Positions 1 through 64,000 of a DNA stretch of 64,000 nt are shown in pieces (the first letter of the stretch is position 1; each line of letters begins with the position of its first letter). The notes beneath the pieces were generated by a model. That model did not search any database, was not told the DNA's origin, and saw only the letters and a list, made by a program, of their open reading frames with translations. The DNA is taken from IMG/VR virus record IMGVR_UViG_3300032236_000679, positions 59,006 through 123,005 of that record, one strand, 5' to 3'. The stretch is from a virus. The translations under genes and the position numbers were made by a program.

Positions 1-1577
1 AAATCATTTGCTGATTGCAAATATGGGCTATCTTTAGTAAATGTAGCGCCCCTTGCCTTTATTGACGCATCAGTTGCAGCATTTTGAGATTCAAGTTTAG
101 CTTGATTTTGTAGATTTGCAAGAATAGCAGCAAATTTTTCAGTAGATTCTTCATCGCCTTGATCAATTAACTTATTTGCTTGTTGAATTGCTTGCATCAA
201 TAACGGATCAGTTGCAATGGCGGCATTCATCACAGGGCCGCCCAATCTAACTTGATTTAAAGCTTCCTTCATATCGTTTGCTTTATCACCAAAAACATCC
301 ATTGTAGATGAAATTTTAGTGTAAGCATCTATTTTATTTTCGTCGCCGCCAAGAGTTTGTGCTACTGCGCCTTTTTGAGATTCAAGTCTTGCTTTTTGTA
401 ATGATTTTTCTGCATCTTTGCCTACTACTGCCTGCAGAACTTTTAAATCTTTAGAATATTTTACAGTTATTTCAGCCAAATCTTTTTGAGTTTCACTATA
501 TTTGTGACCAGTAATACGAGCCTGATCAATAGCACCAGCCATTGCCGATACTCTATCTTTTACATCAACTAATCCTAATGCATATAACTCCTGTGCTGCT
601 TGCCCAGTAACTAATGCACCGTTTGTTTTTCCAACTAGTTTAGCGGCTTGATCAAAACTCAATCCAACTTTATGAAATGAGTCCATTCCTTGCGAAATAC
701 CATCTACTAGATCACTCATTCTCATATGAGCAGCGCCAGCAGTGTTTCTAAGTTCGTCTAATCCCTGCCCAAATAATGCACCTGCACTGCTTGCTTTGGA
801 AAAATTATTTTCCCAGTTTTGCATAACTGGACCAATAGTATCCAGTGCTGATGTAAAGACACCTGCAACCTTACTAGCACCCTGAAGACCAGTACCAACG
901 ACTTGGCCAGCTATACCAATGCCTCTAGCCCATTTATTTTGACTTTGTAATAGTCCGCTAGTAGATTCTTTTAATAGCGATCCGCCACCACTGAGACTCT
1001 TAGATAATGCTTCAGTTTCTGCTTTGAGCATGCCTTGAGCAGCAGCAAGTGGTTTAGAATTTTGACTTGCATTGAATATATCTTTTACTAATGTGCCTGC
1101 ACCATTAGCAAATGAAGACATATTACCATATACTTTTGTTACCGATTCCGAAAATAACTTTTGATTTGCAATTGACTTATTAGTTGCATCAACATTTTGA
1201 ATTGTTGCAGAAACTTGTTTCTTTACTGCTTCTCTTAATGCAGGAGAATCAACTGATTTTTCAATTGAATCTGTTAATTCATCCAATGCTTTTTGCTGTT
1301 CTTTAAAAGATCCACCAGACTTTCTAACTTCTTCAATTGTTTTTCTAATTTCTGCTTGATATCTTTTTTCTTGAAATGCTCGTTCTTTAGTATCATTACC
1401 AGCAGCATTGATACCAGCACGATAATTGTCTAAATCTTTTCTAACTCTTTCAACAGTATCCGAAGCCGCAGCGACTCCTTTATTGAAAACTCTAAGCTCT
1501 TTATCCGGAAAAGCGGCTTTGAATTTAATAAGAAGTTCTTCTAATTGTTTTTGCAGTTCTTCAGGTGAGTCAGCCAT
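1..1577 (-). CDS. Tape-measure-like tail protein, C-terminus cut by window edge
   Basis: An open frame runs from ATG at 1577 off the left edge (at least 525 codons, no stop in the parts translated). The N-terminus begins MADSPEELQKQLEELL and continues as a long charged, Ala/Lys/Glu/Gln/Ser-rich helical stretch; the rest is low-complexity with many Ala, Ser, Thr and Lys. Length, helicity and its place beside a gp26/gp51-type gene suggest the tail tape-measure protein that sets tail length and is threaded through the tube. This is inferred from composition and context, not from a recognised motif. It is divergent from the gp26-like gene, with a TATAAATA late box at 1626-1633. Alternative: another long coiled-coil virion protein. 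Confidence 0.6.
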   Translation of the reverse strand, partial: MADSPEELQKQLEELLIKFKAAFPDKELRVFNKGVAAASDTVERVRKDLDNYRAGINAAGNDTKERAFQEKRYQAEIRKTIEEVRKSGGSFKEQQKALDELTDSIEKSVDSPALREAVKKQVSATIQNVDATNKSIANQKLFSESVTKVYGNMSSFANGAGTLVKDIFNASQNSKPLAAAQGMLKAETEALSKSLSGGGSLLKESTSGLLQSQNKWARGIGIAGQVVGTGLQGASKVAGVFTSALDTIGPVMQNWENNFSKASSAGALFGQGLDELRNTAGAAHMRMSDLVDGISQGMDSFHKVGLSFDQAAKLVGKTNGALVTGQAAQELYALGLVDVKDRVSAMAGAIDQARITGHKYSETQKDLAEITVKYSKDLKVLQAVVGKDAEKSLQKARLESQKGAVAQTLGGDENKIDAYTKISSTMDVFGDKANDMKEALNQVRLGGPVMNAAIATDPLLMQAIQQANKLIDQGDEESTEKFAAILANLQNQAKLESQNAATDASIKARGATFTKDSPYLQSAND

Positions 1578-1625
1578 ATTAAAATTTTTACCTCATTTTT
1601 GTCCCACTAAATACATGGCACTAGT

Positions 1626-1633
1626 TATTTATA
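1626..1633 (-). promoter_or_regulatory. T4-type late promoter box TATAAATA
   Basis: A perfect TATAAATA on the minus strand about 50 nt upstream of the tape-measure-like start at 1577. This is the T4 late promoter consensus recognised by gp55-loaded RNA polymerase, and gp55 is encoded in this window. A weaker CTAAATAC on the plus strand near 1607 could serve the divergent gp26-like gene. Confidence 0.6.
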
Positions 1634-1643
1634 GGATCAAAAA

Positions 1644-2498
1644 ATGACAGCAATATCAATGAACCCATTAACCAAGCATTTTCGACAGCCTTCAATTTAC
1701 CTAACACTACCAAGTGGCGGTAAGTTTTGGCCTGATGGATCAATTGATTTACCTCTTAACGGACAAATTCCAGTTTACCCAATGACTACCAGAGACGAAA
1801 TTACCATTCGTACACCTGATGCATTGCTTAATGGTGAAGGAATTGTTAACGTAATTAGAAGTTGCTGCCCACTAATTAAAGATCCTTGGAAGATGCCCAG
1901 CATTGATGTTGATGCAGTGCTAATTGCTATCAGAATTGCTAGTTATGGTCAAAGCATGGACATTGATACTATATGCCCTAGTTCAGCATGTAAGCATCAA
2001 AATAGTCATGCACTAGATCTTACTTTCCTATTAGATGGAATTAAAGCCCCTAATTACGACACCCCAATCGAAATTCAAGGTCTTAAGATTAAGATTAGAC
2101 CACAGAGTTATTTCGAAGGGTATAAGACAAACAACGCAAATTTTGAAGAGCAGAGACTATTACAAGTAGTAAACAGCCAAGAAATGAGCGAAGAAGAAAA
2201 GTTAGAGAAGTATACTATTCACATGCAAAAGCTAGTTGAAATTAGTATGAAGGTAATTGCTACAGGCACAGAATACATCGAAACCGAAGATGGCACAAGG
2301 GTACACGACTTTGATTTCATCAAAGAATTTTATGACAACGCCGACAATAGAATCGTAAAGGCAGTTCGTAATCAGTTTGATAAGATCAATGAAAGTATGG
2401 CTCTTCCCAGACCACGTGTTCAATGCAGCGAATGTGAATTTGAATATCCTGTAGAAGTAGAGTTTGATTATACTCGTTTTTTCAACAACGCCTCTTAA
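1644..2498 (+). CDS. 26: gp26-like baseplate hub / tail-assembly protein (zero-frame product)
   Basis: A 284-residue protein resembling the T4 base-plate protein family that includes gp26 (T4 gp26 is 208 residues). The N-terminal part carries LTLPSGGKFWPDG and YPMTTRDEITIRTPDALLNG, typical of the family. Two cysteine pairs (C111/C116 and C261/C264) probably bind zinc. In T4, gp26 acts with gp51, gp28 and gp29 in building the central hub. The frame ends at TAA 2496-2498, only 13 nt after a T TTT TTC heptamer. A second frame encoding a gp51-like tail continues from there, so this is probably the short product of a frameshifting gene. Confidence 0.8.
   Translation: MTAISMNPLTKHFRQPSIYLTLPSGGKFWPDGSIDLPLNGQIPVYPMTTRDEITIRTPDALLNGEGIVNVIRSCCPLIKDPWKMPSIDVDAVLIAIRIASYGQSMDIDTICPSSACKHQNSHALDLTFLLDGIKAPNYDTPIEIQGLKIKIRPQSYFEGYKTNNANFEEQRLLQVVNSQEMSEEEKLEKYTIHMQKLVEISMKVIATGTEYIETEDGTRVHDFDFIKEFYDNADNRIVKAVRNQFDKINESMALPRPRVQCSECEFEYPVEVEFDYTRFFNNAS
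2477..2483 (+). promoter_or_regulatory. Putative -1 ribosomal frameshift site (T TTT TTC)
   Basis: In the gp26 frame the codons read CGT TTT TTC AAC, which gives a canonical X XXY YYZ slippery heptamer T TTT TTC. Slipping back one base continues as CAA CAA CGC into an open frame to TAA 2711-2713. In the -1 frame the nearest upstream stop is TGA 2465-2467, so the slip lies just inside the overlap. No strong pseudoknot is visible downstream; only a weak TTAAC/GTTAA pairing (2495-2499 with 2524-2528) was noticed. Confidence 0.7.
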
Positions 2499-2713
2499 CA
2501 TTAGATCGTGACGGGATTATTAAGTTAATCGAAGACTATGAACGTCAAGTTAAGGGGCTAAAGGAAGAAGCACTTCGTATGTGTTGGTACATGCGTGGCG
2601 GTCTCACTTATGACGAAGCAGTTGACTTAAGTTTTCAAGAACGAGAAATTATTAACAGTATCATTAAACAAAACATGGAAATTACACAGAAGACAGGAAC
2701 TCCATTCTTCTAA
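2483..2713 (+). CDS. 51: gp51-like C-terminal extension reached by -1 frameshift
   Basis: A 76-codon open frame (from CAA 2483 to TAA 2711-2713) with no usable start near its beginning: the first in-frame ATG is at 2578, inside the conserved part. It encodes a charged helix followed by MCWYMRGGLTYDEAVDLS and QEREIINSIIKQNME, ending TPFF. I recognise this as the C-terminus of gp51-type hub-assembly proteins of T4-like phages. Joined to the gp26-like frame at the slippery site it gives about 356 residues. A gene whose minor product is the major one plus a frameshifted tail is the layout of tail-assembly chaperones next to tape-measure genes in other tailed phages. The coding is seen directly; the frameshift is inferred. 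Confidence 0.7.
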   Translation, partial: QQRLLTLDRDGIIKLIEDYERQVKGLKEEALRMCWYMRGGLTYDEAVDLSFQEREIINSIIKQNMEITQKTGTPFF

Positions 2714-2734
2714 TTGTATTCATATGCATTGTGT

Positions 2735-2752
2735 GGTTGCTTTGCAGCAACC
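2735..2752 (+). terminator. Hairpin after gp26/51, possible terminator
   Basis: GGTTGC/GCAACC forms a 6-bp stem with a 6-nt loop, starting 21 nt after the gp51-like stop. No strong T-run follows, so terminator function is uncertain. A palindromic GTTAAC pair follows at 2754-2759 and 2772-2777. Confidence 0.4.
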
Positions 2753-2814
2753 AGTTAACTCACTTACGTTCGTTAACATTTTCTCTTGATACTTTTTGTT
2801 AGATTAGATGTCAT

Positions 2815-2837
2815 ACTGATCCCTTTACGGGATCAGT
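2815..2837. terminator. Perfect 9-bp inverted repeat
   Basis: ACTGATCCC and GGGATCAGT are separated by 5 nt, a perfect 9-bp stem. It lies between the end of the rightward gp26/51 gene and the leftward PP-loop gene. It could be a bidirectional terminator or the first helix of a structured RNA. No T-tract of the usual kind flanks it. Confidence 0.5.
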
Positions 2838-2879
2838 GACAAAGAAACTTTTGTTGAGTTCTCCGTCATACTGTAGAAA

Positions 2880-3125
2880 AAGGAAACTTTATTACAAGAA
2901 GGGCGGTTGGCCGGTACCCTATTATTCCAGCTGAATTCCAACGGTACAGTAGTAATGCCTTAACCAGCAAACATTATTACTGCTGTGGTTGCTTTTTCTC
3001 AGAGCCACAATCATTTAGCCTATCGCAAGCCGTGCGTTGTCCGCTTTCACGATTATCGGGGCGTGAGACCTTCTATTTTTAACAGATAAGGGACTATATA
3101 GCCTGAGGTGCCTACGATGCCAAGT
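2880..3125. ncRNA. Candidate structured RNA in the gene-free interval 2714-3147
   Basis: This stretch has no credible ORF, is more GC-rich than its surroundings and contains several inverted repeats. The clearest is an 11-bp stem with one G-U pair (2947-2957 with 2972-2982, 14-nt loop). Others are TGTGG/CCACA (2984-2988 with 3005-3009) and TCACG/CGTGA flanking 3049-3065. The sequence does not look like a tRNA, and I could not fit tmRNA or group I intron core elements. The strand is undecided because inverted repeats fold on both. It may be a phage regulatory RNA or a complex terminator/processing region between convergent units. Confidence 0.35.
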
Positions 3126-3147
3126 AGTTCAATTATATATCTTTTTG

Positions 3148-4275
3148 TTATTTCACTTTGTAGAATTTACTAAAACAGCCAATTAAGCCTTTTTCGAAAG
3201 TATTTTGATTACACCACGAGGGTGCAATCTGTGATTTTAAATCGTCTAAGCCCATCTTCCAATTTTTATAAGCCAATATGTTTTCGTTTCTGAACCAGTA
3301 TTCATTCTCCTGGTATAATGGATTATAAGGCTTTTTTACCTTAAACACAATATCTTTACAGTAATCCTGATATACTAGAGGGTTGATTATAGAATAATAT
3401 TCTTCTGGTACTAGGCCTTTGCCTGAACGAAAATCTAATAGATTTCTTAGATGTGGATTCATATCAAACCATGCACTGATAACTTGTGCTTGCTTTGATA
3501 ACAGTTCTGGCAAGTCAGGTGACCAATAGAATAATTCATCGTTTTCCCAGTATAGATCGTTGACTTGATTAAAATCTCCTACACTGATGCTAAGTTGCAC
3601 ATCAAGAAAATACATGTAATAACTACCATCTTGAAATGTAACTCGAGGTTTATCAATGCCATGTATGAATCCTACACGACGTCCTTTATCATACTGCATC
3701 AAATAATTTCTTGTAGAATTATGAATTAATATGTTTTTAGGCATTGATGCATTGTATCTAACACCAGGATTGAAATCTAAGATCCAATTCTTGTTGTCAT
3801 AATACTTGAGCAAATCATCTGTATAATCATAAAAAGTAACTTTAGTATTAAAGTTTACATCTAATTTCTTCAGTATTGGTATTGCTTGCAGTTCGATTTC
3901 GCTACGTAGATTCCATGCTTCGTCGCTAGAGTTTGCTGTTGATTCCGTGCCTTTGAAAGGACCAAAGATTAAAATTTCATCTAAGAAAATATTGTTGTCG
4001 ATAAACGATCTTAGAATCGTATAACTGTCTATGCCGCCACTATAGCAGAGTACAAGATAATCATATTTTTCTCTAAGTTGTTTTGCTCTTAGTGCATACA
4101 AACTTTTTAATGTCATCTCAACTGGGCTTTGCCAATCAAATGTTTCAAATATATCGTCGTTGAAGTTCCAATGTACCCCAGTATTTGTTTTTTGATCCTC
4201 AACAATTGCATCTACTTTTCGATAGAATTTTTGATTACCAACTTGATAAAATCCTCTTTTGTCAATTTCGTTCAA
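3148..4275 (-). CDS. PP-loop ATPase family protein (function unknown)
   Basis: A 375-residue protein with the PP-loop nucleotide-binding motif SGGIDS at about residues 79-84, in the hydrophobic context LVLCYSGGIDSYTIL. PP-loop enzymes adenylate a substrate for amidation, sulfuration or similar; relatives include asparagine synthase, QueC and the tRNA thiolation enzymes. I see no QueC-type zinc cluster and no N-terminal glutaminase domain, so the substrate is unknown. The start is TTG at 4275: the next Met is about 50 residues in, and AAGGA lies at suitable spacing upstream. The gene overlaps the end of the upstream TctC-like gene by 14 nt, so the two are probably translationally coupled. Confidence 0.75.
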   Translation of the reverse strand: MNEIDKRGFYQVGNQKFYRKVDAIVEDQKTNTGVHWNFNDDIFETFDWQSPVEMTLKSLYALRAKQLREKYDYLVLCYSGGIDSYTILRSFIDNNIFLDEILIFGPFKGTESTANSSDEAWNLRSEIELQAIPILKKLDVNFNTKVTFYDYTDDLLKYYDNKNWILDFNPGVRYNASMPKNILIHNSTRNYLMQYDKGRRVGFIHGIDKPRVTFQDGSYYMYFLDVQLSISVGDFNQVNDLYWENDELFYWSPDLPELLSKQAQVISAWFDMNPHLRNLLDFRSGKGLVPEEYYSIINPLVYQDYCKDIVFKVKKPYNPLYQENEYWFRNENILAYKNWKMGLDDLKSQIAPSWCNQNTFEKGLIGCFSKFYKVK

Positions 4276-5152
4276 AATTTACATCCTTTGCAATTTGTCG
4301 AAACTGCTGTTGTTGATTTACAAGAAAATTATCTATACTTAAAGATGTTGGTAATATGCCTAATGATTTCAAATCTAACGACATTAGTTTTGTCTGTACT
4401 TCATTTAGAATTGCAGGATCTGCTGTTGAATTGGCAACCAATGCAAACCATCTCTCATAATTGTAATCATTAATTCCATATTCTTTAACTGTACTAACAG
4501 CAGGATAGTCTGCTAATCTAGTTGAATTTAAAACTGCCAAGGGTTTAAGTAGATTTGATCTAATGTAAGGATCAACTAACATATTAGATTCAACTACGAA
4601 CTGTATATGATTACCCAATAAGTCTGCCAATGCTTCGCTGCCGCCTTTGTAAGGAACGTGTACAAAGTTATTGAACTTGGCAGTAATCAATGCAGCCAAA
4701 ATATGCTGCCCACTTCCAACTCCGCTAGAACCATAATAAACAGGATTTGATTTTGCCTGTTCAACTAGTTCTAATAATGTGTTTGCAGTTACTTTATTTG
4801 ATACAACTAATAAATTTGGGATAATTCCTAAATGTTTAACAAGTATAAAATCTTTACCTAAATCGTAAGTTTCTTTTTTATCAATGATAGGACCATCAGT
4901 TAACCCATTACTAGCAAGTGCAATTACTGTTTCATTTGTTTTTAATTTTGCAATATAATTGAAAGCAATAGCACCGCCTGCGCCTGTTTTATATTCAATT
5001 ACTGTTGGTATATTTTGACTGTTTAGGTTTGACTGTACTGCACGTGATATTAAATCTGCAGGACCTCCTGGTGCATAAGGCACAATCAAACGCAATTCAG
5101 TAGATTGAGCAGCAATTGGAAATATTAAAAACAGTAAGAATAATAGTCTCAT
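4262..5152 (-). CDS. tctC: Bug/TctC-family periplasmic solute-binding protein
   Basis: A 296-residue protein with an N-terminal signal peptide (MRLLFLLFLIFPIAAQS, cleavage near residue 17). Family hallmarks are visible: LIVPYAPGGPADLISR at the mature N-terminus, the TGAGGAIAF segment, and HVPYKGGSEALADLLG. These proteins bind tricarboxylates or other small carboxylates in the periplasm and deliver them to TctAB-type transporters; they are abundant in Proteobacteria. Length is close to the usual 300-330. It ends in TGA inside the PP-loop gene. In a phage this would be an auxiliary metabolic gene, likely host-derived. The ligand cannot be read from sequence. Confidence 0.9.
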   Translation of the reverse strand: MRLLFLLFLIFPIAAQSTELRLIVPYAPGGPADLISRAVQSNLNSQNIPTVIEYKTGAGGAIAFNYIAKLKTNETVIALASNGLTDGPIIDKKETYDLGKDFILVKHLGIIPNLLVVSNKVTANTLLELVEQAKSNPVYYGSSGVGSGQHILAALITAKFNNFVHVPYKGGSEALADLLGNHIQFVVESNMLVDPYIRSNLLKPLAVLNSTRLADYPAVSTVKEYGINDYNYERWFALVANSTADPAILNEVQTKLMSLDLKSLGILPTSLSIDNFLVNQQQQFRQIAKDVNFERN

Positions 5153-5184
5153 TTAACAATAGTAACAGAAAGTTAACAATATGT

Positions 5185-5628
5185 CTATATTTTCATTGCC
5201 ACTTCATCTAAGTGTTCGGCAGGAGGATAGAACTTAACTGCTGAAATATTACCATTATAATACTTGCGTAAACCATTAGGTAATCTAGATCTAAGCACAT
5301 CTTCCATAATTTGAATTTCAACTTCTCGATAGTGCAAACTACCTTTAGTTTTATGTAAACTTACAATTTGAAATTTGTAATTGTCTTTACCATATAACTC
5401 GATTGATTTGTTAAGTTCAACACTGGAACTGGTATACTTGCGCCAATTGGATTCTTTTTTGAAATGCTTACGGTTCTTTCTTCCCTTAACTGCTTTAGTT
5501 AAGTTACTGTAAAACTGTTTCTTTCCAATATATTCTCTGCCAGTATTAAGTTCGATGATTCGATATATAAAACCAAACCATTCTTCAACATTAAATTCGT
5601 GCGGAAATTCCCAGTGTCCTAGATCCAT
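5185..5628 (-). CDS. GIY-YIG-like endonuclease domain protein
   Basis: A 147-residue protein with GFIYRI followed about 10 residues later by GREYIGKKQF, matching the GIY-x(10-11)-YIG core. A basic stretch (KGRKNRKHFKKES) and a late RSRLPNG follow. GIY-YIG proteins in T4-like phages are mostly single-strand or homing nucleases, or small repair-type nucleases. It sits just downstream of gp46, so a role as a free-standing nuclease or homing-derived gene is plausible. It ends with TAG, one of only three in the window, with an in-frame TAA four codons later. A GGTAAATA box lies at 5638-5645, very close to the start. Confidence 0.7.
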   Translation of the reverse strand: MDLGHWEFPHEFNVEEWFGFIYRIIELNTGREYIGKKQFYSNLTKAVKGRKNRKHFKKESNWRKYTSSSVELNKSIELYGKDNYKFQIVSLHKTKGSLHYREVEIQIMEDVLRSRLPNGLRKYYNGNISAVKFYPPAEHLDEVAMKI

Positions 5629-5660
5629 TGCAGTGCATATTTACCGCACTGCAATATAGG

Positions 5661-7430
5661 TCACGCATCATCTGAAAAGTTCTCATATGATGTAAAGCCA
5701 TTTTCTTTGATGACCTTCATCACGTTATTAACACGACCTGACAGTTCATCTTTATGGCTTACAAGGAAAATACTCTTATTACGTTCACGTGACATCTTCT
5801 TTAAGATAGCCAGCGCATTTTCAACACCACTTGAATCCATGCCGCTGTCAATCATCTCATCAATGAACAGTAAGTTGATGGGCATGTATAGACTTTCCCA
5901 AACATCTCTAAACGAAAAACTTAACGAAAGTATAAGACGATTGCGTTCACCACGACTGAGATTATCAAAGTCAAGTTCTCGACCCAACTCTGTAATTTCT
6001 ACAGTTAGATCATTTAAGAACTTAACTTGATGAGGTAGTCCAATTGCATGTAGATATGCACCCAGTCTAGTGTTAAGATAAGCAAGATTCTGATCAATGA
6101 TGCGCTTACGCACAAATGAGTCTTTGTTAGTCAGCAACTTGAGTAGAAATTCTTGATGCTCTTTAACTTGAGTAAGTGCATTGATCTTATCCCATGTAAT
6201 CTCTTCAATTGCTGATGTTTCCATATCAACAATTTGTTCTGCATAAGGGTCCTGCTCGTCACGCTTGCGATCTAACTGCTCAACTAATTTTTCAAGTGTG
6301 CTACGATGACTTAATGCCTTTTCAAGCGAATCATAAATTACCTTGGGTGAAGAACCAATTGCGCCCAGTGCATCTAACTGATCTTGGTATTCATTTGCTT
6401 TTTCTTGTAGTGTAAGCATATGATTTTGGCAATCAGTATATTGCTTTGATTTAGTTTCAAGTATCATACCCATGTTTGCATCATGCAGTGTTGAACCACA
6501 TGCATAGCAAGTGTGATTATTAAGATCTGCTATCTCACCTTCGAGTTTCTGATATAGTTTTTCTTCTTTTGCATAATCAGCACGTAGACTACGAATCCAT
6601 TTGTCGCATTCTGTTTTCTTTTTAACACGTTCGTGATAATCAGATAACTCTTTATGCGATTGAATTTCTGCTTCGATATCTACGTTAGCAAGATCCATAA
6701 GCCCACGTTCAAGAGTTATTACATCTTCTTCATGTTTACTAACCCATAACTTTTGTCTACGCTTGAGATTTTCGATCTGTTCAGCAATACGCTTGTTGGC
6801 ATCTTGCACTGCTTTAATACGAATCTCTTCCTCAGTAATTGCTTCCTTAGTTGTTTTAATTTGATTCTTAAGTGCTTCTGCTTTTTCACTAAGGATTGTA
6901 ATGCCCAGCAACTGTTCAATAATAGTACGCTGATCATTTGCTCGCATACTAAGAAAAGGTTCGGTATATGTGTTCAATGCTAATACATGCTTGAACATAT
7001 CATGAGTCATACCCAGCAGGCGTTCGATATCCTGCTGTGTTTCTCTACTGTCACCCTGACTGTCGTCTTCGTATTGTTCTTCTTCGCCGTTTACATATAA
7101 TTTTAGAACATTGGGCTTACGTCCTCGTTCAATCTTGTAGTCTTGATTGTTAACATTGAAATCAACCGTAACCAACATGTTTTTTGCGTTAGTCTTATTA
7201 ATTAGATTATCGCGTTTGATGTTGGTTAGGGCTTGACCGTAGAGCGCATAACTCAAGGCGTTTATAATAGTGGTTTTACCCGTACCGTTACGAGCACCAG
7301 AATCATCACCTCCTAAATCTAAGTTTTCGCCTAATACGAGTGTAAGGTCTCTACGGTCAAATTCTACAGCCTGGGTTGCATTGCCCACGCTCATGAAATT
7401 CTTTACAGTTAAGTTCTTAATCTTAAACAT
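5661..7430 (-). CDS. 46: gp46 recombination endonuclease subunit (Rad50/SbcC-like ATPase)
   Basis: A 589-residue SMC/Rad50-type protein. The N-terminal Walker A is GARNGTGKTTIINAL; a long coiled coil is interrupted by a zinc hook (HTCYACGS); the C-terminal half has the ABC signature LSRGERNRL and Walker B LLFIDEMIDSG, followed by VSHKDE. With gp47 it forms the nuclease complex that resects DNA ends for recombination-dependent replication and breaks down host DNA. It lies directly downstream of gp47, as in T4. All key motifs are present. Confidence 0.97.
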   Translation of the reverse strand: MFKIKNLTVKNFMSVGNATQAVEFDRRDLTLVLGENLDLGGDDSGARNGTGKTTIINALSYALYGQALTNIKRDNLINKTNAKNMLVTVDFNVNNQDYKIERGRKPNVLKLYVNGEEEQYEDDSQGDSRETQQDIERLLGMTHDMFKHVLALNTYTEPFLSMRANDQRTIIEQLLGITILSEKAEALKNQIKTTKEAITEEEIRIKAVQDANKRIAEQIENLKRRQKLWVSKHEEDVITLERGLMDLANVDIEAEIQSHKELSDYHERVKKKTECDKWIRSLRADYAKEEKLYQKLEGEIADLNNHTCYACGSTLHDANMGMILETKSKQYTDCQNHMLTLQEKANEYQDQLDALGAIGSSPKVIYDSLEKALSHRSTLEKLVEQLDRKRDEQDPYAEQIVDMETSAIEEITWDKINALTQVKEHQEFLLKLLTNKDSFVRKRIIDQNLAYLNTRLGAYLHAIGLPHQVKFLNDLTVEITELGRELDFDNLSRGERNRLILSLSFSFRDVWESLYMPINLLFIDEMIDSGMDSSGVENALAILKKMSRERNKSIFLVSHKDELSGRVNNVMKVIKENGFTSYENFSDDA

Positions 7431-7468
7431 TGATATTACTTTACATTAAGTTATTGGATAAATCTATA

Positions 7469-8482
7469 TTAAAGTCCAGTGTAAATCTGCATTAACAGTT
7501 GTCTGTCATAATGAGATGTATCAATTGCTTCAATTTGATTAATGACAATCTGATCAACTGATTCAAATGCAGTATCAATTGGAGTACCTGTTAGATCAAG
7601 TTCTAACTTGTGTGGGATAAGTGTCAGTTCTCTTGCACCATACTGACCCAGCATAGTTTCTTTGATGAAGTTTGCTTCTTCGTAACTGATGGAAATATCT
7701 AAATTAACACGAGCATATGTTCGATCATTGAGATATGTTTCTGGATTATCGATCAGTTGTGCAAGACTCATAACACGATATTCGGGTCCTTGAGTCCAAT
7801 TAACAAATTCTGGTTCCTGTCCCCAATCTAAAATAACAGCGCCGCGATCATTGTCCCATGCGTCAGCAAAGTTATGTGGAAATGCATTTCCAATATAATG
7901 AATATTATTTTGTGTTTGTCGTTTGTGAAAATGTCCTGTGAATACTTTATCAACATAACCAAAATCTTCACGGCGTAGTTCACCATGATCGGGCATTTCT
8001 ACCATTGCGTTCATAAGGAATCGTGGCAGTTCAAAATGTCCCATGACATATTTGTCTTTGATCTTACGCATGTTTTTATGTTCTTCGCCAATTAGCCAAG
8101 GCACAAAGCAAACGTCACCCTCACTGTACTGTTCATTAATTAATTGAATATTCTTGAACTTACTGATGTACTTGATTGAAGTGAGGGTGCGTTTGTCTTT
8201 ATGGTAGAGATCATGATTACCAGGAATAAACATACACCTGAGACCACTTGCATCAATCTTATCTAAACATCTAAGACTATAGTCCATTGTGCTGATATTG
8301 ATACTGTTTCTATTATGGTGAAAATCTCCTAGAAATAGTATGATATCGCATTCTCTACTTTTTGCAAGATCAAGGAACCAATCTACATAGCGTTCGCAGT
8401 CTTGATTATGTTGAGCACTATTGCTCTTCATTCCAAGATGTAGATCGGTAAAGATAGCAGCACGTTTGAATAAGTTTGACAT
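7469..8482 (-). CDS. 47: gp47 recombination endonuclease subunit (Mre11/SbcD-like)
   Basis: A 337-residue calcineurin-type phosphoesterase with the full metal-binding set in order: FTDLHLG, FLGDFHHNR, IPGNHD, MGHFELP and TGHFHKRQ. It is the nuclease partner of gp46. T4 gp47 is 339 residues, so length is standard. On the minus strand TTGATA, 17 nt, TATAAT ends only about 9 nt before the ATG, so the transcript from it would have almost no leader. This could be an early or middle promoter. Confidence 0.96.
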   Translation of the reverse strand: MSNLFKRAAIFTDLHLGMKSNSAQHNQDCERYVDWFLDLAKSRECDIILFLGDFHHNRNSINISTMDYSLRCLDKIDASGLRCMFIPGNHDLYHKDKRTLTSIKYISKFKNIQLINEQYSEGDVCFVPWLIGEEHKNMRKIKDKYVMGHFELPRFLMNAMVEMPDHGELRREDFGYVDKVFTGHFHKRQTQNNIHYIGNAFPHNFADAWDNDRGAVILDWGQEPEFVNWTQGPEYRVMSLAQLIDNPETYLNDRTYARVNLDISISYEEANFIKETMLGQYGARELTLIPHKLELDLTGTPIDTAFESVDQIVINQIEAIDTSHYDRQLLMQIYTGL

Positions 8483-8519
8483 ACTGCTATTATATTACAT
8501 TAGTTTGGCAATATCAATA

Positions 8520-9374
8520 TTAAGTTTTGCCTACCAAACTTGTGGGATCAATATCAGCATGAACAATTTCCTTTGCCTTAATTGCATTTTCAGTCTGTCG
8601 AGTATAACTGGGATTCAAATTATTCATTTCTAAGATGTCATCACGAAGATGTTGATTACGCTTTTCTACATTTAAAACACGGGTAAAACTATTAGCCATC
8701 GTTGCAGTATAGTAAGCAAATGGATTATTTGATTTTGATTCATCAAACTGTAGTCCAACTTGACTTAACTGTAACAATGCTTGGCTACGCATTTCATCAT
8801 TATATGTGTATCCACGCCAGTTACCTTTACTTCCAAAACGCTCGCAAAGTTTCATAAACATCCTGGCAAGACTGTTAGTCATTGCTCCGTGATCTTTATT
8901 AAATGCACCATTGCTTAAACCACCTTCCCAGTGACTTTTTCCAACACAAATAAGTTCGTCATCATCGTTATAACGAAAATGTTGGAAAGGAGGGAAATTA
9001 ATTTTAGCGTGATGATCGCTTGCAGTTTTTGGAGTCTTCTTGCGACCCGGGGCCAAAGGAATATGGTCCCATGTCATAATACGAAATACAACTTCAGTTT
9101 TTTTAATCTTATGCCAATCTATCATATGATCATCAAGTTTTGTCTTAACACCCTGCAACTGAGATGCTTCCCATGCTTGCTTGGCTAAGAAAGTAGCACG
9201 AGCACGTTTTGCTTCTGCTACTGTTCGTTGATTAATTTTACTTAAACTTGGTAAAATAAGATCATAGTGATTGTCTTCAGGAGTTAAAAAACTACAGTAA
9301 GTATTCTTGCTCTTATGAATCTCTCTTAGTAGATCTTTGTTAGTAAGATAAGGAGTACGTTTTGTTACTGTCAT
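8520..9374 (-). CDS. 55: gp55 late-transcription sigma factor
   Basis: A 284-residue protein, longer than T4 gp55 (185). The recognisable part is the C-terminal half: NWRGYTYNDEMRSQAL, then KSNNPFAYYTATMANSFTRV, then EKRNQHLRDD. This is the sigma region 2-like signature of the gp55 family. gp55 recruits host RNA polymerase to TATAAATA late promoters together with gp33 and the sliding clamp. The 46-47-55 neighbourhood is as in T4 relatives. The extra N-terminal region (about 100 residues) is not recognised. Confidence 0.9.
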   Translation of the reverse strand: MTVTKRTPYLTNKDLLREIHKSKNTYCSFLTPEDNHYDLILPSLSKINQRTVAEAKRARATFLAKQAWEASQLQGVKTKLDDHMIDWHKIKKTEVVFRIMTWDHIPLAPGRKKTPKTASDHHAKINFPPFQHFRYNDDDELICVGKSHWEGGLSNGAFNKDHGAMTNSLARMFMKLCERFGSKGNWRGYTYNDEMRSQALLQLSQVGLQFDESKSNNPFAYYTATMANSFTRVLNVEKRNQHLRDDILEMNNLNPSYTRQTENAIKAKEIVHADIDPTSLVGKT

Positions 9375-9403
9375 TGTATTATTATATAGCCATATTATAA
9401 TTT

Positions 9404-9411
9404 GGTAAATA
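9404..9411 (+). promoter_or_regulatory. Late-type box GGTAAATA before the baseplate operon
   Basis: The TAAATA core of the late box lies 25 nt upstream of the gp48-like ATG at 9437, the typical spacing. The first two bases differ from T4 consensus. AAAGAAG just before the ATG is the ribosome-binding site. Confidence 0.45.
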
Positions 9412-9436
9412 TTTATTATTCAAAAGAAGTAGAAAA

Positions 9437-10783
9437 ATGCCTACATTTAAACCACAAAAACCTAATTTTTATACTAGATCTTCGGCAAACTCAGGTGCTT
9501 CTGGATTATCTAGTACTAACTTAGAATTTTATGCCACTGGTTTATCTAACCCAGGCGGATTGGCAGCGGGCACATCATTAAACGCTGTTGGCGTAGGTGC
9601 TATCGGCACAACTCCCGACTCATTGACTCCAACTGGACAGTCTGGCATATTAGGTACTACAGGCGCTGCTGGTGCTGCTGGTACCGGCGCAGGCGCAGCA
9701 GCAGGTGGTGCAGGTACAGGCGTTGGCACTGGTGCAGTAGCGGGTGGCGCAGCAGGAACATCTGGTAGAACTGGGCCTAGTTCTTCAGCAATTTCTTTTG
9801 GTCCTACAATGGGATATAGATCAGGTGTCACTCAACTTGATCCTGGAGCAGCCACTCAAACTAAATTTACTGCTAAGTCTCCTGTAACAAATCCGTCAAC
9901 TGGCGGCCCAGCATCTGAGATTGCAAACGCAGTTAAGAGAGCAACTACTAAACCAGATGCTGCTTCAAATTACCAAAACTCTAATCCAGGATCAACTAGA
10001 ACAGCACTAACACATCCAGGATCAACATATAAAGGTCCTGTTGGTGGTAGTGCAACTGATCCTGCCAGTGCAAATTTTATTCCTAAGGGTGGTGTGTTTG
10101 ATCCTGGATTAAGCACCTTTGTGCCTAGTACTAGTCAATCGAATATTTCAAGTCCAGATGATGGAGTAGATGATAGAGTTATAATTGTAGATCAAACAGG
10201 GCTTTTTGTTAATGCAAGCACAGTATTTGATCAATTAAAACCAAATTCAGGAGTATTATTTCCGTATCCTCCAACAATATCAGTTGGACATAAAGCAAAT
10301 TATGATATGGAAAATCTACTGCATAGTAACTACACAACTCCTTACTATACACACAGTAGCGTAGACAGTATTAATATTCAAGGAAGATTTACAGCACAGA
10401 CCGAAGACGATGCAAAATATATCCTGTCAATGATTCATTTTTTTAGAACTGTGACTAAGATGTTTTATGCAGGAAAAGATAATAGAGGAACACCTCCGCC
10501 TGTACTGTATCTGGATGCTTATGGACAATATATGTTTGATCATATTCCAATTGTTGTTAAAGATTTTAACTATACGCTACCAAACGATGTTAACTATATG
10601 ACAGTTACTTTTATGGATAAGGTATGTAAAGTACCTGTTGATCTTAATATCACATTAGATACTATGCCGGTTTACAGTAGAAACAAAATTAGTAATAATT
10701 TTGATTTACAATCATTTGCCAAAGGTAGTTTGTTAACTGCTGGCACTACATCAAGTGGACCTAAGACAGGAGGATGGATCTAA
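9437..10783 (+). CDS. 48: gp48-like baseplate tail-tube cap protein
   Basis: A 448-residue protein. The first 240 residues are low-complexity, rich in Gly, Ala, Ser, Thr and Pro, including long GAAGAG-type runs, and look like a disordered extension. The C-terminal 210 residues hold the conserved domain: SILFPYPP-like, SINIQGRFTAQTEDDAKYIL, MIHFFRTVTKMFY and GTPPPVL. I recognise this as the tube-cap/initiator domain of T4 gp48/gp54-type proteins, which close the baseplate and start tube polymerisation. Its place directly before gp53 and the hub genes supports this. Choosing gp48 over gp54 is by position. Confidence 0.65.
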   Translation: MPTFKPQKPNFYTRSSANSGASGLSSTNLEFYATGLSNPGGLAAGTSLNAVGVGAIGTTPDSLTPTGQSGILGTTGAAGAAGTGAGAAAGGAGTGVGTGAVAGGAAGTSGRTGPSSSAISFGPTMGYRSGVTQLDPGAATQTKFTAKSPVTNPSTGGPASEIANAVKRATTKPDAASNYQNSNPGSTRTALTHPGSTYKGPVGGSATDPASANFIPKGGVFDPGLSTFVPSTSQSNISSPDDGVDDRVIIVDQTGLFVNASTVFDQLKPNSGVLFPYPPTISVGHKANYDMENLLHSNYTTPYYTHSSVDSINIQGRFTAQTEDDAKYILSMIHFFRTVTKMFYAGKDNRGTPPPVLYLDAYGQYMFDHIPIVVKDFNYTLPNDVNYMTVTFMDKVCKVPVDLNITLDTMPVYSRNKISNNFDLQSFAKGSLLTAGTTSSGPKTGGWI

Positions 10784-11094
10784 TGGCAATTAATACCAAG
10801 TATAATACCAATAGTCCCTACAGAGAAACTCCTTTCATTGAAGGTAAGTTTTTAGATATTTTAACTCCGCGAGAATTTCCTGCACAAGCAGATGATCTTT
10901 ATAAACAAATTGGTTCTCAATTTCAGTATAGACCTGATCTATTAAGTTGGTGGGTTTATGACACCACTGACTATTGGTGGGTTTTCATGATGAGAAATAG
11001 AGATGTTATAGTTGATCCAATTTGGGATTTCACTGCTGACAAATATATCTACATTCCTAAAAAAGATACGTTGACTAGAATATTGGCACTGTAA
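10783..11094 (+). CDS. 53: gp53 baseplate wedge protein
   Basis: A 103-residue protein when started at ATG 10783, which overlaps the previous stop (TAATG) and has AGGAGG about 8 nt upstream. An in-frame ATG at 10774 has no such site. The family pattern is clear: YRPDLLSWWVYDTTDYWW, then FMMRNRDVIVDPIWDF and YIYIPKK. gp53 links wedge to hub and completes the wedge. Only part of the T4 protein length (196) is present, but this short form is usual in environmental T4-like phages. Confidence 0.85.
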   Translation: MAINTKYNTNSPYRETPFIEGKFLDILTPREFPAQADDLYKQIGSQFQYRPDLLSWWVYDTTDYWWVFMMRNRDVIVDPIWDFTADKYIYIPKKDTLTRILAL

Positions 11095-12975
11095 ATGGCA
11101 ACACCTACTGCAAAAGCAAGAACTAATGTATTACATGATTATGCAAATTACACTTACAATTTGCAATTGTGGTCAATTGGCAAAGATGACTTTAACAAAA
11201 TTGCGCAGGGAAGCATTGGTCCTGATTCTGCTGGAAGTATTATAAAAAACGGAAAATTATTAATATCTAACGGCGGGTTTAATGATGTTGACAAAAATAG
11301 TAGAAGTAGTGCATTTGGCAATGACATGGCCATTGACAATCTTGAAATTGAAACAGTAGTAGGAAATAAAGGTCCTCAGGCTCGCGGTACTGATGCTGTA
11401 AAATTTAAATTTGAAATAATTGAACCTTATAGCGTCACATTATTAGATAGATTATATGAACTTGCAAAAAGTCAAGCATTGGGTGCAGATTTTAAACAAC
11501 TTATCTATGTACTTAAAATACAATTTTTTGGATATGATGATTTAGGAAATCCCAAAGTTATAGATGCAACAAAATACTTTCCATTTACATTAACTAGTAT
11601 TCATTTTAGCGTAACACATAAAGGTGCGTTATATTCTTGTGAGGCAATACCTGTACAAAATCTTGCTTTGACGATCTTAGATAATCAAATTCCTATGCAT
11701 CTAGAATTGGTAGGTGAGAAGGTCAAAGATCTTTTTAATGCTAAAGAAATTGAACCAACAAAAGCATCAGGTAATGCCAGATCAGACACAACCCCTCAAC
11801 CTTCTAATCAAAATAATACAGTTGTCACTAAAGGACTTGCACAAGCATTAGCAGATAATGAAAAATTAAAAGTGGATAATGGTTCTCAAAAAATTGCAAA
11901 TGAATATTTGTTTGAATTTACAAAAGATCTTGCCAATGCAAGTATTCTTAATACAAAGACACCCAATGATCTAGCAAAAACTTACCCCAGTTCCAAAGGT
12001 GCTGAAGGTCAAAAAAATCTACAAGCAGGACAACAAGGAACACTTCAACAAGACACACAATATGGAACACTTAAGATTCAAGCAGGAACTAAGATCACTG
12101 ATTTGATAGGTCGTGTATTGACTCAAACTGATTTCATGCAGAATCAAGTTCAAAAAAATGCTCCTAAAGATAAACCTGTTATCATGTGGAAAATTATACC
12201 TAAAGTTGAAATATTAGGTTACGATGATTTGACAGCAACCACTGCACGTAGAACAACTTATACAGTTGTCTCTTATGAGCATTATGGTGAAGATCACCCT
12301 AACATGGGCCAAGCACCAATGAGCAATGCAACAGTTGTTAAAAATTATGAATACATTTATACTGGTAATAACAGGGATGTTATTAAAGCAGCAATTGATT
12401 TTAAGGCATCATTTTATGAACCTAGAAATGCAGTAAAAAGTACATATGTTGGGGAAAATCCCAATGATGTTCAAATAGAAGATAATAATAAGGATCTAAG
12501 AATAATTAAACCTGGCATCTTATTAACTAACGGTCTTGCAAATCAACAGAATAGCGGTGATTCTACTTCAACAGAACAAAGAACAGTTGTTGGTGAAATG
12601 ATGTCTAAGATGTTTGACAGTGTTGGAGATATGGTTACTTTAGATATTGAAATTGTAGGCGATCCTGATTGGTTACAACAAGATAATATATTATATTCTA
12701 CCAATGTTGATTCATCAACTAAAACATTAACTGATGGTACTATTAATTTTCAAAATAGTACAACTGCATTTTTGTTTAAATTTAAAACTCCTTATGCAAC
12801 AGACTATGATCCAGTAACTGGCATCTTTGGTTTAGGAAATGCAACAACATCAGTATTCAGTGGGTACTATCTTGTAACAAGAGTTGTAAGTAGTTTTAGA
12901 AAAGGACGGTTTACTCAAAAATTAGACAACTATAGAATTAGAATTCAAAACAGTTCCGAAACAGAGAATCAATAA
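11095..12975 (+). CDS. Baseplate hub protein (gp27 position)
   Basis: A 626-residue protein immediately before the gp5-like gene, the place where T4-like phages carry their hub subunit. The N-terminal third has ordered beta-rich sequence (KFKFEIIEPYSVTLLDRLYE, VLKIQFFGYDD); a Gln/Asn/Thr-rich middle follows. The C-terminus (GDPDWLQQDNILY, SGYYLVTRVVSSFRKGRFTQ) resembles the hub fold of gp27/gpD-type proteins, including the recurrent closing segment VxxxFxxGxFxQxL. The start ATG follows the gp53 stop without a gap. Assignment rests on position and this C-terminal pattern. Confidence 0.6.
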   Translation: MATPTAKARTNVLHDYANYTYNLQLWSIGKDDFNKIAQGSIGPDSAGSIIKNGKLLISNGGFNDVDKNSRSSAFGNDMAIDNLEIETVVGNKGPQARGTDAVKFKFEIIEPYSVTLLDRLYELAKSQALGADFKQLIYVLKIQFFGYDDLGNPKVIDATKYFPFTLTSIHFSVTHKGALYSCEAIPVQNLALTILDNQIPMHLELVGEKVKDLFNAKEIEPTKASGNARSDTTPQPSNQNNTVVTKGLAQALADNEKLKVDNGSQKIANEYLFEFTKDLANASILNTKTPNDLAKTYPSSKGAEGQKNLQAGQQGTLQQDTQYGTLKIQAGTKITDLIGRVLTQTDFMQNQVQKNAPKDKPVIMWKIIPKVEILGYDDLTATTARRTTYTVVSYEHYGEDHPNMGQAPMSNATVVKNYEYIYTGNNRDVIKAAIDFKASFYEPRNAVKSTYVGENPNDVQIEDNNKDLRIIKPGILLTNGLANQQNSGDSTSTEQRTVVGEMMSKMFDSVGDMVTLDIEIVGDPDWLQQDNILYSTNVDSSTKTLTDGTINFQNSTTAFLFKFKTPYATDYDPVTGIFGLGNATTSVFSGYYLVTRVVSSFRKGRFTQKLDNYRIRIQNSSETENQ

Positions 12976-13004
12976 GAATAATACCTGAAAGTTTGGAAAA
13001 TTAA

Positions 13005-14819
13005 ATGGAAATTAGTAATACACAAGGCAGCAAAGCACCGAAACATAGCAGACACGAAGATGCGGCTGGTATTAGAATTAATCCAGGTCCTTTCGTTGGT
13101 GTTGTAAAAAATAACATTGATAGTATGCGTTCAGGCAGATTGCAAGTTTACATTCCTGAATTAGGAGGAGATCCATTAAATGAATCCAGTTGGAGAACAG
13201 TGCATTACTGTACTCCATTCTATGGCCAAACAGATCCTGCACAGCGCGGAACAGGACAAGATTTTGGCAGCAGTCCACATTCATATGGCATGTGGTTTGT
13301 TCCACCTGATCTAGGTGTAAAAGTTTTATGCACATTCGTTAACGGTGACCCATTTAGAGGCTATTGGTTTGGATGTATTCCAGATTGGCCAAATTTACAC
13401 ATGGTTCCAGGTATTAGTAGTGGCATGTTTCATGGTGGTCCCCCAGATCCCTTAGTTGAATTCAATGATAATGATCCTGCAACTCATGATAATGAAGGCG
13501 AATTCTTTAAACGTGCTACAACGTCTCATGACTATCAGAAAAAAGTATATGAGAGACAAGGTATATTACAAGACCCTGTTAGAGGTCCTGGTATCAGTAG
13601 TGCATTCCGCGAAACTCCCAGCAGAGTATTTGGTATCAGTACACCTGGTCCTGACTTAGTATTGCCTGGTGGTGCCAACGATGAAGGATATGTGAACACA
13701 AGTCCTCCTGCTAGACAAGGCGGTCATCAGTTTATTATGGATGATGGCGATGTTAATGGCAACAGTCAGTTAATTAAACTACGCACTAGTAACGGCAACA
13801 TGCTGTTATTAAATGACAGTGCTGGCATTGTTTATTTGATTAACGCAGCAGGATCTGCGTGGTTTGAAATGGACGGCGCAGGCAATGTTAGAGTTTATAG
13901 TCAGGCAAAAGTTGAAATGCACGCCACTGCTGGTTTCGTATTTGAAACACCTGGCCCTATAAATTTAAATGGTTCAACTATTGATATTGCTGCCAGTGGT
14001 CCATTGAAACTCAAAGGTGCAACTGTTGATATTATGGGACTTGGTGGTGTAAAAGTTGGCGGCATGGGTGACATACATTTGTCAGGCAAGTCGGCATTTT
14101 TAAGTGGCTTGATGTGCGTAAGCATATCTGGTGGTCAGCATATTGATCAAAAAGCAGGTTGTATAACCTTAAACAGTAAAAAAGTTAAAAATGCAAGTCC
14201 TCCAGGTATGGCAATGGGGCAACCAGGGCCAACACATGAACCATATGGCGGTCATCAAAATGTAAAGACTAATAGTCCTGCAAGTAGCCCTAGTCAAGCA
14301 GCAGCAAATGGTTTACCTAGCGGTGCAGGCGCATCTGGTAGTTATGGTGCAGCAAGTAGTTTTGGCACAACAAAAGATGTTCCTTCTTATTATGGTGTAT
14401 TAACTAATGCAAGTGGCCCAATTAAGTTTAATCCTGGATTACAAGGCAGTTATGCAGGGCAGGGTGCAAACTTAGGCGATGCTGGAACATTAAATGTTTA
14501 TGATGAAAACGCTGCACTTTATACTAATGTTAACTTGCCTTTACCTGTGTCTAACTCAGGCTTTGCTGTTAATATTAGTGATCCAACTGCAACAACTAAC
14601 AAGAACCTAAAGCCAGGTGAAGCACTTAATAATCCTGGTGATCTCACTGATTTAAAAACTGATCCGTTTGCAATTGGTCAAGTTAATGGATTAAATTCTT
14701 ACAAAACACCCGAAGACGGCATTGCTGCATTAAGCACTTTACTTGATATAATTCAAAGTGATGGTGCAAGCACATTGTCAGACTTTATTAAAGAATATAT
14801 TGCAAGAAAAGGAGGATAA
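13005..14819 (+). CDS. 5: gp5-like baseplate hub/spike protein without a central lysozyme
   Basis: A 604-residue protein. The N-terminus is the gp5/VgrG OB-fold: GPFVGVVKNNIDSMRSGRL, QVYIPELGGDP and YCTPFYGQTDP, then WFVPPDLGVKVLCTFVNGDP. A beta-rich spike-like middle follows (GNMLLLNDSAGIVYLINAAG; GPLKLKGATVDIMG). No phage-lysozyme domain is inserted as in T4 gp5. The C-terminus has LNNPGDL and PEDGIAALSTLLDIIQ, resembling the NPGNLR-type module seen in virion muralytic proteins. It is the central spike of the baseplate; wall digestion is probably shared with the next gene. Confidence 0.8.
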   Translation: MEISNTQGSKAPKHSRHEDAAGIRINPGPFVGVVKNNIDSMRSGRLQVYIPELGGDPLNESSWRTVHYCTPFYGQTDPAQRGTGQDFGSSPHSYGMWFVPPDLGVKVLCTFVNGDPFRGYWFGCIPDWPNLHMVPGISSGMFHGGPPDPLVEFNDNDPATHDNEGEFFKRATTSHDYQKKVYERQGILQDPVRGPGISSAFRETPSRVFGISTPGPDLVLPGGANDEGYVNTSPPARQGGHQFIMDDGDVNGNSQLIKLRTSNGNMLLLNDSAGIVYLINAAGSAWFEMDGAGNVRVYSQAKVEMHATAGFVFETPGPINLNGSTIDIAASGPLKLKGATVDIMGLGGVKVGGMGDIHLSGKSAFLSGLMCVSISGGQHIDQKAGCITLNSKKVKNASPPGMAMGQPGPTHEPYGGHQNVKTNSPASSPSQAAANGLPSGAGASGSYGAASSFGTTKDVPSYYGVLTNASGPIKFNPGLQGSYAGQGANLGDAGTLNVYDENAALYTNVNLPLPVSNSGFAVNISDPTATTNKNLKPGEALNNPGDLTDLKTDPFAIGQVNGLNSYKTPEDGIAALSTLLDIIQSDGASTLSDFIKEYIARKGG

Positions 14820-14821
14820 AA

Positions 14822-16597
14822 ATGGCTATTCCTTTAGATCCGCGAGCCCAAGCGTTCCTTACTAAAATGCAATCAGATTGGGGCATGGACCCTGGTCAAA
14901 CAATAGACATGAATGATCCAATGACTAAGTTAGTCATGACTATGGTAATTGCAAGTATTGAGCAAGGGCGAGATCTTTATAGTTACGATCAATATATTAA
15001 AGGCTGTGCAATGAGCGCAGGCATTGATCCTGATACATTTGATTCTGAAGTTAATCCAACTAGTTTAGCAATACAAAATAATACAACGGGAATATCAAAT
15101 TTCGTAAGTCCTTCATCATACACTATTAAACTAGGAGGTAGCAGTTTACCAACTATGCAACTTAGTCAGTATATACAATTGGGAATTCAAGGTTCCTTTA
15201 ACTATCTAAATTACAGTGGTGTAACACCTGGTACCAGTGTTTATGGTCCTGGAGGCGTTACTGGCGTTGTAGGTTCAACTACTCCCACCAGTCCCATCTA
15301 TGCAAATACTGATGGTAATTACAGTCCAATTTTGAATACCATTAAAACAGTTGAATCTGGTGGAGATTATTCTGCACAAAATCCTACATCGTCTGCATCA
15401 GGTGCTTACCAATTCATTGATAGTACTTGGCGTTCAGCAGCAAAAGAAGCAGGAGTTGACGTAAATCAATATCCTCGTGCATATATGGCTCCGCCAGAAG
15501 TACAGGATACAGTTGCAGCCAATCAAGTTCAAAAGATACTTGCGGCAAATGGTAATGATGTGACAAAAGTTCCTGTTGTTTGGTATACTGGTAATGCTCG
15601 CGGCGAGAATCCAAATGTAACTCCTGCGCAACTGGCAGCATATACTGGTAAATGGGGTAATGTTTATCAAACAAAAGCAGGCGATAGCCCAGTTACAACA
15701 ACTAATCCAGATGGGCTTCCAGCAGGTGATTATAAAGTAAGTCCAACTATTGTTGATGAAAACGGCTATGATTACAGAGTTCTAAAAGCAGCAGATGGCA
15801 CGGAATATAGAAAATATAATGACGGTTCAGTTTATGATTCTAGCGGAGACAAGTTAATTAAGCCACCTAATGGCATTGACCCTAGTTTTACACAAGTAGA
15901 AGTTACACAGGATGCAAACGGTAAGGATGTGTTTACTTACAGTAAAGAAGGTAGTAATCTAACTTATAAACAAACTGAAGATGGTAATGTTGTTAGAAGT
16001 GACGGCCAACCAGTAACAACAGCAGGTAGTACTGTTGCAGTTGCAGGTACTAGACCAGCATCAGTACAAGCACAAATTGAAGCAAATGCTGCTCAACTTG
16101 AACAAGCAAAGCAAACTCTTAATGATGCCAATGCAAATCTTAATACAACACTAGACAACTATGAAGGCATTATTAAACCTGCTGATATACCAGATGGTTG
16201 GGAACGAACCGTTGAAAAACAAGATGGCGTAACTTATGCTACTTGGCATGATCCTCAAAATCCAGATGCTGCTTATAAATCTGTTGCATTGGATGGGCCT
16301 GATAAAGGAACAATTTATGCTCCTAATCCAACAGGTGGCGATGATGTTGTTACAGGTAAACTTACTGCGGGTGATGGCAGTTTAATGACAGTAACACAAA
16401 ATGATCTTAATCAAGCACTTAGTGAAACTGGTAATGCTGCAAAACTTCAAATTTCAGCAGACGAGCAAGCAACAAAATTAGATAATAATGGATTGGGAGC
16501 ACCAGTTGAAGTTGGCGCTGCTGGAGGCGGTGGTGGCGGTGCAGGAGCAGCACCAGCAGCAGCATCAACTGCTGCCAGCATGTTAGGCGGATGTTAA
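14822..16597 (+). CDS. Virion-associated transglycosylase/lysozyme-like protein
   Basis: A 591-residue protein starting 2 nt after the gp5-like stop. Residues from about 175 carry a lytic-transglycosylase/lysozyme-like domain: IKTVESGGDYSAQNP (catalytic Glu candidate), SASGAYQFIDSTWR and VPVVWYTGNARG. This GAYQF-STW pattern is shared by SLT- and Rpf-type muralytic domains. The rest is repetitive linker and beta sequence with a Gly/Ala-rich tail. Position between hub and gp25 suggests it is carried in the baseplate and cuts peptidoglycan at infection, replacing the lysozyme that T4 fuses into gp5. Confidence 0.75.
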   Translation: MAIPLDPRAQAFLTKMQSDWGMDPGQTIDMNDPMTKLVMTMVIASIEQGRDLYSYDQYIKGCAMSAGIDPDTFDSEVNPTSLAIQNNTTGISNFVSPSSYTIKLGGSSLPTMQLSQYIQLGIQGSFNYLNYSGVTPGTSVYGPGGVTGVVGSTTPTSPIYANTDGNYSPILNTIKTVESGGDYSAQNPTSSASGAYQFIDSTWRSAAKEAGVDVNQYPRAYMAPPEVQDTVAANQVQKILAANGNDVTKVPVVWYTGNARGENPNVTPAQLAAYTGKWGNVYQTKAGDSPVTTTNPDGLPAGDYKVSPTIVDENGYDYRVLKAADGTEYRKYNDGSVYDSSGDKLIKPPNGIDPSFTQVEVTQDANGKDVFTYSKEGSNLTYKQTEDGNVVRSDGQPVTTAGSTVAVAGTRPASVQAQIEANAAQLEQAKQTLNDANANLNTTLDNYEGIIKPADIPDGWERTVEKQDGVTYATWHDPQNPDAAYKSVALDGPDKGTIYAPNPTGGDDVVTGKLTAGDGSLMTVTQNDLNQALSETGNAAKLQISADEQATKLDNNGLGAPVEVGAAGGGGGGAGAAPAAASTAASMLGGC

Positions 16598-16604
16598 ATA
16601 TAGT

Positions 16605-17042
16605 ATGACGTTATACAAGGGTTTCAGCACCAAACAATTTTTAAATCAAGACCCCAATACAATCGTTGGACTGGGTGAAAATTTCTTTGGACCTTATTCA
16701 GTTACTGATAAAAATTTGATAATAACAGATCTGCTGAATCATTTTCACATTAGAAAAGGTGAAAAATTAATGAACCCCGACTTTGGATGTTTAGTTTGGG
16801 ACAAGTTATTCGATCCACTGACTACAACATTAAAAAACGAAATTGTCAATAATGTAAGTGAAATTATTGCACAGGATCCTCGCATCTCATTGATAGACTC
16901 AATTACTGTTACCGAATCTCCCAAAGGGCAGGGACTTTATCTAAGTATACAAATTGTTCTTAAATCAACTAATGAATTAGTAAGTTTAAATTTAGGTTTC
17001 GACGGCACAACTGGTCAATTGAATAGCACAGTCTCTTATTAA
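16605..17042 (+). CDS. 25: gp25 baseplate wedge protein
   Basis: A 145-residue protein of the gp25/GPW family, which is sheath-initiator related. The family core is visible: DLLNHFHIRKGEKLMNPDFG, in the place of the EPR loop region, then VWDKLFDPLTTTLKNEIV. It links the baseplate to sheath polymerisation. T4 gp25 is 132 residues. It lies directly before gp6, as expected. Confidence 0.92.
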   Translation: MTLYKGFSTKQFLNQDPNTIVGLGENFFGPYSVTDKNLIITDLLNHFHIRKGEKLMNPDFGCLVWDKLFDPLTTTLKNEIVNNVSEIIAQDPRISLIDSITVTESPKGQGLYLSIQIVLKSTNELVSLNLGFDGTTGQLNSTVSY

Positions 17043-17062
17043 AATACGCATATTATAATGCA

Positions 17063-17070
17063 TATAAATA
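17063..17070 (+). promoter_or_regulatory. T4-type late promoter TATAAATA before gp6
   Basis: A perfect TATAAATA in the 49-nt gap between gp25 and gp6, 22 nt before the gp6 ATG at 17092. It would drive gp6, the giant gene and the downstream baseplate genes late in infection. Confidence 0.75.
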
Positions 17071-17091
17071 ATGTTAGAGGTTTAGATTACA

Positions 17092-20000
17092 ATGGCCACA
17101 CCGTCAAATAACAAACAGACAAATCTATTTGCTGTTGAAGATTGGAAGAAATTATACACTGCATTCAGTGAAGCAGACTTCCAATCATATGATTTCGAAA
17201 CTATTCGTAAAGTTATGGTTGACTATCTTCGCACTTATTATGCAGAAGATTTTAACGATTTTATTGAATCAAGTGAGTTTATTGCACTACTAGATCTTAT
17301 TGCTTTCCAAGCACAAAGCCTTGCATTTCGTACTGATCTTAATGCTCGTGAGAATTTCCTTGCTACTGCTGAACGTAAAGACAGTGTACTAAAACTTGTC
17401 AAGCAGTTAAATTATAACCCCAATCGTAACAAAGCAGCTAGTGGGTTAATTAAAATAAAAAGCATTACCACAACTGAAAATGTATTAGATTACAGCAGTA
17501 GAAATTTAAGTAAAGTTACTATCAACTGGAATGATCCATCAAACTCAGAGTGGCTTAGTCAGTTTAACTTGATTATTAATGCTGCGCTAACAAATGGGCA
17601 ACGAGTTGGCAAGCCATTTGCCAGTAAGAATATTAATGGTATTAAAACAGAACAATATAATGTTGCTGTTCCAACTACTATTCAACCAGTATTCCCTTTC
17701 AATGTCAACATAGCCGATACATTTACTCCTTTTGAAATTGTCAGTGCAAGTATTACTGACAGCGATGCAGTTGTAGAAAATGATCCGGGCTCATTTGGTA
17801 ACTTTGGTATAATCTATCAAAACGACAGCAGAGGTAATGCAAGTATCAACACTGGTTATTTTATGCACTTCAAACAGGGTGTATTAAACAACTTAGATCA
17901 AGCATTTCCTGATCGTGTGCCCAATCGCGTTTTGAGTATTAATTTAGAAAATATTAACAATGAAGACGTTTGGTTTTATGATTTAAACAACGGTACAATT
18001 GGTGATCAATGGACTAAGATTCCAAACATTGTTGGCAGCAATGCCGTTTACAATAGTGTTGCACGTGGCAACAGAAAGTTATTCAGTGTCAACAGCAGAG
18101 CAAATGATCAAATTGACTTGGTTTTTGGTGACGACACATTTGGTGATACTCCAATTGGAAATTATAGAACCTATTTTAGAGTCAGCAATGGTTTAACTTA
18201 TAGAATTAGCCCTGCTGATATGAATGGCGTTGGCATTACAATTCCTTATATTAGTAAAGCAGGTCGTCCAGAACGTCTAACTATTCAAGCAGCACTACAG
18301 TATACTGTTGCCAACAGCAGCAGAAGAGATCTTATACAGGAAATTAAAGATAAGGCTCCTCAAAATTTCTATACTCAAGGTCGTATGGTAAATGGTGAAG
18401 ATTATAATATTTTACCATACACTATGTACAGTGATATTATTAAGGTCAAGAGCGTTAACAGATATAGCAGCGGCATTAGTCGTTACTTGGACATCATTGA
18501 TCCAACTGGCAAGTATAGCAGCACTGATCTTTATGGCAGTGATGGATCATTTTACAAGAAAGAAATACAGGAAACAACTAATTTTAGTTTCACTAGTCGT
18601 AACGACGTAATTAGAACTGTTAACAATGTCATTCAGCCCATTGTTAAAAGTAAAGCAACTCAGCATTTCTTTTTTGAAAAGTATAATATTCAAACATTAC
18701 CTTCGTTAAATTGGATTAGACAAACTGATGATACAAATACATCAACAGGATTCTTTGCTTATTCATATAGTATTGGAACATATCAGCCAATTGGAAACAG
18801 TGCAGGTGTAACTAACAATCTGCGTTACTTGCTTATCAACAGTTTGATTAAATTTGTACCACCAACTGGATATTATTTTGACAGCAGTAATAGTTTAATA
18901 TTGGGAACACCAAGATTACCCAGTGATAAGACAGAGATTTATTGCTCAATAAAGAGTCAAATTGGTGATGGAAGCACACCTATTTATCTTGCAGGCCGCA
19001 CTATTGGTAGCGTTACCTTAAGTGAAAATATACCTACTGGTGCAATAGCAGCAGGCTGTTATGTGCCTTTTACAACTAAGTTATCTAACACACTTATTAA
19101 TACTATGGTAACGTACATTCTAAACAATGTAGAATTTGCCTTACGTTATGATTGGTCACAGACACCATATGGTGAGCCATGGAAGATCGTTGCAATTAAT
19201 AATGTTGACCAAAACGGAAAATTCAATCTTGCTACCAGCGGAACTAACTATGATGCAAGTTGGTTATTGTTGTTTACTAATGATGGCACAAAGTACACAA
19301 TTACTTACAGAGGATTAGATTACATTTATTCAAGCAATGCAATTCGCTTTTTGAATATCAATGTTGAATCGGTATATGATGTTAAGACAAATACTGTTGT
19401 TAAAGACAATATCAAAATTTTAGAAAGCAATACTAACAGCGCCAATACTGCAAAGATTCCAAGACAGGTTATTTTAGAGTTACTAGAAAACATTACAGAA
19501 ACTGATGGCTATGTTGACAGCACTAAAGTAAAGGTTACTTTTCCAACTGCTGCACATAGTGATTTACCTGCTGATCCAACTATATTCTCAACAGTTGTAG
19601 GATCAAATGATAACACTTATGTTTTCTATCAAAAATATATTGATTATGATAATCTAGTTAGATATCAATTGTTAGACAGTGGCACAATAAATTATGTTTA
19701 TGCAACTAGAACTGCAATTGAAAATGTAAGAAATAACTTTTCTAATGGCAAATTATTCTATGCTACTAGCGAGCAGAAATTTTACAAAATTGTATACAAT
19801 GGAACTGCAAATACTGTAGTTGATGTGAGTTCAGAATATATGTCTTACATCGGCAGACAGGGATTAATATTCCAGTATAAGCACAATGCAAGTGATCGTC
19901 GTCGTATTGATCCTGCTGCAACTAATTTGATTGACACCTTCATCTTAACACGCAGTTATGATGAAGCCTATAGAAATTATATTACTGACATGACAGGCAA

Positions 20001-20490
20001 AGTACAGATGCCTGACCCTGTTGATTCAGTGACAATGAGAACTTCATATTATGAATTACTTCAGTTAAAAATGATCAGTGATGAAATGATTTTAAATTCA
20101 GGGGTTTATAAGCCTTTATTTGGATCTAAAGCAGCGGGTCCTTTACAAGCAACAATTCAAGTTATTAAGAATCCAAATAGCAATATTAGTGCGAATGAAT
20201 TAAAAAGTAGAGTAATTGATAAAATTAATGCATACTTTGCAATTGAGAATTGGGACTTTGGTAAAACATTTTACTTCTCAGAACTCAGTGCTTACTTACA
20301 TAGTCAGTTGGGACAATATCTAAACAGTGTTGTACTAATACCAACTTACCCAGACAGTGTATTTGGTGATCTCTACGAAATTAGAAGTCAGCCAAATGAG
20401 ATATTAATAAGTGCAGCAACCGTTGACAATATTGAAGTTGTAACAGGCATCTATGTTGGGTTAACTCAAAACAGTTTAATAACAGGTTAA
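17092..20490 (+). CDS. 6: gp6 baseplate wedge protein
   Basis: A 1132-residue wedge protein, larger than T4 gp6 (660). Conserved segments include YAEDFNDFIESSEFIALLDL, AFQAQSLAFRTDLNARENFL and ERKDSVLKLVKQLNYNPNR at the N-terminus. YFRVSNGLTYRISPADMNGV, GRMVNGEDYNILPY and IKVKSVNRYSSGISRYL follow in the middle. The C-terminal domain is recognisable from LYEIRSQPNEIL. gp6 forms the continuous inner ring of the baseplate. Gene order gp25-gp6 is conserved with T4. Confidence 0.92.
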   Translation: MATPSNNKQTNLFAVEDWKKLYTAFSEADFQSYDFETIRKVMVDYLRTYYAEDFNDFIESSEFIALLDLIAFQAQSLAFRTDLNARENFLATAERKDSVLKLVKQLNYNPNRNKAASGLIKIKSITTTENVLDYSSRNLSKVTINWNDPSNSEWLSQFNLIINAALTNGQRVGKPFASKNINGIKTEQYNVAVPTTIQPVFPFNVNIADTFTPFEIVSASITDSDAVVENDPGSFGNFGIIYQNDSRGNASINTGYFMHFKQGVLNNLDQAFPDRVPNRVLSINLENINNEDVWFYDLNNGTIGDQWTKIPNIVGSNAVYNSVARGNRKLFSVNSRANDQIDLVFGDDTFGDTPIGNYRTYFRVSNGLTYRISPADMNGVGITIPYISKAGRPERLTIQAALQYTVANSSRRDLIQEIKDKAPQNFYTQGRMVNGEDYNILPYTMYSDIIKVKSVNRYSSGISRYLDIIDPTGKYSSTDLYGSDGSFYKKEIQETTNFSFTSRNDVIRTVNNVIQPIVKSKATQHFFFEKYNIQTLPSLNWIRQTDDTNTSTGFFAYSYSIGTYQPIGNSAGVTNNLRYLLINSLIKFVPPTGYYFDSSNSLILGTPRLPSDKTEIYCSIKSQIGDGSTPIYLAGRTIGSVTLSENIPTGAIAAGCYVPFTTKLSNTLINTMVTYILNNVEFALRYDWSQTPYGEPWKIVAINNVDQNGKFNLATSGTNYDASWLLLFTNDGTKYTITYRGLDYIYSSNAIRFLNINVESVYDVKTNTVVKDNIKILESNTNSANTAKIPRQVILELLENITETDGYVDSTKVKVTFPTAAHSDLPADPTIFSTVVGSNDNTYVFYQKYIDYDNLVRYQLLDSGTINYVYATRTAIENVRNNFSNGKLFYATSEQKFYKIVYNGTANTVVDVSSEYMSYIGRQGLIFQYKHNASDRRRIDPAATNLIDTFILTRSYDEAYRNYITDMTGKVQMPDPVDSVTMRTSYYELLQLKMISDEMILNSGVYKPLFGSKAAGPLQATIQVIKNPNSNISANELKSRVIDKINAYFAIENWDFGKTFYFSELSAYLHSQLGQYLNSVVLIPTYPDSVFGDLYEIRSQPNEILISAATVDNIEVVTGIYVGLTQNSLITG

Positions 20491-20502
20491 TAGGTATTAA
20501 AA

Positions 20503-23500
20503 ATGGTCAAAAAATCCTTAGATAATGTTCCTAAGATTAATCAGTCTACAAAGAATAAAAAGTTATCAAATGAATTTCTACCTACAGTATTCAGAACAAA
20601 TACAAATCGTAGATTTTTAAATGCAACTGTAGATCAATTAATTCAAGAACCACGTATGACTAGCATATATGGTTATATTGGCAGACAAGATATCAGTCCC
20701 AATTATAAACCTGAAGATGCCTATGTAAGAGAAACTGAAAGTTACAGTCAGTTTTATCAACTTGAACCTGGTCTTGTTATTAACCAACGTATTGCCGGGA
20801 CAAATAGATTTAAGAAAACTAATGCGTACAATTATGTTGATCTATTGAATGGTATCGCTTTACAGGGCGGCATCAATACAGATCATAGTCGTCTATTTTC
20901 CAACGAATATTACAATTATGAAGGCTTTGTTGATCTAGACAAGTTAATTAATTATAGCAAGTACTATTGGGTACCAACTGGTCCTAAGACATTAGAAGTT
21001 AATGGCTACAATGCAGATCAAAATAAGACTGAAGTTATCTTCCTTGAGAATTTAACTGTGCGTCGTCCCGTTGAACCAAACACAACAGGAAATGCAATTG
21101 CCAATAAGCCTGTTGGATTAATTGGTTATCAATTTGATCAAATATCAAACAAAGTAAATCCAACACTAAATCTTGTCAGAGGTAGAACTTATACATTTGA
21201 TGTTGATCAATTGGGTCATAGTTTTTGGATTCAAACAGAACCTGGGTTAGGCGAAGGTATTGGGTATCAAGAAAATATCTTCAAAAGAGAAGTTTATGGT
21301 GTTGATAACAATGGTGCTGAAATTGGAAAAGTTACATTCCGTGTTCCTTTCTCAGACGAACAATATGGCATAGAAACACTTAGTAAATTCACTGATGTTG
21401 ATTTAGTCACTGATATTGCTTACACTGACATCCAAGGTGTTTCTTACGAAGAATTTATTAAGACAAACACCATTGACGGCACACGTTCTCTTACAACTAA
21501 GAAGATAGTTATGATCAATAAAGATCCTGCTTCTTGGGGTGATGTAGTTGAAGATCAGCGTTATGGCATTTGGCAACTACAAAACAATAATGGCATATTA
21601 AATCTTGCATTTGTTTCGGCTTGGCCAACTGGCACTAAGATCTTTGTTAAGGAAGGTCGTCAGTATGGTAATGTGAATGTAGTTAAAAATAGCCAGGGTA
21701 TAATTTTTAAAGAACCTTATATCACTGCTAAACTCGATACTTTATATTATCAAGATGGTGTTGATGCATCAGTTTTTGGGGAAATTCGTCTTATTAATAT
21801 TGATCCAGAACAAGCAACAATCAACATCGAAACAAGAGTTCTAAATCAGTCAAGTTATACTAGTCCTAATAATGTTGAATTTACAAATGGATTGAAAGTT
21901 GTTTTCAGAGGATATGTTCAGCCTACAGAATACGCTGGCAAAGAATATGTTGTTGAAGGCGTAGGAACAGGCATTAAGTTAATTCCATGGGATAATTTAA
22001 TTACTCCTGATCCTAACAATCCTAATTTAGGCGACGGATATGATGCAGAAACTGAAGCATATGATACTATAAATTATGATCTTGCTCTTAATGCACCACT
22101 TAGAAAAGACTATGTTGTTATCAATCGTGCCAGCATTGATGGTAATGCATGGAGTCGTACTAATCGTTGGTTCCATGAAGACGTAATACGTTATGCTTCA
22201 ACTTTTAATAATCCAACTGCTGCTGTAGTATTAGACAATGCCTTTAGAGGTATCAGACCAATTATTGAGTTTGACGCCAACTTACAATTGTTCAATCATG
22301 GTAATAAATTTGCTGGCCAAGTTACAGCAATTGACACTACAGTTACTGATATTGCTAATCAAGTTGAGGGATATAGCCCTTACGTATTGATCGACAGCAA
22401 CGGCAATTATTTCAGTGATAATGTTGCTTTGGAAAACGGAACGTATGTTATTTTCACACAGGAAAGATATGAAAATACCAAAGGCAGAATTTATCAAGTT
22501 TCAAACATAATTCCTCATGTTCCTGCGCAGAGAACAAAACTAACTACTCAGTTTGCACCTAACAACACAACTTTACTACATCTCAATGATGTTTCATATC
22601 TCTACATCAATATGAAAGTTTCTGGTACAGGTATTTTGCCAAATACTGTAATTAAATCAATCGACAGTATAAACAGCATTGTGACATTAAGTCAACCTGT
22701 TGTTGATGTCACCCGCGGAACAACGATTACTTTTGATTCAAACAACAAACAAGTTCATTTGATTCCTGTACATGACATGGTTGAGGGTGAAACTGTTGTT
22801 GCTGTCAGTGGAGCAAAAAGACAGAATTATGTCTATTGGTGGCACAATGGTAATTGGCAATATGCACAGCAAAAGACTAGTTTAAATCAAGCACCCTTAT
22901 TTGATATTTTTACTTTAGACGGAATTAGTTTTGGCAATGGAGATTATTATCCTTCCACTACTTTTGCTGGTAGCAAACTATTTGGATATCGTGAAGGCAC
23001 AGGTACTAGAGATAGCGAACTTGGATTTCCTCTGTCTTTCAGATCAATTGGTAATATTGGTGATATTGTTTTTGAAAATTATTATGATACTGAACAGTTT
23101 CACTATAGTCTAAATCAAACTGATCAAATTGTTGATGTAAGCACAGGTTATGCACATGAAAACAATCCTGCTGATTTGACTTTTAAACTTAGAAACAACT
23201 GGATTAAGATTAAAGACTTCAGTAAGCAATATATTCAGAAGAAGTTTATTGCTTCGGATGCACATAAGAATAATTTCCTAATTGATGTAAAATTTAATCA
23301 AAACAGTCAAAATGAAAAAAGCCTGTTTGTTTATGTAAACGGCACTGAATTAACTTATTCTCAGGATTATACACTATTAGGTCAAAAGAATCATGTTTAT
23401 GTTTCATTGAACAGTGACTTAACAACGGGCGATGTACTAGTTGTTAGAATCTTTGGGACTCCAAATTCGTCAAAAGAAATTTATACACTACCTAAGAATT

Positions 23501-26500
23501 TAACTGATAACAGTTTAAATGAAACATTTACTTCATTGACATTAGGACAGATTAGAAATCACTTAGTAGAAATTGCAGACAATAGTTTGTTATTCAAAGG
23601 TGAAGCAGCAGGTGTCAACAACTTTAGAGATATTGATTATAAAAGAGTACCTGGTAGAATTCTACAGCATAGTGCAGGTGTGCATATTGCACAGTTGTTC
23701 TTCAATAATGAAACAACAAATATTGTAAAAGCAATTGAATATAGCAGAAAAGCATATAGAAACTTTAAGAATCAATTCTTTAGTTTATTGTCTTCGATGG
23801 AATTCGATAACTTTGATGACCCACGTGCTTGCTTAGATCAACTGTTTGATGAGATATCTTTCAATGCAACAATGGATCAGAGTTTCTATTATACTGATAT
23901 GTTGCCTGTTGGTTCTAATAGTTTTACATTCAATGAATATCTAATTGCAGACACAAACTATAAAAAGTTTAATGTCATAAACACATTTGACATTCAAAAT
24001 CCCAACTATAGATCTGTATTGGTCTATCAAAAAAAGTCAAACAGCAATTATGGAGTTCAGTTACTTAAGGATACAGATTATACTTTTGATGGTTATCAAA
24101 TTGATATATTAACAACATTGGATATTAATGATAACATCATAATTTATGAATATGAAAGCACCAAAGGTTGCATGGTTCCTGCAACACCTACAAAGTTAGG
24201 ACTTTATCCTAAGTTTACTCCTGGACTTTATTTAGATGACACGTACTTAGGTAGACAAGAACAGGATGGGACTTATACTAGATTCCCACGTCCAATGATT
24301 CAAGGTCATGATGGCAGTAAAATTGCAGCCTTCAATGATTTTAGAGATGCTATCATTGTAGAGTTTGAACAGCGTGTTTATAACAACTTAAATGTTGAGT
24401 ATATTAACGATCCTGCAATAAGTTTCAATGGTGTTGAGCCTGGTGCTTTTAGAAATACTGAATACAGTATGGATGAGTGGACTAGACTACTAAGTGGCTC
24501 TTTCTTAGAGTGGGCAGGTAGTAACAGTGTTGATGTGTTCAATAACTTGTTTACTAACAATGCTCGATCAAATGATCCATTTAGTTTCAATTACTCGCAG
24601 GGTGTTGATGCAATTTATAATGAAGGTGTACCTGGATACTGGAGAGGTATCTACAAGTACTTCTTTGACACAGACAGACCACATACTCATCCTTGGGAAA
24701 TGTTTGGATTCAGTCAGAAGCCTGCTTGGTGGGAAGCAAGATATGGTGCTGCTCCTTATACATCAGGTAATGAAATTTTATGGAAAGATGCTGAAGTTGG
24801 ATTGATATATCAACATGGCTATGATGCATATATCGATTCTAGATATGCAAGACCAGGTGCCACTAAGATTATTCCGGTTGACGAGCATGGTACACTATTA
24901 GCACCTATTTCATCTGTTGTTATTAATCTTAAAACTCAAACAGCATCATCCAGTTGGCGTTTTGGCGATCAAAGCCCACAAGAAACTGCTTGGCGTCGTA
25001 GTAGTGATTATCCCTATTCAATCATCGAAGCATGGGCTCTCGCCAAGCCTGCACAATTTTGTACTTGGTCATTGAACAGACACGATCTTATTAGAGTTGA
25101 TGCATTAGATCAAATTATTAATCCTACTACTGGTAAGAGAAATATAACTTTAGCAATTAGCGACGAAGACAAATATATTCCAGGATCTAACATTTGGTTA
25201 AGAGATCGTTTGGCAGGATTGAATATAGATGTTCAAACTAATTTTGTTGAGATTTTTGAAAATCTAGGAATTAATCTTGTTTATAAGATGAGCAGTTACA
25301 CAGATAAGAATTATATCGAAGTAATTGCAGAACAAGCAAGTCCAAATAGTACTAACAGTGGCATCATTGTTCCTAAAGAAAACTATGACATTGTATTAAC
25401 TAAAAGTGCTCCAGTTGGACTTTCGACCTACAGTGCAGTTATTATTAAGAAGTCAGGCGGTGTCTTTTCTGTTTATGGATCAGACAACAACAAACCATAT
25501 TTTACTATTATACCTAGAAAATTCAATGGTAACTTCTACAATATTAAAGTAAGTCAATCTACTGCAATTGTAAGAGTAGACGATGAAGAAACCATTGACA
25601 TTATTCCATATGGTCAGCAATTTACTTCTAAGCAACAAATTGTTGATTTCCTAATCAGTTATGGTGCTTACCTACAAAGTATTGGCTTTACATTTGGAAC
25701 TATTAATCCAAATGAAACAGAAATACAGTTCAGTAACAGTACTCGTGATTGGGCAAATTCTTCTAAACAATTCTTATACTGGACTGAACAGGGTTGGGAC
25801 GATAGCGTTGTTATCAGTTTAACTCCTGCAGGAACACAGATTAATTTCAATAGCGGCTTTGGCGTTGTTGATGATTTAACTAACAGTTACAGCGGAGTTA
25901 GATTATCTAATTCGGACGACAGAATCCTGCAGACTAAAGAATACTCAACATTTAGAGAAGGCACCAACTTTAATCTTGTTGTAAGAGATCAAACTAAAGG
26001 AATTCATCTAGTTGATCTTTATACAGTTGCTTATGAACATACTTTAGTATTTGATAACGTAACTGTTTTCAATGATATCATCTATCAGCCAAATCTTGGT
26101 AATAGACAGTATCGTATGAAAGTTAATGGATTTAAAACTAGAGACTGGGATGGCAGTTTATATGCTCCTGGATTCTTAGTAAATCATAGAGATGTTGAAC
26201 TATGGCAACCCATAACAGATTACTATAAAGGCGACATTGTAGAACATAAAAATGCATTCTTTACTGCAAAATATTTCATACCTGGTGCTCCAAAATTTAA
26301 AGAAATGGATTGGCTACCAGTCAACAGTGAATTACTGGGTAAGAAACTAATTCCAAATATGGCATTTAATGCTCAGCAATTTGAGAATTTTTATGATGTT
26401 GATACTTTTGACGTCAACAGTACCGCTGACATGCAAGCAAGAAATTCTACAGGCTTTGTGCCACGTAATTATTTAGATGATCTTGGATTAAACACAATCA

Positions 26501-29500
26501 GTCAACATAAATTCTATCTTGGCATGATTAGGGAAAAGGGTACCAATGCTGTTCTTAATGCATTCTTACGTGCTAAGTTACCTTATGTGGATAATAATGT
26601 TTCAGTAACTGAACAATATGCAGTTAGACTGGCATCATATGGCGGTATCAATGATGTCAGTGATGTTGAATTAAGTTTAGCAAATTCAACAAAATTAAAT
26701 GGATCAATTGTTGTTGAGTTTATTGACAATAACGAAACTAAGTCCACATTGTGGAATAGTTATAGACCCAAAGATCTTTTAATTAAGCCTGCAAATTATG
26801 ATAAAAACTTCTTCTCATTAACTGAGTCATATCCATTACAAGTTGGCACAGGCGGTCCTGTTCTACCTCAGGATGTTGACACTTCTGTTTTTGATATTCA
26901 GAAAATCTATAACTTAAGCATGGGTGGCTTAGGTTTTGATATGACTGAAGGCTATGGTGAAGGCAGCAGAATATGGGTTGCAAGTGATTTAGAAAACAAA
27001 TGGAATGTTTATAGACTTTGTGGCAATGAGAATATTGTAATAACAAGTGTTAGTGTTATCAACAATACAAATGAATTAGAATTTACAACCGATAGACCAC
27101 ATGGGTTAAAGTTTAACGATAATATCTTAATTAAAAAGGGAATTGCCACAGGAAAAATCTCAGTTAACATGAGTGGTTTTTATAGAATAAATTCTGTTGG
27201 CCCAACTGTATTTAGAACTCCGATTTATACTGGAGCAGTGACAACATCAGGCAAGATGAATGCCATGTTGTATAAACTCAAGTCAGTTAGATATCAAGAT
27301 AGAACAGCATTTTCTAGTGATTTACCTCCTGGTGGGTGGAAGACAGGTGATAAGGCTTGGATCAATGGTTCTGAAGGAAATTGGGAATTATTAAATCTAC
27401 AAACTAATTATTTCTTGAGTCAAACATTAACTCCTATCTTCTCAGGCGACAGTGATAATTTTGGTAACGGAATTTCAATGAAGTCAACTGAAGATGTCAT
27501 GGCAGTTGGCGCTCCTGGAAAAGATTCAGGTGCTGTTTACATATACAATAAAAATTATTATGGTGTGTGGTCAGTAAGTCAAAGTATTATTCCTGAGAAT
27601 ACTGTTGCCAATGATTTTGGATTCAGTGTAAACTGTAATGACAAAAATCTAGTAATTACTGGCGCTCCTGCTAGTAACAGTAATAAAGGATTGGCTTATG
27701 TACTAAAAGTCAACAATGTTGATTCTAATGTATTATTCCAAGTATTGAATCCAGCAGGTCTAAATTCGGGCGATCAATTTGGATATGATGTAACCAGCAG
27801 TCAAGATGGAACTTGGGTTGCAGTGTCTGCACCTAGCGACAATACTGTTTATATCTATAAATTCAATAAAATTTCAACACCTGCTTTGTATTCTTATGTT
27901 GCAGAAAGTGCAACTGAATTTGAATTGCCTAGCATATTACTGGGAACAGGTATTGCCGCAGATGCAGTTAAAGTTTATCTAAATGAAAGAATTTTAATTC
28001 CAAGTGTTGAATATTCAATCAGCGGTAACAATGTTGAACTTAGTATATCAACTAATAATAATGATGTTGTTAACATTGTTTATGAAGATTATTATAAACT
28101 GATCACCAGTTTCTCAAATACTGAAGCAGCAGGATCATTTGGATATAGTATTGATTTCAACAAAGACGGCACTGAGTTAGCAATTGGCGCACCATATCTT
28201 GTCAACCCTGCTAATTCAAACTCAACTAACTTTGGTGCAGTTTATCTTTTTGAGCGTACAATTGAAACATTTATAACTCCAAGTTACGATAAAACAACAT
28301 TAAGTTCTGCTGAATTTGCTAGTGTTTCTTCAGTTACCTTAGAAAACACTCCAGTGGAACCTGTAGTGTATGTAAATGGTGAATTAGATACTTCACATTC
28401 CATTAATGGAAAAGTTGTTACATTTACCAATGGCAATCTTACTAGATCAGTTGGATATGATTCTATTGTGACTGTTGAATCAAATACTTTTAGATTACTC
28501 GAGACAAAGAGATTTGGTACAGATCAAGCAAACTTATATTATGGTTCTAAGGTTAAGATCTGCCCAACCAGTTGTAGTTTATACGTTGGTGCAAAAGGCT
28601 ACAATGTAATACAAGAAAAATCACAGTTCTTGAATAATGGTGCAGTTGTTCGTTATGTTAACGAAGCAAGATCATATGGAACTATAACAACACAGAAAAA
28701 TATTCCCACAGTCACTGGCGGTCATAGTATTAGAATCAACGGAATGAAGATTACATTCACTGGTACTAATATGGGAGATGGCAGAACAATAATTAATTGG
28801 ACTGCAAATACATCTTATCTAACAACTAATTTTGTCAGATATAATTCTATCATTTATAAGCCAACTCAAAACTTTACCAGTGGGTCGAGTTTCAGCAGTA
28901 CATACCTAACACCTTATCGATTAACCATTGATGAAATTGTAGCAGATATTAATGCTGTAAAAATTCCAGGAATAACTGCAACTAAGGTTAAGAACATGAT
29001 AACCATTAGTTCAGATTCAATGTTGGCACATAATAAGATCATCATTAATACAACTGATCTTGGCACAGCATTAGATGATCTTGGTTTAACTGTATTCAAA
29101 TATTATCAATTTATCGGCGCACAATCAAATCAATCATATACAAACTTTGGTAATCAATTTACATTAGACGCCAGCGGCAATCGTTTGCTAATCAGTGCAA
29201 CTCAAACTGATAATATCAAAGTTACTACCTTTGATAAAGGTAACACTACTTTTGATGCTAAGAGCACACGAGTGTACACTGCTACATATAGAAGTGGCAG
29301 TGCATACTTGTATGAATATCAAGGGGACGAATACGAAACACCATCTACTCATGGTAATTTTGCTTATGCTCAGACATTTAACACAAGCAAAATGTCTACA
29401 AATGATTATTTTGGAACTGGAATTGCACTTACTAAAAATTGGGCAATTGTCACTGCACTAGGTGATGGCACTAAAGCAGGCACAGTATACACATATCAAA

Positions 29501-32500
29501 ATAAGACAGGCGCATACAACTGGAATGTTGAGCGTTCTAAATTAGATCCTGTTGATTCCAGAAAGATTGCACGAGCATATCTTTATAATGATAACACCAA
29601 AGAATTAATTGCAGACTTGCCTGTTATTGATCCAGAGCATGGTATTCCTGTACCAGAGGCTGCTGAACAATTGAAATATATTGTAAACTACGATCCTGCT
29701 GTTTACACTAATTCTCCTAATACATTTACTTTTGCTGTTGATGTGAGAAGCAGTTGGGCCGAAGAACATGTGGGACAACTATGGTGGGATACTAATCAGA
29801 TAAAGTATGCTGAATGGAATCAAGGTGATTTGATTACTAGATTTAGTAACTGGGGATTGAGTGTTCCTAATAGTTTTGCTAGTGTTTACGAATGGATTGA
29901 AAGCAGCATGACTCCTTCAGAATGGAATGTTGCAAATCCAACAACTCCCAGTCTGTATACCGCTGGTGAAGTTTACTCTATTAGAGTCGTAATTGATCCT
30001 GTTACATTGGCCCCAACAAACAAGTATTATTTCTGGGTTGCAAATAGCAATGCAAATTATGGCATGGAACGCAGAGATTCTGCAATCATGCTACAGGATC
30101 TAATTGCAAATCCAAGAAAGAATGACAACCAGCCATTTATTTCTGTAATTGGTACAAATGCAATTGCATTATTCAATTGTCAGGACTTGGTTGATAACGA
30201 TACACGCTTGCATATCACAATGCATAAGAATCAGTATGTCAATCCTGTTCACACTGAATGGACTATGTTTGATGATGGATCTGATTTGGGCATTGCATCT
30301 GAATTCTTAGATCGTCTAAATGATAGTCTAGCAGGAATTGATAATGCAGGAAAAATTGTTCCCGATCTAAGCCTAAGTGAGAAACAGCGTTATGGACTTG
30401 AGATACGTCCAAGACAAACAACTTTTGTTGATAATTTCAGTGCAAGAAATACATGGATAAGCAACGTAAATGCAGTGTTTGCTAGATACCCAATGGTATT
30501 ATTGCGTGAAACCAGCATACTTGAATCATATGATCTACCACCTGAAGTAGATGGAACATCTATTAAATTAGAAGTCAGTACTGAAATAGAATTAACTTAT
30601 CTAAATAAGTCATTTTATAATATCGGCGATAAAATTTTAATTGCCAATGATTCAACTGTTGGCGGATGGTCACTGAGAGAATTAGCACCTAGTTCATTTG
30701 ATAGTACAGTGCTAGAGTGGAAAATTGTAAAAGTTAAATCATATGATCTTAGAGATTACTGGACTTATTCAGATTGGTATAGTCCTAATATCAGTAGAAC
30801 TGTTGCAGTTGATAAAATTGTAGATTATGATTATGAAATTGCAGACATTAATCCACTAGTTGGACAAATAATTAAAGTTAAGAATGGCACAGGCGGCAAC
30901 TGGAAACTTGTTCTTGTTCGTGCTAATAGTTTAGAATTAGTTGCACAACAAAATTCAACTATTCAACTGACTAAATCACTTTACGATAATATTTCTGCTG
31001 GATTTGGCATTGACAATCAAAGTTTTGAAATCAAAGGCTTTGCAAAAGACAATGCACTAGAATTTAGAAAGATTTTTGATATAACAGTAAACAAATTATT
31101 GAACAAAGAACTACGTGCTGAGTTCAAATCAATAATGACTGCAATGTTTGACGACATCACAACTCAATTTAAACAAAATGATTGGTTGATGAAAACTAGT
31201 TTGGTTAATGTTAAGAATGAAGTAAGATCATTAAATCAAATTCCTGTTTATGTCAAAGAAAATGCAGACACAGTATTAAACTTCATTGAAGAAGTAAAGC
31301 CATTCCATACTAAAGTTAAGGAATATATTAATTCATATAATCAACTTGACTTAGCAGGGTTTGACACAACTGACTTTGATCTTCCTTCATACTTTAATAA
31401 GAATACTCAGAGATATAGACAACCTCAACTTAAAAAAGTTTATAATGAAGAACTTGGCAGATGGGTTGATACACCAAATGTTGTTGACACTGGTATATGG
31501 TACATAGATCCATTAGATCCAACTCAAACATTACAGAACACTAAAGCAGTGTATCAACCATGGATTGACAATCACAAGTATCAAATTCTTTATGTTGATC
31601 TTGATAATGCTGGAACAGGATATAAGCAAAACGATACTACTGTTGTAATCAGAGGTGATGGCAGAGGAGCAACTGCTGAAGCATTTGTTAAGAACGGCAG
31701 CATTTATGCAATTAACGTAACTAATACAGGTTACAATTATACCTATGCAACTATTGAAATTTTAGGTAGCGGCACAGGTGCAACTGCATATGCTAAACTT
31801 GGAAACGGCAAAGCAAGAACATTTAGTACCACAATAAAATTTGATAGATTTACATATCAAACATCTACAAAAGAGTGGGCACCAAATACTTCTTATTCGT
31901 TGACAGACCTAATCACTTATAATGGTAGTGTATACAGATTAGCAACTGACACTAATCTAATAGACTTACAGTCAACTGGTATCACAACTGGCGACAAGTT
32001 CTCATTTGATAATTTAATTGAACTTGTAGTTAAGGTATGGGAACCCCACAAGAAATATGCTAAGGATACAATCATTGTTTACAATCATGTTCCTTATGTT
32101 GCATTAACTGATTTTACAAGTGGTAGATATTTTGAATATAACACTGATGTCACTGTAACTAATAGCATTTCATGGCAACCTGCCACTTACTATGCTGTTA
32201 ATACTGTGGTTAGTTATAATGGTGTTGCATATAAAGTTATTAGTAATTTTACAAGCCCTAATTCATTTACACTTGATAATTTACTGACAGTTTACGATAT
32301 TGCCAAATATCCAGGCGGATACTTTGACGATGCTGCTTCAAGAGTATGGAGTTATTATAATCCAAAGAGTGGTATGCCAGGTAAAGATTTAGCACAGGTT
32401 ATGTCTGGGGTAGAATATCCTGGTGTCAATGTAATTGGTCCTACCTTTGATCAAAAATTAGGATTTGGATTTGAACTCTACGAAAGAATTGCTTATGATG

Positions 32501-35439
32501 ACAGAACATTTGATGAAAATGGTTTCTTGAACATCTTAGGCGATCAAGCAATTGATACTAATCTATACAGCACATTTAAAGACAATCAACTGGGTATTAG
32601 ACCAGAAGACATGATTACTGATGGTGCTAGTTATGTTGACACATACAACAGTTATGCACCTGAAGAATTTGTTCCAGGTTTGATGATGGATAGTTTGGAT
32701 ATCAGAGTTAAGACTCTAACAGATATTCAAAGTTTCAAATCACCAGACATTGTTGTTGTTTCAAAGTATGCAGATGATATTACTTCAACTTTTAGTTTTG
32801 ATCCTAAGATCACTGACACTAAATTACCAGTTGGTGGAATTGAAGAATTAACTGTTGTAAACGATATAGCAGGTCTACAAATTGAAGGTGTTGATTATAC
32901 CGTTGATTGGAAAAATCAATCAATTACATTCTTCCATGCTCCCGCTATTCCCAGTGCAGTTTTCATTGTTATAATTGGCGCAAGTGGTCAAAAAATAATT
33001 GCAGATGCAAAATTCATTGGCGATGGTGAAACTACAGAATTTGAAATCGTTGATTCTGTTCTTGAAAATGTTCAGCAGGCATATGTTAAGGTTGATGGTG
33101 AAAAAGTCACTAACTGGTCACTGGCATCTGCAAGTTACGGCAGTCAGGACTACTTGGCCTTAGGATTTGGAAACACTGGATTTGAAGATCAATACTGGGA
33201 TCAAAATAGATTCCCAGTTGCGTTAACTTGGCAACCATTACATGATTATTTCACTGATGAATTTGTCAGTTATGGTGCTGCAACTTTCAGAGTTGTGCGT
33301 CCATTTACAAGCAAATATGAATTTGACACAGATAATCTAATAAGTGCAAGTAGAACATTTATCAGATTCCTACGTCCACCCGCTAAAGATTCTGTAATTC
33401 AAATTCACTTGTTTGATTTAAATCTAGCCATTAAGGCATATAGTGAAATTGTAAATCAAGAAGTTGTATTGCCCAGTGATTTCCAACAGGGAACAGCAGG
33501 ATTTGAAATTAAACTTCAAGAGCCTGTTCAATATTTGCAACCATGGGAAGCAAGAATTGATGTTACAGTAAACGGTCTATACTTAGAACCTACTAATCAA
33601 GCATACTATTCTGGCAATGGTAAAACAAAGAATTACTCTTTACCTAAAACTAGAAACGTGGATGTTAATGTAATAACAAATTCTGATATTGTTGCAATTG
33701 TAGACGGAGTAGTTAAACTAAATCCATCTGAATACACTGTCTTTAGAAATGGCATTGATGTTCCTGTTGTACAGTTTAATACTGCTCCAGCAGAGGGATC
33801 AAAAATTATTATTAGCAATAAGAGCACTTCAAACTATTATGTGTATAACGAAGACTCTATCTTAATTAAACCATCTTACCCATTATTTCCCAATGATAAG
33901 ATAAAGATTAAGATTTATAGTAATCATGATCAGTATGACACAAGATCTCAAGTATTCAGTGCTGTTAATAATAATGAAACTTCGGTTCAAGTTCAAAATT
34001 TCTCAGGATGGGATTCAATTGCTTATGATTCAGTGAATTATGTCGAGCAAGGATTAGTAGATGGTACACCTACTATTAGTCCTTTTGCAGTACATCATCG
34101 TGATGTGATAACTGGAACAACATCAACTGCTGTAACTGATTATGGCTTTGCTGATGGCGCCACAGTTGGATTTGACACTTTAACTTGGGACACAAATCAA
34201 GTTACCTATGTAACTGATTATCACTTGGATCTTCCTCTACAAGGTACTGCTGAAGTTAAGATAAATGGAGTAATTAAATCCTTCTTAACAGATTATACTG
34301 TTCCAGATGTTGCAACTATTCACTTCTTATCAAAAGTATTAACAACTGACACTATTACAATTGTTGATCAGTATGATACATTGATTTCAGTAGTTTCTAA
34401 GTTTACAACAACAACTGCAATTGATATCAATGCTCTTAACATAATGGTTGATAACATTCAGTTGATTAGAAATGTTGATTATACACTAACATCTGCATAT
34501 CAAATTAACTTTAATACAGCAACAGTTCAAATCTTACCATCTGCTTACTTGCAAGTATTCTCACAAACTACTGTTGCTGATCCTGCTGCAAGTTTTGGAT
34601 GGGATGATGAATATACTATTACAATTGAACCTGCTGGTACTGTTGTAAGTCTAGGATTTGATCTCAATGGTTGGGACAAGAGTGTATGGGATAATGAAAG
34701 AACTAATACTATTGCGGCTCCAACTTACACCTTAAGTAGACCTGTTAATAATATTAACAATATCACAGTTGCACTAAACGGTGTAGATTTGAATGCATAT
34801 TATGATTATGTATTAACTACTCCAACACTGTTAAGATTGAATCCTGATTTGTCAATTACAGCAAATGATATAGTACTAGTTTCACATATCAGCGAAGATT
34901 CAAGAATACAAAATATTGAATTTAGAATCTTCAAAGGTATTGCTGACACTTACGAATACTTGGCAATTGGAGATACAACTACAACAACACTAAGCCAAGA
35001 TCTATATCAAACTGATGAGTGGATATATGTAACCGACATCAGTATATTCAGTAATCCAGATCCTGCACAGTCAAAGCCTGGTATTGTTTATATAAACGGT
35101 GAAAGAATTACTTTCTATATACTGGATATTATGAACAAGAGATTGGGTCAGTTGCGTCGTGGTACACAGGGAACAGGTACTCCAGTTGTTCATGATGCTG
35201 GCTTAAGAGTATACGATGGCGGATCACACACTGAAATTCCAGAATCGAGAGATCAATATACTGTTGCTGATCAAGATATTATCTTAATTAGTAAGAAAGG
35301 CAACGAGCATTTGGTACAAAATGGACAGATTTATCGTCGTGGTAAACTTTGGTTAGATCCTGGAAAAACTACGCCTGCTAATGGAACCGGTATATTGAAT
35401 TCAAATACAATACAAGCAAAATTCTTAAAGGCAATATAA
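20503..35439 (+). CDS. Giant 4978-residue baseplate/tail protein in the gp7 position
   Basis: One uninterrupted frame of 14.9 kb, directly after gp6, where T4 has gp7 (1032 residues). The N-terminus (RFLNATVDQLIQEPRMTSIY, YGYIGRQ) looks like a baseplate wedge attachment region. Between about residues 2310 and 2980, FG-GAP/integrin-propeller-like repeats occur (NFGNGISMKSTEDVMAVGAP, DQFGYDVTSSQDGTWVAVSA, YFGTGIALTKNWAIV). At about 1900, 2765, 3791, 3844, 3889 and 4241 there are W-x(5)-Y-x(5)-V-x-Y/H-x(3)-Y/F modules resembling carbohydrate-binding type 5/12 units. The C-terminal third has repeated GDGET/GNGKT beta modules. It is probably a very large baseplate arm with adhesive surfaces. It ends overlapping the next ATG (TAATG). 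Confidence 0.75.
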   Translation: MVKKSLDNVPKINQSTKNKKLSNEFLPTVFRTNTNRRFLNATVDQLIQEPRMTSIYGYIGRQDISPNYKPEDAYVRETESYSQFYQLEPGLVINQRIAGTNRFKKTNAYNYVDLLNGIALQGGINTDHSRLFSNEYYNYEGFVDLDKLINYSKYYWVPTGPKTLEVNGYNADQNKTEVIFLENLTVRRPVEPNTTGNAIANKPVGLIGYQFDQISNKVNPTLNLVRGRTYTFDVDQLGHSFWIQTEPGLGEGIGYQENIFKREVYGVDNNGAEIGKVTFRVPFSDEQYGIETLSKFTDVDLVTDIAYTDIQGVSYEEFIKTNTIDGTRSLTTKKIVMINKDPASWGDVVEDQRYGIWQLQNNNGILNLAFVSAWPTGTKIFVKEGRQYGNVNVVKNSQGIIFKEPYITAKLDTLYYQDGVDASVFGEIRLINIDPEQATINIETRVLNQSSYTSPNNVEFTNGLKVVFRGYVQPTEYAGKEYVVEGVGTGIKLIPWDNLITPDPNNPNLGDGYDAETEAYDTINYDLALNAPLRKDYVVINRASIDGNAWSRTNRWFHEDVIRYASTFNNPTAAVVLDNAFRGIRPIIEFDANLQLFNHGNKFAGQVTAIDTTVTDIANQVEGYSPYVLIDSNGNYFSDNVALENGTYVIFTQERYENTKGRIYQVSNIIPHVPAQRTKLTTQFAPNNTTLLHLNDVSYLYINMKVSGTGILPNTVIKSIDSINSIVTLSQPVVDVTRGTTITFDSNNKQVHLIPVHDMVEGETVVAVSGAKRQNYVYWWHNGNWQYAQQKTSLNQAPLFDIFTLDGISFGNGDYYPSTTFAGSKLFGYREGTGTRDSELGFPLSFRSIGNIGDIVFENYYDTEQFHYSLNQTDQIVDVSTGYAHENNPADLTFKLRNNWIKIKDFSKQYIQKKFIASDAHKNNFLIDVKFNQNSQNEKSLFVYVNGTELTYSQDYTLLGQKNHVYVSLNSDLTTGDVLVVRIFGTPNSSKEIYTLPKNLTDNSLNETFTSLTLGQIRNHLVEIADNSLLFKGEAAGVNNFRDIDYKRVPGRILQHSAGVHIAQLFFNNETTNIVKAIEYSRKAYRNFKNQFFSLLSSMEFDNFDDPRACLDQLFDEISFNATMDQSFYYTDMLPVGSNSFTFNEYLIADTNYKKFNVINTFDIQNPNYRSVLVYQKKSNSNYGVQLLKDTDYTFDGYQIDILTTLDINDNIIIYEYESTKGCMVPATPTKLGLYPKFTPGLYLDDTYLGRQEQDGTYTRFPRPMIQGHDGSKIAAFNDFRDAIIVEFEQRVYNNLNVEYINDPAISFNGVEPGAFRNTEYSMDEWTRLLSGSFLEWAGSNSVDVFNNLFTNNARSNDPFSFNYSQGVDAIYNEGVPGYWRGIYKYFFDTDRPHTHPWEMFGFSQKPAWWEARYGAAPYTSGNEILWKDAEVGLIYQHGYDAYIDSRYARPGATKIIPVDEHGTLLAPISSVVINLKTQTASSSWRFGDQSPQETAWRRSSDYPYSIIEAWALAKPAQFCTWSLNRHDLIRVDALDQIINPTTGKRNITLAISDEDKYIPGSNIWLRDRLAGLNIDVQTNFVEIFENLGINLVYKMSSYTDKNYIEVIAEQASPNSTNSGIIVPKENYDIVLTKSAPVGLSTYSAVIIKKSGGVFSVYGSDNNKPYFTIIPRKFNGNFYNIKVSQSTAIVRVDDEETIDIIPYGQQFTSKQQIVDFLISYGAYLQSIGFTFGTINPNETEIQFSNSTRDWANSSKQFLYWTEQGWDDSVVISLTPAGTQINFNSGFGVVDDLTNSYSGVRLSNSDDRILQTKEYSTFREGTNFNLVVRDQTKGIHLVDLYTVAYEHTLVFDNVTVFNDIIYQPNLGNRQYRMKVNGFKTRDWDGSLYAPGFLVNHRDVELWQPITDYYKGDIVEHKNAFFTAKYFIPGAPKFKEMDWLPVNSELLGKKLIPNMAFNAQQFENFYDVDTFDVNSTADMQARNSTGFVPRNYLDDLGLNTISQHKFYLGMIREKGTNAVLNAFLRAKLPYVDNNVSVTEQYAVRLASYGGINDVSDVELSLANSTKLNGSIVVEFIDNNETKSTLWNSYRPKDLLIKPANYDKNFFSLTESYPLQVGTGGPVLPQDVDTSVFDIQKIYNLSMGGLGFDMTEGYGEGSRIWVASDLENKWNVYRLCGNENIVITSVSVINNTNELEFTTDRPHGLKFNDNILIKKGIATGKISVNMSGFYRINSVGPTVFRTPIYTGAVTTSGKMNAMLYKLKSVRYQDRTAFSSDLPPGGWKTGDKAWINGSEGNWELLNLQTNYFLSQTLTPIFSGDSDNFGNGISMKSTEDVMAVGAPGKDSGAVYIYNKNYYGVWSVSQSIIPENTVANDFGFSVNCNDKNLVITGAPASNSNKGLAYVLKVNNVDSNVLFQVLNPAGLNSGDQFGYDVTSSQDGTWVAVSAPSDNTVYIYKFNKISTPALYSYVAESATEFELPSILLGTGIAADAVKVYLNERILIPSVEYSISGNNVELSISTNNNDVVNIVYEDYYKLITSFSNTEAAGSFGYSIDFNKDGTELAIGAPYLVNPANSNSTNFGAVYLFERTIETFITPSYDKTTLSSAEFASVSSVTLENTPVEPVVYVNGELDTSHSINGKVVTFTNGNLTRSVGYDSIVTVESNTFRLLETKRFGTDQANLYYGSKVKICPTSCSLYVGAKGYNVIQEKSQFLNNGAVVRYVNEARSYGTITTQKNIPTVTGGHSIRINGMKITFTGTNMGDGRTIINWTANTSYLTTNFVRYNSIIYKPTQNFTSGSSFSSTYLTPYRLTIDEIVADINAVKIPGITATKVKNMITISSDSMLAHNKIIINTTDLGTALDDLGLTVFKYYQFIGAQSNQSYTNFGNQFTLDASGNRLLISATQTDNIKVTTFDKGNTTFDAKSTRVYTATYRSGSAYLYEYQGDEYETPSTHGNFAYAQTFNTSKMSTNDYFGTGIALTKNWAIVTALGDGTKAGTVYTYQNKTGAYNWNVERSKLDPVDSRKIARAYLYNDNTKELIADLPVIDPEHGIPVPEAAEQLKYIVNYDPAVYTNSPNTFTFAVDVRSSWAEEHVGQLWWDTNQIKYAEWNQGDLITRFSNWGLSVPNSFASVYEWIESSMTPSEWNVANPTTPSLYTAGEVYSIRVVIDPVTLAPTNKYYFWVANSNANYGMERRDSAIMLQDLIANPRKNDNQPFISVIGTNAIALFNCQDLVDNDTRLHITMHKNQYVNPVHTEWTMFDDGSDLGIASEFLDRLNDSLAGIDNAGKIVPDLSLSEKQRYGLEIRPRQTTFVDNFSARNTWISNVNAVFARYPMVLLRETSILESYDLPPEVDGTSIKLEVSTEIELTYLNKSFYNIGDKILIANDSTVGGWSLRELAPSSFDSTVLEWKIVKVKSYDLRDYWTYSDWYSPNISRTVAVDKIVDYDYEIADINPLVGQIIKVKNGTGGNWKLVLVRANSLELVAQQNSTIQLTKSLYDNISAGFGIDNQSFEIKGFAKDNALEFRKIFDITVNKLLNKELRAEFKSIMTAMFDDITTQFKQNDWLMKTSLVNVKNEVRSLNQIPVYVKENADTVLNFIEEVKPFHTKVKEYINSYNQLDLAGFDTTDFDLPSYFNKNTQRYRQPQLKKVYNEELGRWVDTPNVVDTGIWYIDPLDPTQTLQNTKAVYQPWIDNHKYQILYVDLDNAGTGYKQNDTTVVIRGDGRGATAEAFVKNGSIYAINVTNTGYNYTYATIEILGSGTGATAYAKLGNGKARTFSTTIKFDRFTYQTSTKEWAPNTSYSLTDLITYNGSVYRLATDTNLIDLQSTGITTGDKFSFDNLIELVVKVWEPHKKYAKDTIIVYNHVPYVALTDFTSGRYFEYNTDVTVTNSISWQPATYYAVNTVVSYNGVAYKVISNFTSPNSFTLDNLLTVYDIAKYPGGYFDDAASRVWSYYNPKSGMPGKDLAQVMSGVEYPGVNVIGPTFDQKLGFGFELYERIAYDDRTFDENGFLNILGDQAIDTNLYSTFKDNQLGIRPEDMITDGASYVDTYNSYAPEEFVPGLMMDSLDIRVKTLTDIQSFKSPDIVVVSKYADDITSTFSFDPKITDTKLPVGGIEELTVVNDIAGLQIEGVDYTVDWKNQSITFFHAPAIPSAVFIVIIGASGQKIIADAKFIGDGETTEFEIVDSVLENVQQAYVKVDGEKVTNWSLASASYGSQDYLALGFGNTGFEDQYWDQNRFPVALTWQPLHDYFTDEFVSYGAATFRVVRPFTSKYEFDTDNLISASRTFIRFLRPPAKDSVIQIHLFDLNLAIKAYSEIVNQEVVLPSDFQQGTAGFEIKLQEPVQYLQPWEARIDVTVNGLYLEPTNQAYYSGNGKTKNYSLPKTRNVDVNVITNSDIVAIVDGVVKLNPSEYTVFRNGIDVPVVQFNTAPAEGSKIIISNKSTSNYYVYNEDSILIKPSYPLFPNDKIKIKIYSNHDQYDTRSQVFSAVNNNETSVQVQNFSGWDSIAYDSVNYVEQGLVDGTPTISPFAVHHRDVITGTTSTAVTDYGFADGATVGFDTLTWDTNQVTYVTDYHLDLPLQGTAEVKINGVIKSFLTDYTVPDVATIHFLSKVLTTDTITIVDQYDTLISVVSKFTTTTAIDINALNIMVDNIQLIRNVDYTLTSAYQINFNTATVQILPSAYLQVFSQTTVADPAASFGWDDEYTITIEPAGTVVSLGFDLNGWDKSVWDNERTNTIAAPTYTLSRPVNNINNITVALNGVDLNAYYDYVLTTPTLLRLNPDLSITANDIVLVSHISEDSRIQNIEFRIFKGIADTYEYLAIGDTTTTTLSQDLYQTDEWIYVTDISIFSNPDPAQSKPGIVYINGERITFYILDIMNKRLGQLRRGTQGTGTPVVHDAGLRVYDGGSHTEIPESRDQYTVADQDIILISKKGNEHLVQNGQIYRRGKLWLDPGKTTPANGTGILNSNTIQAKFLKAI

Positions 35440-36113
35440 TGGAAGACAAAAATCAGTCGAAATCTATTGTAATAAATAAAGAACAGCAAGAGAAAAAACC
35501 AATGACTAAACCTGATGAGAATACCGGAGTCAGAATTGAAGGACATATCAAAATATGGGATCCTGGTACTGGCGAGGAGTTTATTAATAAAAGAAATGCA
35601 ATTCATTACGAAAACTTCAGTGAAGCACTAGCAATGAGCATTGGAAATCAGGGAGAAGCCTGGATACACGAAATGGTTTTTGGTAATGGCGGTACAAGCG
35701 TTGACCCAACTGGTGTTATAACTTATTTGCCAACTAATACAACAGGCAGTAATTCAACTTTATACAATCAAACTTATAACAAAGTTATCGATTCAAATAG
35801 CACATACAATACAGATCCCACCAGAAATAAAATTGAAGTTCGTCATATTCCAGGAACAGTTTACACTGACGTTTTAGTTACTTGCTTATTAGATTACGGC
35901 GAGCCTGCTGATCAAGCAGCATTTGATAACAGTACAACTTACGGCGACAGTTATGTTTTTGATGAACTTGGGCTCAAGAGTTTTTCATTAAATGGTATTG
36001 ATATGGGTAAATTGCTAACTCACGTAATTTTTCACCCTGTACAAAAGTCACTTAATAGACTAATTCAAATTGATTATACTGTAAGAATACAAACATTAAC
36101 CACCCTAACCTAA
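35439..36113 (+). CDS. Conserved baseplate/tail structural protein (gp8 position)
   Basis: A 224-residue protein starting inside the stop of the giant gene. A short basic N-terminus precedes a conserved region: AIHYENFSEALAMSIGNQ, EAWIHEMVFGNGG, IEVRHIPGTVYTDVLVTC and HPVQKSLNRLIQIDYTVRI. I recognise this as a virion protein common next to gp6/gp7 in environmental T4-like phages. By position it could be the gp8 wedge analogue or a fibre connector; no enzymatic motif is seen. Confidence 0.6.
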   Translation: MEDKNQSKSIVINKEQQEKKPMTKPDENTGVRIEGHIKIWDPGTGEEFINKRNAIHYENFSEALAMSIGNQGEAWIHEMVFGNGGTSVDPTGVITYLPTNTTGSNSTLYNQTYNKVIDSNSTYNTDPTRNKIEVRHIPGTVYTDVLVTCLLDYGEPADQAAFDNSTTYGDSYVFDELGLKSFSLNGIDMGKLLTHVIFHPVQKSLNRLIQIDYTVRIQTLTTLT

Positions 36114-36116
36114 CGC

Positions 36117-36124
36117 AATAAATA
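36117..36124 (+). promoter_or_regulatory. Late-type box AATAAATA
   Basis: CAATAAATATT immediately follows the gp8-position gene and lies 28 nt before the ATG at 36152. One base differs from T4 consensus. Confidence 0.5.
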
Positions 36125-36151
36125 TTTAAATGAAGGTTGAAAAGTAGAATT

Positions 36152-37057
36152 ATGCCATATTATATTAAACATACTGATGGAACCAATCTTGTTACTGTAG
36201 AAGACGGTACAGTAGATTCTACTTCAACTAGCATTACTTTAGTTGGTAAAAATTTCCCAACTTACGGTCAAACATTTAATCAAAATCTAGTTAGCATTCT
36301 AGAAAATTTTGCAAATTCAACTAATCCCGATCCTGCATTACTTGGTCAACTATGGTATGACAGCACTAACAAAACTATAAATTTTTATAGAGAAGGATCA
36401 ACAACTAACACTTGGCAGAAGATAGCCACAACAATTGAAAGCGCCACTGCACCTACTGATCCAAGAATGGGAGATTTGTGGTGGGATACTGTCAACAGCC
36501 AATTGAAAATATACGACACAAACTTTGCAGATTGGCAAACAATTGGACCTCAAACTACCAATAATGGTAGAATAAATGTATTGGGTACAAATAATTTTCA
36601 ACTTCAAGTAAATGGTAATACGTCATTTGAAATTGATCTTTATGGAGCAATTAAAAAAGCATATACCCCTTGTATGTTTGGATATGATAATACATCCAGT
36701 TCTAATTTATACAGTTTGTCATTGACTAGTTATAACACATGGGTTCCAATTGAATCAATTGATAGAACAAGCAATTTTAGTGCAGGCGTCTTTACTGCTA
36801 ATTCGTCAGGTATATATAGAGTTTCAGCAAGTGTAACTACATTAGGTGGTGCAGAAGTTAGATTATTGTGGCAAAAGAATCAAGTTGCTACACATATCAC
36901 CGCCAGAAACAATGTTACAGGAGTAAGTCAACTAACATGCAGTGGTTTTATAAGTGCAACCACTGGTGACACAATTCAATTGGTGTATGCTACAGATAAT
37001 ACAAACGTATATATTAGCAATGCTTATAGCACTTACCAAATAGAAATGGTAGGATAA
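36152..37057 (+). CDS. Tail-fibre-like protein with C1q/TNF-like C-terminal domain
   Basis: A 301-residue protein from ATG 36152; an upstream in-frame TTG at 36137 is less likely because the next gene starts with a homologous MTYSIYNT-type end. The N-terminal module (LVGKNFPTYGQTFNQNLVSI, LENFA, LGQLWYDSTN) is shared with the following gene and probably anchors the fibre. A second LWYD-like copy reads GDLWWDTVNSQLKIYD. The C-terminal 120 residues look like a C1q-type jelly-roll (SGIYRVSASVTTLGG, GDTIQLVYATD). Such domains trimerise and bind receptors. It is likely a short tail fibre or decoration. Confidence 0.65.
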   Translation: MPYYIKHTDGTNLVTVEDGTVDSTSTSITLVGKNFPTYGQTFNQNLVSILENFANSTNPDPALLGQLWYDSTNKTINFYREGSTTNTWQKIATTIESATAPTDPRMGDLWWDTVNSQLKIYDTNFADWQTIGPQTTNNGRINVLGTNNFQLQVNGNTSFEIDLYGAIKKAYTPCMFGYDNTSSSNLYSLSLTSYNTWVPIESIDRTSNFSAGVFTANSSGIYRVSASVTTLGGAEVRLLWQKNQVATHITARNNVTGVSQLTCSGFISATTGDTIQLVYATDNTNVYISNAYSTYQIEMVG

Positions 37058-37075
37058 AATATTATGAATCAATTA

Positions 37076-37083
37076 TATAAATA
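37076..37083 (+). promoter_or_regulatory. T4-type late promoter TATAAATA
   Basis: A perfect TATAAATA in the 47-nt gap between two fibre-like genes, 22 nt before the ATG at 37105. Confidence 0.75.
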
Positions 37084-37104
37084 CATTAAACGAGAGAATC
37101 AGCA

Positions 37105-39207
37105 ATGACTTATTCTATATATAACACGTCAAGTAGTGCAACATATACAATTACCGATGGAACAGTAAACATAGATACTGATCTTGGGCTTGTAGGTAAG
37201 GGTTACCTAGGATATGGTCCTACGATTAATCGAAATTTCCTTCAATTGCTTGAAAATTTTAGTGGTGCTACTGCTCCAGCAAAGCCCATTAAAGGACAAC
37301 TTTGGTACGATAGCCTTAACCAAGCAGTTAAGGTTTATAACGGTACTAGTTTTAGTGCAATTAGTGGTTCATCACTTACTGCTACAAACATCTCATTAAA
37401 TGGTGATTTAACAGTTAGTGGAAATGCTACATTCTACGGTGCGGTTACTTTACCTGCACTATCAGGTCTTACTGTTAATGGAACAGCAAATATCACTAAT
37501 GTACGCGGTGCTTTGGCTGGTCCGTTTAATGGCACAGTTGGCGCAATTACGCCAAACACTGGTGCTTTCACAACACTAACAGGTACAAGCGGCACATTTA
37601 CTACTCTTACTGCTACTACAGGATATCAGGGCGCAGCAAACGGACCACTAAATGGTACTGTTGGTGCTACTACTCCTAATACTGGCGCATTTACTACACT
37701 ATCAGCATCTACTAGCATTACAGCAGGTACTATTGGTATCTGGGCAGGTAATGCAACAATTACTGGCGTTACACTATCTGGCGTCTCAGCAGGTGCAACT
37801 GGTCCTCTCTTAGGTCCACATAACGGTACAGTTGGCGCAACTACTCCAAACACAGGCGCATTTACAACACTAACAGCAACTGGTACTTCCAATTTTGCAG
37901 GTACATTAAATGCTGCTACTGTAAACGCATTGAACATTGGTAATACTGGCGCAACATTTACTGGTACATTGAACGGCCCAGTCAACGGTCCATTTAACGG
38001 TACAGTTGGTGCAACTACTCCTAACACTGGTGCATTTACTACACTATCAGCAACAAATAGCATTGTAGTTGGTACATTGGGCATTTGGGCAGGTAACGCA
38101 ACAATTACTGGCGTTACACTATCTGGCGTATCTGCTGGTGCAACTGGCGTATTGAATGGTCCACATAATGGTACAGTTGGTGGTATTACACCTAATACTG
38201 GCGCATTTACTACACTTACTGCATCCACTAGTATCTCAGCAGGTACTATACAATTATGGGCTGGTAATAATACTATTACAGGTGCTACAATTTCTGGCCA
38301 GTCAAGCGGCGCAACAGGAACATTGCTAGGTCCACATAACGGTACAGTTGGTGCAACTACTCCAAACACAGGCGCATTTACAACACTGACAGCAACTAGC
38401 GGTTATCAGGGCGCAACAAGTGGCGATCATAATGGTACAGTTGGTGCAACTGTTGCTAACACAGGTTCATTTACTACGCTAGTAACTTCAGGAACTATTG
38501 CTTCAACTGGTAATATTGTTGCATTGGCAACTACATCATCAACTAGTGCAACAACTGGTTCATTGGTAGTTAGAGGTGGTGCAGGTATTGCAGGCGATAT
38601 CTACTGTGCAGGTACAATTTACGGTACTGTAAGTGGTAGTATCACAGTTAATAGAATTAATAACACTCCAATTGGTGACGTGACTCCTTCAACTGGTGGA
38701 TTTACTGTACTCACTGTTAATACAAATAGTGCTGCTGTAGCAATTGTTAATGGCGGAACTAACGGCATTGGTGATATTGGTACTAATGTTAAGTCATTTA
38801 ACACTATCTACGCTAAAGCATCAACTGCTGCATATGCTGACTTGGCAGAAATGTACGTGGCAGATGCTACTTATGAGCCTGGTACTGTTCTAGACTTTGG
38901 CGGTGCTGAAGAAGTAACAGTTAGTTCAAATGTTCGCAGCAAGAGAGTTGCAGGCGTTGTATCAACTCAGCCAGCATATTTGATGAATAGCCAAGCAAAA
39001 GGCGAGTTTGTAGTTGCTGTTGCGCTAACTGGTCGTGTACCTTGTAAGGTACGTGGTCCTGTTGCAAAGGGTGACTTACTTGTATCAGCAGGCGAAGGTT
39101 ATGCAATGGTAGATAACGATGCAGTTGCTGGTACTATTATTGGTAAAGCAGTACAAACTAACGCTGATGGCGACGGTGTCGTTGATGTTGTTGTAGGACG
39201 TTTTTAA
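37105..39207 (+). CDS. Repetitive tail-fibre protein
   Basis: A 700-residue protein. The N-terminal anchor resembles the previous gene (LVGKGYLGYGPTINRNFLQL, KGQLWYDSLNQAVKVYNG). The middle has seven copies of GTVGxxTPNTGAFTTL, plus one degenerate copy, interleaved with AGTIGIWAGNATITG-type segments; this predicts a repetitive beta fibre shaft. The C-terminal domain begins near KSFNTIYAKASTAAYADLAE and includes DLAEMYVAD, followed by a hydrophobic beta region (GRVPCKVRGPVAKGDLLVSA). The same type of tip is found in many marine phage fibres next to a peptidase S74-like region, but I see no clear chaperone catalytic Ser/Lys pair. Confidence 0.75.
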   Translation: MTYSIYNTSSSATYTITDGTVNIDTDLGLVGKGYLGYGPTINRNFLQLLENFSGATAPAKPIKGQLWYDSLNQAVKVYNGTSFSAISGSSLTATNISLNGDLTVSGNATFYGAVTLPALSGLTVNGTANITNVRGALAGPFNGTVGAITPNTGAFTTLTGTSGTFTTLTATTGYQGAANGPLNGTVGATTPNTGAFTTLSASTSITAGTIGIWAGNATITGVTLSGVSAGATGPLLGPHNGTVGATTPNTGAFTTLTATGTSNFAGTLNAATVNALNIGNTGATFTGTLNGPVNGPFNGTVGATTPNTGAFTTLSATNSIVVGTLGIWAGNATITGVTLSGVSAGATGVLNGPHNGTVGGITPNTGAFTTLTASTSISAGTIQLWAGNNTITGATISGQSSGATGTLLGPHNGTVGATTPNTGAFTTLTATSGYQGATSGDHNGTVGATVANTGSFTTLVTSGTIASTGNIVALATTSSTSATTGSLVVRGGAGIAGDIYCAGTIYGTVSGSITVNRINNTPIGDVTPSTGGFTVLTVNTNSAAVAIVNGGTNGIGDIGTNVKSFNTIYAKASTAAYADLAEMYVADATYEPGTVLDFGGAEEVTVSSNVRSKRVAGVVSTQPAYLMNSQAKGEFVVAVALTGRVPCKVRGPVAKGDLLVSAGEGYAMVDNDAVAGTIIGKAVQTNADGDGVVDVVVGRF

Positions 39208-39209
39208 TT

Positions 39210-39217
39210 GATAAATA
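39210..39217 (+). promoter_or_regulatory. Late-type box GATAAATA
   Basis: GATAAATAC occurs 2 nt after the fibre gene stop and 29 nt before the ATG at 39246. One base differs from TATAAATA. Confidence 0.5.
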
Positions 39218-39245
39218 CAACTAGATAAAGTGGGACGTAGAAGAA

Positions 39246-40151
39246 ATGACATATTCGTCAGGTGGATTAATTCAAGCAACGGATTACAATACAAGAGCAT
39301 CCAATATCAATGATATTTGGGGTGTTGGATCCGGCTCTAATGGATATGGACAGAGTACTACTTTATCAACTGTAGCAAGTGCAGGTACTGTTACTGCTAC
39401 ACAATGGGCCACACTCGTTAATCGTTTAGAATCTATTACACAACATCAAACTGGCGTAACTACCGGCATTAGTGCTCCAACTTCTGGATCAACTGTTACA
39501 TTTTTATCCACACTGGATACTAAGTTAGCAGCAATTGTTACTAATAAATTTTCTGCTGCAACTAGAGGGTCACTTGTAGGTGGATCTGGTTCGATTTCTT
39601 CATTTGCTTGGACTACCAGTTGTACTAGAGAATATTATTGGACTTTTTCAGATCTTAATACTGTTCGATATTTCTTTAATGCTGGTGGGTTACTTAACAT
39701 GTATATGAGAGTCCTTTCTGGTACAACTACAAAATCTACTGATTGGGACAGTTTTTTAACTAATCAAATTGGAACAATCTCATTAGGCAGTAACCTTTGC
39801 TCACGTACTGGAACTGGTGGCGATAATTTAACTCAAAATACCAGTACTGGCTACTATAATTTAACTTCTACTTATCAAACACTTTTCAATATTGGATCAA
39901 CAAGTGCTACTGCTGACTATGGAAACAACTATGCAGTAATTGAAGCAAAATTAGGCGGTGCATTGGGAGGCGCAGGTTCCAATGTTGTTTATATGAGATT
40001 TACATTATACGATATTGCTGCTGATATTATCAATGATACTGTTGACGGGACAACAGGTTCTTATAATTCTTATACTCCTCCAGAAACAACTTACTTAACA
40101 AATACTTGGGGCACTCCGACTGTTACTGCTGGAACATTGTCACAAAGTTAA
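39246..40151 (+). CDS. Putative structural protein, tail-fibre region
   Basis: A 301-residue protein starting MTYSSGGLIQATDYN, preceded by AGAAGA. It is rich in Ser, Thr, Gly, Asn and Tyr and mostly beta in character. The segments SRASN-like NTRASNINDIWG and TATQWATLVNRLESI resemble a recurring family of phage virion proteins. No catalytic motif is seen. It is the last gene of the late structural block: an early-type promoter starts immediately after its stop. It could be a fibre tip or head/tail decoration. Confidence 0.5.
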   Translation: MTYSSGGLIQATDYNTRASNINDIWGVGSGSNGYGQSTTLSTVASAGTVTATQWATLVNRLESITQHQTGVTTGISAPTSGSTVTFLSTLDTKLAAIVTNKFSAATRGSLVGGSGSISSFAWTTSCTREYYWTFSDLNTVRYFFNAGGLLNMYMRVLSGTTTKSTDWDSFLTNQIGTISLGSNLCSRTGTGGDNLTQNTSTGYYNLTSTYQTLFNIGSTSATADYGNNYAVIEAKLGGALGGAGSNVVYMRFTLYDIAADIINDTVDGTTGSYNSYTPPETTYLTNTWGTPTVTAGTLSQS

Positions 40152-40153
40152 TT

Positions 40154-40182
40154 TTGACATTATTACATCGTTCTGCTAACAT
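40154..40182 (+). promoter_or_regulatory. sigma70-like early promoter with extended -10
   Basis: TTGACA (40154-40159), a 17-nt spacer ending in TGC, then TAACAT (40177-40182), 6 nt before the ATG at 40189. The -35, the CGTTCTGC stretch before the -10 and the TGC extended -10 match the promoter at 62966-62993. It marks the start of the glycosyltransferase/radical SAM unit and separates it from the late genes upstream. Confidence 0.65.
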
Positions 40183-40188
40183 AATAGT

Positions 40189-40509
40189 ATGGACATTGAC
40201 GAACTTAAAAATCAAGCACAACTAAGTTATGATCATGCTGTAGGTAAGAAAAACCTACAGCAACGAATGGAATCACGACTTAATGTTGCATACAATGGCG
40301 GCTTCTTTACAGTAACAAAAGAACAGATAAACTTTCTTGATCTACTTGGTTCTCAAGAAGTAGTATTACTTGATGATTATCAAACTCCCGTAAAAGTAAA
40401 TGCATTTGAATTACTGAAAATTATGTTTGCACGTTATCATGAAATTATGAATGAATGGCTTTTTGAATGGGAAGAACTAAAGAAAGTTAGGTCTGCAAAG
40501 AATGTCTAA
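40189..40509 (+). CDS. Small conserved phage protein, function unknown
   Basis: A 106-residue, mainly helical protein: MDIDELKNQAQLSYDHA at the start and FYHEIMNEW-like ARYHEIMNEWLFEWEELKKV near the end. The C-terminus ends by overlapping the next ATG by 8 nt. It is the first gene behind the promoter at 40154, and a transcript from there would have almost no leader. No domain is recognised. Its position suggests an early function within the modification island. Confidence 0.65.
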   Translation: MDIDELKNQAQLSYDHAVGKKNLQQRMESRLNVAYNGGFFTVTKEQINFLDLLGSQEVVLLDDYQTPVKVNAFELLKIMFARYHEIMNEWLFEWEELKKVRSAKNV

Positions 40510-41299
40510 TACAGGCGCTGTTATTATTGCTAATAATACAGATAACTTTGACTATATCAAACTAGCAGAAGTTGCAGCAACTAAAATTAAAATAAATCTA
40601 GGTATTCCAGTTGCTTTAATAACAGGTTCTGATATTGAATCTGATATATTTGATAAGATCATTCAACTTGATCCAAAAGAAACTAATAAAAGATACATTA
40701 GAGAATATGCAGGACATGTTTCATGGCTTAACATGGATAGAACTGCTGTTTATGATCTAACTCCTTGGGATAGAACACTGCTGATAGATGCAGATTTCTT
40801 TGTGCATACTGATGCATTGAAAAATCATCTGCTATCTACAGCAGACTTTGCCATTGCAAGAAAGTTATATGATCCAACAACTGGTAACGATTATGTTTTG
40901 AAACTGGGAAAAAGCCAAATTGATCAGCGGTGGGCTACTGTAATGATCTTTAATAAGTCTACAGTTGCTAAATCAATATTTGAAATGGCAAAGCATGTGT
41001 TTGATCATTGGTATTACTATCATAAACTTTATAACTTTAACTTTGCCCCATATAGAAATGATTATGCATTTACTATTGCTTGTCACTTGTTAGGCGGATA
41101 TGGTACTACAGATTTTGACATATCAAATTATACAATGCCTAATTGTGATTTCAACACACGAATAAATCAACTGAACATGGAAAATATTTTAATATCTTAC
41201 GATAAGATAGTGAACACACAGCCTAAAACTTTTGTTCAACGTATAAAGACAGATGTTCACGTACAAAATAAAGCAAGTTTGTTTGGATGTTTATCATGA
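40502..41299 (+). CDS. Glycosyltransferase-like protein with DxD motif
   Basis: A 265-residue protein with a GT-A-like layout: N-terminal AVIIANNTDNFDYIKLAEVA, LGIPVALITGSD, then the metal/sugar-nucleotide motif TLLIDADFFV. A WATVMIFN segment and a C-terminal basic region follow. GT-A enzymes transfer a sugar from a nucleotide donor onto glycans, protein or DNA. It overlaps both neighbours and is a distant paralogue of the following gene. The acceptor is unknown. Confidence 0.65.
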   Translation: MSNTGAVIIANNTDNFDYIKLAEVAATKIKINLGIPVALITGSDIESDIFDKIIQLDPKETNKRYIREYAGHVSWLNMDRTAVYDLTPWDRTLLIDADFFVHTDALKNHLLSTADFAIARKLYDPTTGNDYVLKLGKSQIDQRWATVMIFNKSTVAKSIFEMAKHVFDHWYYYHKLYNFNFAPYRNDYAFTIACHLLGGYGTTDFDISNYTMPNCDFNTRINQLNMENILISYDKIVNTQPKTFVQRIKTDVHVQNKASLFGCLS

Positions 41300-42111
41300 C
41301 ACAGGGATTCGTTACTATTGCTTGTAACACAGTAGATATTAACTATCTCGAACATGCATATCAACTTGCTGTTAGTATTAAAGATACACAGAAACAAGTC
41401 ACTGACATTTCAGTTATTGTCAATGACAGTGCAACTGCATTGATTGAAGATAGACATACAAAGATATTTGATAAGATCATTCCAGTCTTTACAGGCAAGT
41501 TAAATCTACGTAAGACCTACAGTCCTGAATATAAAGTTTGTTTCCTCACTCCATATGAACAGACTATCAAAATTGAATCTGACATGATACTGACTTCTAA
41601 TATTGATCATTGGTGGCCAATATTAGATGAGAAAGACATTGTATTAACTGATAAAGTAATGACTTACTGGGGTGAGGTTGTAACTGATAGAAGTCAGCGT
41701 AAGATATTTGACGACAATGATTTGCCAGATGTTTATAGCGGCTTATATTACGTTAGACCAAACGAAGAATCGCATAGATTTTTTGATATTGTCACAGCAA
41801 TCTTTAAGAACTGGCTATGGTTTAGAGATCATTATCTGAAGAATTGTAGATATGAGCAGCCTGTTACAGATGAAGTATTTGCTATTGCTGCAAAGATATA
41901 TGGTGTTGAACGGTGTACTTTAAATAAAGCAAGTATTCCTACATTTGTTCATATGAAGAATACACTACAAAAGATCCCAAAAGATGACAGTTGGTATCGT
42001 TATGTAGACTTTGAACAACGTAATAGCAATACATCTATTGGATATTTTAATCAACTATATCCATTGCATTATCATGATAAAACATTTTTGGATAAACTAA
42101 CAAATGACTGA
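41296..42111 (+). CDS. Glycosyltransferase-like protein, paralogue of the previous gene
   Basis: A 271-residue protein from ATG 41296, chosen because it overlaps the upstream stop as ATGA; an in-frame ATG at 41287 is an alternative. It starts MTQGFVTIACNTVDINYLEH and has KIESDMIL in the place of the DxD motif, so the motif is ExD. SGLYYVRPNEESHRFFDIV and a His/Tyr-rich end follow. The organisation parallels the upstream gene, suggesting duplication. It may act in the same glycan pathway; activity with an altered metal motif is unproven. Confidence 0.6.
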   Translation: MTQGFVTIACNTVDINYLEHAYQLAVSIKDTQKQVTDISVIVNDSATALIEDRHTKIFDKIIPVFTGKLNLRKTYSPEYKVCFLTPYEQTIKIESDMILTSNIDHWWPILDEKDIVLTDKVMTYWGEVVTDRSQRKIFDDNDLPDVYSGLYYVRPNEESHRFFDIVTAIFKNWLWFRDHYLKNCRYEQPVTDEVFAIAAKIYGVERCTLNKASIPTFVHMKNTLQKIPKDDSWYRYVDFEQRNSNTSIGYFNQLYPLHYHDKTFLDKLTND

Positions 42112-42469
42112 AGAAGAATTTTTAAATGAAATTTTCAAACATGTTGTTCTATTAGAATCCAAACCTATAGAATACAGAATCTATTACAATAAAGATACTG
42201 GTAGCATTATATGCTATAGTCAAGAAGACTTAGCGGGTGATTATATTCTAGTTACTGAACAAGAATATATGAATTTTAATACAGAAATTTTTATTGTTGA
42301 AGACGGAAAATTAGTTAGAAAAGACATCTACATACAAAACAAACTACAGGTGCAGAAAGAAGAGTTTAAGAATTCAATTAGAACATTTGCATCTATTAAG
42401 AATGATAAACAATTTGCAGTAGATAGTGAATATACTAACCCAACTGATATTTGGAATTTAAATGAGTGA
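42104..42469 (+). CDS. Hypothetical protein between glycosyltransferase genes
   Basis: A 121-residue protein with 8-nt overlaps at both ends. It starts MTEEEFLNEIFKHVVLLESK, then shows YNKDTGSIICYSQEDLAG and YILVTEQEYMNFN, and ends with a charged helix and NPTDIWNLNE. No family is recognised. Tight coupling on both sides indicates that it belongs to the island. Confidence 0.6.
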   Translation: MTEEEFLNEIFKHVVLLESKPIEYRIYYNKDTGSIICYSQEDLAGDYILVTEQEYMNFNTEIFIVEDGKLVRKDIYIQNKLQVQKEEFKNSIRTFASIKNDKQFAVDSEYTNPTDIWNLNE

Positions 42470-43406
42470 TACAATTGACATAAGTGAAATTGATTGTGTT
42501 TATCTAAGTTATGATGAACCACGTGCTGATGAGTTTTGGGCAAAGATACAGAGTCAAGTACCGTGGGCTAAACGTGTACACAATGTAAAAGGTAGCGATG
42601 CTGCTCATAAAGCCGCTGCCGCTGCCAGTGATACCGAACGCTTTATTCTTATCGACGGTGATAACTTACCAAATTGGGAATTCTTTAATCAACAGTTACG
42701 CATAACTGAAATAAACAAGGAAAGTGTATTCCGTTGGAGAGCCATTAACGAAATTAATGGTCTCACTTATGGTAATGGTGGCATTAGTTGTTGGACTCGT
42801 GACTTCATCAACACGATGCGTACACATGAATCAACTGATGGCAGCGATGACACAGTAGTTGAATTCTGTTTTGATAATCGTTACTGGGCAATGCATGATG
42901 TTTGGAGTTACACATATCCAAATCAAAGTCAGTATCATGCTTGGCGTGCAGGATTTAGAGAGGGTGTTAAAATGTGTTTGGATCAAGGACGCAGACCAAC
43001 ACCCGAAGAATTTGACACTGCGGTTTGGTATGGCAACAAGTTTAGTCTGGAAGTTTGGTGTACTCTAGGCAGAGATGTTGAGTATGGCGAATGGGCGATA
43101 TATGGTGCTAGATATGGTGCATATAAGTGTATGTTCGAGGACAGTTGGGATTATACTGAAGTAAGAGATTTTGACAAATTGAATGAAATATATCAAAATA
43201 TTTTACCTAGCGAAGCAGAAAAGAACAGCGAATACCACGCTAGTATCTTGACAAATCGTCTTGGTTTAAATATAGTAGAAGTAACAGCCGATCAAAGTTC
43301 GTGGATTAAAAAGCACAACCAGCCTTGGAAGAACATTGATATCATGCTGCCAGAAAGAGATTATGTCAGAGTCATCAACGAAACCGCTAGACAACTCTGG
43401 CGATAA
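42462..43406 (+). CDS. Glycosyltransferase-like protein (SYDEP / DGDN family)
   Basis: A 314-residue protein. The N-terminal domain looks like a GT-A-type Rossmann half: DCVYLSYDEPRADEFWAKI, VPWAKRVHNVKGS, AHKAAAAASDTERFILIDGD, where DGD is a DxD-type motif. Further on are NGGISCWTRDFI and WRAGFREGVKMCLDQGRRPT. The same layout is repeated at the C-terminal end of the 1345-residue protein encoded at 50976 (LDVVFIHNGEKDSGVN... KAYQTAAELSSTDWFL... WRTAFRETVKLL). This ties the two genes to one family. The product overlaps the first radical SAM gene. Sugar donor and acceptor are unknown. Confidence 0.65.
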   Translation: MSDTIDISEIDCVYLSYDEPRADEFWAKIQSQVPWAKRVHNVKGSDAAHKAAAAASDTERFILIDGDNLPNWEFFNQQLRITEINKESVFRWRAINEINGLTYGNGGISCWTRDFINTMRTHESTDGSDDTVVEFCFDNRYWAMHDVWSYTYPNQSQYHAWRAGFREGVKMCLDQGRRPTPEEFDTAVWYGNKFSLEVWCTLGRDVEYGEWAIYGARYGAYKCMFEDSWDYTEVRDFDKLNEIYQNILPSEAEKNSEYHASILTNRLGLNIVEVTADQSSWIKKHNQPWKNIDIMLPERDYVRVINETARQLWR

Positions 43407-44805
43407 GAATACAGTAAATTCAGACGGAACACTAAACAGCGGGTTTATGTCGTCCGCTGAACAGATGAAAGAAAAGTTAGGACCAGCACTGTGTCTTGCT
43501 AAGTGGCAGCAGACCAGTCTACATCTAACTACAGGTCATACCAACAGTTGTTATCATCCACCCTTACACAAGATAGAGGTAACTGAACTTGAGAATAACC
43601 CCAGTGCGCTCCATAACACCCCTTACAAGAAGACCCAAAGACACAGGATGTTACGGGGAGAGAAGCCAGAAGAATGTTCATATTGCTGGCGTGCTGAAGC
43701 CACTGGAAACTTATCAGATAGACATTACAGGTCAGGGGAGCCCTGGGCGGCTGAGAGATTTGATGAGATTTTGGTTCAAGATCCCTTAACATGGAATGTG
43801 AATCCTGCTTATGTTGAAGTCAATTTTAGTAATATTTGTAATCTTAGATGTAGTTATTGCAGTCCTCAATTTAGTAGCACATGGGCACAGGAAATCAATC
43901 GACTGGGAGCGTATCCTACCAGTAGTAGACACAATGACCCTCGTCACTTTGTGGGCGAACGCAGTGTTATTCCTAATCGTGACACTAATCCATATGTTGA
44001 TGCTTTTTGGCGTTGGTGGCCCGAACTATATCCTCAACTAAAACATTTCCGTATGACTGGCGGCGAGCCAACTATGGATAAGAATACCTACAGGGTATTT
44101 GATTATGTGTTGGCAAATCCAAAGCCTGATCTACATCTTAATACAACCAGTAACTTCAGTCAGCAGCCTGCTGTATTTGACAAGTACATGGACTATATAA
44201 AGCGACTATGCGAAGGTGAGAACATAGAACACTTTATGCAATTCGTCAGTTTGGATACATGGGGTAAGCAAGCAGAATATATTCGTGATGGGATGGACTT
44301 TGATCTTGTTATTGCGAACGTAGAAAGATTTTTAACAGAAGTACCTTATCGCAATAGTCTTACTTTTATTATTACAATGAGTAATTTAGCCATTCCCAAT
44401 GTGCATAAGTTATTGGAACATATTTTAGAACTTAGACAAAAGCATAGCACAACATATCAACGTATATGGTTTGATACTCCAATTCTTCGTGAACCATTAT
44501 GGCAGACTCCGCGTGGCATGCCTGCTGCATATCAATTTAAACTTCAGCAAACAGTCGATTGGATGAAGACTTCATTAGAAACTTCTGATACACGTTTTAA
44601 AGGTTTTAAAGATTATGAAGTACAACGTCTACAGCGTGTAGTAGATCAAATGAATCCGCAACAGCATCAATTTGCTGATTGGGTCAAAGCAGATTTCTAT
44701 AAATTTTTTAACGAACATGATAAGCGCCGTGGCACTAATTTCCTCAAGACATTTCCTGAAATGAGTGAGTGGTATGACGAGTGCAAATATTGGGCAGAAA
44801 AATGA
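43363..44805 (+). CDS. Radical SAM protein 1 of 5
   Basis: A 480-residue protein from ATG 43363 (MSESSTK), preceded by AGAAAGAGA; in-frame ATGs at 43336 and 43447 are alternatives. The radical SAM cluster motif CNLRCSYC (CxxxCxxC) is near residues 159-166, and MTGGEPTM is the SAM-binding GGE motif. Upstream are extra cysteines (SCYHPP; CSYCWRAE), which probably form an auxiliary iron-sulfur site. This matches the twitch-domain radical SAM clade found in T4-like phages. It has closest visible similarity to protein 2. The reaction is unknown. Confidence 0.85.
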   Translation: MSESSTKPLDNSGDKNTVNSDGTLNSGFMSSAEQMKEKLGPALCLAKWQQTSLHLTTGHTNSCYHPPLHKIEVTELENNPSALHNTPYKKTQRHRMLRGEKPEECSYCWRAEATGNLSDRHYRSGEPWAAERFDEILVQDPLTWNVNPAYVEVNFSNICNLRCSYCSPQFSSTWAQEINRLGAYPTSSRHNDPRHFVGERSVIPNRDTNPYVDAFWRWWPELYPQLKHFRMTGGEPTMDKNTYRVFDYVLANPKPDLHLNTTSNFSQQPAVFDKYMDYIKRLCEGENIEHFMQFVSLDTWGKQAEYIRDGMDFDLVIANVERFLTEVPYRNSLTFIITMSNLAIPNVHKLLEHILELRQKHSTTYQRIWFDTPILREPLWQTPRGMPAAYQFKLQQTVDWMKTSLETSDTRFKGFKDYEVQRLQRVVDQMNPQQHQFADWVKADFYKFFNEHDKRRGTNFLKTFPEMSEWYDECKYWAEK

Positions 44806-46157
44806 CAAAAAGTAAACTTAAGGACGAAACTTTTCTAGAATATAAAAGACGTGTACTTGATACTAAGAGTGCAAGTTTCTGCGGAGCAAAATGGTACAAT
44901 GCAACTATTTGGCTTGGTAGTGGCATGACTACAAGTTGTCACCATCCTCTACCTCATAAAGTCTCTGTAGAAGAAGTTGTTGCAAATCCTCGTGCATTAC
45001 ATAATACGCCTCAGAAGAAAATGGAACGTCTTATGATGCAGAAAGGGCAACGTCCCAGTGGATGTGAATACTGTTGGAAAATTGAAGACAGTAGTCCAGA
45101 AGCCATCAGCGACAGACCTTATAAGTCAATGATATATACAGAACATGAACTGTGGTTTGCCAATGCGATTCCCAGTGACACAGATATTAATTTAAGAACT
45201 TTAGAGATAGCATTTGATCGTACATGTAACTTTGCTTGTAGTTATTGCAACCCTGCTTTCTCAACAACTTGGGCAAAGGATATAAAACAGAATGGACCTT
45301 ACAACAATCTTACTAGCGATGGTCGTAACCATTTTACTCATGAGCATGGTAGTAGCCAGCTTTATCGCGTGGGCGAAGAAAATCCGTACGTGGAAGCCTT
45401 CTTCAAATGGTGGGAATCAGATCTTAAAGACACCCTCCAAGAGCTTCGGATAACTGGCGGCGAACCAACTATGAGCGCAGACTTTTGGCGCTTGATTGAT
45501 TGGTTCAAAGATAATAAAAGTAATGTGAAACTTGCAATCAATAGTAATCTTGGTGCAAAGCAAGATTTAATTGATCGTCTAATTGCAGCAAGTCATGACA
45601 TCCCACACGTAGAACTCTATACCAGCTGCGAAGCAACAGGATTATCTGCTGAATATATTCGTGACGGTATGGTGTGGCGAGACTGGATTGACAATGTCAA
45701 CAGGTTGGTCGAAGAAGGGAACTTTAAAGCCCTACATGTCATGGCTACGATTAACGGACTTTGTTTGCCAACAATAACAGACTTCTTAGATCTTATTATG
45801 TTAAGCAAAGAACAGTATGGTCGTAATTGGCCCACTGTGACATTAAACATTCTTCGCTTTCCCAGTTTTCAAAGTCCTCTTGTATTGCCAGTTGAATATA
45901 GACAAACAGTAATTACAAAATTGCGTAAGTGGTATATGAAGAATGGAGAAAGTCCTTTACTGCATGAGATGGAACGTGAACATATTCTACGACTGATAAC
46001 TTATCTTGAATCTGTTGAAAGTCCACATGCTGGTGCAAGTGCCATTGAGGATTTACAGAAAGATTTTAAACATTTCTATACACAGTACGATCAACGTCGC
46101 AATAAGAACTTTGAAAAGACATTTCCTGAATTAAAGGCATGGTATAATGGCATATAA
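44802..46157 (+). CDS. Radical SAM protein 2 of 5
   Basis: A 451-residue protein from ATG 44802, which overlaps the upstream stop (ATGA); a GTG at 44781 is less likely. The cluster motif CNFACSYC is at about residues 142-149, followed by ITGGEPTM. The N-terminal half has CGAKW, SCHHPLPHK and CEYCWKIED, matching protein 1 segment for segment (CLAKW, SCYHPPLHK, CSYCWRAE). The C-terminus repeats FYTQYDQRRNKNFEKTFPEL, similar to FFNEHDKRRGTNFLKTFPEM in protein 1. Proteins 1 and 2 are clear tandem duplicates. Confidence 0.85.
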   Translation: MTKSKLKDETFLEYKRRVLDTKSASFCGAKWYNATIWLGSGMTTSCHHPLPHKVSVEEVVANPRALHNTPQKKMERLMMQKGQRPSGCEYCWKIEDSSPEAISDRPYKSMIYTEHELWFANAIPSDTDINLRTLEIAFDRTCNFACSYCNPAFSTTWAKDIKQNGPYNNLTSDGRNHFTHEHGSSQLYRVGEENPYVEAFFKWWESDLKDTLQELRITGGEPTMSADFWRLIDWFKDNKSNVKLAINSNLGAKQDLIDRLIAASHDIPHVELYTSCEATGLSAEYIRDGMVWRDWIDNVNRLVEEGNFKALHVMATINGLCLPTITDFLDLIMLSKEQYGRNWPTVTLNILRFPSFQSPLVLPVEYRQTVITKLRKWYMKNGESPLLHEMEREHILRLITYLESVESPHAGASAIEDLQKDFKHFYTQYDQRRNKNFEKTFPELKAWYNGI

Positions 46158-47454
46158 TTATAATGGTAAAGAGCCAATTAAAATAGCAGTTGATGATCTA
46201 AGTGACAAGCACAAGGATCTCATTTTTGAAAATAAAACATTCTGTATGCTGCCATGGATTCATCTGCATAGTTTTCCAACAGGGGAAGCATATCCCTGTT
46301 GTAATACAGAAATGAAATACAAAGTTGGTAACACCAATCAACAAAGCATTAAAGAAATTTGGGATGGAACTGAAATGCAAGACGTTAGAAAACGTATGCT
46401 TGCAGGCGAAAAAGTAGAAGGTTGTAGTCGTTGTTATGAGCAAGAAGATTCTGGGTTCTTCAGTATGAGACTCAGCAGTAACAAACACTTTGGACATCAT
46501 ATTGCATTAACAGATAATCCCACACCTGACATGAAACTTGTCTATTGGGATATTCGTTTTAGCAATTTGTGTAATTTACGTTGTCGTAGTTGTGGACATA
46601 TCTTCAGCAGTAATTGGTATGATGATCAAGCCAAATTAGTTGAAATGGAACATGGCAGTGGAGAGGGTTGGAAAAGTAGACATCAGCGTTTGTACTTTGC
46701 TGGGCGCAGTGAAGATGATATGTGGGATCAACTCAAAGATCAAATTGATAATCTTGAACAAGTTTATTTTGCAGGTGGCGAACCTCTTATTATGGAAGAG
46801 CATTATCGTCTTCTAAATGAATTAATTAAACGTGGTCGTACTGATGTTAGACTTATATACAACACTAACTTTACTGAACTTGCTTACAAGAAAACTAATG
46901 TGCTGAATTTATGGAAAGAATTCAAAAGTGTTAGTGTTGGTGCCAGTTTAGATGCTATGGGCATGAGAGCAGAATACATTCGTAAGAATTGTAATTGGAG
47001 CCAAATTGAACATAACAGAGAAGAAATGTTGCAGATATGTCCCAATGTAGATTTTTATATCAGTCCCACTGTCAGTATTATGAATGCATGGCATGTCAGT
47101 GATTTTCATCGTGCATGGGTTGATATGGGCTTACTAAAGCCGCAAGATTTAAACATTAACATATTGCAGGATCCTGCATATTTTAGAATTGATGTATTAT
47201 CTCAGAAGTTTAAAGAAGAGATAAAAGCAAAGTGGGAAGATCATCTCACATGGTTACGACCTTTAGATGGGTTGACACGTGCCACTACAGGATTTGAAAG
47301 TGCAATTAATTTTATGATGGCAGATGACAAGAGCCATTTACTTCCAAAATTTTGGGATCGCACTAATAAATTAGATAAGATACGTAATGAGTCGCTACTA
47401 GGCGCAATACCGGAGTTATATCATGAGCAAATTATGCATTCTACCATGGGTTAG
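46147..47454 (+). CDS. Radical SAM protein 3 of 5 (twitch-type)
   Basis: A 435-residue protein overlapping the previous stop by 11 nt. The N-terminus has the classic twitch/SPASM-like set MLPWIHLHSFPTGEAYPCCN, with CSRCYEQED following. The radical SAM motif CNLRCRSC is at residues 142-149, then FAGGEPLI. It ends in TAG (47452-47454), one of three TAG stops in the window, with an in-frame TGA two codons on. The next gene starts 32 nt before this stop. Confidence 0.88.
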   Translation: MAYNYNGKEPIKIAVDDLSDKHKDLIFENKTFCMLPWIHLHSFPTGEAYPCCNTEMKYKVGNTNQQSIKEIWDGTEMQDVRKRMLAGEKVEGCSRCYEQEDSGFFSMRLSSNKHFGHHIALTDNPTPDMKLVYWDIRFSNLCNLRCRSCGHIFSSNWYDDQAKLVEMEHGSGEGWKSRHQRLYFAGRSEDDMWDQLKDQIDNLEQVYFAGGEPLIMEEHYRLLNELIKRGRTDVRLIYNTNFTELAYKKTNVLNLWKEFKSVSVGASLDAMGMRAEYIRKNCNWSQIEHNREEMLQICPNVDFYISPTVSIMNAWHVSDFHRAWVDMGLLKPQDLNINILQDPAYFRIDVLSQKFKEEIKAKWEDHLTWLRPLDGLTRATTGFESAINFMMADDKSHLLPKFWDRTNKLDKIRNESLLGAIPELYHEQIMHSTMG

Positions 47455-48601
47455 TGTTGAAACTAGTCCATTAGGAGAAATTAAACCCTGCTGTCTTGCT
47501 ATTGATCCAGTTGTTGATAACGATGGTAAAATTTTAAAACTTGCCAACAGTACATTAACTGAAGCATATAACAGTAATTATATGCGTGATCTCAGACAGA
47601 GTTTCTTAAACGGTGAAACTCCAGAGACCTGCAAGCGTTGCTGGGAAGAAGAAGATTCAGGCCGTACAAGCAAGCGTATGCACAGTTTAAATCGCCTTAA
47701 GAATCTTGTACAAGATGTTGATTTTACAGATGTCAACAGCAGTAATTTAATATTCCTTGATCTTAAACTTGGAAACATTTGCAATTTAAAATGTCGCATA
47801 TGCGGTAGTTACAGCAGCAGCAAATGGGCACAGGAAGAAATGGATATTCATCCAGGTAACGAAGTTGCACGTTCTAATCTTGTACAAGGCCGCTGGCCAC
47901 GCGAATCAAAAGAATTTTGGCAAGATCTAATAGATATGTTGCCAAATATTCGCTACATGGAATTCACAGGCGGCGAACCATTCTTAATTGATGAGCATTT
48001 TGATTTACTGGCTAAGGCAGTTGAATTGGGATATGCCAGCAACATTGAAATACATTATAATACTAATACAACTACAGTACCTAAACGCGGGTTAGAGTTA
48101 TGGCCACATTTTAAGATAGTTGAAATCGCATTCAGTATAGATGACATTGGTGAGCGATTTGAATACCAGCGTTATGGTGCAAAGTGGGACATTGCTCAAA
48201 AGAATTTGGAAATATTTAGACAACTAAGAAAAGAATCTCGAAATATCAAATTACAAATTTGTTTAACCATAAACATTCAAAATGTTTACTATCTAGATGA
48301 ATTAATCAATTGGGCTGTGATGCAGAAGTTTGATTATATCTATTTTAATATGCTACATGATATTTGGTACTTTAACATTAAGAATCTAACTCAACGTGCT
48401 AAAGATATGGTCACTGAAAAGTACGCTAACCTTAGTCTTCCTCATCAAGAAGAGTTTGATCGTTTAGTTACTTTTATGAATCAAGGTGAAGGTACTGATT
48501 GCGCCAAGTTAATTAAAATTTTAAAACAAAGTGATCAACAGCGTAATCAAAAATTCTCAGATCATCATCCTGAAATGGCATTGGCAATTGGTTATGAATG
48601 A
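47423..48601 (+). CDS. Radical SAM protein 4 of 5 (twitch-type)
   Basis: A 392-residue protein. The N-terminal CILPWVSVETSPLGEIKPCC and CKRCWEEED resemble protein 3; the cluster motif CNLKCRIC lies at about residues 120-127, then FTGGEPFL. It is a full-length copy with all cysteines. It overlaps the upstream gene by 32 nt, the longest overlap in the cluster, which implies strict co-expression. Confidence 0.88.
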   Translation: MSKLCILPWVSVETSPLGEIKPCCLAIDPVVDNDGKILKLANSTLTEAYNSNYMRDLRQSFLNGETPETCKRCWEEEDSGRTSKRMHSLNRLKNLVQDVDFTDVNSSNLIFLDLKLGNICNLKCRICGSYSSSKWAQEEMDIHPGNEVARSNLVQGRWPRESKEFWQDLIDMLPNIRYMEFTGGEPFLIDEHFDLLAKAVELGYASNIEIHYNTNTTTVPKRGLELWPHFKIVEIAFSIDDIGERFEYQRYGAKWDIAQKNLEIFRQLRKESRNIKLQICLTINIQNVYYLDELINWAVMQKFDYIYFNMLHDIWYFNIKNLTQRAKDMVTEKYANLSLPHQEEFDRLVTFMNQGEGTDCAKLIKILKQSDQQRNQKFSDHHPEMALAIGYE

Positions 48602-49895
48602 TTTCTGTCTTGCGCCGTGGACACATACTTACATAAGTCCTCAAGGTGAACGCAGACTTTGTTGCGCCAGTAGAGAACCTGCACAGAACTTTCGTCAGTA
48701 CATAGACACTGATGCAGGTACTGGTCAGTTTACACCACTGAGTCTTAAGTCATGGTGGAATAGTGAACATGTTAGAACAATACGCAGTAAGTGGCTTGCG
48801 GGTGAAATTCCCAGTGCTTGTGAAGTATGTGATAAGAAGTTGCTAAACACTGATGTCTACAAAGATTATTTTGGACACTTGTTTAAACATCTTAGACAAC
48901 AGGCAATAGATTCAACAGATTCTACTGGTTATACAACTATGGAACCTATCAGTTGGGACTATCGTTACAGTAACATTTGCAATTTCAAATGTCGTATGTG
49001 TGGAGACATGCTTAGTAGCAGTTGGGAAAGTGAAGTACTAAACAACCAAATGGTTGATTTGAACAATCCTAAAAATAATTGGTTACGACAAGATAATAGA
49101 CAACTTATAAAAGAATTTGTCAGTAATACAGTTGTTCCAGAGTTTATGGATGCTGTTGAAAATAAAAGCATTCGCGAAATATATTGGGTAGGTGGCGAAC
49201 CTTTATTATATCCGGAGCATTGGCGTGCAATGAATCGCATTGTTGAATTAAACTACGCAGACCAAGTGCGTGTGCGCTATAATACTAACTTAAGTCAAAT
49301 TAATTATAAAGGTAAGAATTTATATGATCTATTGGGAAAATTTAATAACTGGGAAATATGTGCTAGTCTCGATGGGACTGGAAGCGTTGGTGAATACATT
49401 CGCACTGGTCTTGTTTTTGACGACTGGTTGGCTAATTTTCAATTGGGCGTGGAATCGCAAAAACATCATCGTCAGATGCGTATTGACTTCACTCTCACTT
49501 TACCTGGCATGGTTGAATTGGTACGTATTGTATGTTTGGCTAATAGCCTTAGGGTTAACTTGCTTTCAAAGCTTATATTCTCTTTTTCAAACGATATACT
49601 TTTTAGTCCTCTAGCATTACCACGAGATATATTAATTCTATGGATTGAAAAGATACAGGAAGATATACGACCGCATATCACTGCACGTACTCAGTCAGCA
49701 TGGGATACATTAGAGCAACTTAAAACAAGAGCAACTTTTGAAGAAGAATATGGAATGGAATCTGCTGTTAGTGGCAGGAAAAAAGGTAAAGCCCATATAT
49801 TAAAGTTGGAATCTATTAGAAAAGATGCTAAATTAAACATGGAAGATATTCTAAGCGAGTATCAGCCAGCACTAGATTGGTGGAAAAGTATATGA
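48594..49895 (+). CDS. Radical SAM protein 5 of 5 (twitch-type)
   Basis: A 433-residue protein from ATG 48594 (MNDFCLAPWTHTYIS), overlapping the upstream stop by 8 nt; the frame also extends upstream to a GTG at 48531, which would break the family N-terminus. CLAPW, GERRLCCAS and CEVCDKK form the auxiliary cysteine set; CNFKCRMC is at about 129-136, and VGGEPLLY follows. It is the last of five consecutive copies. All retain the CxxxCxxC motif, so none looks like a pseudogene. Confidence 0.88.
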   Translation: MNDFCLAPWTHTYISPQGERRLCCASREPAQNFRQYIDTDAGTGQFTPLSLKSWWNSEHVRTIRSKWLAGEIPSACEVCDKKLLNTDVYKDYFGHLFKHLRQQAIDSTDSTGYTTMEPISWDYRYSNICNFKCRMCGDMLSSSWESEVLNNQMVDLNNPKNNWLRQDNRQLIKEFVSNTVVPEFMDAVENKSIREIYWVGGEPLLYPEHWRAMNRIVELNYADQVRVRYNTNLSQINYKGKNLYDLLGKFNNWEICASLDGTGSVGEYIRTGLVFDDWLANFQLGVESQKHHRQMRIDFTLTLPGMVELVRIVCLANSLRVNLLSKLIFSFSNDILFSPLALPRDILILWIEKIQEDIRPHITARTQSAWDTLEQLKTRATFEEEYGMESAVSGRKKGKAHILKLESIRKDAKLNMEDILSEYQPALDWWKSI

Positions 49896-50983
49896 CTGTA
49901 ATTGTCACTGTTAGAAATCCTGTAACTAAATCAGATTATTTACAACTCTATATTGAGCCAAATAGTTCAGAATTGGCACAGGATTGGCAATTGGCTCTTG
50001 CAAGAGAATTACAGAAGAAAAGTCCAATTGAGAAAAATTATTGTTGGCATGGATGGCCCGATAGTCAGCGTAATTTAGAATTTTTATGTGCTGAACTTAA
50101 CAAACATATTAAAAGATTAAATGAAAATCTAAAAGGATATAAGACAATTGATCTTATTGATCCATCTACAATCATGCTGCCATTAACTGGCATTAATGAA
50201 GATGGTAAACGTGGCGGCAGTGTAAATCACGATGTTATGAATCTAGTTCATAATCATTTTGAAATTTTACAGGGAACTGTTGGCAATATGAGTCATTGGT
50301 ATAAGGAAGCCAATCCTAAGACAAAATATAGCATTAGACAACTTAACAATCTATGTCATGAAATTGAAACTCTCTGCTTGAGTATTCGTAAGAAGTTTTA
50401 TACACCTGAATGGATTAGACCCAGTAGCATTGTAACTTTTCTAAATGCACAGCGATTTAGATTGAATGATATTCATAGACAGGGGTTCCTAACTAACAGT
50501 TATGATAGACGTTTTGGTTATATCTACATGCACTGGGCACAGATTGGTAAAACTCTTTACGAAGTATTTCGTGATGAAAATGGTGCAGACATAGATCAGG
50601 CAGTATGTGATGCAATAACTCATCTTGAATACTACAGTGGTGAGTTTGACATTGAATGGGGCAAAGATGTCACATATAATAACGATCAGCCTTGGCATAC
50701 TAAAGAAATGAATGCATTCAATGAATGGTTAATTCGTAATAGATTTAATCCTAAGGATCCTAATCTAAGTCTTGGCTATTTAGAAATTGGGCACATTGAT
50801 TTAAAGCGTAGTTTTGGCACAACAGATATGTTTAAGATTTGGGAAATTATGAATAACAGGCTTGATATCTACAGTATTGAATGTATGGGTAATACTGCTT
50901 ATTATGATTACAGTTGGGCTGATGATGATCACGAAGAAAAGCAAATTGAATTTTTAATTCCTGGCTACAAATCGCATGTATGA
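49892..50983 (+). CDS. Unknown protein coupled to the radical SAM cluster
   Basis: A 363-residue protein from ATG 49892 (ATGA overlap with the previous stop); a TTG at 49877 is less likely. It begins with a beta-strand (MTVIVTVRNP), then a helical region (WQLALARELQ, NLEFLCAELNKHIKRLNENL). SVNHDVMNLVHNHFEILQ and a His/Trp-rich middle follow (YIYMHWAQIGKTLYEVF). No known motif is recognised. Conserved acidic and histidine residues hint at metal binding, but this is speculative. It links the radical SAM block to the giant repeat protein, overlapping the latter by 8 nt. Confidence 0.6.
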   Translation: MTVIVTVRNPVTKSDYLQLYIEPNSSELAQDWQLALARELQKKSPIEKNYCWHGWPDSQRNLEFLCAELNKHIKRLNENLKGYKTIDLIDPSTIMLPLTGINEDGKRGGSVNHDVMNLVHNHFEILQGTVGNMSHWYKEANPKTKYSIRQLNNLCHEIETLCLSIRKKFYTPEWIRPSSIVTFLNAQRFRLNDIHRQGFLTNSYDRRFGYIYMHWAQIGKTLYEVFRDENGADIDQAVCDAITHLEYYSGEFDIEWGKDVTYNNDQPWHTKEMNAFNEWLIRNRFNPKDPNLSLGYLEIGHIDLKRSFGTTDMFKIWEIMNNRLDIYSIECMGNTAYYDYSWADDDHEEKQIEFLIPGYKSHV

Positions 50984-53900
50984 TACTTTTTACTTTGATA
51001 AAGATTTAGATAGGGCTAAACAACAGGCCATTATGGAAAGTCAAACCGAATATGCTTGGGTATTATACAAAGGTGTAGACTACAGCAACTTTGACTTGCG
51101 ATTTGTTCCAAGTAAATTTAAGAAATCTTATGCACATACTTGGGGAAGTCATAATAATCAAAATAGTCATACAACTTGGCTATTACCCATAGAACAAATT
51201 AGAAAAAATCAATCAGTTGAAATTGAACAACACGATATTGTACTGCCAGCAAAAAATATTTTAGGATGGCAGTGGATCACTGATAAAAGAATAGATTATA
51301 CCAATTTCAATTTCAATTGGCTTCCTGATGAGTGGGATTGGGATAAGAACCATGCCTTTACTATGAAAGGCACAACAAAGTTATCTTATACATTCTTGCA
51401 AAAAGAAGGTGCAGTAGAAACAGTTTATCATCCTGCAGAATTAGAGTTTATGTCTGACATAGTTGATGATGAATGGGTATGGGAAACTGATAGTCGTATT
51501 GATTATACAAATTTTGACTTTACTTGGCTACCTGATGCATGGGACATAGACAAAGTACACTGTTTCTGTATGCAAGGGCTAGAACAATTAAATTATACAC
51601 GTTTATACAACAGCAAGCACAAGCAAACTGAATCAAAATTTCATGCTACTAATCTAAAATTTAAGCCTAATGCTGCCGCAGACGAATGGGTATGGGAAAC
51701 TGATAGTCGTATTGATTATACAAATTTTGACTTTATTTGGCTACCTGATGCATGGGACATAAACAAGGAACATTGTTTTGTCATGCAGGGTACAACTCAA
51801 CTAAGTTATACTCGTTTATACAATGCAAAAGCGACTATTGTTGAAACAAAATATCATAAGTCTTCATTGACATTTAAGCCTAATGCTGCCGCAGACGAAT
51901 GGGTATGGGAAACTGATAGTCGTATTGATTATACAAATTTTGACTTTACTTGGCTACCTGACGCATTTGATCTCGATAAAGATCATTATTTTTGTATGGA
52001 TGGCTGTGAACAGTTAAGTTATACACGACTTTATAATACAAAGCACGAACGAACTGAATCAAAATATCATAAATCTAATTTAAGATTCCTTCCAGGATCT
52101 GCTACTGACGAATGGGTATGGGAAACTGACAGTCGTATTGATTATTCAAACTTTGATTTTAATTGGTTACCTAACGAATGGGATAAGGATAAAGTTCATT
52201 ACTTCTGTATGCGTGGATGTAAACAGTTAAGTTATACACGTTTAATTAACTTAAAGCATAAAAGCAAGGGTAACAAATATCATTCTGCTGATCTTATGTT
52301 TAAACCCGGTGCTGCCGCAGACGAATGGGTATGGGAAACTGACAGTCGTATTGATTACACAAACTTTGATTTTACTTGGCTCCCAGATGAATGGGATATG
52401 AATAAAGATCATCTTTTTTGCATGAACGGATTAACGCAATTAAGTTATACTCGCTTGTATAATAAAAAGAAAGAACGTGTAAGTAAGAAGTTTCATAAAT
52501 CAACGCTCAAGTTTAAGCCTAAGGCCGCCGCAGAAGAATGGATATGGGAAACTGATAGTCGTATTGATTACACAAACTTTGATTTTACTTGGCTTCCAGA
52601 TGCATTTGACTGTGATAAAGTGCATGAATTTTGTATGCGGGGAAAGGAACAACTTAGTTACACACGATTGTATAATGCTAAGTGTAAACAAATTGAATCA
52701 AAGTTTCATTCTGCTGATTTAGATTTTATTCCGGGTGCAGCCAAAGACGAATGGGTGTGGGAAACTGATAGTCGTATTGATTACAGCAAGTTTGACTTTA
52801 CTTGGTTGCCTGACGCATGGGACAGAGATAAAGATCACTATTTCTGTATGCGTGGTCTAGAACAATTAAGTTATACTCGCTTATACAACTCTAAATTCAA
52901 ACAGACAACTGCAAAATTTCATATGTCAACCCTTGAATTTAACCCTGGTGCTGCTAATGACGAATGGGTGTGGGAAAAAGATGAACGTATTGATTATACA
53001 GGCTTTGACTTTACTTGGCTTCCTGATGCATGGGAAAAAGAATATGCACACTGCTTCTGTATACAAGGCAAGGAGCAGTTAAGTTACACTAAGTTAATTA
53101 ATATTAAACATAATGTGCAGGGTAAGAACAAGTTTTATGAATCTAATTTACAGTTCATCGATAAAACATCTAAGTTTACCCGCGAAGAAATTGAACATAT
53201 TAGAGACTTGCCCGAATGGATTTGGGAAATTGATCGACGGATTGATTATACTAATTTCAATTTTGACTGGTTACCTGATGCATGGGAAAAGGAATATTCT
53301 CATTGGTTCTGTATGCAGGATAAAGAACAGTTAAGTTATACACGCTTAATTAATACAAAGCATAATGAAAAAGATAAGAATAAGTTTTATGCTGCCGATT
53401 TAAAATTTACGCAGCCAACAACTATCATTGAATGGCCTAACTTTGCTGAAGCAATGCTTACTGGAGATGATTGGTTTGATTGTTTAGTTAATTGGGTAGT
53501 ACAGCAAAACATCCAACAAGAATGGGTGTGGGTTGTTGACAGTAGAATTGATTATACAAAGTTTGATTTTAACTGGTTACCTGATCGTGATGGATTACCT
53601 TACATACATTGTTTTAGTATGCAAGGGCATGAAAAATTAAGTTATACATGGCTAGTGAACACTAACAGTTTGCGAGATAGACAATACAAATTTATTAAAA
53701 GCAATCTTAAATTTCTCAAACCACATGCTGATACTGTTGTATTAGATATGGGCTTTAACAATAATAATTTCGTACATTATCAAAAGAAACTACGTTTTAC
53801 CGGCACAATGGAAGCAATGTTATCCAGTGCTGTTAAACGTGCAACTAATGAATGGTTGCACGTAATCAGTACATGTTGCGATTATATGATGTTTGACTTT

Positions 53901-55013
53901 ACATGGTTACCAGACTTAGATCAAGTTGAATATACACAATGCTGGCCCAGTAATGATCAAGAGAAGGGCGATACTTTTCTAATTCATATCCCAACTTATC
54001 TACGCACTGGTAAATTTGAATTTAATTTTGATCACGAAAGTGTACTTAGAGTACCATGGCCTCCTTTTGTATATAATGAAGATAGTTTAGCAGAAGCATT
54101 GAACAATCATCCGCGTATGTCAAGTTTGTATGTTGCCTACTATAAACAGAATTCAGTTATTAATAGATTCCCATCACCTTGCTTATGGGATAAACGACCT
54201 GTTGTTGGATTAAATCTATGCAACAGTGTAAGTCTTGTTCCGCGAGATTGTGTGGTAAAAGAAGAAATATACGAGTACCCTTATCTTAAACGACATGCAA
54301 ATATGGCTAGAAATAGTGAATTGGATGTTGTCTTTATTCATAATGGTGAAAAAGATTCAGGCGTAAATCTAACTAGATGCAATTTAACTATGCCCAGCAA
54401 TATGAATTTGAGAATAAGCAGTGGTGTAAATGGCAGACTTAAAGCATACCAAACTGCTGCTGAATTAAGCAGTACAGATTGGTTCCTTGCTGTATTTGCC
54501 AAGTGTCATATGACGGAATCATTTAGATCTTTCTCATGGCGTCCTGACTATTGGCAGAAACCCAAGCATTATATCTTCCATAATCATAATGTTGATCTTG
54601 ATCTAACGTACGGACACATGGCACCAATTGCATATAATAAAAAGTTAATGCTTGAGAATAAAGGCGGTCTTGACATGACACTGGCTCAGGAACATGCTGT
54701 TATACCAATTGTTCTAAGTGAGACACAACTTACTGATCCATGGGATACTTGGCGTACTGCTTTCCGCGAAACTGTTAAGTTGCTTTACTATTCAAAGACT
54801 GACGACAGCATTGAATTAAAATATAGATTACACAAGTGGCTTAATGCTGAAGAGCAATGGTCTAAACACAATCCATGGTATCAATATGGATCAAAAGATG
54901 CAAAGGATTTCTTTGATAGTGTTGATGGCGATTGGGGATGGATTATGGTTACAAACGAATGGGATTGGCTGCGTAAGCGATTTAATGCACTATATCCTAC
55001 ACAGCAAACTTAA
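50976..55013 (+). CDS. 1345-residue tandem-repeat protein with C-terminal glycosyltransferase-like domain
   Basis: The protein has about 12-13 related units. The core consensus is EWVWETDSRIDYTNFDF, then WLPDAWDxDK, FCMxGxEQLSYTRLYN and a variable basic tail ending LxFxPGAAxD. Eight successive units start every 71 residues without indels; outer copies diverge. After the repeats, a C-terminal region (about 1080-1345) resembles the gene at 42462: LDVVFIHNGEKDSGVN, AYQTAAELSSTDWFLAVFAK and WRTAFRETVKLL. FSWRPDYWQKPKHYIFHNHN in that domain aligns with the repeat core, so the repeats look like multiplied pieces of a glycosyltransferase-like domain. The role is unknown: a scaffold, binding array or modified substrate. 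No signal peptide. It ends overlapping the convergent aminotransferase gene by 17 nt. Confidence 0.7.
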   Translation: MYDTFYFDKDLDRAKQQAIMESQTEYAWVLYKGVDYSNFDLRFVPSKFKKSYAHTWGSHNNQNSHTTWLLPIEQIRKNQSVEIEQHDIVLPAKNILGWQWITDKRIDYTNFNFNWLPDEWDWDKNHAFTMKGTTKLSYTFLQKEGAVETVYHPAELEFMSDIVDDEWVWETDSRIDYTNFDFTWLPDAWDIDKVHCFCMQGLEQLNYTRLYNSKHKQTESKFHATNLKFKPNAAADEWVWETDSRIDYTNFDFIWLPDAWDINKEHCFVMQGTTQLSYTRLYNAKATIVETKYHKSSLTFKPNAAADEWVWETDSRIDYTNFDFTWLPDAFDLDKDHYFCMDGCEQLSYTRLYNTKHERTESKYHKSNLRFLPGSATDEWVWETDSRIDYSNFDFNWLPNEWDKDKVHYFCMRGCKQLSYTRLINLKHKSKGNKYHSADLMFKPGAAADEWVWETDSRIDYTNFDFTWLPDEWDMNKDHLFCMNGLTQLSYTRLYNKKKERVSKKFHKSTLKFKPKAAAEEWIWETDSRIDYTNFDFTWLPDAFDCDKVHEFCMRGKEQLSYTRLYNAKCKQIESKFHSADLDFIPGAAKDEWVWETDSRIDYSKFDFTWLPDAWDRDKDHYFCMRGLEQLSYTRLYNSKFKQTTAKFHMSTLEFNPGAANDEWVWEKDERIDYTGFDFTWLPDAWEKEYAHCFCIQGKEQLSYTKLINIKHNVQGKNKFYESNLQFIDKTSKFTREEIEHIRDLPEWIWEIDRRIDYTNFNFDWLPDAWEKEYSHWFCMQDKEQLSYTRLINTKHNEKDKNKFYAADLKFTQPTTIIEWPNFAEAMLTGDDWFDCLVNWVVQQNIQQEWVWVVDSRIDYTKFDFNWLPDRDGLPYIHCFSMQGHEKLSYTWLVNTNSLRDRQYKFIKSNLKFLKPHADTVVLDMGFNNNNFVHYQKKLRFTGTMEAMLSSAVKRATNEWLHVISTCCDYMMFDFTWLPDLDQVEYTQCWPSNDQEKGDTFLIHIPTYLRTGKFEFNFDHESVLRVPWPPFVYNEDSLAEALNNHPRMSSLYVAYYKQNSVINRFPSPCLWDKRPVVGLNLCNSVSLVPRDCVVKEEIYEYPYLKRHANMARNSELDVVFIHNGEKDSGVNLTRCNLTMPSNMNLRISSGVNGRLKAYQTAAELSSTDWFLAVFAKCHMTESFRSFSWRPDYWQKPKHYIFHNHNVDLDLTYGHMAPIAYNKKLMLENKGGLDMTLAQEHAVIPIVLSETQLTDPWDTWRTAFRETVKLLYYSKTDDSIELKYRLHKWLNAEEQWSKHNPWYQYGSKDAKDFFDSVDGDWGWIMVTNEWDWLRKRFNALYPTQQT
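51471..53173 (+). repeat. Tandem 213-bp in-frame repeats
   Basis: Copies of GAATGGGTATGGGAAACTGA (or close variants) start at 51471, 51684, 51897, 52110, 52323, 52536, 52749 and 52962, exactly 213 bp apart. Further diverged copies start at 53214 and 53520, after longer spacing. Parts of neighbouring units are nearly identical at DNA level, pointing to recent amplification or gene conversion. Confidence 0.9.
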
Positions 55014-56079
55014 CTACTTCAACAACTTTCTCAACTTCTGCATCAGTCATATGCCAATGATTAGGCAAACTAATGCATCTACCTTTTAGATTAGATGCAT
55101 TTGGACAATAATCAACTTTTGTTTTATATGCAGTATAATGATGCAGAGGTTTATCGTAATGACTTGCAAATTCAATATTATGTAATGATAGGAAAGTTTT
55201 TAATACTTCAGGGTTGGTAGGAGCAATTTCAAAAACATAATTTGTATGAGTGCAGCAATAATTGCGATTTGGCATTTCAATTTTATCTTCAAGTTCTAAA
55301 CGATAGTACCAAGATATTTCACTTTTGCGACGCATATTATCATCAAAGTTTTGATATTTGACATTTAAAACTGCTGCTTGTACAGCGTCAATACGACAAT
55401 TAAGTCCTGGCTGTATAACATCTCCGTTGTGTTTACCTTGCACACAGAATGTTTTTAGTTGTTCAACTGTATAGTTTTTACTGACAATGGCACCTGCGTT
55501 ACCCATTGCCCCAAGATTCTTAAGAGGATTAAAACTAAGAGCAAGACTATCGCAGTAATCAATTTGATGAAAGTAATCATAAAACAATTCAAAACTCTGT
55601 GCCGCATCAACTATAAGTTTAACTTTATAATGATCGCACAATCTTTTAAATCTTGTTAGATCAACGCCTTGCCCATATAGATCAACTACAACTACTGCGC
55701 TGACATTTTTAAGTCTATCAAGATATTCTGCTAGCCGTGTAAAATCCATAAGCCAGCATTTATCGATATCGACAAAAGCAGGAATAAGTCCTGCGGCAAC
55801 AACCGCATTAGCAGTTGCTACATATGTCATTGCAGGAACAAGTACTGTACTACCTTTGGGTAAATTGGCAATTTGTAAAGCAGTAATAAGAGCATTAGTA
55901 CCTGAATTTGTAGCAACGCAACTGGCATTGTTATACAAACGACTGACTAAACTTTCAAATTCATCAACTGCTTCGTTAGCAAAATATTGTCCGCTTGTGG
56001 ACACAGTCATTATTGCATTTTGAATTTGATTGCGTTGATCTTCGTATTGCTCTTTTAAATTATAAAATTTAATAGACAT
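54997..56079 (-). CDS. DegT/DnrJ/EryC1-type PLP aminotransferase
   Basis: A 360-residue protein of the sugar aminotransferase (DegT/StrS) family. Motifs are the PLP-binding ATNSGTNALITALQ, VPAMTYVATANAVVAAGLIP, DLYGQGVD, and VDAAQSF with Asp158. The Schiff-base lysine is at SFNPLKNLG (Lys187). Such enzymes aminate keto-sugar nucleotides in surface-polysaccharide pathways. It is the last gene of the minus-strand operon, overlapping the epimerase gene by 11 nt. It ends in TAG with an in-frame TAA five codons later. Substrate unknown. Confidence 0.93.
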   Translation of the reverse strand: MSIKFYNLKEQYEDQRNQIQNAIMTVSTSGQYFANEAVDEFESLVSRLYNNASCVATNSGTNALITALQIANLPKGSTVLVPAMTYVATANAVVAAGLIPAFVDIDKCWLMDFTRLAEYLDRLKNVSAVVVVDLYGQGVDLTRFKRLCDHYKVKLIVDAAQSFELFYDYFHQIDYCDSLALSFNPLKNLGAMGNAGAIVSKNYTVEQLKTFCVQGKHNGDVIQPGLNCRIDAVQAAVLNVKYQNFDDNMRRKSEISWYYRLELEDKIEMPNRNYCCTHTNYVFEIAPTNPEVLKTFLSLHNIEFASHYDKPLHHYTAYKTKVDYCPNASNLKGRCISLPNHWHMTDAEVEKVVEVVKFAV

Positions 56080-57013
56080 GACTGTAATTACGCATCCAAT
56101 CTACATATTGCTTTACGCCGTTAGTAAAATCTATTTTTGGTCTATAGCCTAAATGTTCTTGAGCCTTTGAAATATCCAACGCACCTCTTTGTGGTTCGTC
56201 GGATGGCTTTTGTTCACTTATATGTACAAGTCCTAAACTTCCAATAGTTTTATGAACAAGATATGCTGCTTCTGCTAAACTACGTGCTTCACCTCTTGTT
56301 AAATTATATACTTCTCCAGCAACACCATGTTCTTCTGCTTGTCTAATACCTCGAGCAAGATCATTGACATGTGTAAAGTCCAATAGACTTGCAGGATTTA
56401 AAACAGCAATATCTTTATTGTTTAATAGTGCATTGATCCAAGTTCCCAGTACACGATTGATATTATCACCTGGACCATATACAGCACTGGGTCTAACAAT
56501 AACAGTATTATCGCAGGCTAATTTAGCAAGATCTTCGCCATGTGCCTTCAACATTCCATATAAGTTAATAGGTTTAAGTGGCTCATTCTCAGGCATTGGC
56601 ATACGAGTAAAATTACCATAGGCCATACTGCTGCTGACGTAAACCATTCGTGCGCCAATCTCTTCAGCAAATTCAGCAACGGTAAATGTGTTACTGTTCA
56701 TTTGACTTGTGGCAATAAATTTTTCTTCCATTACTGCTCGTTGATTAGGATGGCTGGCAAGATGAATTATGCTACGTGGTTTCAATCCGTCTAGTTTATC
56801 CCTAATAGAAAAAGTTAAACTACAGTTAGATTGAATAAATGATAATTTCTTATGATCGACATATTCCATTCGATATTTTGTAAGAGCAGGATGTTGATGA
56901 TGTTTGTTTAAATTATCAACAATAGTAACTTTGAACCCTTCATCTAAGTACTGACGTGTTAGTACATGGCCGATAAAGCCCATGCCGCCTGTAATTAGAA
57001 CATGTTTGCTCAT
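56069..57013 (-). CDS. NAD-dependent sugar epimerase/dehydratase (SDR family)
   Basis: A 314-residue extended short-chain dehydrogenase. The Rossmann motif is VLITGGMGFIGHVL; the catalytic region is YVSSSMAYG and NLYGMLKAHGE (YxxxK), followed by RPSAVYGPGD. It is probably a nucleotide-sugar 4-epimerase or dehydratase preparing substrate for the neighbouring aminotransferase. It overlaps thyA by 4 nt (ATGA). A NAD cofactor is inferred from the GxxGxxG pattern. Exact sugar unknown. Confidence 0.93.
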   Translation of the reverse strand: MSKHVLITGGMGFIGHVLTRQYLDEGFKVTIVDNLNKHHQHPALTKYRMEYVDHKKLSFIQSNCSLTFSIRDKLDGLKPRSIIHLASHPNQRAVMEEKFIATSQMNSNTFTVAEFAEEIGARMVYVSSSMAYGNFTRMPMPENEPLKPINLYGMLKAHGEDLAKLACDNTVIVRPSAVYGPGDNINRVLGTWINALLNNKDIAVLNPASLLDFTHVNDLARGIRQAEEHGVAGEVYNLTRGEARSLAEAAYLVHKTIGSLGLVHISEQKPSDEPQRGALDISKAQEHLGYRPKIDFTNGVKQYVDWMRNYSHVY

Positions 57014-57876
57014 ACTGCCATCTCTGCTTTAATAGTTGGGTGTGACTGATAATTGACAAGATTGCAATCATCTACAGTGACAGAATACAAACTATTAACA
57101 TTACTAATATCAAGAGTTGGAAAGTCATATGGTTGCCTTGTTAATTGCGTTTCAACTGCATCGATATGATTCTTGTAGATATGAACATCTCCAAATGTAA
57201 GGATAAGTTCACCAACAGTAGCGCCGATCTCTTTAGCAATGAGATGTGTAAACAATGCGTATGATGCAATGTTAAATGGCACTCCTAAAAATACATCGGC
57301 GCTACGTTGATACATCTGACAACTTAGAACATTGTTTCTAAGGTAAAACTGCATGAAAGCATGGCATGGTGGAAGCGCCATTTTCTCAAGGTCCCCTGGG
57401 TTCCAGGCTGAAATGATGTGTCTTCTACTATTGGGATCTTTATTTAATCCTTCGATGAGATTTTTAAGTTGGTCTGTTTCGGTGTAACTGTATGTACCGT
57501 TGAAGATGGGACTACGCCAGTTACGCCATTGCACACCGTAGATTCTACCGAGGTCTCCGTCAAATCGTGCCTTGGGAAGCCAGTAATCTGCCTCTGCATT
57601 GGCAGTCCATATAGTCTTCTTAGACTTGTCTCGGGTTCCAAACTGAATTTCAGCAAGTCTTCTTTCATCACCTGATCCTTCTATAAACCAAATTAGTTCT
57701 GCTACAACTGATCTCCACGCTAATTTCTTTGTTGTGATAGCAGGGAAGCCTGCTGCCAAATCGAAACGCAGTTGCTCTCCAAAGAGACTTAGCGTTCCTA
57801 CCCCTGTGCGATCAGTTGTAGAGATACCTGTTTCTAATATACGTTCGCATAAATCTAAATAATTTAACTCTGTCAT
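57010..57876 (-). CDS. thyA: Thymidylate synthase (ThyA)
   Basis: A 288-residue ThyA-type enzyme that methylates dUMP with methylenetetrahydrofolate. The start MTELNYL at 57876 overlaps the DHFR stop (ATGA), which decides against the ATG at 57888. Motifs: TGVGTLSLFG, the active site ALPPCHAFMQFYL (Cys171), DPNSRRHIISAWNP and YQRSADVFLGVPFNIASYAL. Length is close to T4 td (286). No intron is present. With DHFR it forms the dTMP supply module common in T4-like phages. Confidence 0.97.
   Translation of the reverse strand: MTELNYLDLCERILETGISTTDRTGVGTLSLFGEQLRFDLAAGFPAITTKKLAWRSVVAELIWFIEGSGDERRLAEIQFGTRDKSKKTIWTANAEADYWLPKARFDGDLGRIYGVQWRNWRSPIFNGTYSYTETDQLKNLIEGLNKDPNSRRHIISAWNPGDLEKMALPPCHAFMQFYLRNNVLSCQMYQRSADVFLGVPFNIASYALFTHLIAKEIGATVGELILTFGDVHIYKNHIDAVETQLTRQPYDFPTLDISNVNSLYSVTVDDCNLVNYQSHPTIKAEMAV

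Positions 57877-64000: not shown

Follow-up and report, generated by a model that had tools for sequence, protein, structure and literature searches.

T4-like phages that carry many radical SAM genes have been described before. In pelagimyophages, a single structural region, the host recognition cluster, contains tail fibre and glycosyltransferase (GT8) genes as well as radical SAM cassettes (PMC7029224), and the T4-like environmental genome TARA_ERS488813_N000010 carries 12 radical SAM genes together with an A-type Fe-S carrier (PMC5332604). On the enzymatic side, BtrN is a twitch enzyme of aminoglycoside synthesis, and twitch/SPASM radical SAM enzymes act on peptide substrates as frequently as on sugars. 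Here we describe a cassette built around five radical SAM genes in a 64,000-nucleotide window, the whole stretch of viral DNA analysed (IMG/VR record IMGVR_UViG_3300032236_000679, positions 59,006 to 123,005). A fixed cassette of this kind is not described in the literature searched, and the claim of an earlier note, made before any database search, that no known phage pathway accounts for these genes holds within that literature, with the qualification that multi-radical-SAM T4-like phages had been noted (PMC5332604, PMC7029224).

Results

The features of the locus are as follows.

37076..37083, + strand: T4-type late promoter -10 motif TATAAATA, 21 nt upstream of fib1
37105..39207, + strand: fib1, tail/virion structural protein; C-terminal domain homologous to PA5oct gp359
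39246..40151, + strand: fib2, last tail gene; homologue of PA5oct gp360
40189..40509, + strand: w106, small conserved protein in 59/61 loci; no Pfam match
40502..41299, + strand: GT1, putative GT-A glycosyltransferase; invariant D96-x-D98
41287..42111, + strand: GT2, GT8-type (glycogenin-like) glycosyltransferase
42462..43406, + strand: GT3, GT-A-like protein; alignment with invariant DGDN
43363..44805, + strand: rS1, N_Twi radical SAM; CxxKW, SCYHP, CxxC; CxxxCxxC
44781..46157, + strand: rS2, N_Twi radical SAM; CxxKW, SCHHP, CxxC; CxxxCxxC
46147..47454, + strand: rS3, N_Twi radical SAM; CxxPW, CC, CxxC; CxxxCxxC
47423..48601, + strand: rS4, N_Twi radical SAM; fused with rS3 in some phages
48594..49895, + strand: rS5, N_Twi radical SAM; one additional invariant Cys
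49892..50983, + strand: w368, near-obligate partner; invariant H119, E123, C154-H155-E156, E158
50976..55013, + strand: REP, tandem 71-aa repeats, about 10-12 copies; terminal GT3-like domain without DxD
54997..56079, - strand: DegT/DnrJ/EryC1 sugar aminotransferase; also in 26/36 broad-clade loci
56069..57013, - strand: NAD-dependent sugar epimerase/dehydratase; also in 24/36 broad-clade loci

Five radical SAM paralogues of one family

Five consecutive full-length open reading frames on one strand (43363-49895) belong to NCBIfam NF033640 (N_Twi_rSAM, N-terminal-twitch radical SAM), with near full-length scores of 329, 302, 412, 363 and 285 bits for rS1 to rS5, respectively, against a curated cut-off of 170 bits. 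The earlier note had claimed five full-length radical SAM genes with CxxxCxxC and GGEP in all copies, and both claims held (5/5 proteins for each motif). Its further claim that all copies keep the auxiliary cysteines CxxPW, CC and CxxCY/W held only in part: rS3-rS5 keep CxxPW, CC and CxxC, and rS1-rS2 keep CxxC only, their twitch region reading CxxKW, C[Y/H]H and CxxC with an extra invariant His. The single Cys followed by Tyr or His, together with CxxKW and CxxC, suggests that the auxiliary cluster ligands of rS1-rS2 differ from those of rS3-rS5. The twitch region also gave a profile match to BtrN in the PDB (E 4e-4). The overlaps between successive genes, given previously as 4-32 nt, were measured as 25, 11, 32 and 8 nt, with a further 4 nt between rS5 and w368 if the latter starts at ATG 49892. 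For rS5 a GTG start at 48531 is listed, which is probably too early, and 48594 was used. Prokaryotic viperin was tried as an identity and rejected (NF038283 at most 30.5 bits against a cut-off of 180).

In the tree, rS1-rS5 form five ancient, strongly supported clades, and rS1-rS2 are split from rS3-rS5, as the subgroups proposed earlier had it. The order GT1-GT2-GT3-rS1-rS2-rS3-rS4-rS5-w368 is kept in 113 non-redundant metagenomic viral cassettes, and relatives of rS1 are encoded on at least 588 IMG/VR contigs. A scan seeded with rS1, whose loci were not chosen on w368, gave 54 loci with enough downstream DNA, in which rS2 and rS3 were each found 54 times, rS4 52, rS5 53 and w368 50 times; the missing genes were fused or pushed past the end of the contig or locus. 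An alignment spanning all five groups was too divergent for use in the collection scan. Within each group (63-76 sequences), the radical SAM cluster cysteines are essentially invariant. The cassette genes are under purifying selection, with dN/dS mostly 0.04-0.15 where measurable and 0.28 in one rS4 pair, and rS4 diverges more than its neighbours between close pairs. In several phages rS3 and rS4 are fused, which points to physical or sequential coupling of the two enzymes.

Sequence data thus establish that rS1-rS5 are inherited together in a set order, evolve under purifying selection, keep their Fe-S ligands, include fusions and lie among sugar-chemistry genes, and a chance arrangement is rejected by the tree, the gene order and the cysteine conservation. 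Copies scattered or decaying without their cysteines in relatives, which would have refuted the earlier note, were not what was found. Its suggestion of several distinct radical modifications fits paralogues that diverged long ago, are inherited together and show no decay; that these act on one substrate class remains an inference, as no substrate has been identified. Metagenome-assembled genomes labelled Rickettsiales and Pacearchaeota were not accepted as hosts, their contigs reading as phage.

A tail-linked neighbourhood rich in sugar chemistry

The flanking genes had been called glycosyltransferase-like, and this is supported, since GT2 matches glycogenin and GT3 appears to have a GT-A-like fold. 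GT2 gave a profile match to glycogenin-1 (GT8, E 2e-6) and has an invariant D99 within an ExD motif. The AlphaFold model of GT3 (pLDDT 88.9) gave Foldseek matches to GT-A enzymes with probabilities of 0.9-1.0, but at a TM of only about 0.3, which is weak. Because GT1 has no PDB sequence match, its assignment is weaker than those of GT2 and GT3.

Upstream of GT1, fib2 is present in 61/61 loci. According to their annotation, its PA5oct homologue gp360 was detected by ESI-MS/MS and gp359 is a virion structural protein by the same method; in this cultured relative the tail operon ends with the fib2 homologue and no cassette follows. The TATAAATA motif occurs three times in the window against 9.4 expected and not at all in the cassette, and inside the core of 64 loci it was seen twice against 38 expected. 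About ten loci have a copy ahead of an upstream gene, at a distance of 18-25 nt, a low number that is partly due to many loci being too short. The TATAAATA site before fib1 is likely the promoter of a transcription unit running from fib1 through the cassette, and the motif evidence, in the absence of expression data, places the cassette in the late transcription unit of fib2.

For w368, a confident model (AlphaFold pLDDT 92) predicts a fold without a PDB counterpart, as no PDB match was found by sequence or by fold. Neither w368 nor GT3 was matched in the 50,697 phage records searched, and a w368 fold match in Atu_ph07 (BFVD) was not recovered by profile search. REP, whose repeats are rich in Trp, Tyr and Cys with many conserved aromatic residues, ends in a domain that aligns with GT3 (hhalign probability 99.8, E 2e-29); its length across loci is mostly 402-1345 aa, with few repeats in compact phages. 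Around the core, the cargo consists of sugar-chemistry genes (carbamoyltransferase, aminotransferase, epimerase and SGNH-like proteins) plus more radical SAMs, and extra radical SAM genes are gained and lost between core genes across loci. Among the 36 broad-clade loci, 35 have a carbamoyltransferase downstream of w368 and 25 the SGNH-like DUF6071. Both are missing from the window's own contig and are thus not essential. Nothing relevant to phage radical SAM genes with carbamoyltransferase was found in the literature searched.

IscU and/or IscA are present in 10/10 cassette contigs of at least 289 kb. Among 15 shorter contigs (96-219 kb, possibly fragments), none has IscU and one has IscA, and neither gene was found in five cultured phages, so that a link between Fe-S assembly and the cassette is supported by the largest contigs only. 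Radical SAM enzymes depend on a supply of reducing power and on many Fe-S clusters; five conserved copies, with IscU/IscA in the ten largest contigs, suggest a costly and important function.

Discussion

The position of the cassette straight after tail-fibre genes and beside sugar-transferring enzymes suggests that it probably gives the tail of the phage, or else the surface of the host, a coat of unusual chemistry. We speculate that it is a late, tail-linked assembly line of jumbo T4-like phages that builds or remodels glycans, a proposal that, without substrate, product or expression data, could as readily prove wrong as right. In this scheme, GT1-GT3 would attach a short glycan to one of the tail proteins, for which fib2 and fib1, encoded closest by, are the first candidates. 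The five N_Twi enzymes, each predicted to bind the radical SAM cluster and an auxiliary cluster in its N-terminal twitch domain, would generate the 5'-deoxyadenosyl radical and might carry out successive steps on the glycan or a sugar precursor, such as dehydrogenation, epimerisation, deoxygenation or cross-linking. w368 may be a substrate carrier or finishing enzyme alongside the last enzyme or enzymes, and REP, a putative degenerate repeat of the GT fold, may be a scaffold. By analogy with serotype loci, the optional cargo (carbamoyltransferase, SGNH-like, aminotransferase, epimerase, extra radical SAMs) would vary the final structure between phages.

In support of this idea are the fixed order, the constant fib2, the late motif, GT2 and GT3, the sugar cargo, the BtrN match, IscU/IscA, the fusions, the cultured Vibrio phage K566, and a bacterial locus in which an rS1-like gene neighbours two glycosyltransferases, a carbamoyltransferase and Wzm/Wzt-type polysaccharide exporter genes (the exporter identified by inspection). 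Against it stand the equally common peptide substrates of twitch/SPASM enzymes, the dispensable cargo, the weak TM of GT3, the lack of a PDB match for GT1, the restriction of the Fe-S link to the largest contigs and the presence of the late motif upstream in so few loci. A bolder reading, which we hold to be somewhat less likely than not, is that hundreds of large phages not yet cultured encode a rigid five-step radical assembly line with a new-fold partner, making a virion or surface structure by radical chemistry that resembles no viral modification known.

It would be tempting to infer instead, by analogy with SPASM/twitch RiPP maturases, that the enzymes modify protein directly, cross-linking, epimerising or otherwise altering residues in fib1, fib2 or REP, with the glycosyltransferases acting separately. 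SPASM matches in rS3-rS5, the peptide enzymes SkfB and YydG among the PDB matches, the invariable adjacency of fib2 and the conserved aromatic residues of the REP repeats favour this idea. However, compact cassettes have no precursor-peptide gene, their overlapping genes leaving no room for one (a precursor elsewhere in the genome is not excluded), no PqqD/RRE Pfam match was found in the cassette genes tested, REP is very variable in length, and the inserted cargo is consistently sugar chemistry. The best scores of rS1-rS5 against known RiPP maturase equivalogs (PqqE, sactipeptide and ranthipeptide types) are also far under the cut-offs. We consider this explanation unlikely, and we hold a similar view of host-envelope remodelling, in which the LPS O-chain or capsule would be rebuilt, blocking superinfection or keeping released virions off debris. 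The pelagimyophage clusters have been read in that way (PMC7029224), the bacterial relatives lie in surface-polysaccharide loci, and K566 has a PagP-annotated gene close to its N_Twi genes. However, none of the phage cassettes shows a recognisable polysaccharide exporter or ligase, and a position at the tail operon end behind a late-type promoter suggests expression with virion proteins, which is late for superinfection exclusion.

Auxiliary metabolism, in which PQQ or heme cofactor is made for the host, is a label present in virome surveys (PMC7678222, PMC9301287). It is very improbable here and largely refuted by the family scores (AhbD 16.7 bits against a cut-off of 500; PqqE 16.8 against 381), and the linkage to the tail operon also speaks against it. 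Recent tandem duplication without coordinated function, or decay of the copies, might be suspected from the additional radical SAM genes that come and go among the core genes, but is all but excluded by the five ancient clades, the invariant cluster cysteines, the low dN/dS and the fixed order.

The cassette matters beyond this window. It is common in aquatic phage metagenomes, and many large phages of lakes and seas carry it. It opens a way of testing for new chemistry of glycans or proteins, bears on the means by which jumbo phages decorate their tails or change the surface of the host, and gives NF033640, a family without assigned function, its first functional context.

Comparison with known systems

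All five cassette proteins are well over the NF033640 cut-off. That subfamily is a name without a function, found in no paper of the literature searched, whereas the cassette brings five paralogous groups together in a fixed array, with a changed cluster motif in rS1-rS2. With BtrN the enzymes share a radical SAM core and a twitch domain, which lies at the N terminus in the cassette enzymes and at the C terminus in BtrN; unlike BtrN, they form a set of five and are encoded by a virus. In K566, N_Twi genes are interleaved with GT8 and GT4-like genes, but there are no clear rS1-rS5 orthologues, no w368, and only two genes above the NF033640 cut-off. TARA_ERS488813_N000010 likewise combines many radical SAM genes with Fe-S assembly in a T4-like phage, and its description gives a gene count and discusses Fe-S assembly, without an array, partner or substrate (PMC5332604). 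The pelagimyophage region was called hypervariable, its radical SAM genes being a difference between two genomes (PMC7029224); by contrast, throughout the clade sampled here the five core genes are present in a rigid arrangement, together with a partner gene.

Source contig and array genes

The viral contig is 123 kb long, and the window makes up its right end. The contig carries T4-like major head and portal genes, and its capsid protein is nearest to those of Phosso, Vibrio 2.275.O and PA5oct, which are jumbo T4-like phages. The array, whose genes we call rS1 to rS5 in order, is placed as follows:

43363-49895, + strand: five overlapping radical SAM genes, all NCBIfam NF033640

All five products are members of this family of N-terminal-twitch radical SAM proteins. 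The earlier note held that every copy keeps CxxxCxxC and GGEP, which was borne out in 5/5, and that all also keep the auxiliary cysteines CxxPW and CC, which was only partly so: rS3-rS5 retain the twitch motif CxxPW, CC and CxxC, whereas rS1 and rS2 show CxxKW and C[Y/H]H in place of the first two, keep CxxC and have additional invariant histidines.

Recurrence in a fixed order

A scan seeded with rS3 retrieved 16 viral loci, and all sufficiently long ones, except the distant L022, show the same five-gene order. Seeding with w368, the gene directly after rS5, gave at least 497 relatives; among the best 80, the array lies directly upstream wherever the contig reaches far enough. An rS1-seeded scan, without selection on w368, gave at least 588 relatives. 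Of the best 80 inspected, the 54 loci with at least 10.5 kb downstream contain rS2 (54), rS3 (54), rS4 (52), rS5 (53) and w368 (50), the missing members being fused or moved past the locus end by insertions. Overall, the order GT1-GT2-GT3-rS1-rS2-rS3-rS4-rS5-w368, which begins with three putative glycosyltransferase genes, was seen in 113 non-redundant complete cassettes, cut at contig ends; a few have one member as an additional copy, and w368 precedes rS5 in one. A single open frame spans rS3 and rS4 in several phages (13 loci, of which some are redundant). Insertions fall mostly at GT3/rS1, rS1/rS2, rS4/rS5 and between w368 and the repeat-protein gene REP, whereas rS2-rS3-rS4 and rS5-w368 remain tight. 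At L014 (2783-3412, - strand), a NUMOD3 homing-endonuclease-type gene sits between rS4 and rS5.

The ten array-bearing contigs of at least 289 kb have 6-14 N_Twi matches apiece. On the contig of L023, a sixth radical SAM gene of C-terminal type (6138-7163, + strand) lies ~96 kb from the array.

Descent and selection

In a tree of 149 sequences, each array position forms its own clade (support 99-100), and rS1 and rS2 group with bacterial relatives; the array is an ancient unit. It is under purifying selection, with dN/dS of 0.04-0.15 in most pairs and up to 0.28 for rS4 in one pair. Because rS4 (window 47423-48601) is only 57-59% identical in pairs that share 78-93% identity in their remaining radical SAM genes (L007, L010, L012), allele exchange may have occurred there.

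Partner proteins and sugar chemistry

GT2 matches glycogenin. GT3 has an invariant DGDN, and its model (pLDDT 88.9) matches GT-A glycosyltransferases with high probability and a low TM-score. REP carries 71-residue repeats and is highly variable in length (maximum 1345 aa); its last domain resembles GT3 (hhalign 99.8) but lacks the DxD. The confident w368 model (pLDDT 92) found no fold counterpart in the PDB and nine viral fold matches, 8/9 uncultured.

Downstream of w368, the 36 broad-clade loci carry a NodU-type carbamoyltransferase (35/36), DegT (26/36), an epimerase (24/36) and DUF6071 (25/36), whose SGNH-like assignment is inferred from a GDSFTYG motif. The cassette cargo also includes additional radical SAM genes, a number of which have SPASM at the C terminus. 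A minimal pair, in which a w368 relative comes after a single rS1-like gene, occurs in a Bacteriovoracaceae MAG (G001; L107, 8493-10909). In this bacterium, an rS1-like gene adjoins two glycosyltransferases, a carbamoyltransferase and genes that read, putatively, as a polysaccharide exporter. This MAG has nine N_Twi matches above the family cut-off. In the cultured Vibrio phage K566, GT8 and GT4-like genes are interleaved with N_Twi genes. L117-L118, from a MAG labelled Rickettsiales, lie on a contig that reads as a T4-like marine phage and was probably misbinned; it keeps the fib1-fib2-GT1-GT2-GT3 layout, with a radical SAM array longer still.

Position beside the tail genes

The tail/virion gene fib2 lies upstream of GT1 in 61/61 loci and the small conserved gene w106 in 59/61. 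In PA5oct, homologues of fib1 and fib2, annotated with the note ESI-MS/MS, close the tail operon, and the cassette is absent after them. The T4 late promoter motif TATAAATA has three copies in the window, one 21 nt ahead of fib1, and a window search found none from that copy through the end of REP. Across 64 loci, the core contains 2 motifs versus 38 expected from a first-order Markov estimate, which coding sequence may bias; in ~10 of the 64, a motif lies 18-25 nt ahead of an upstream gene. Given the motif before fib1 and the depletion in the core, the cassette is probably part of the late tail transcription unit. Within the tail operon, the window also has a single 4978-residue ORF (20503-35439, + strand); the matching place in PA5oct is taken by a virion structural gene of 11.6 kb.

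Possible Fe-S supply, and features elsewhere in the window

IscU and/or an A-type carrier occur in 10/10 array-bearing contigs of at least 289 kb, and neither was found in the five genomes searched from a phage collection. A link to phage Fe-S supply is no more than suggestive, since 15 shorter contigs, maybe fragments, mostly lack both (IscU 0/15, A-type carrier 1/15).

Elsewhere, the window encodes SbcC- and SbcD-like nuclease subunits (5661-8482, - strand), a DUF2201 putative metallopeptidase with a VWA-like domain (61682-62941, - strand) and a tRNA with a CUA anticodon, reported as tRNA-Pyl (61602-61673, - strand), which is a candidate amber suppressor; just 3/41 window genes checked end in TAG.

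Interpretation

The array and its partners constitute a fixed, selected, co-inherited gene set that lies next to genes for the tail and for sugar chemistry. We infer that its enzymes would act one after another on one glycan, or glycan precursor, and that this glycan would be attached to a tail protein; this inference seems to us as likely to be wrong as right. It is also possible, though each is less likely, that the array modifies the tail protein directly, or that it remodels the host envelope, and neither is excluded.

In the open literature searched, we found no description of the five-gene core, its order, its partner w368 or any function, and a prior description remains possible as most subscription journals were outside the search. 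Earlier work already covers the N_Twi family and clusters of glycosyltransferase genes in phages, and T4-like phages that carry many radical SAM genes have been noted before (PMC5332604, PMC7029224).
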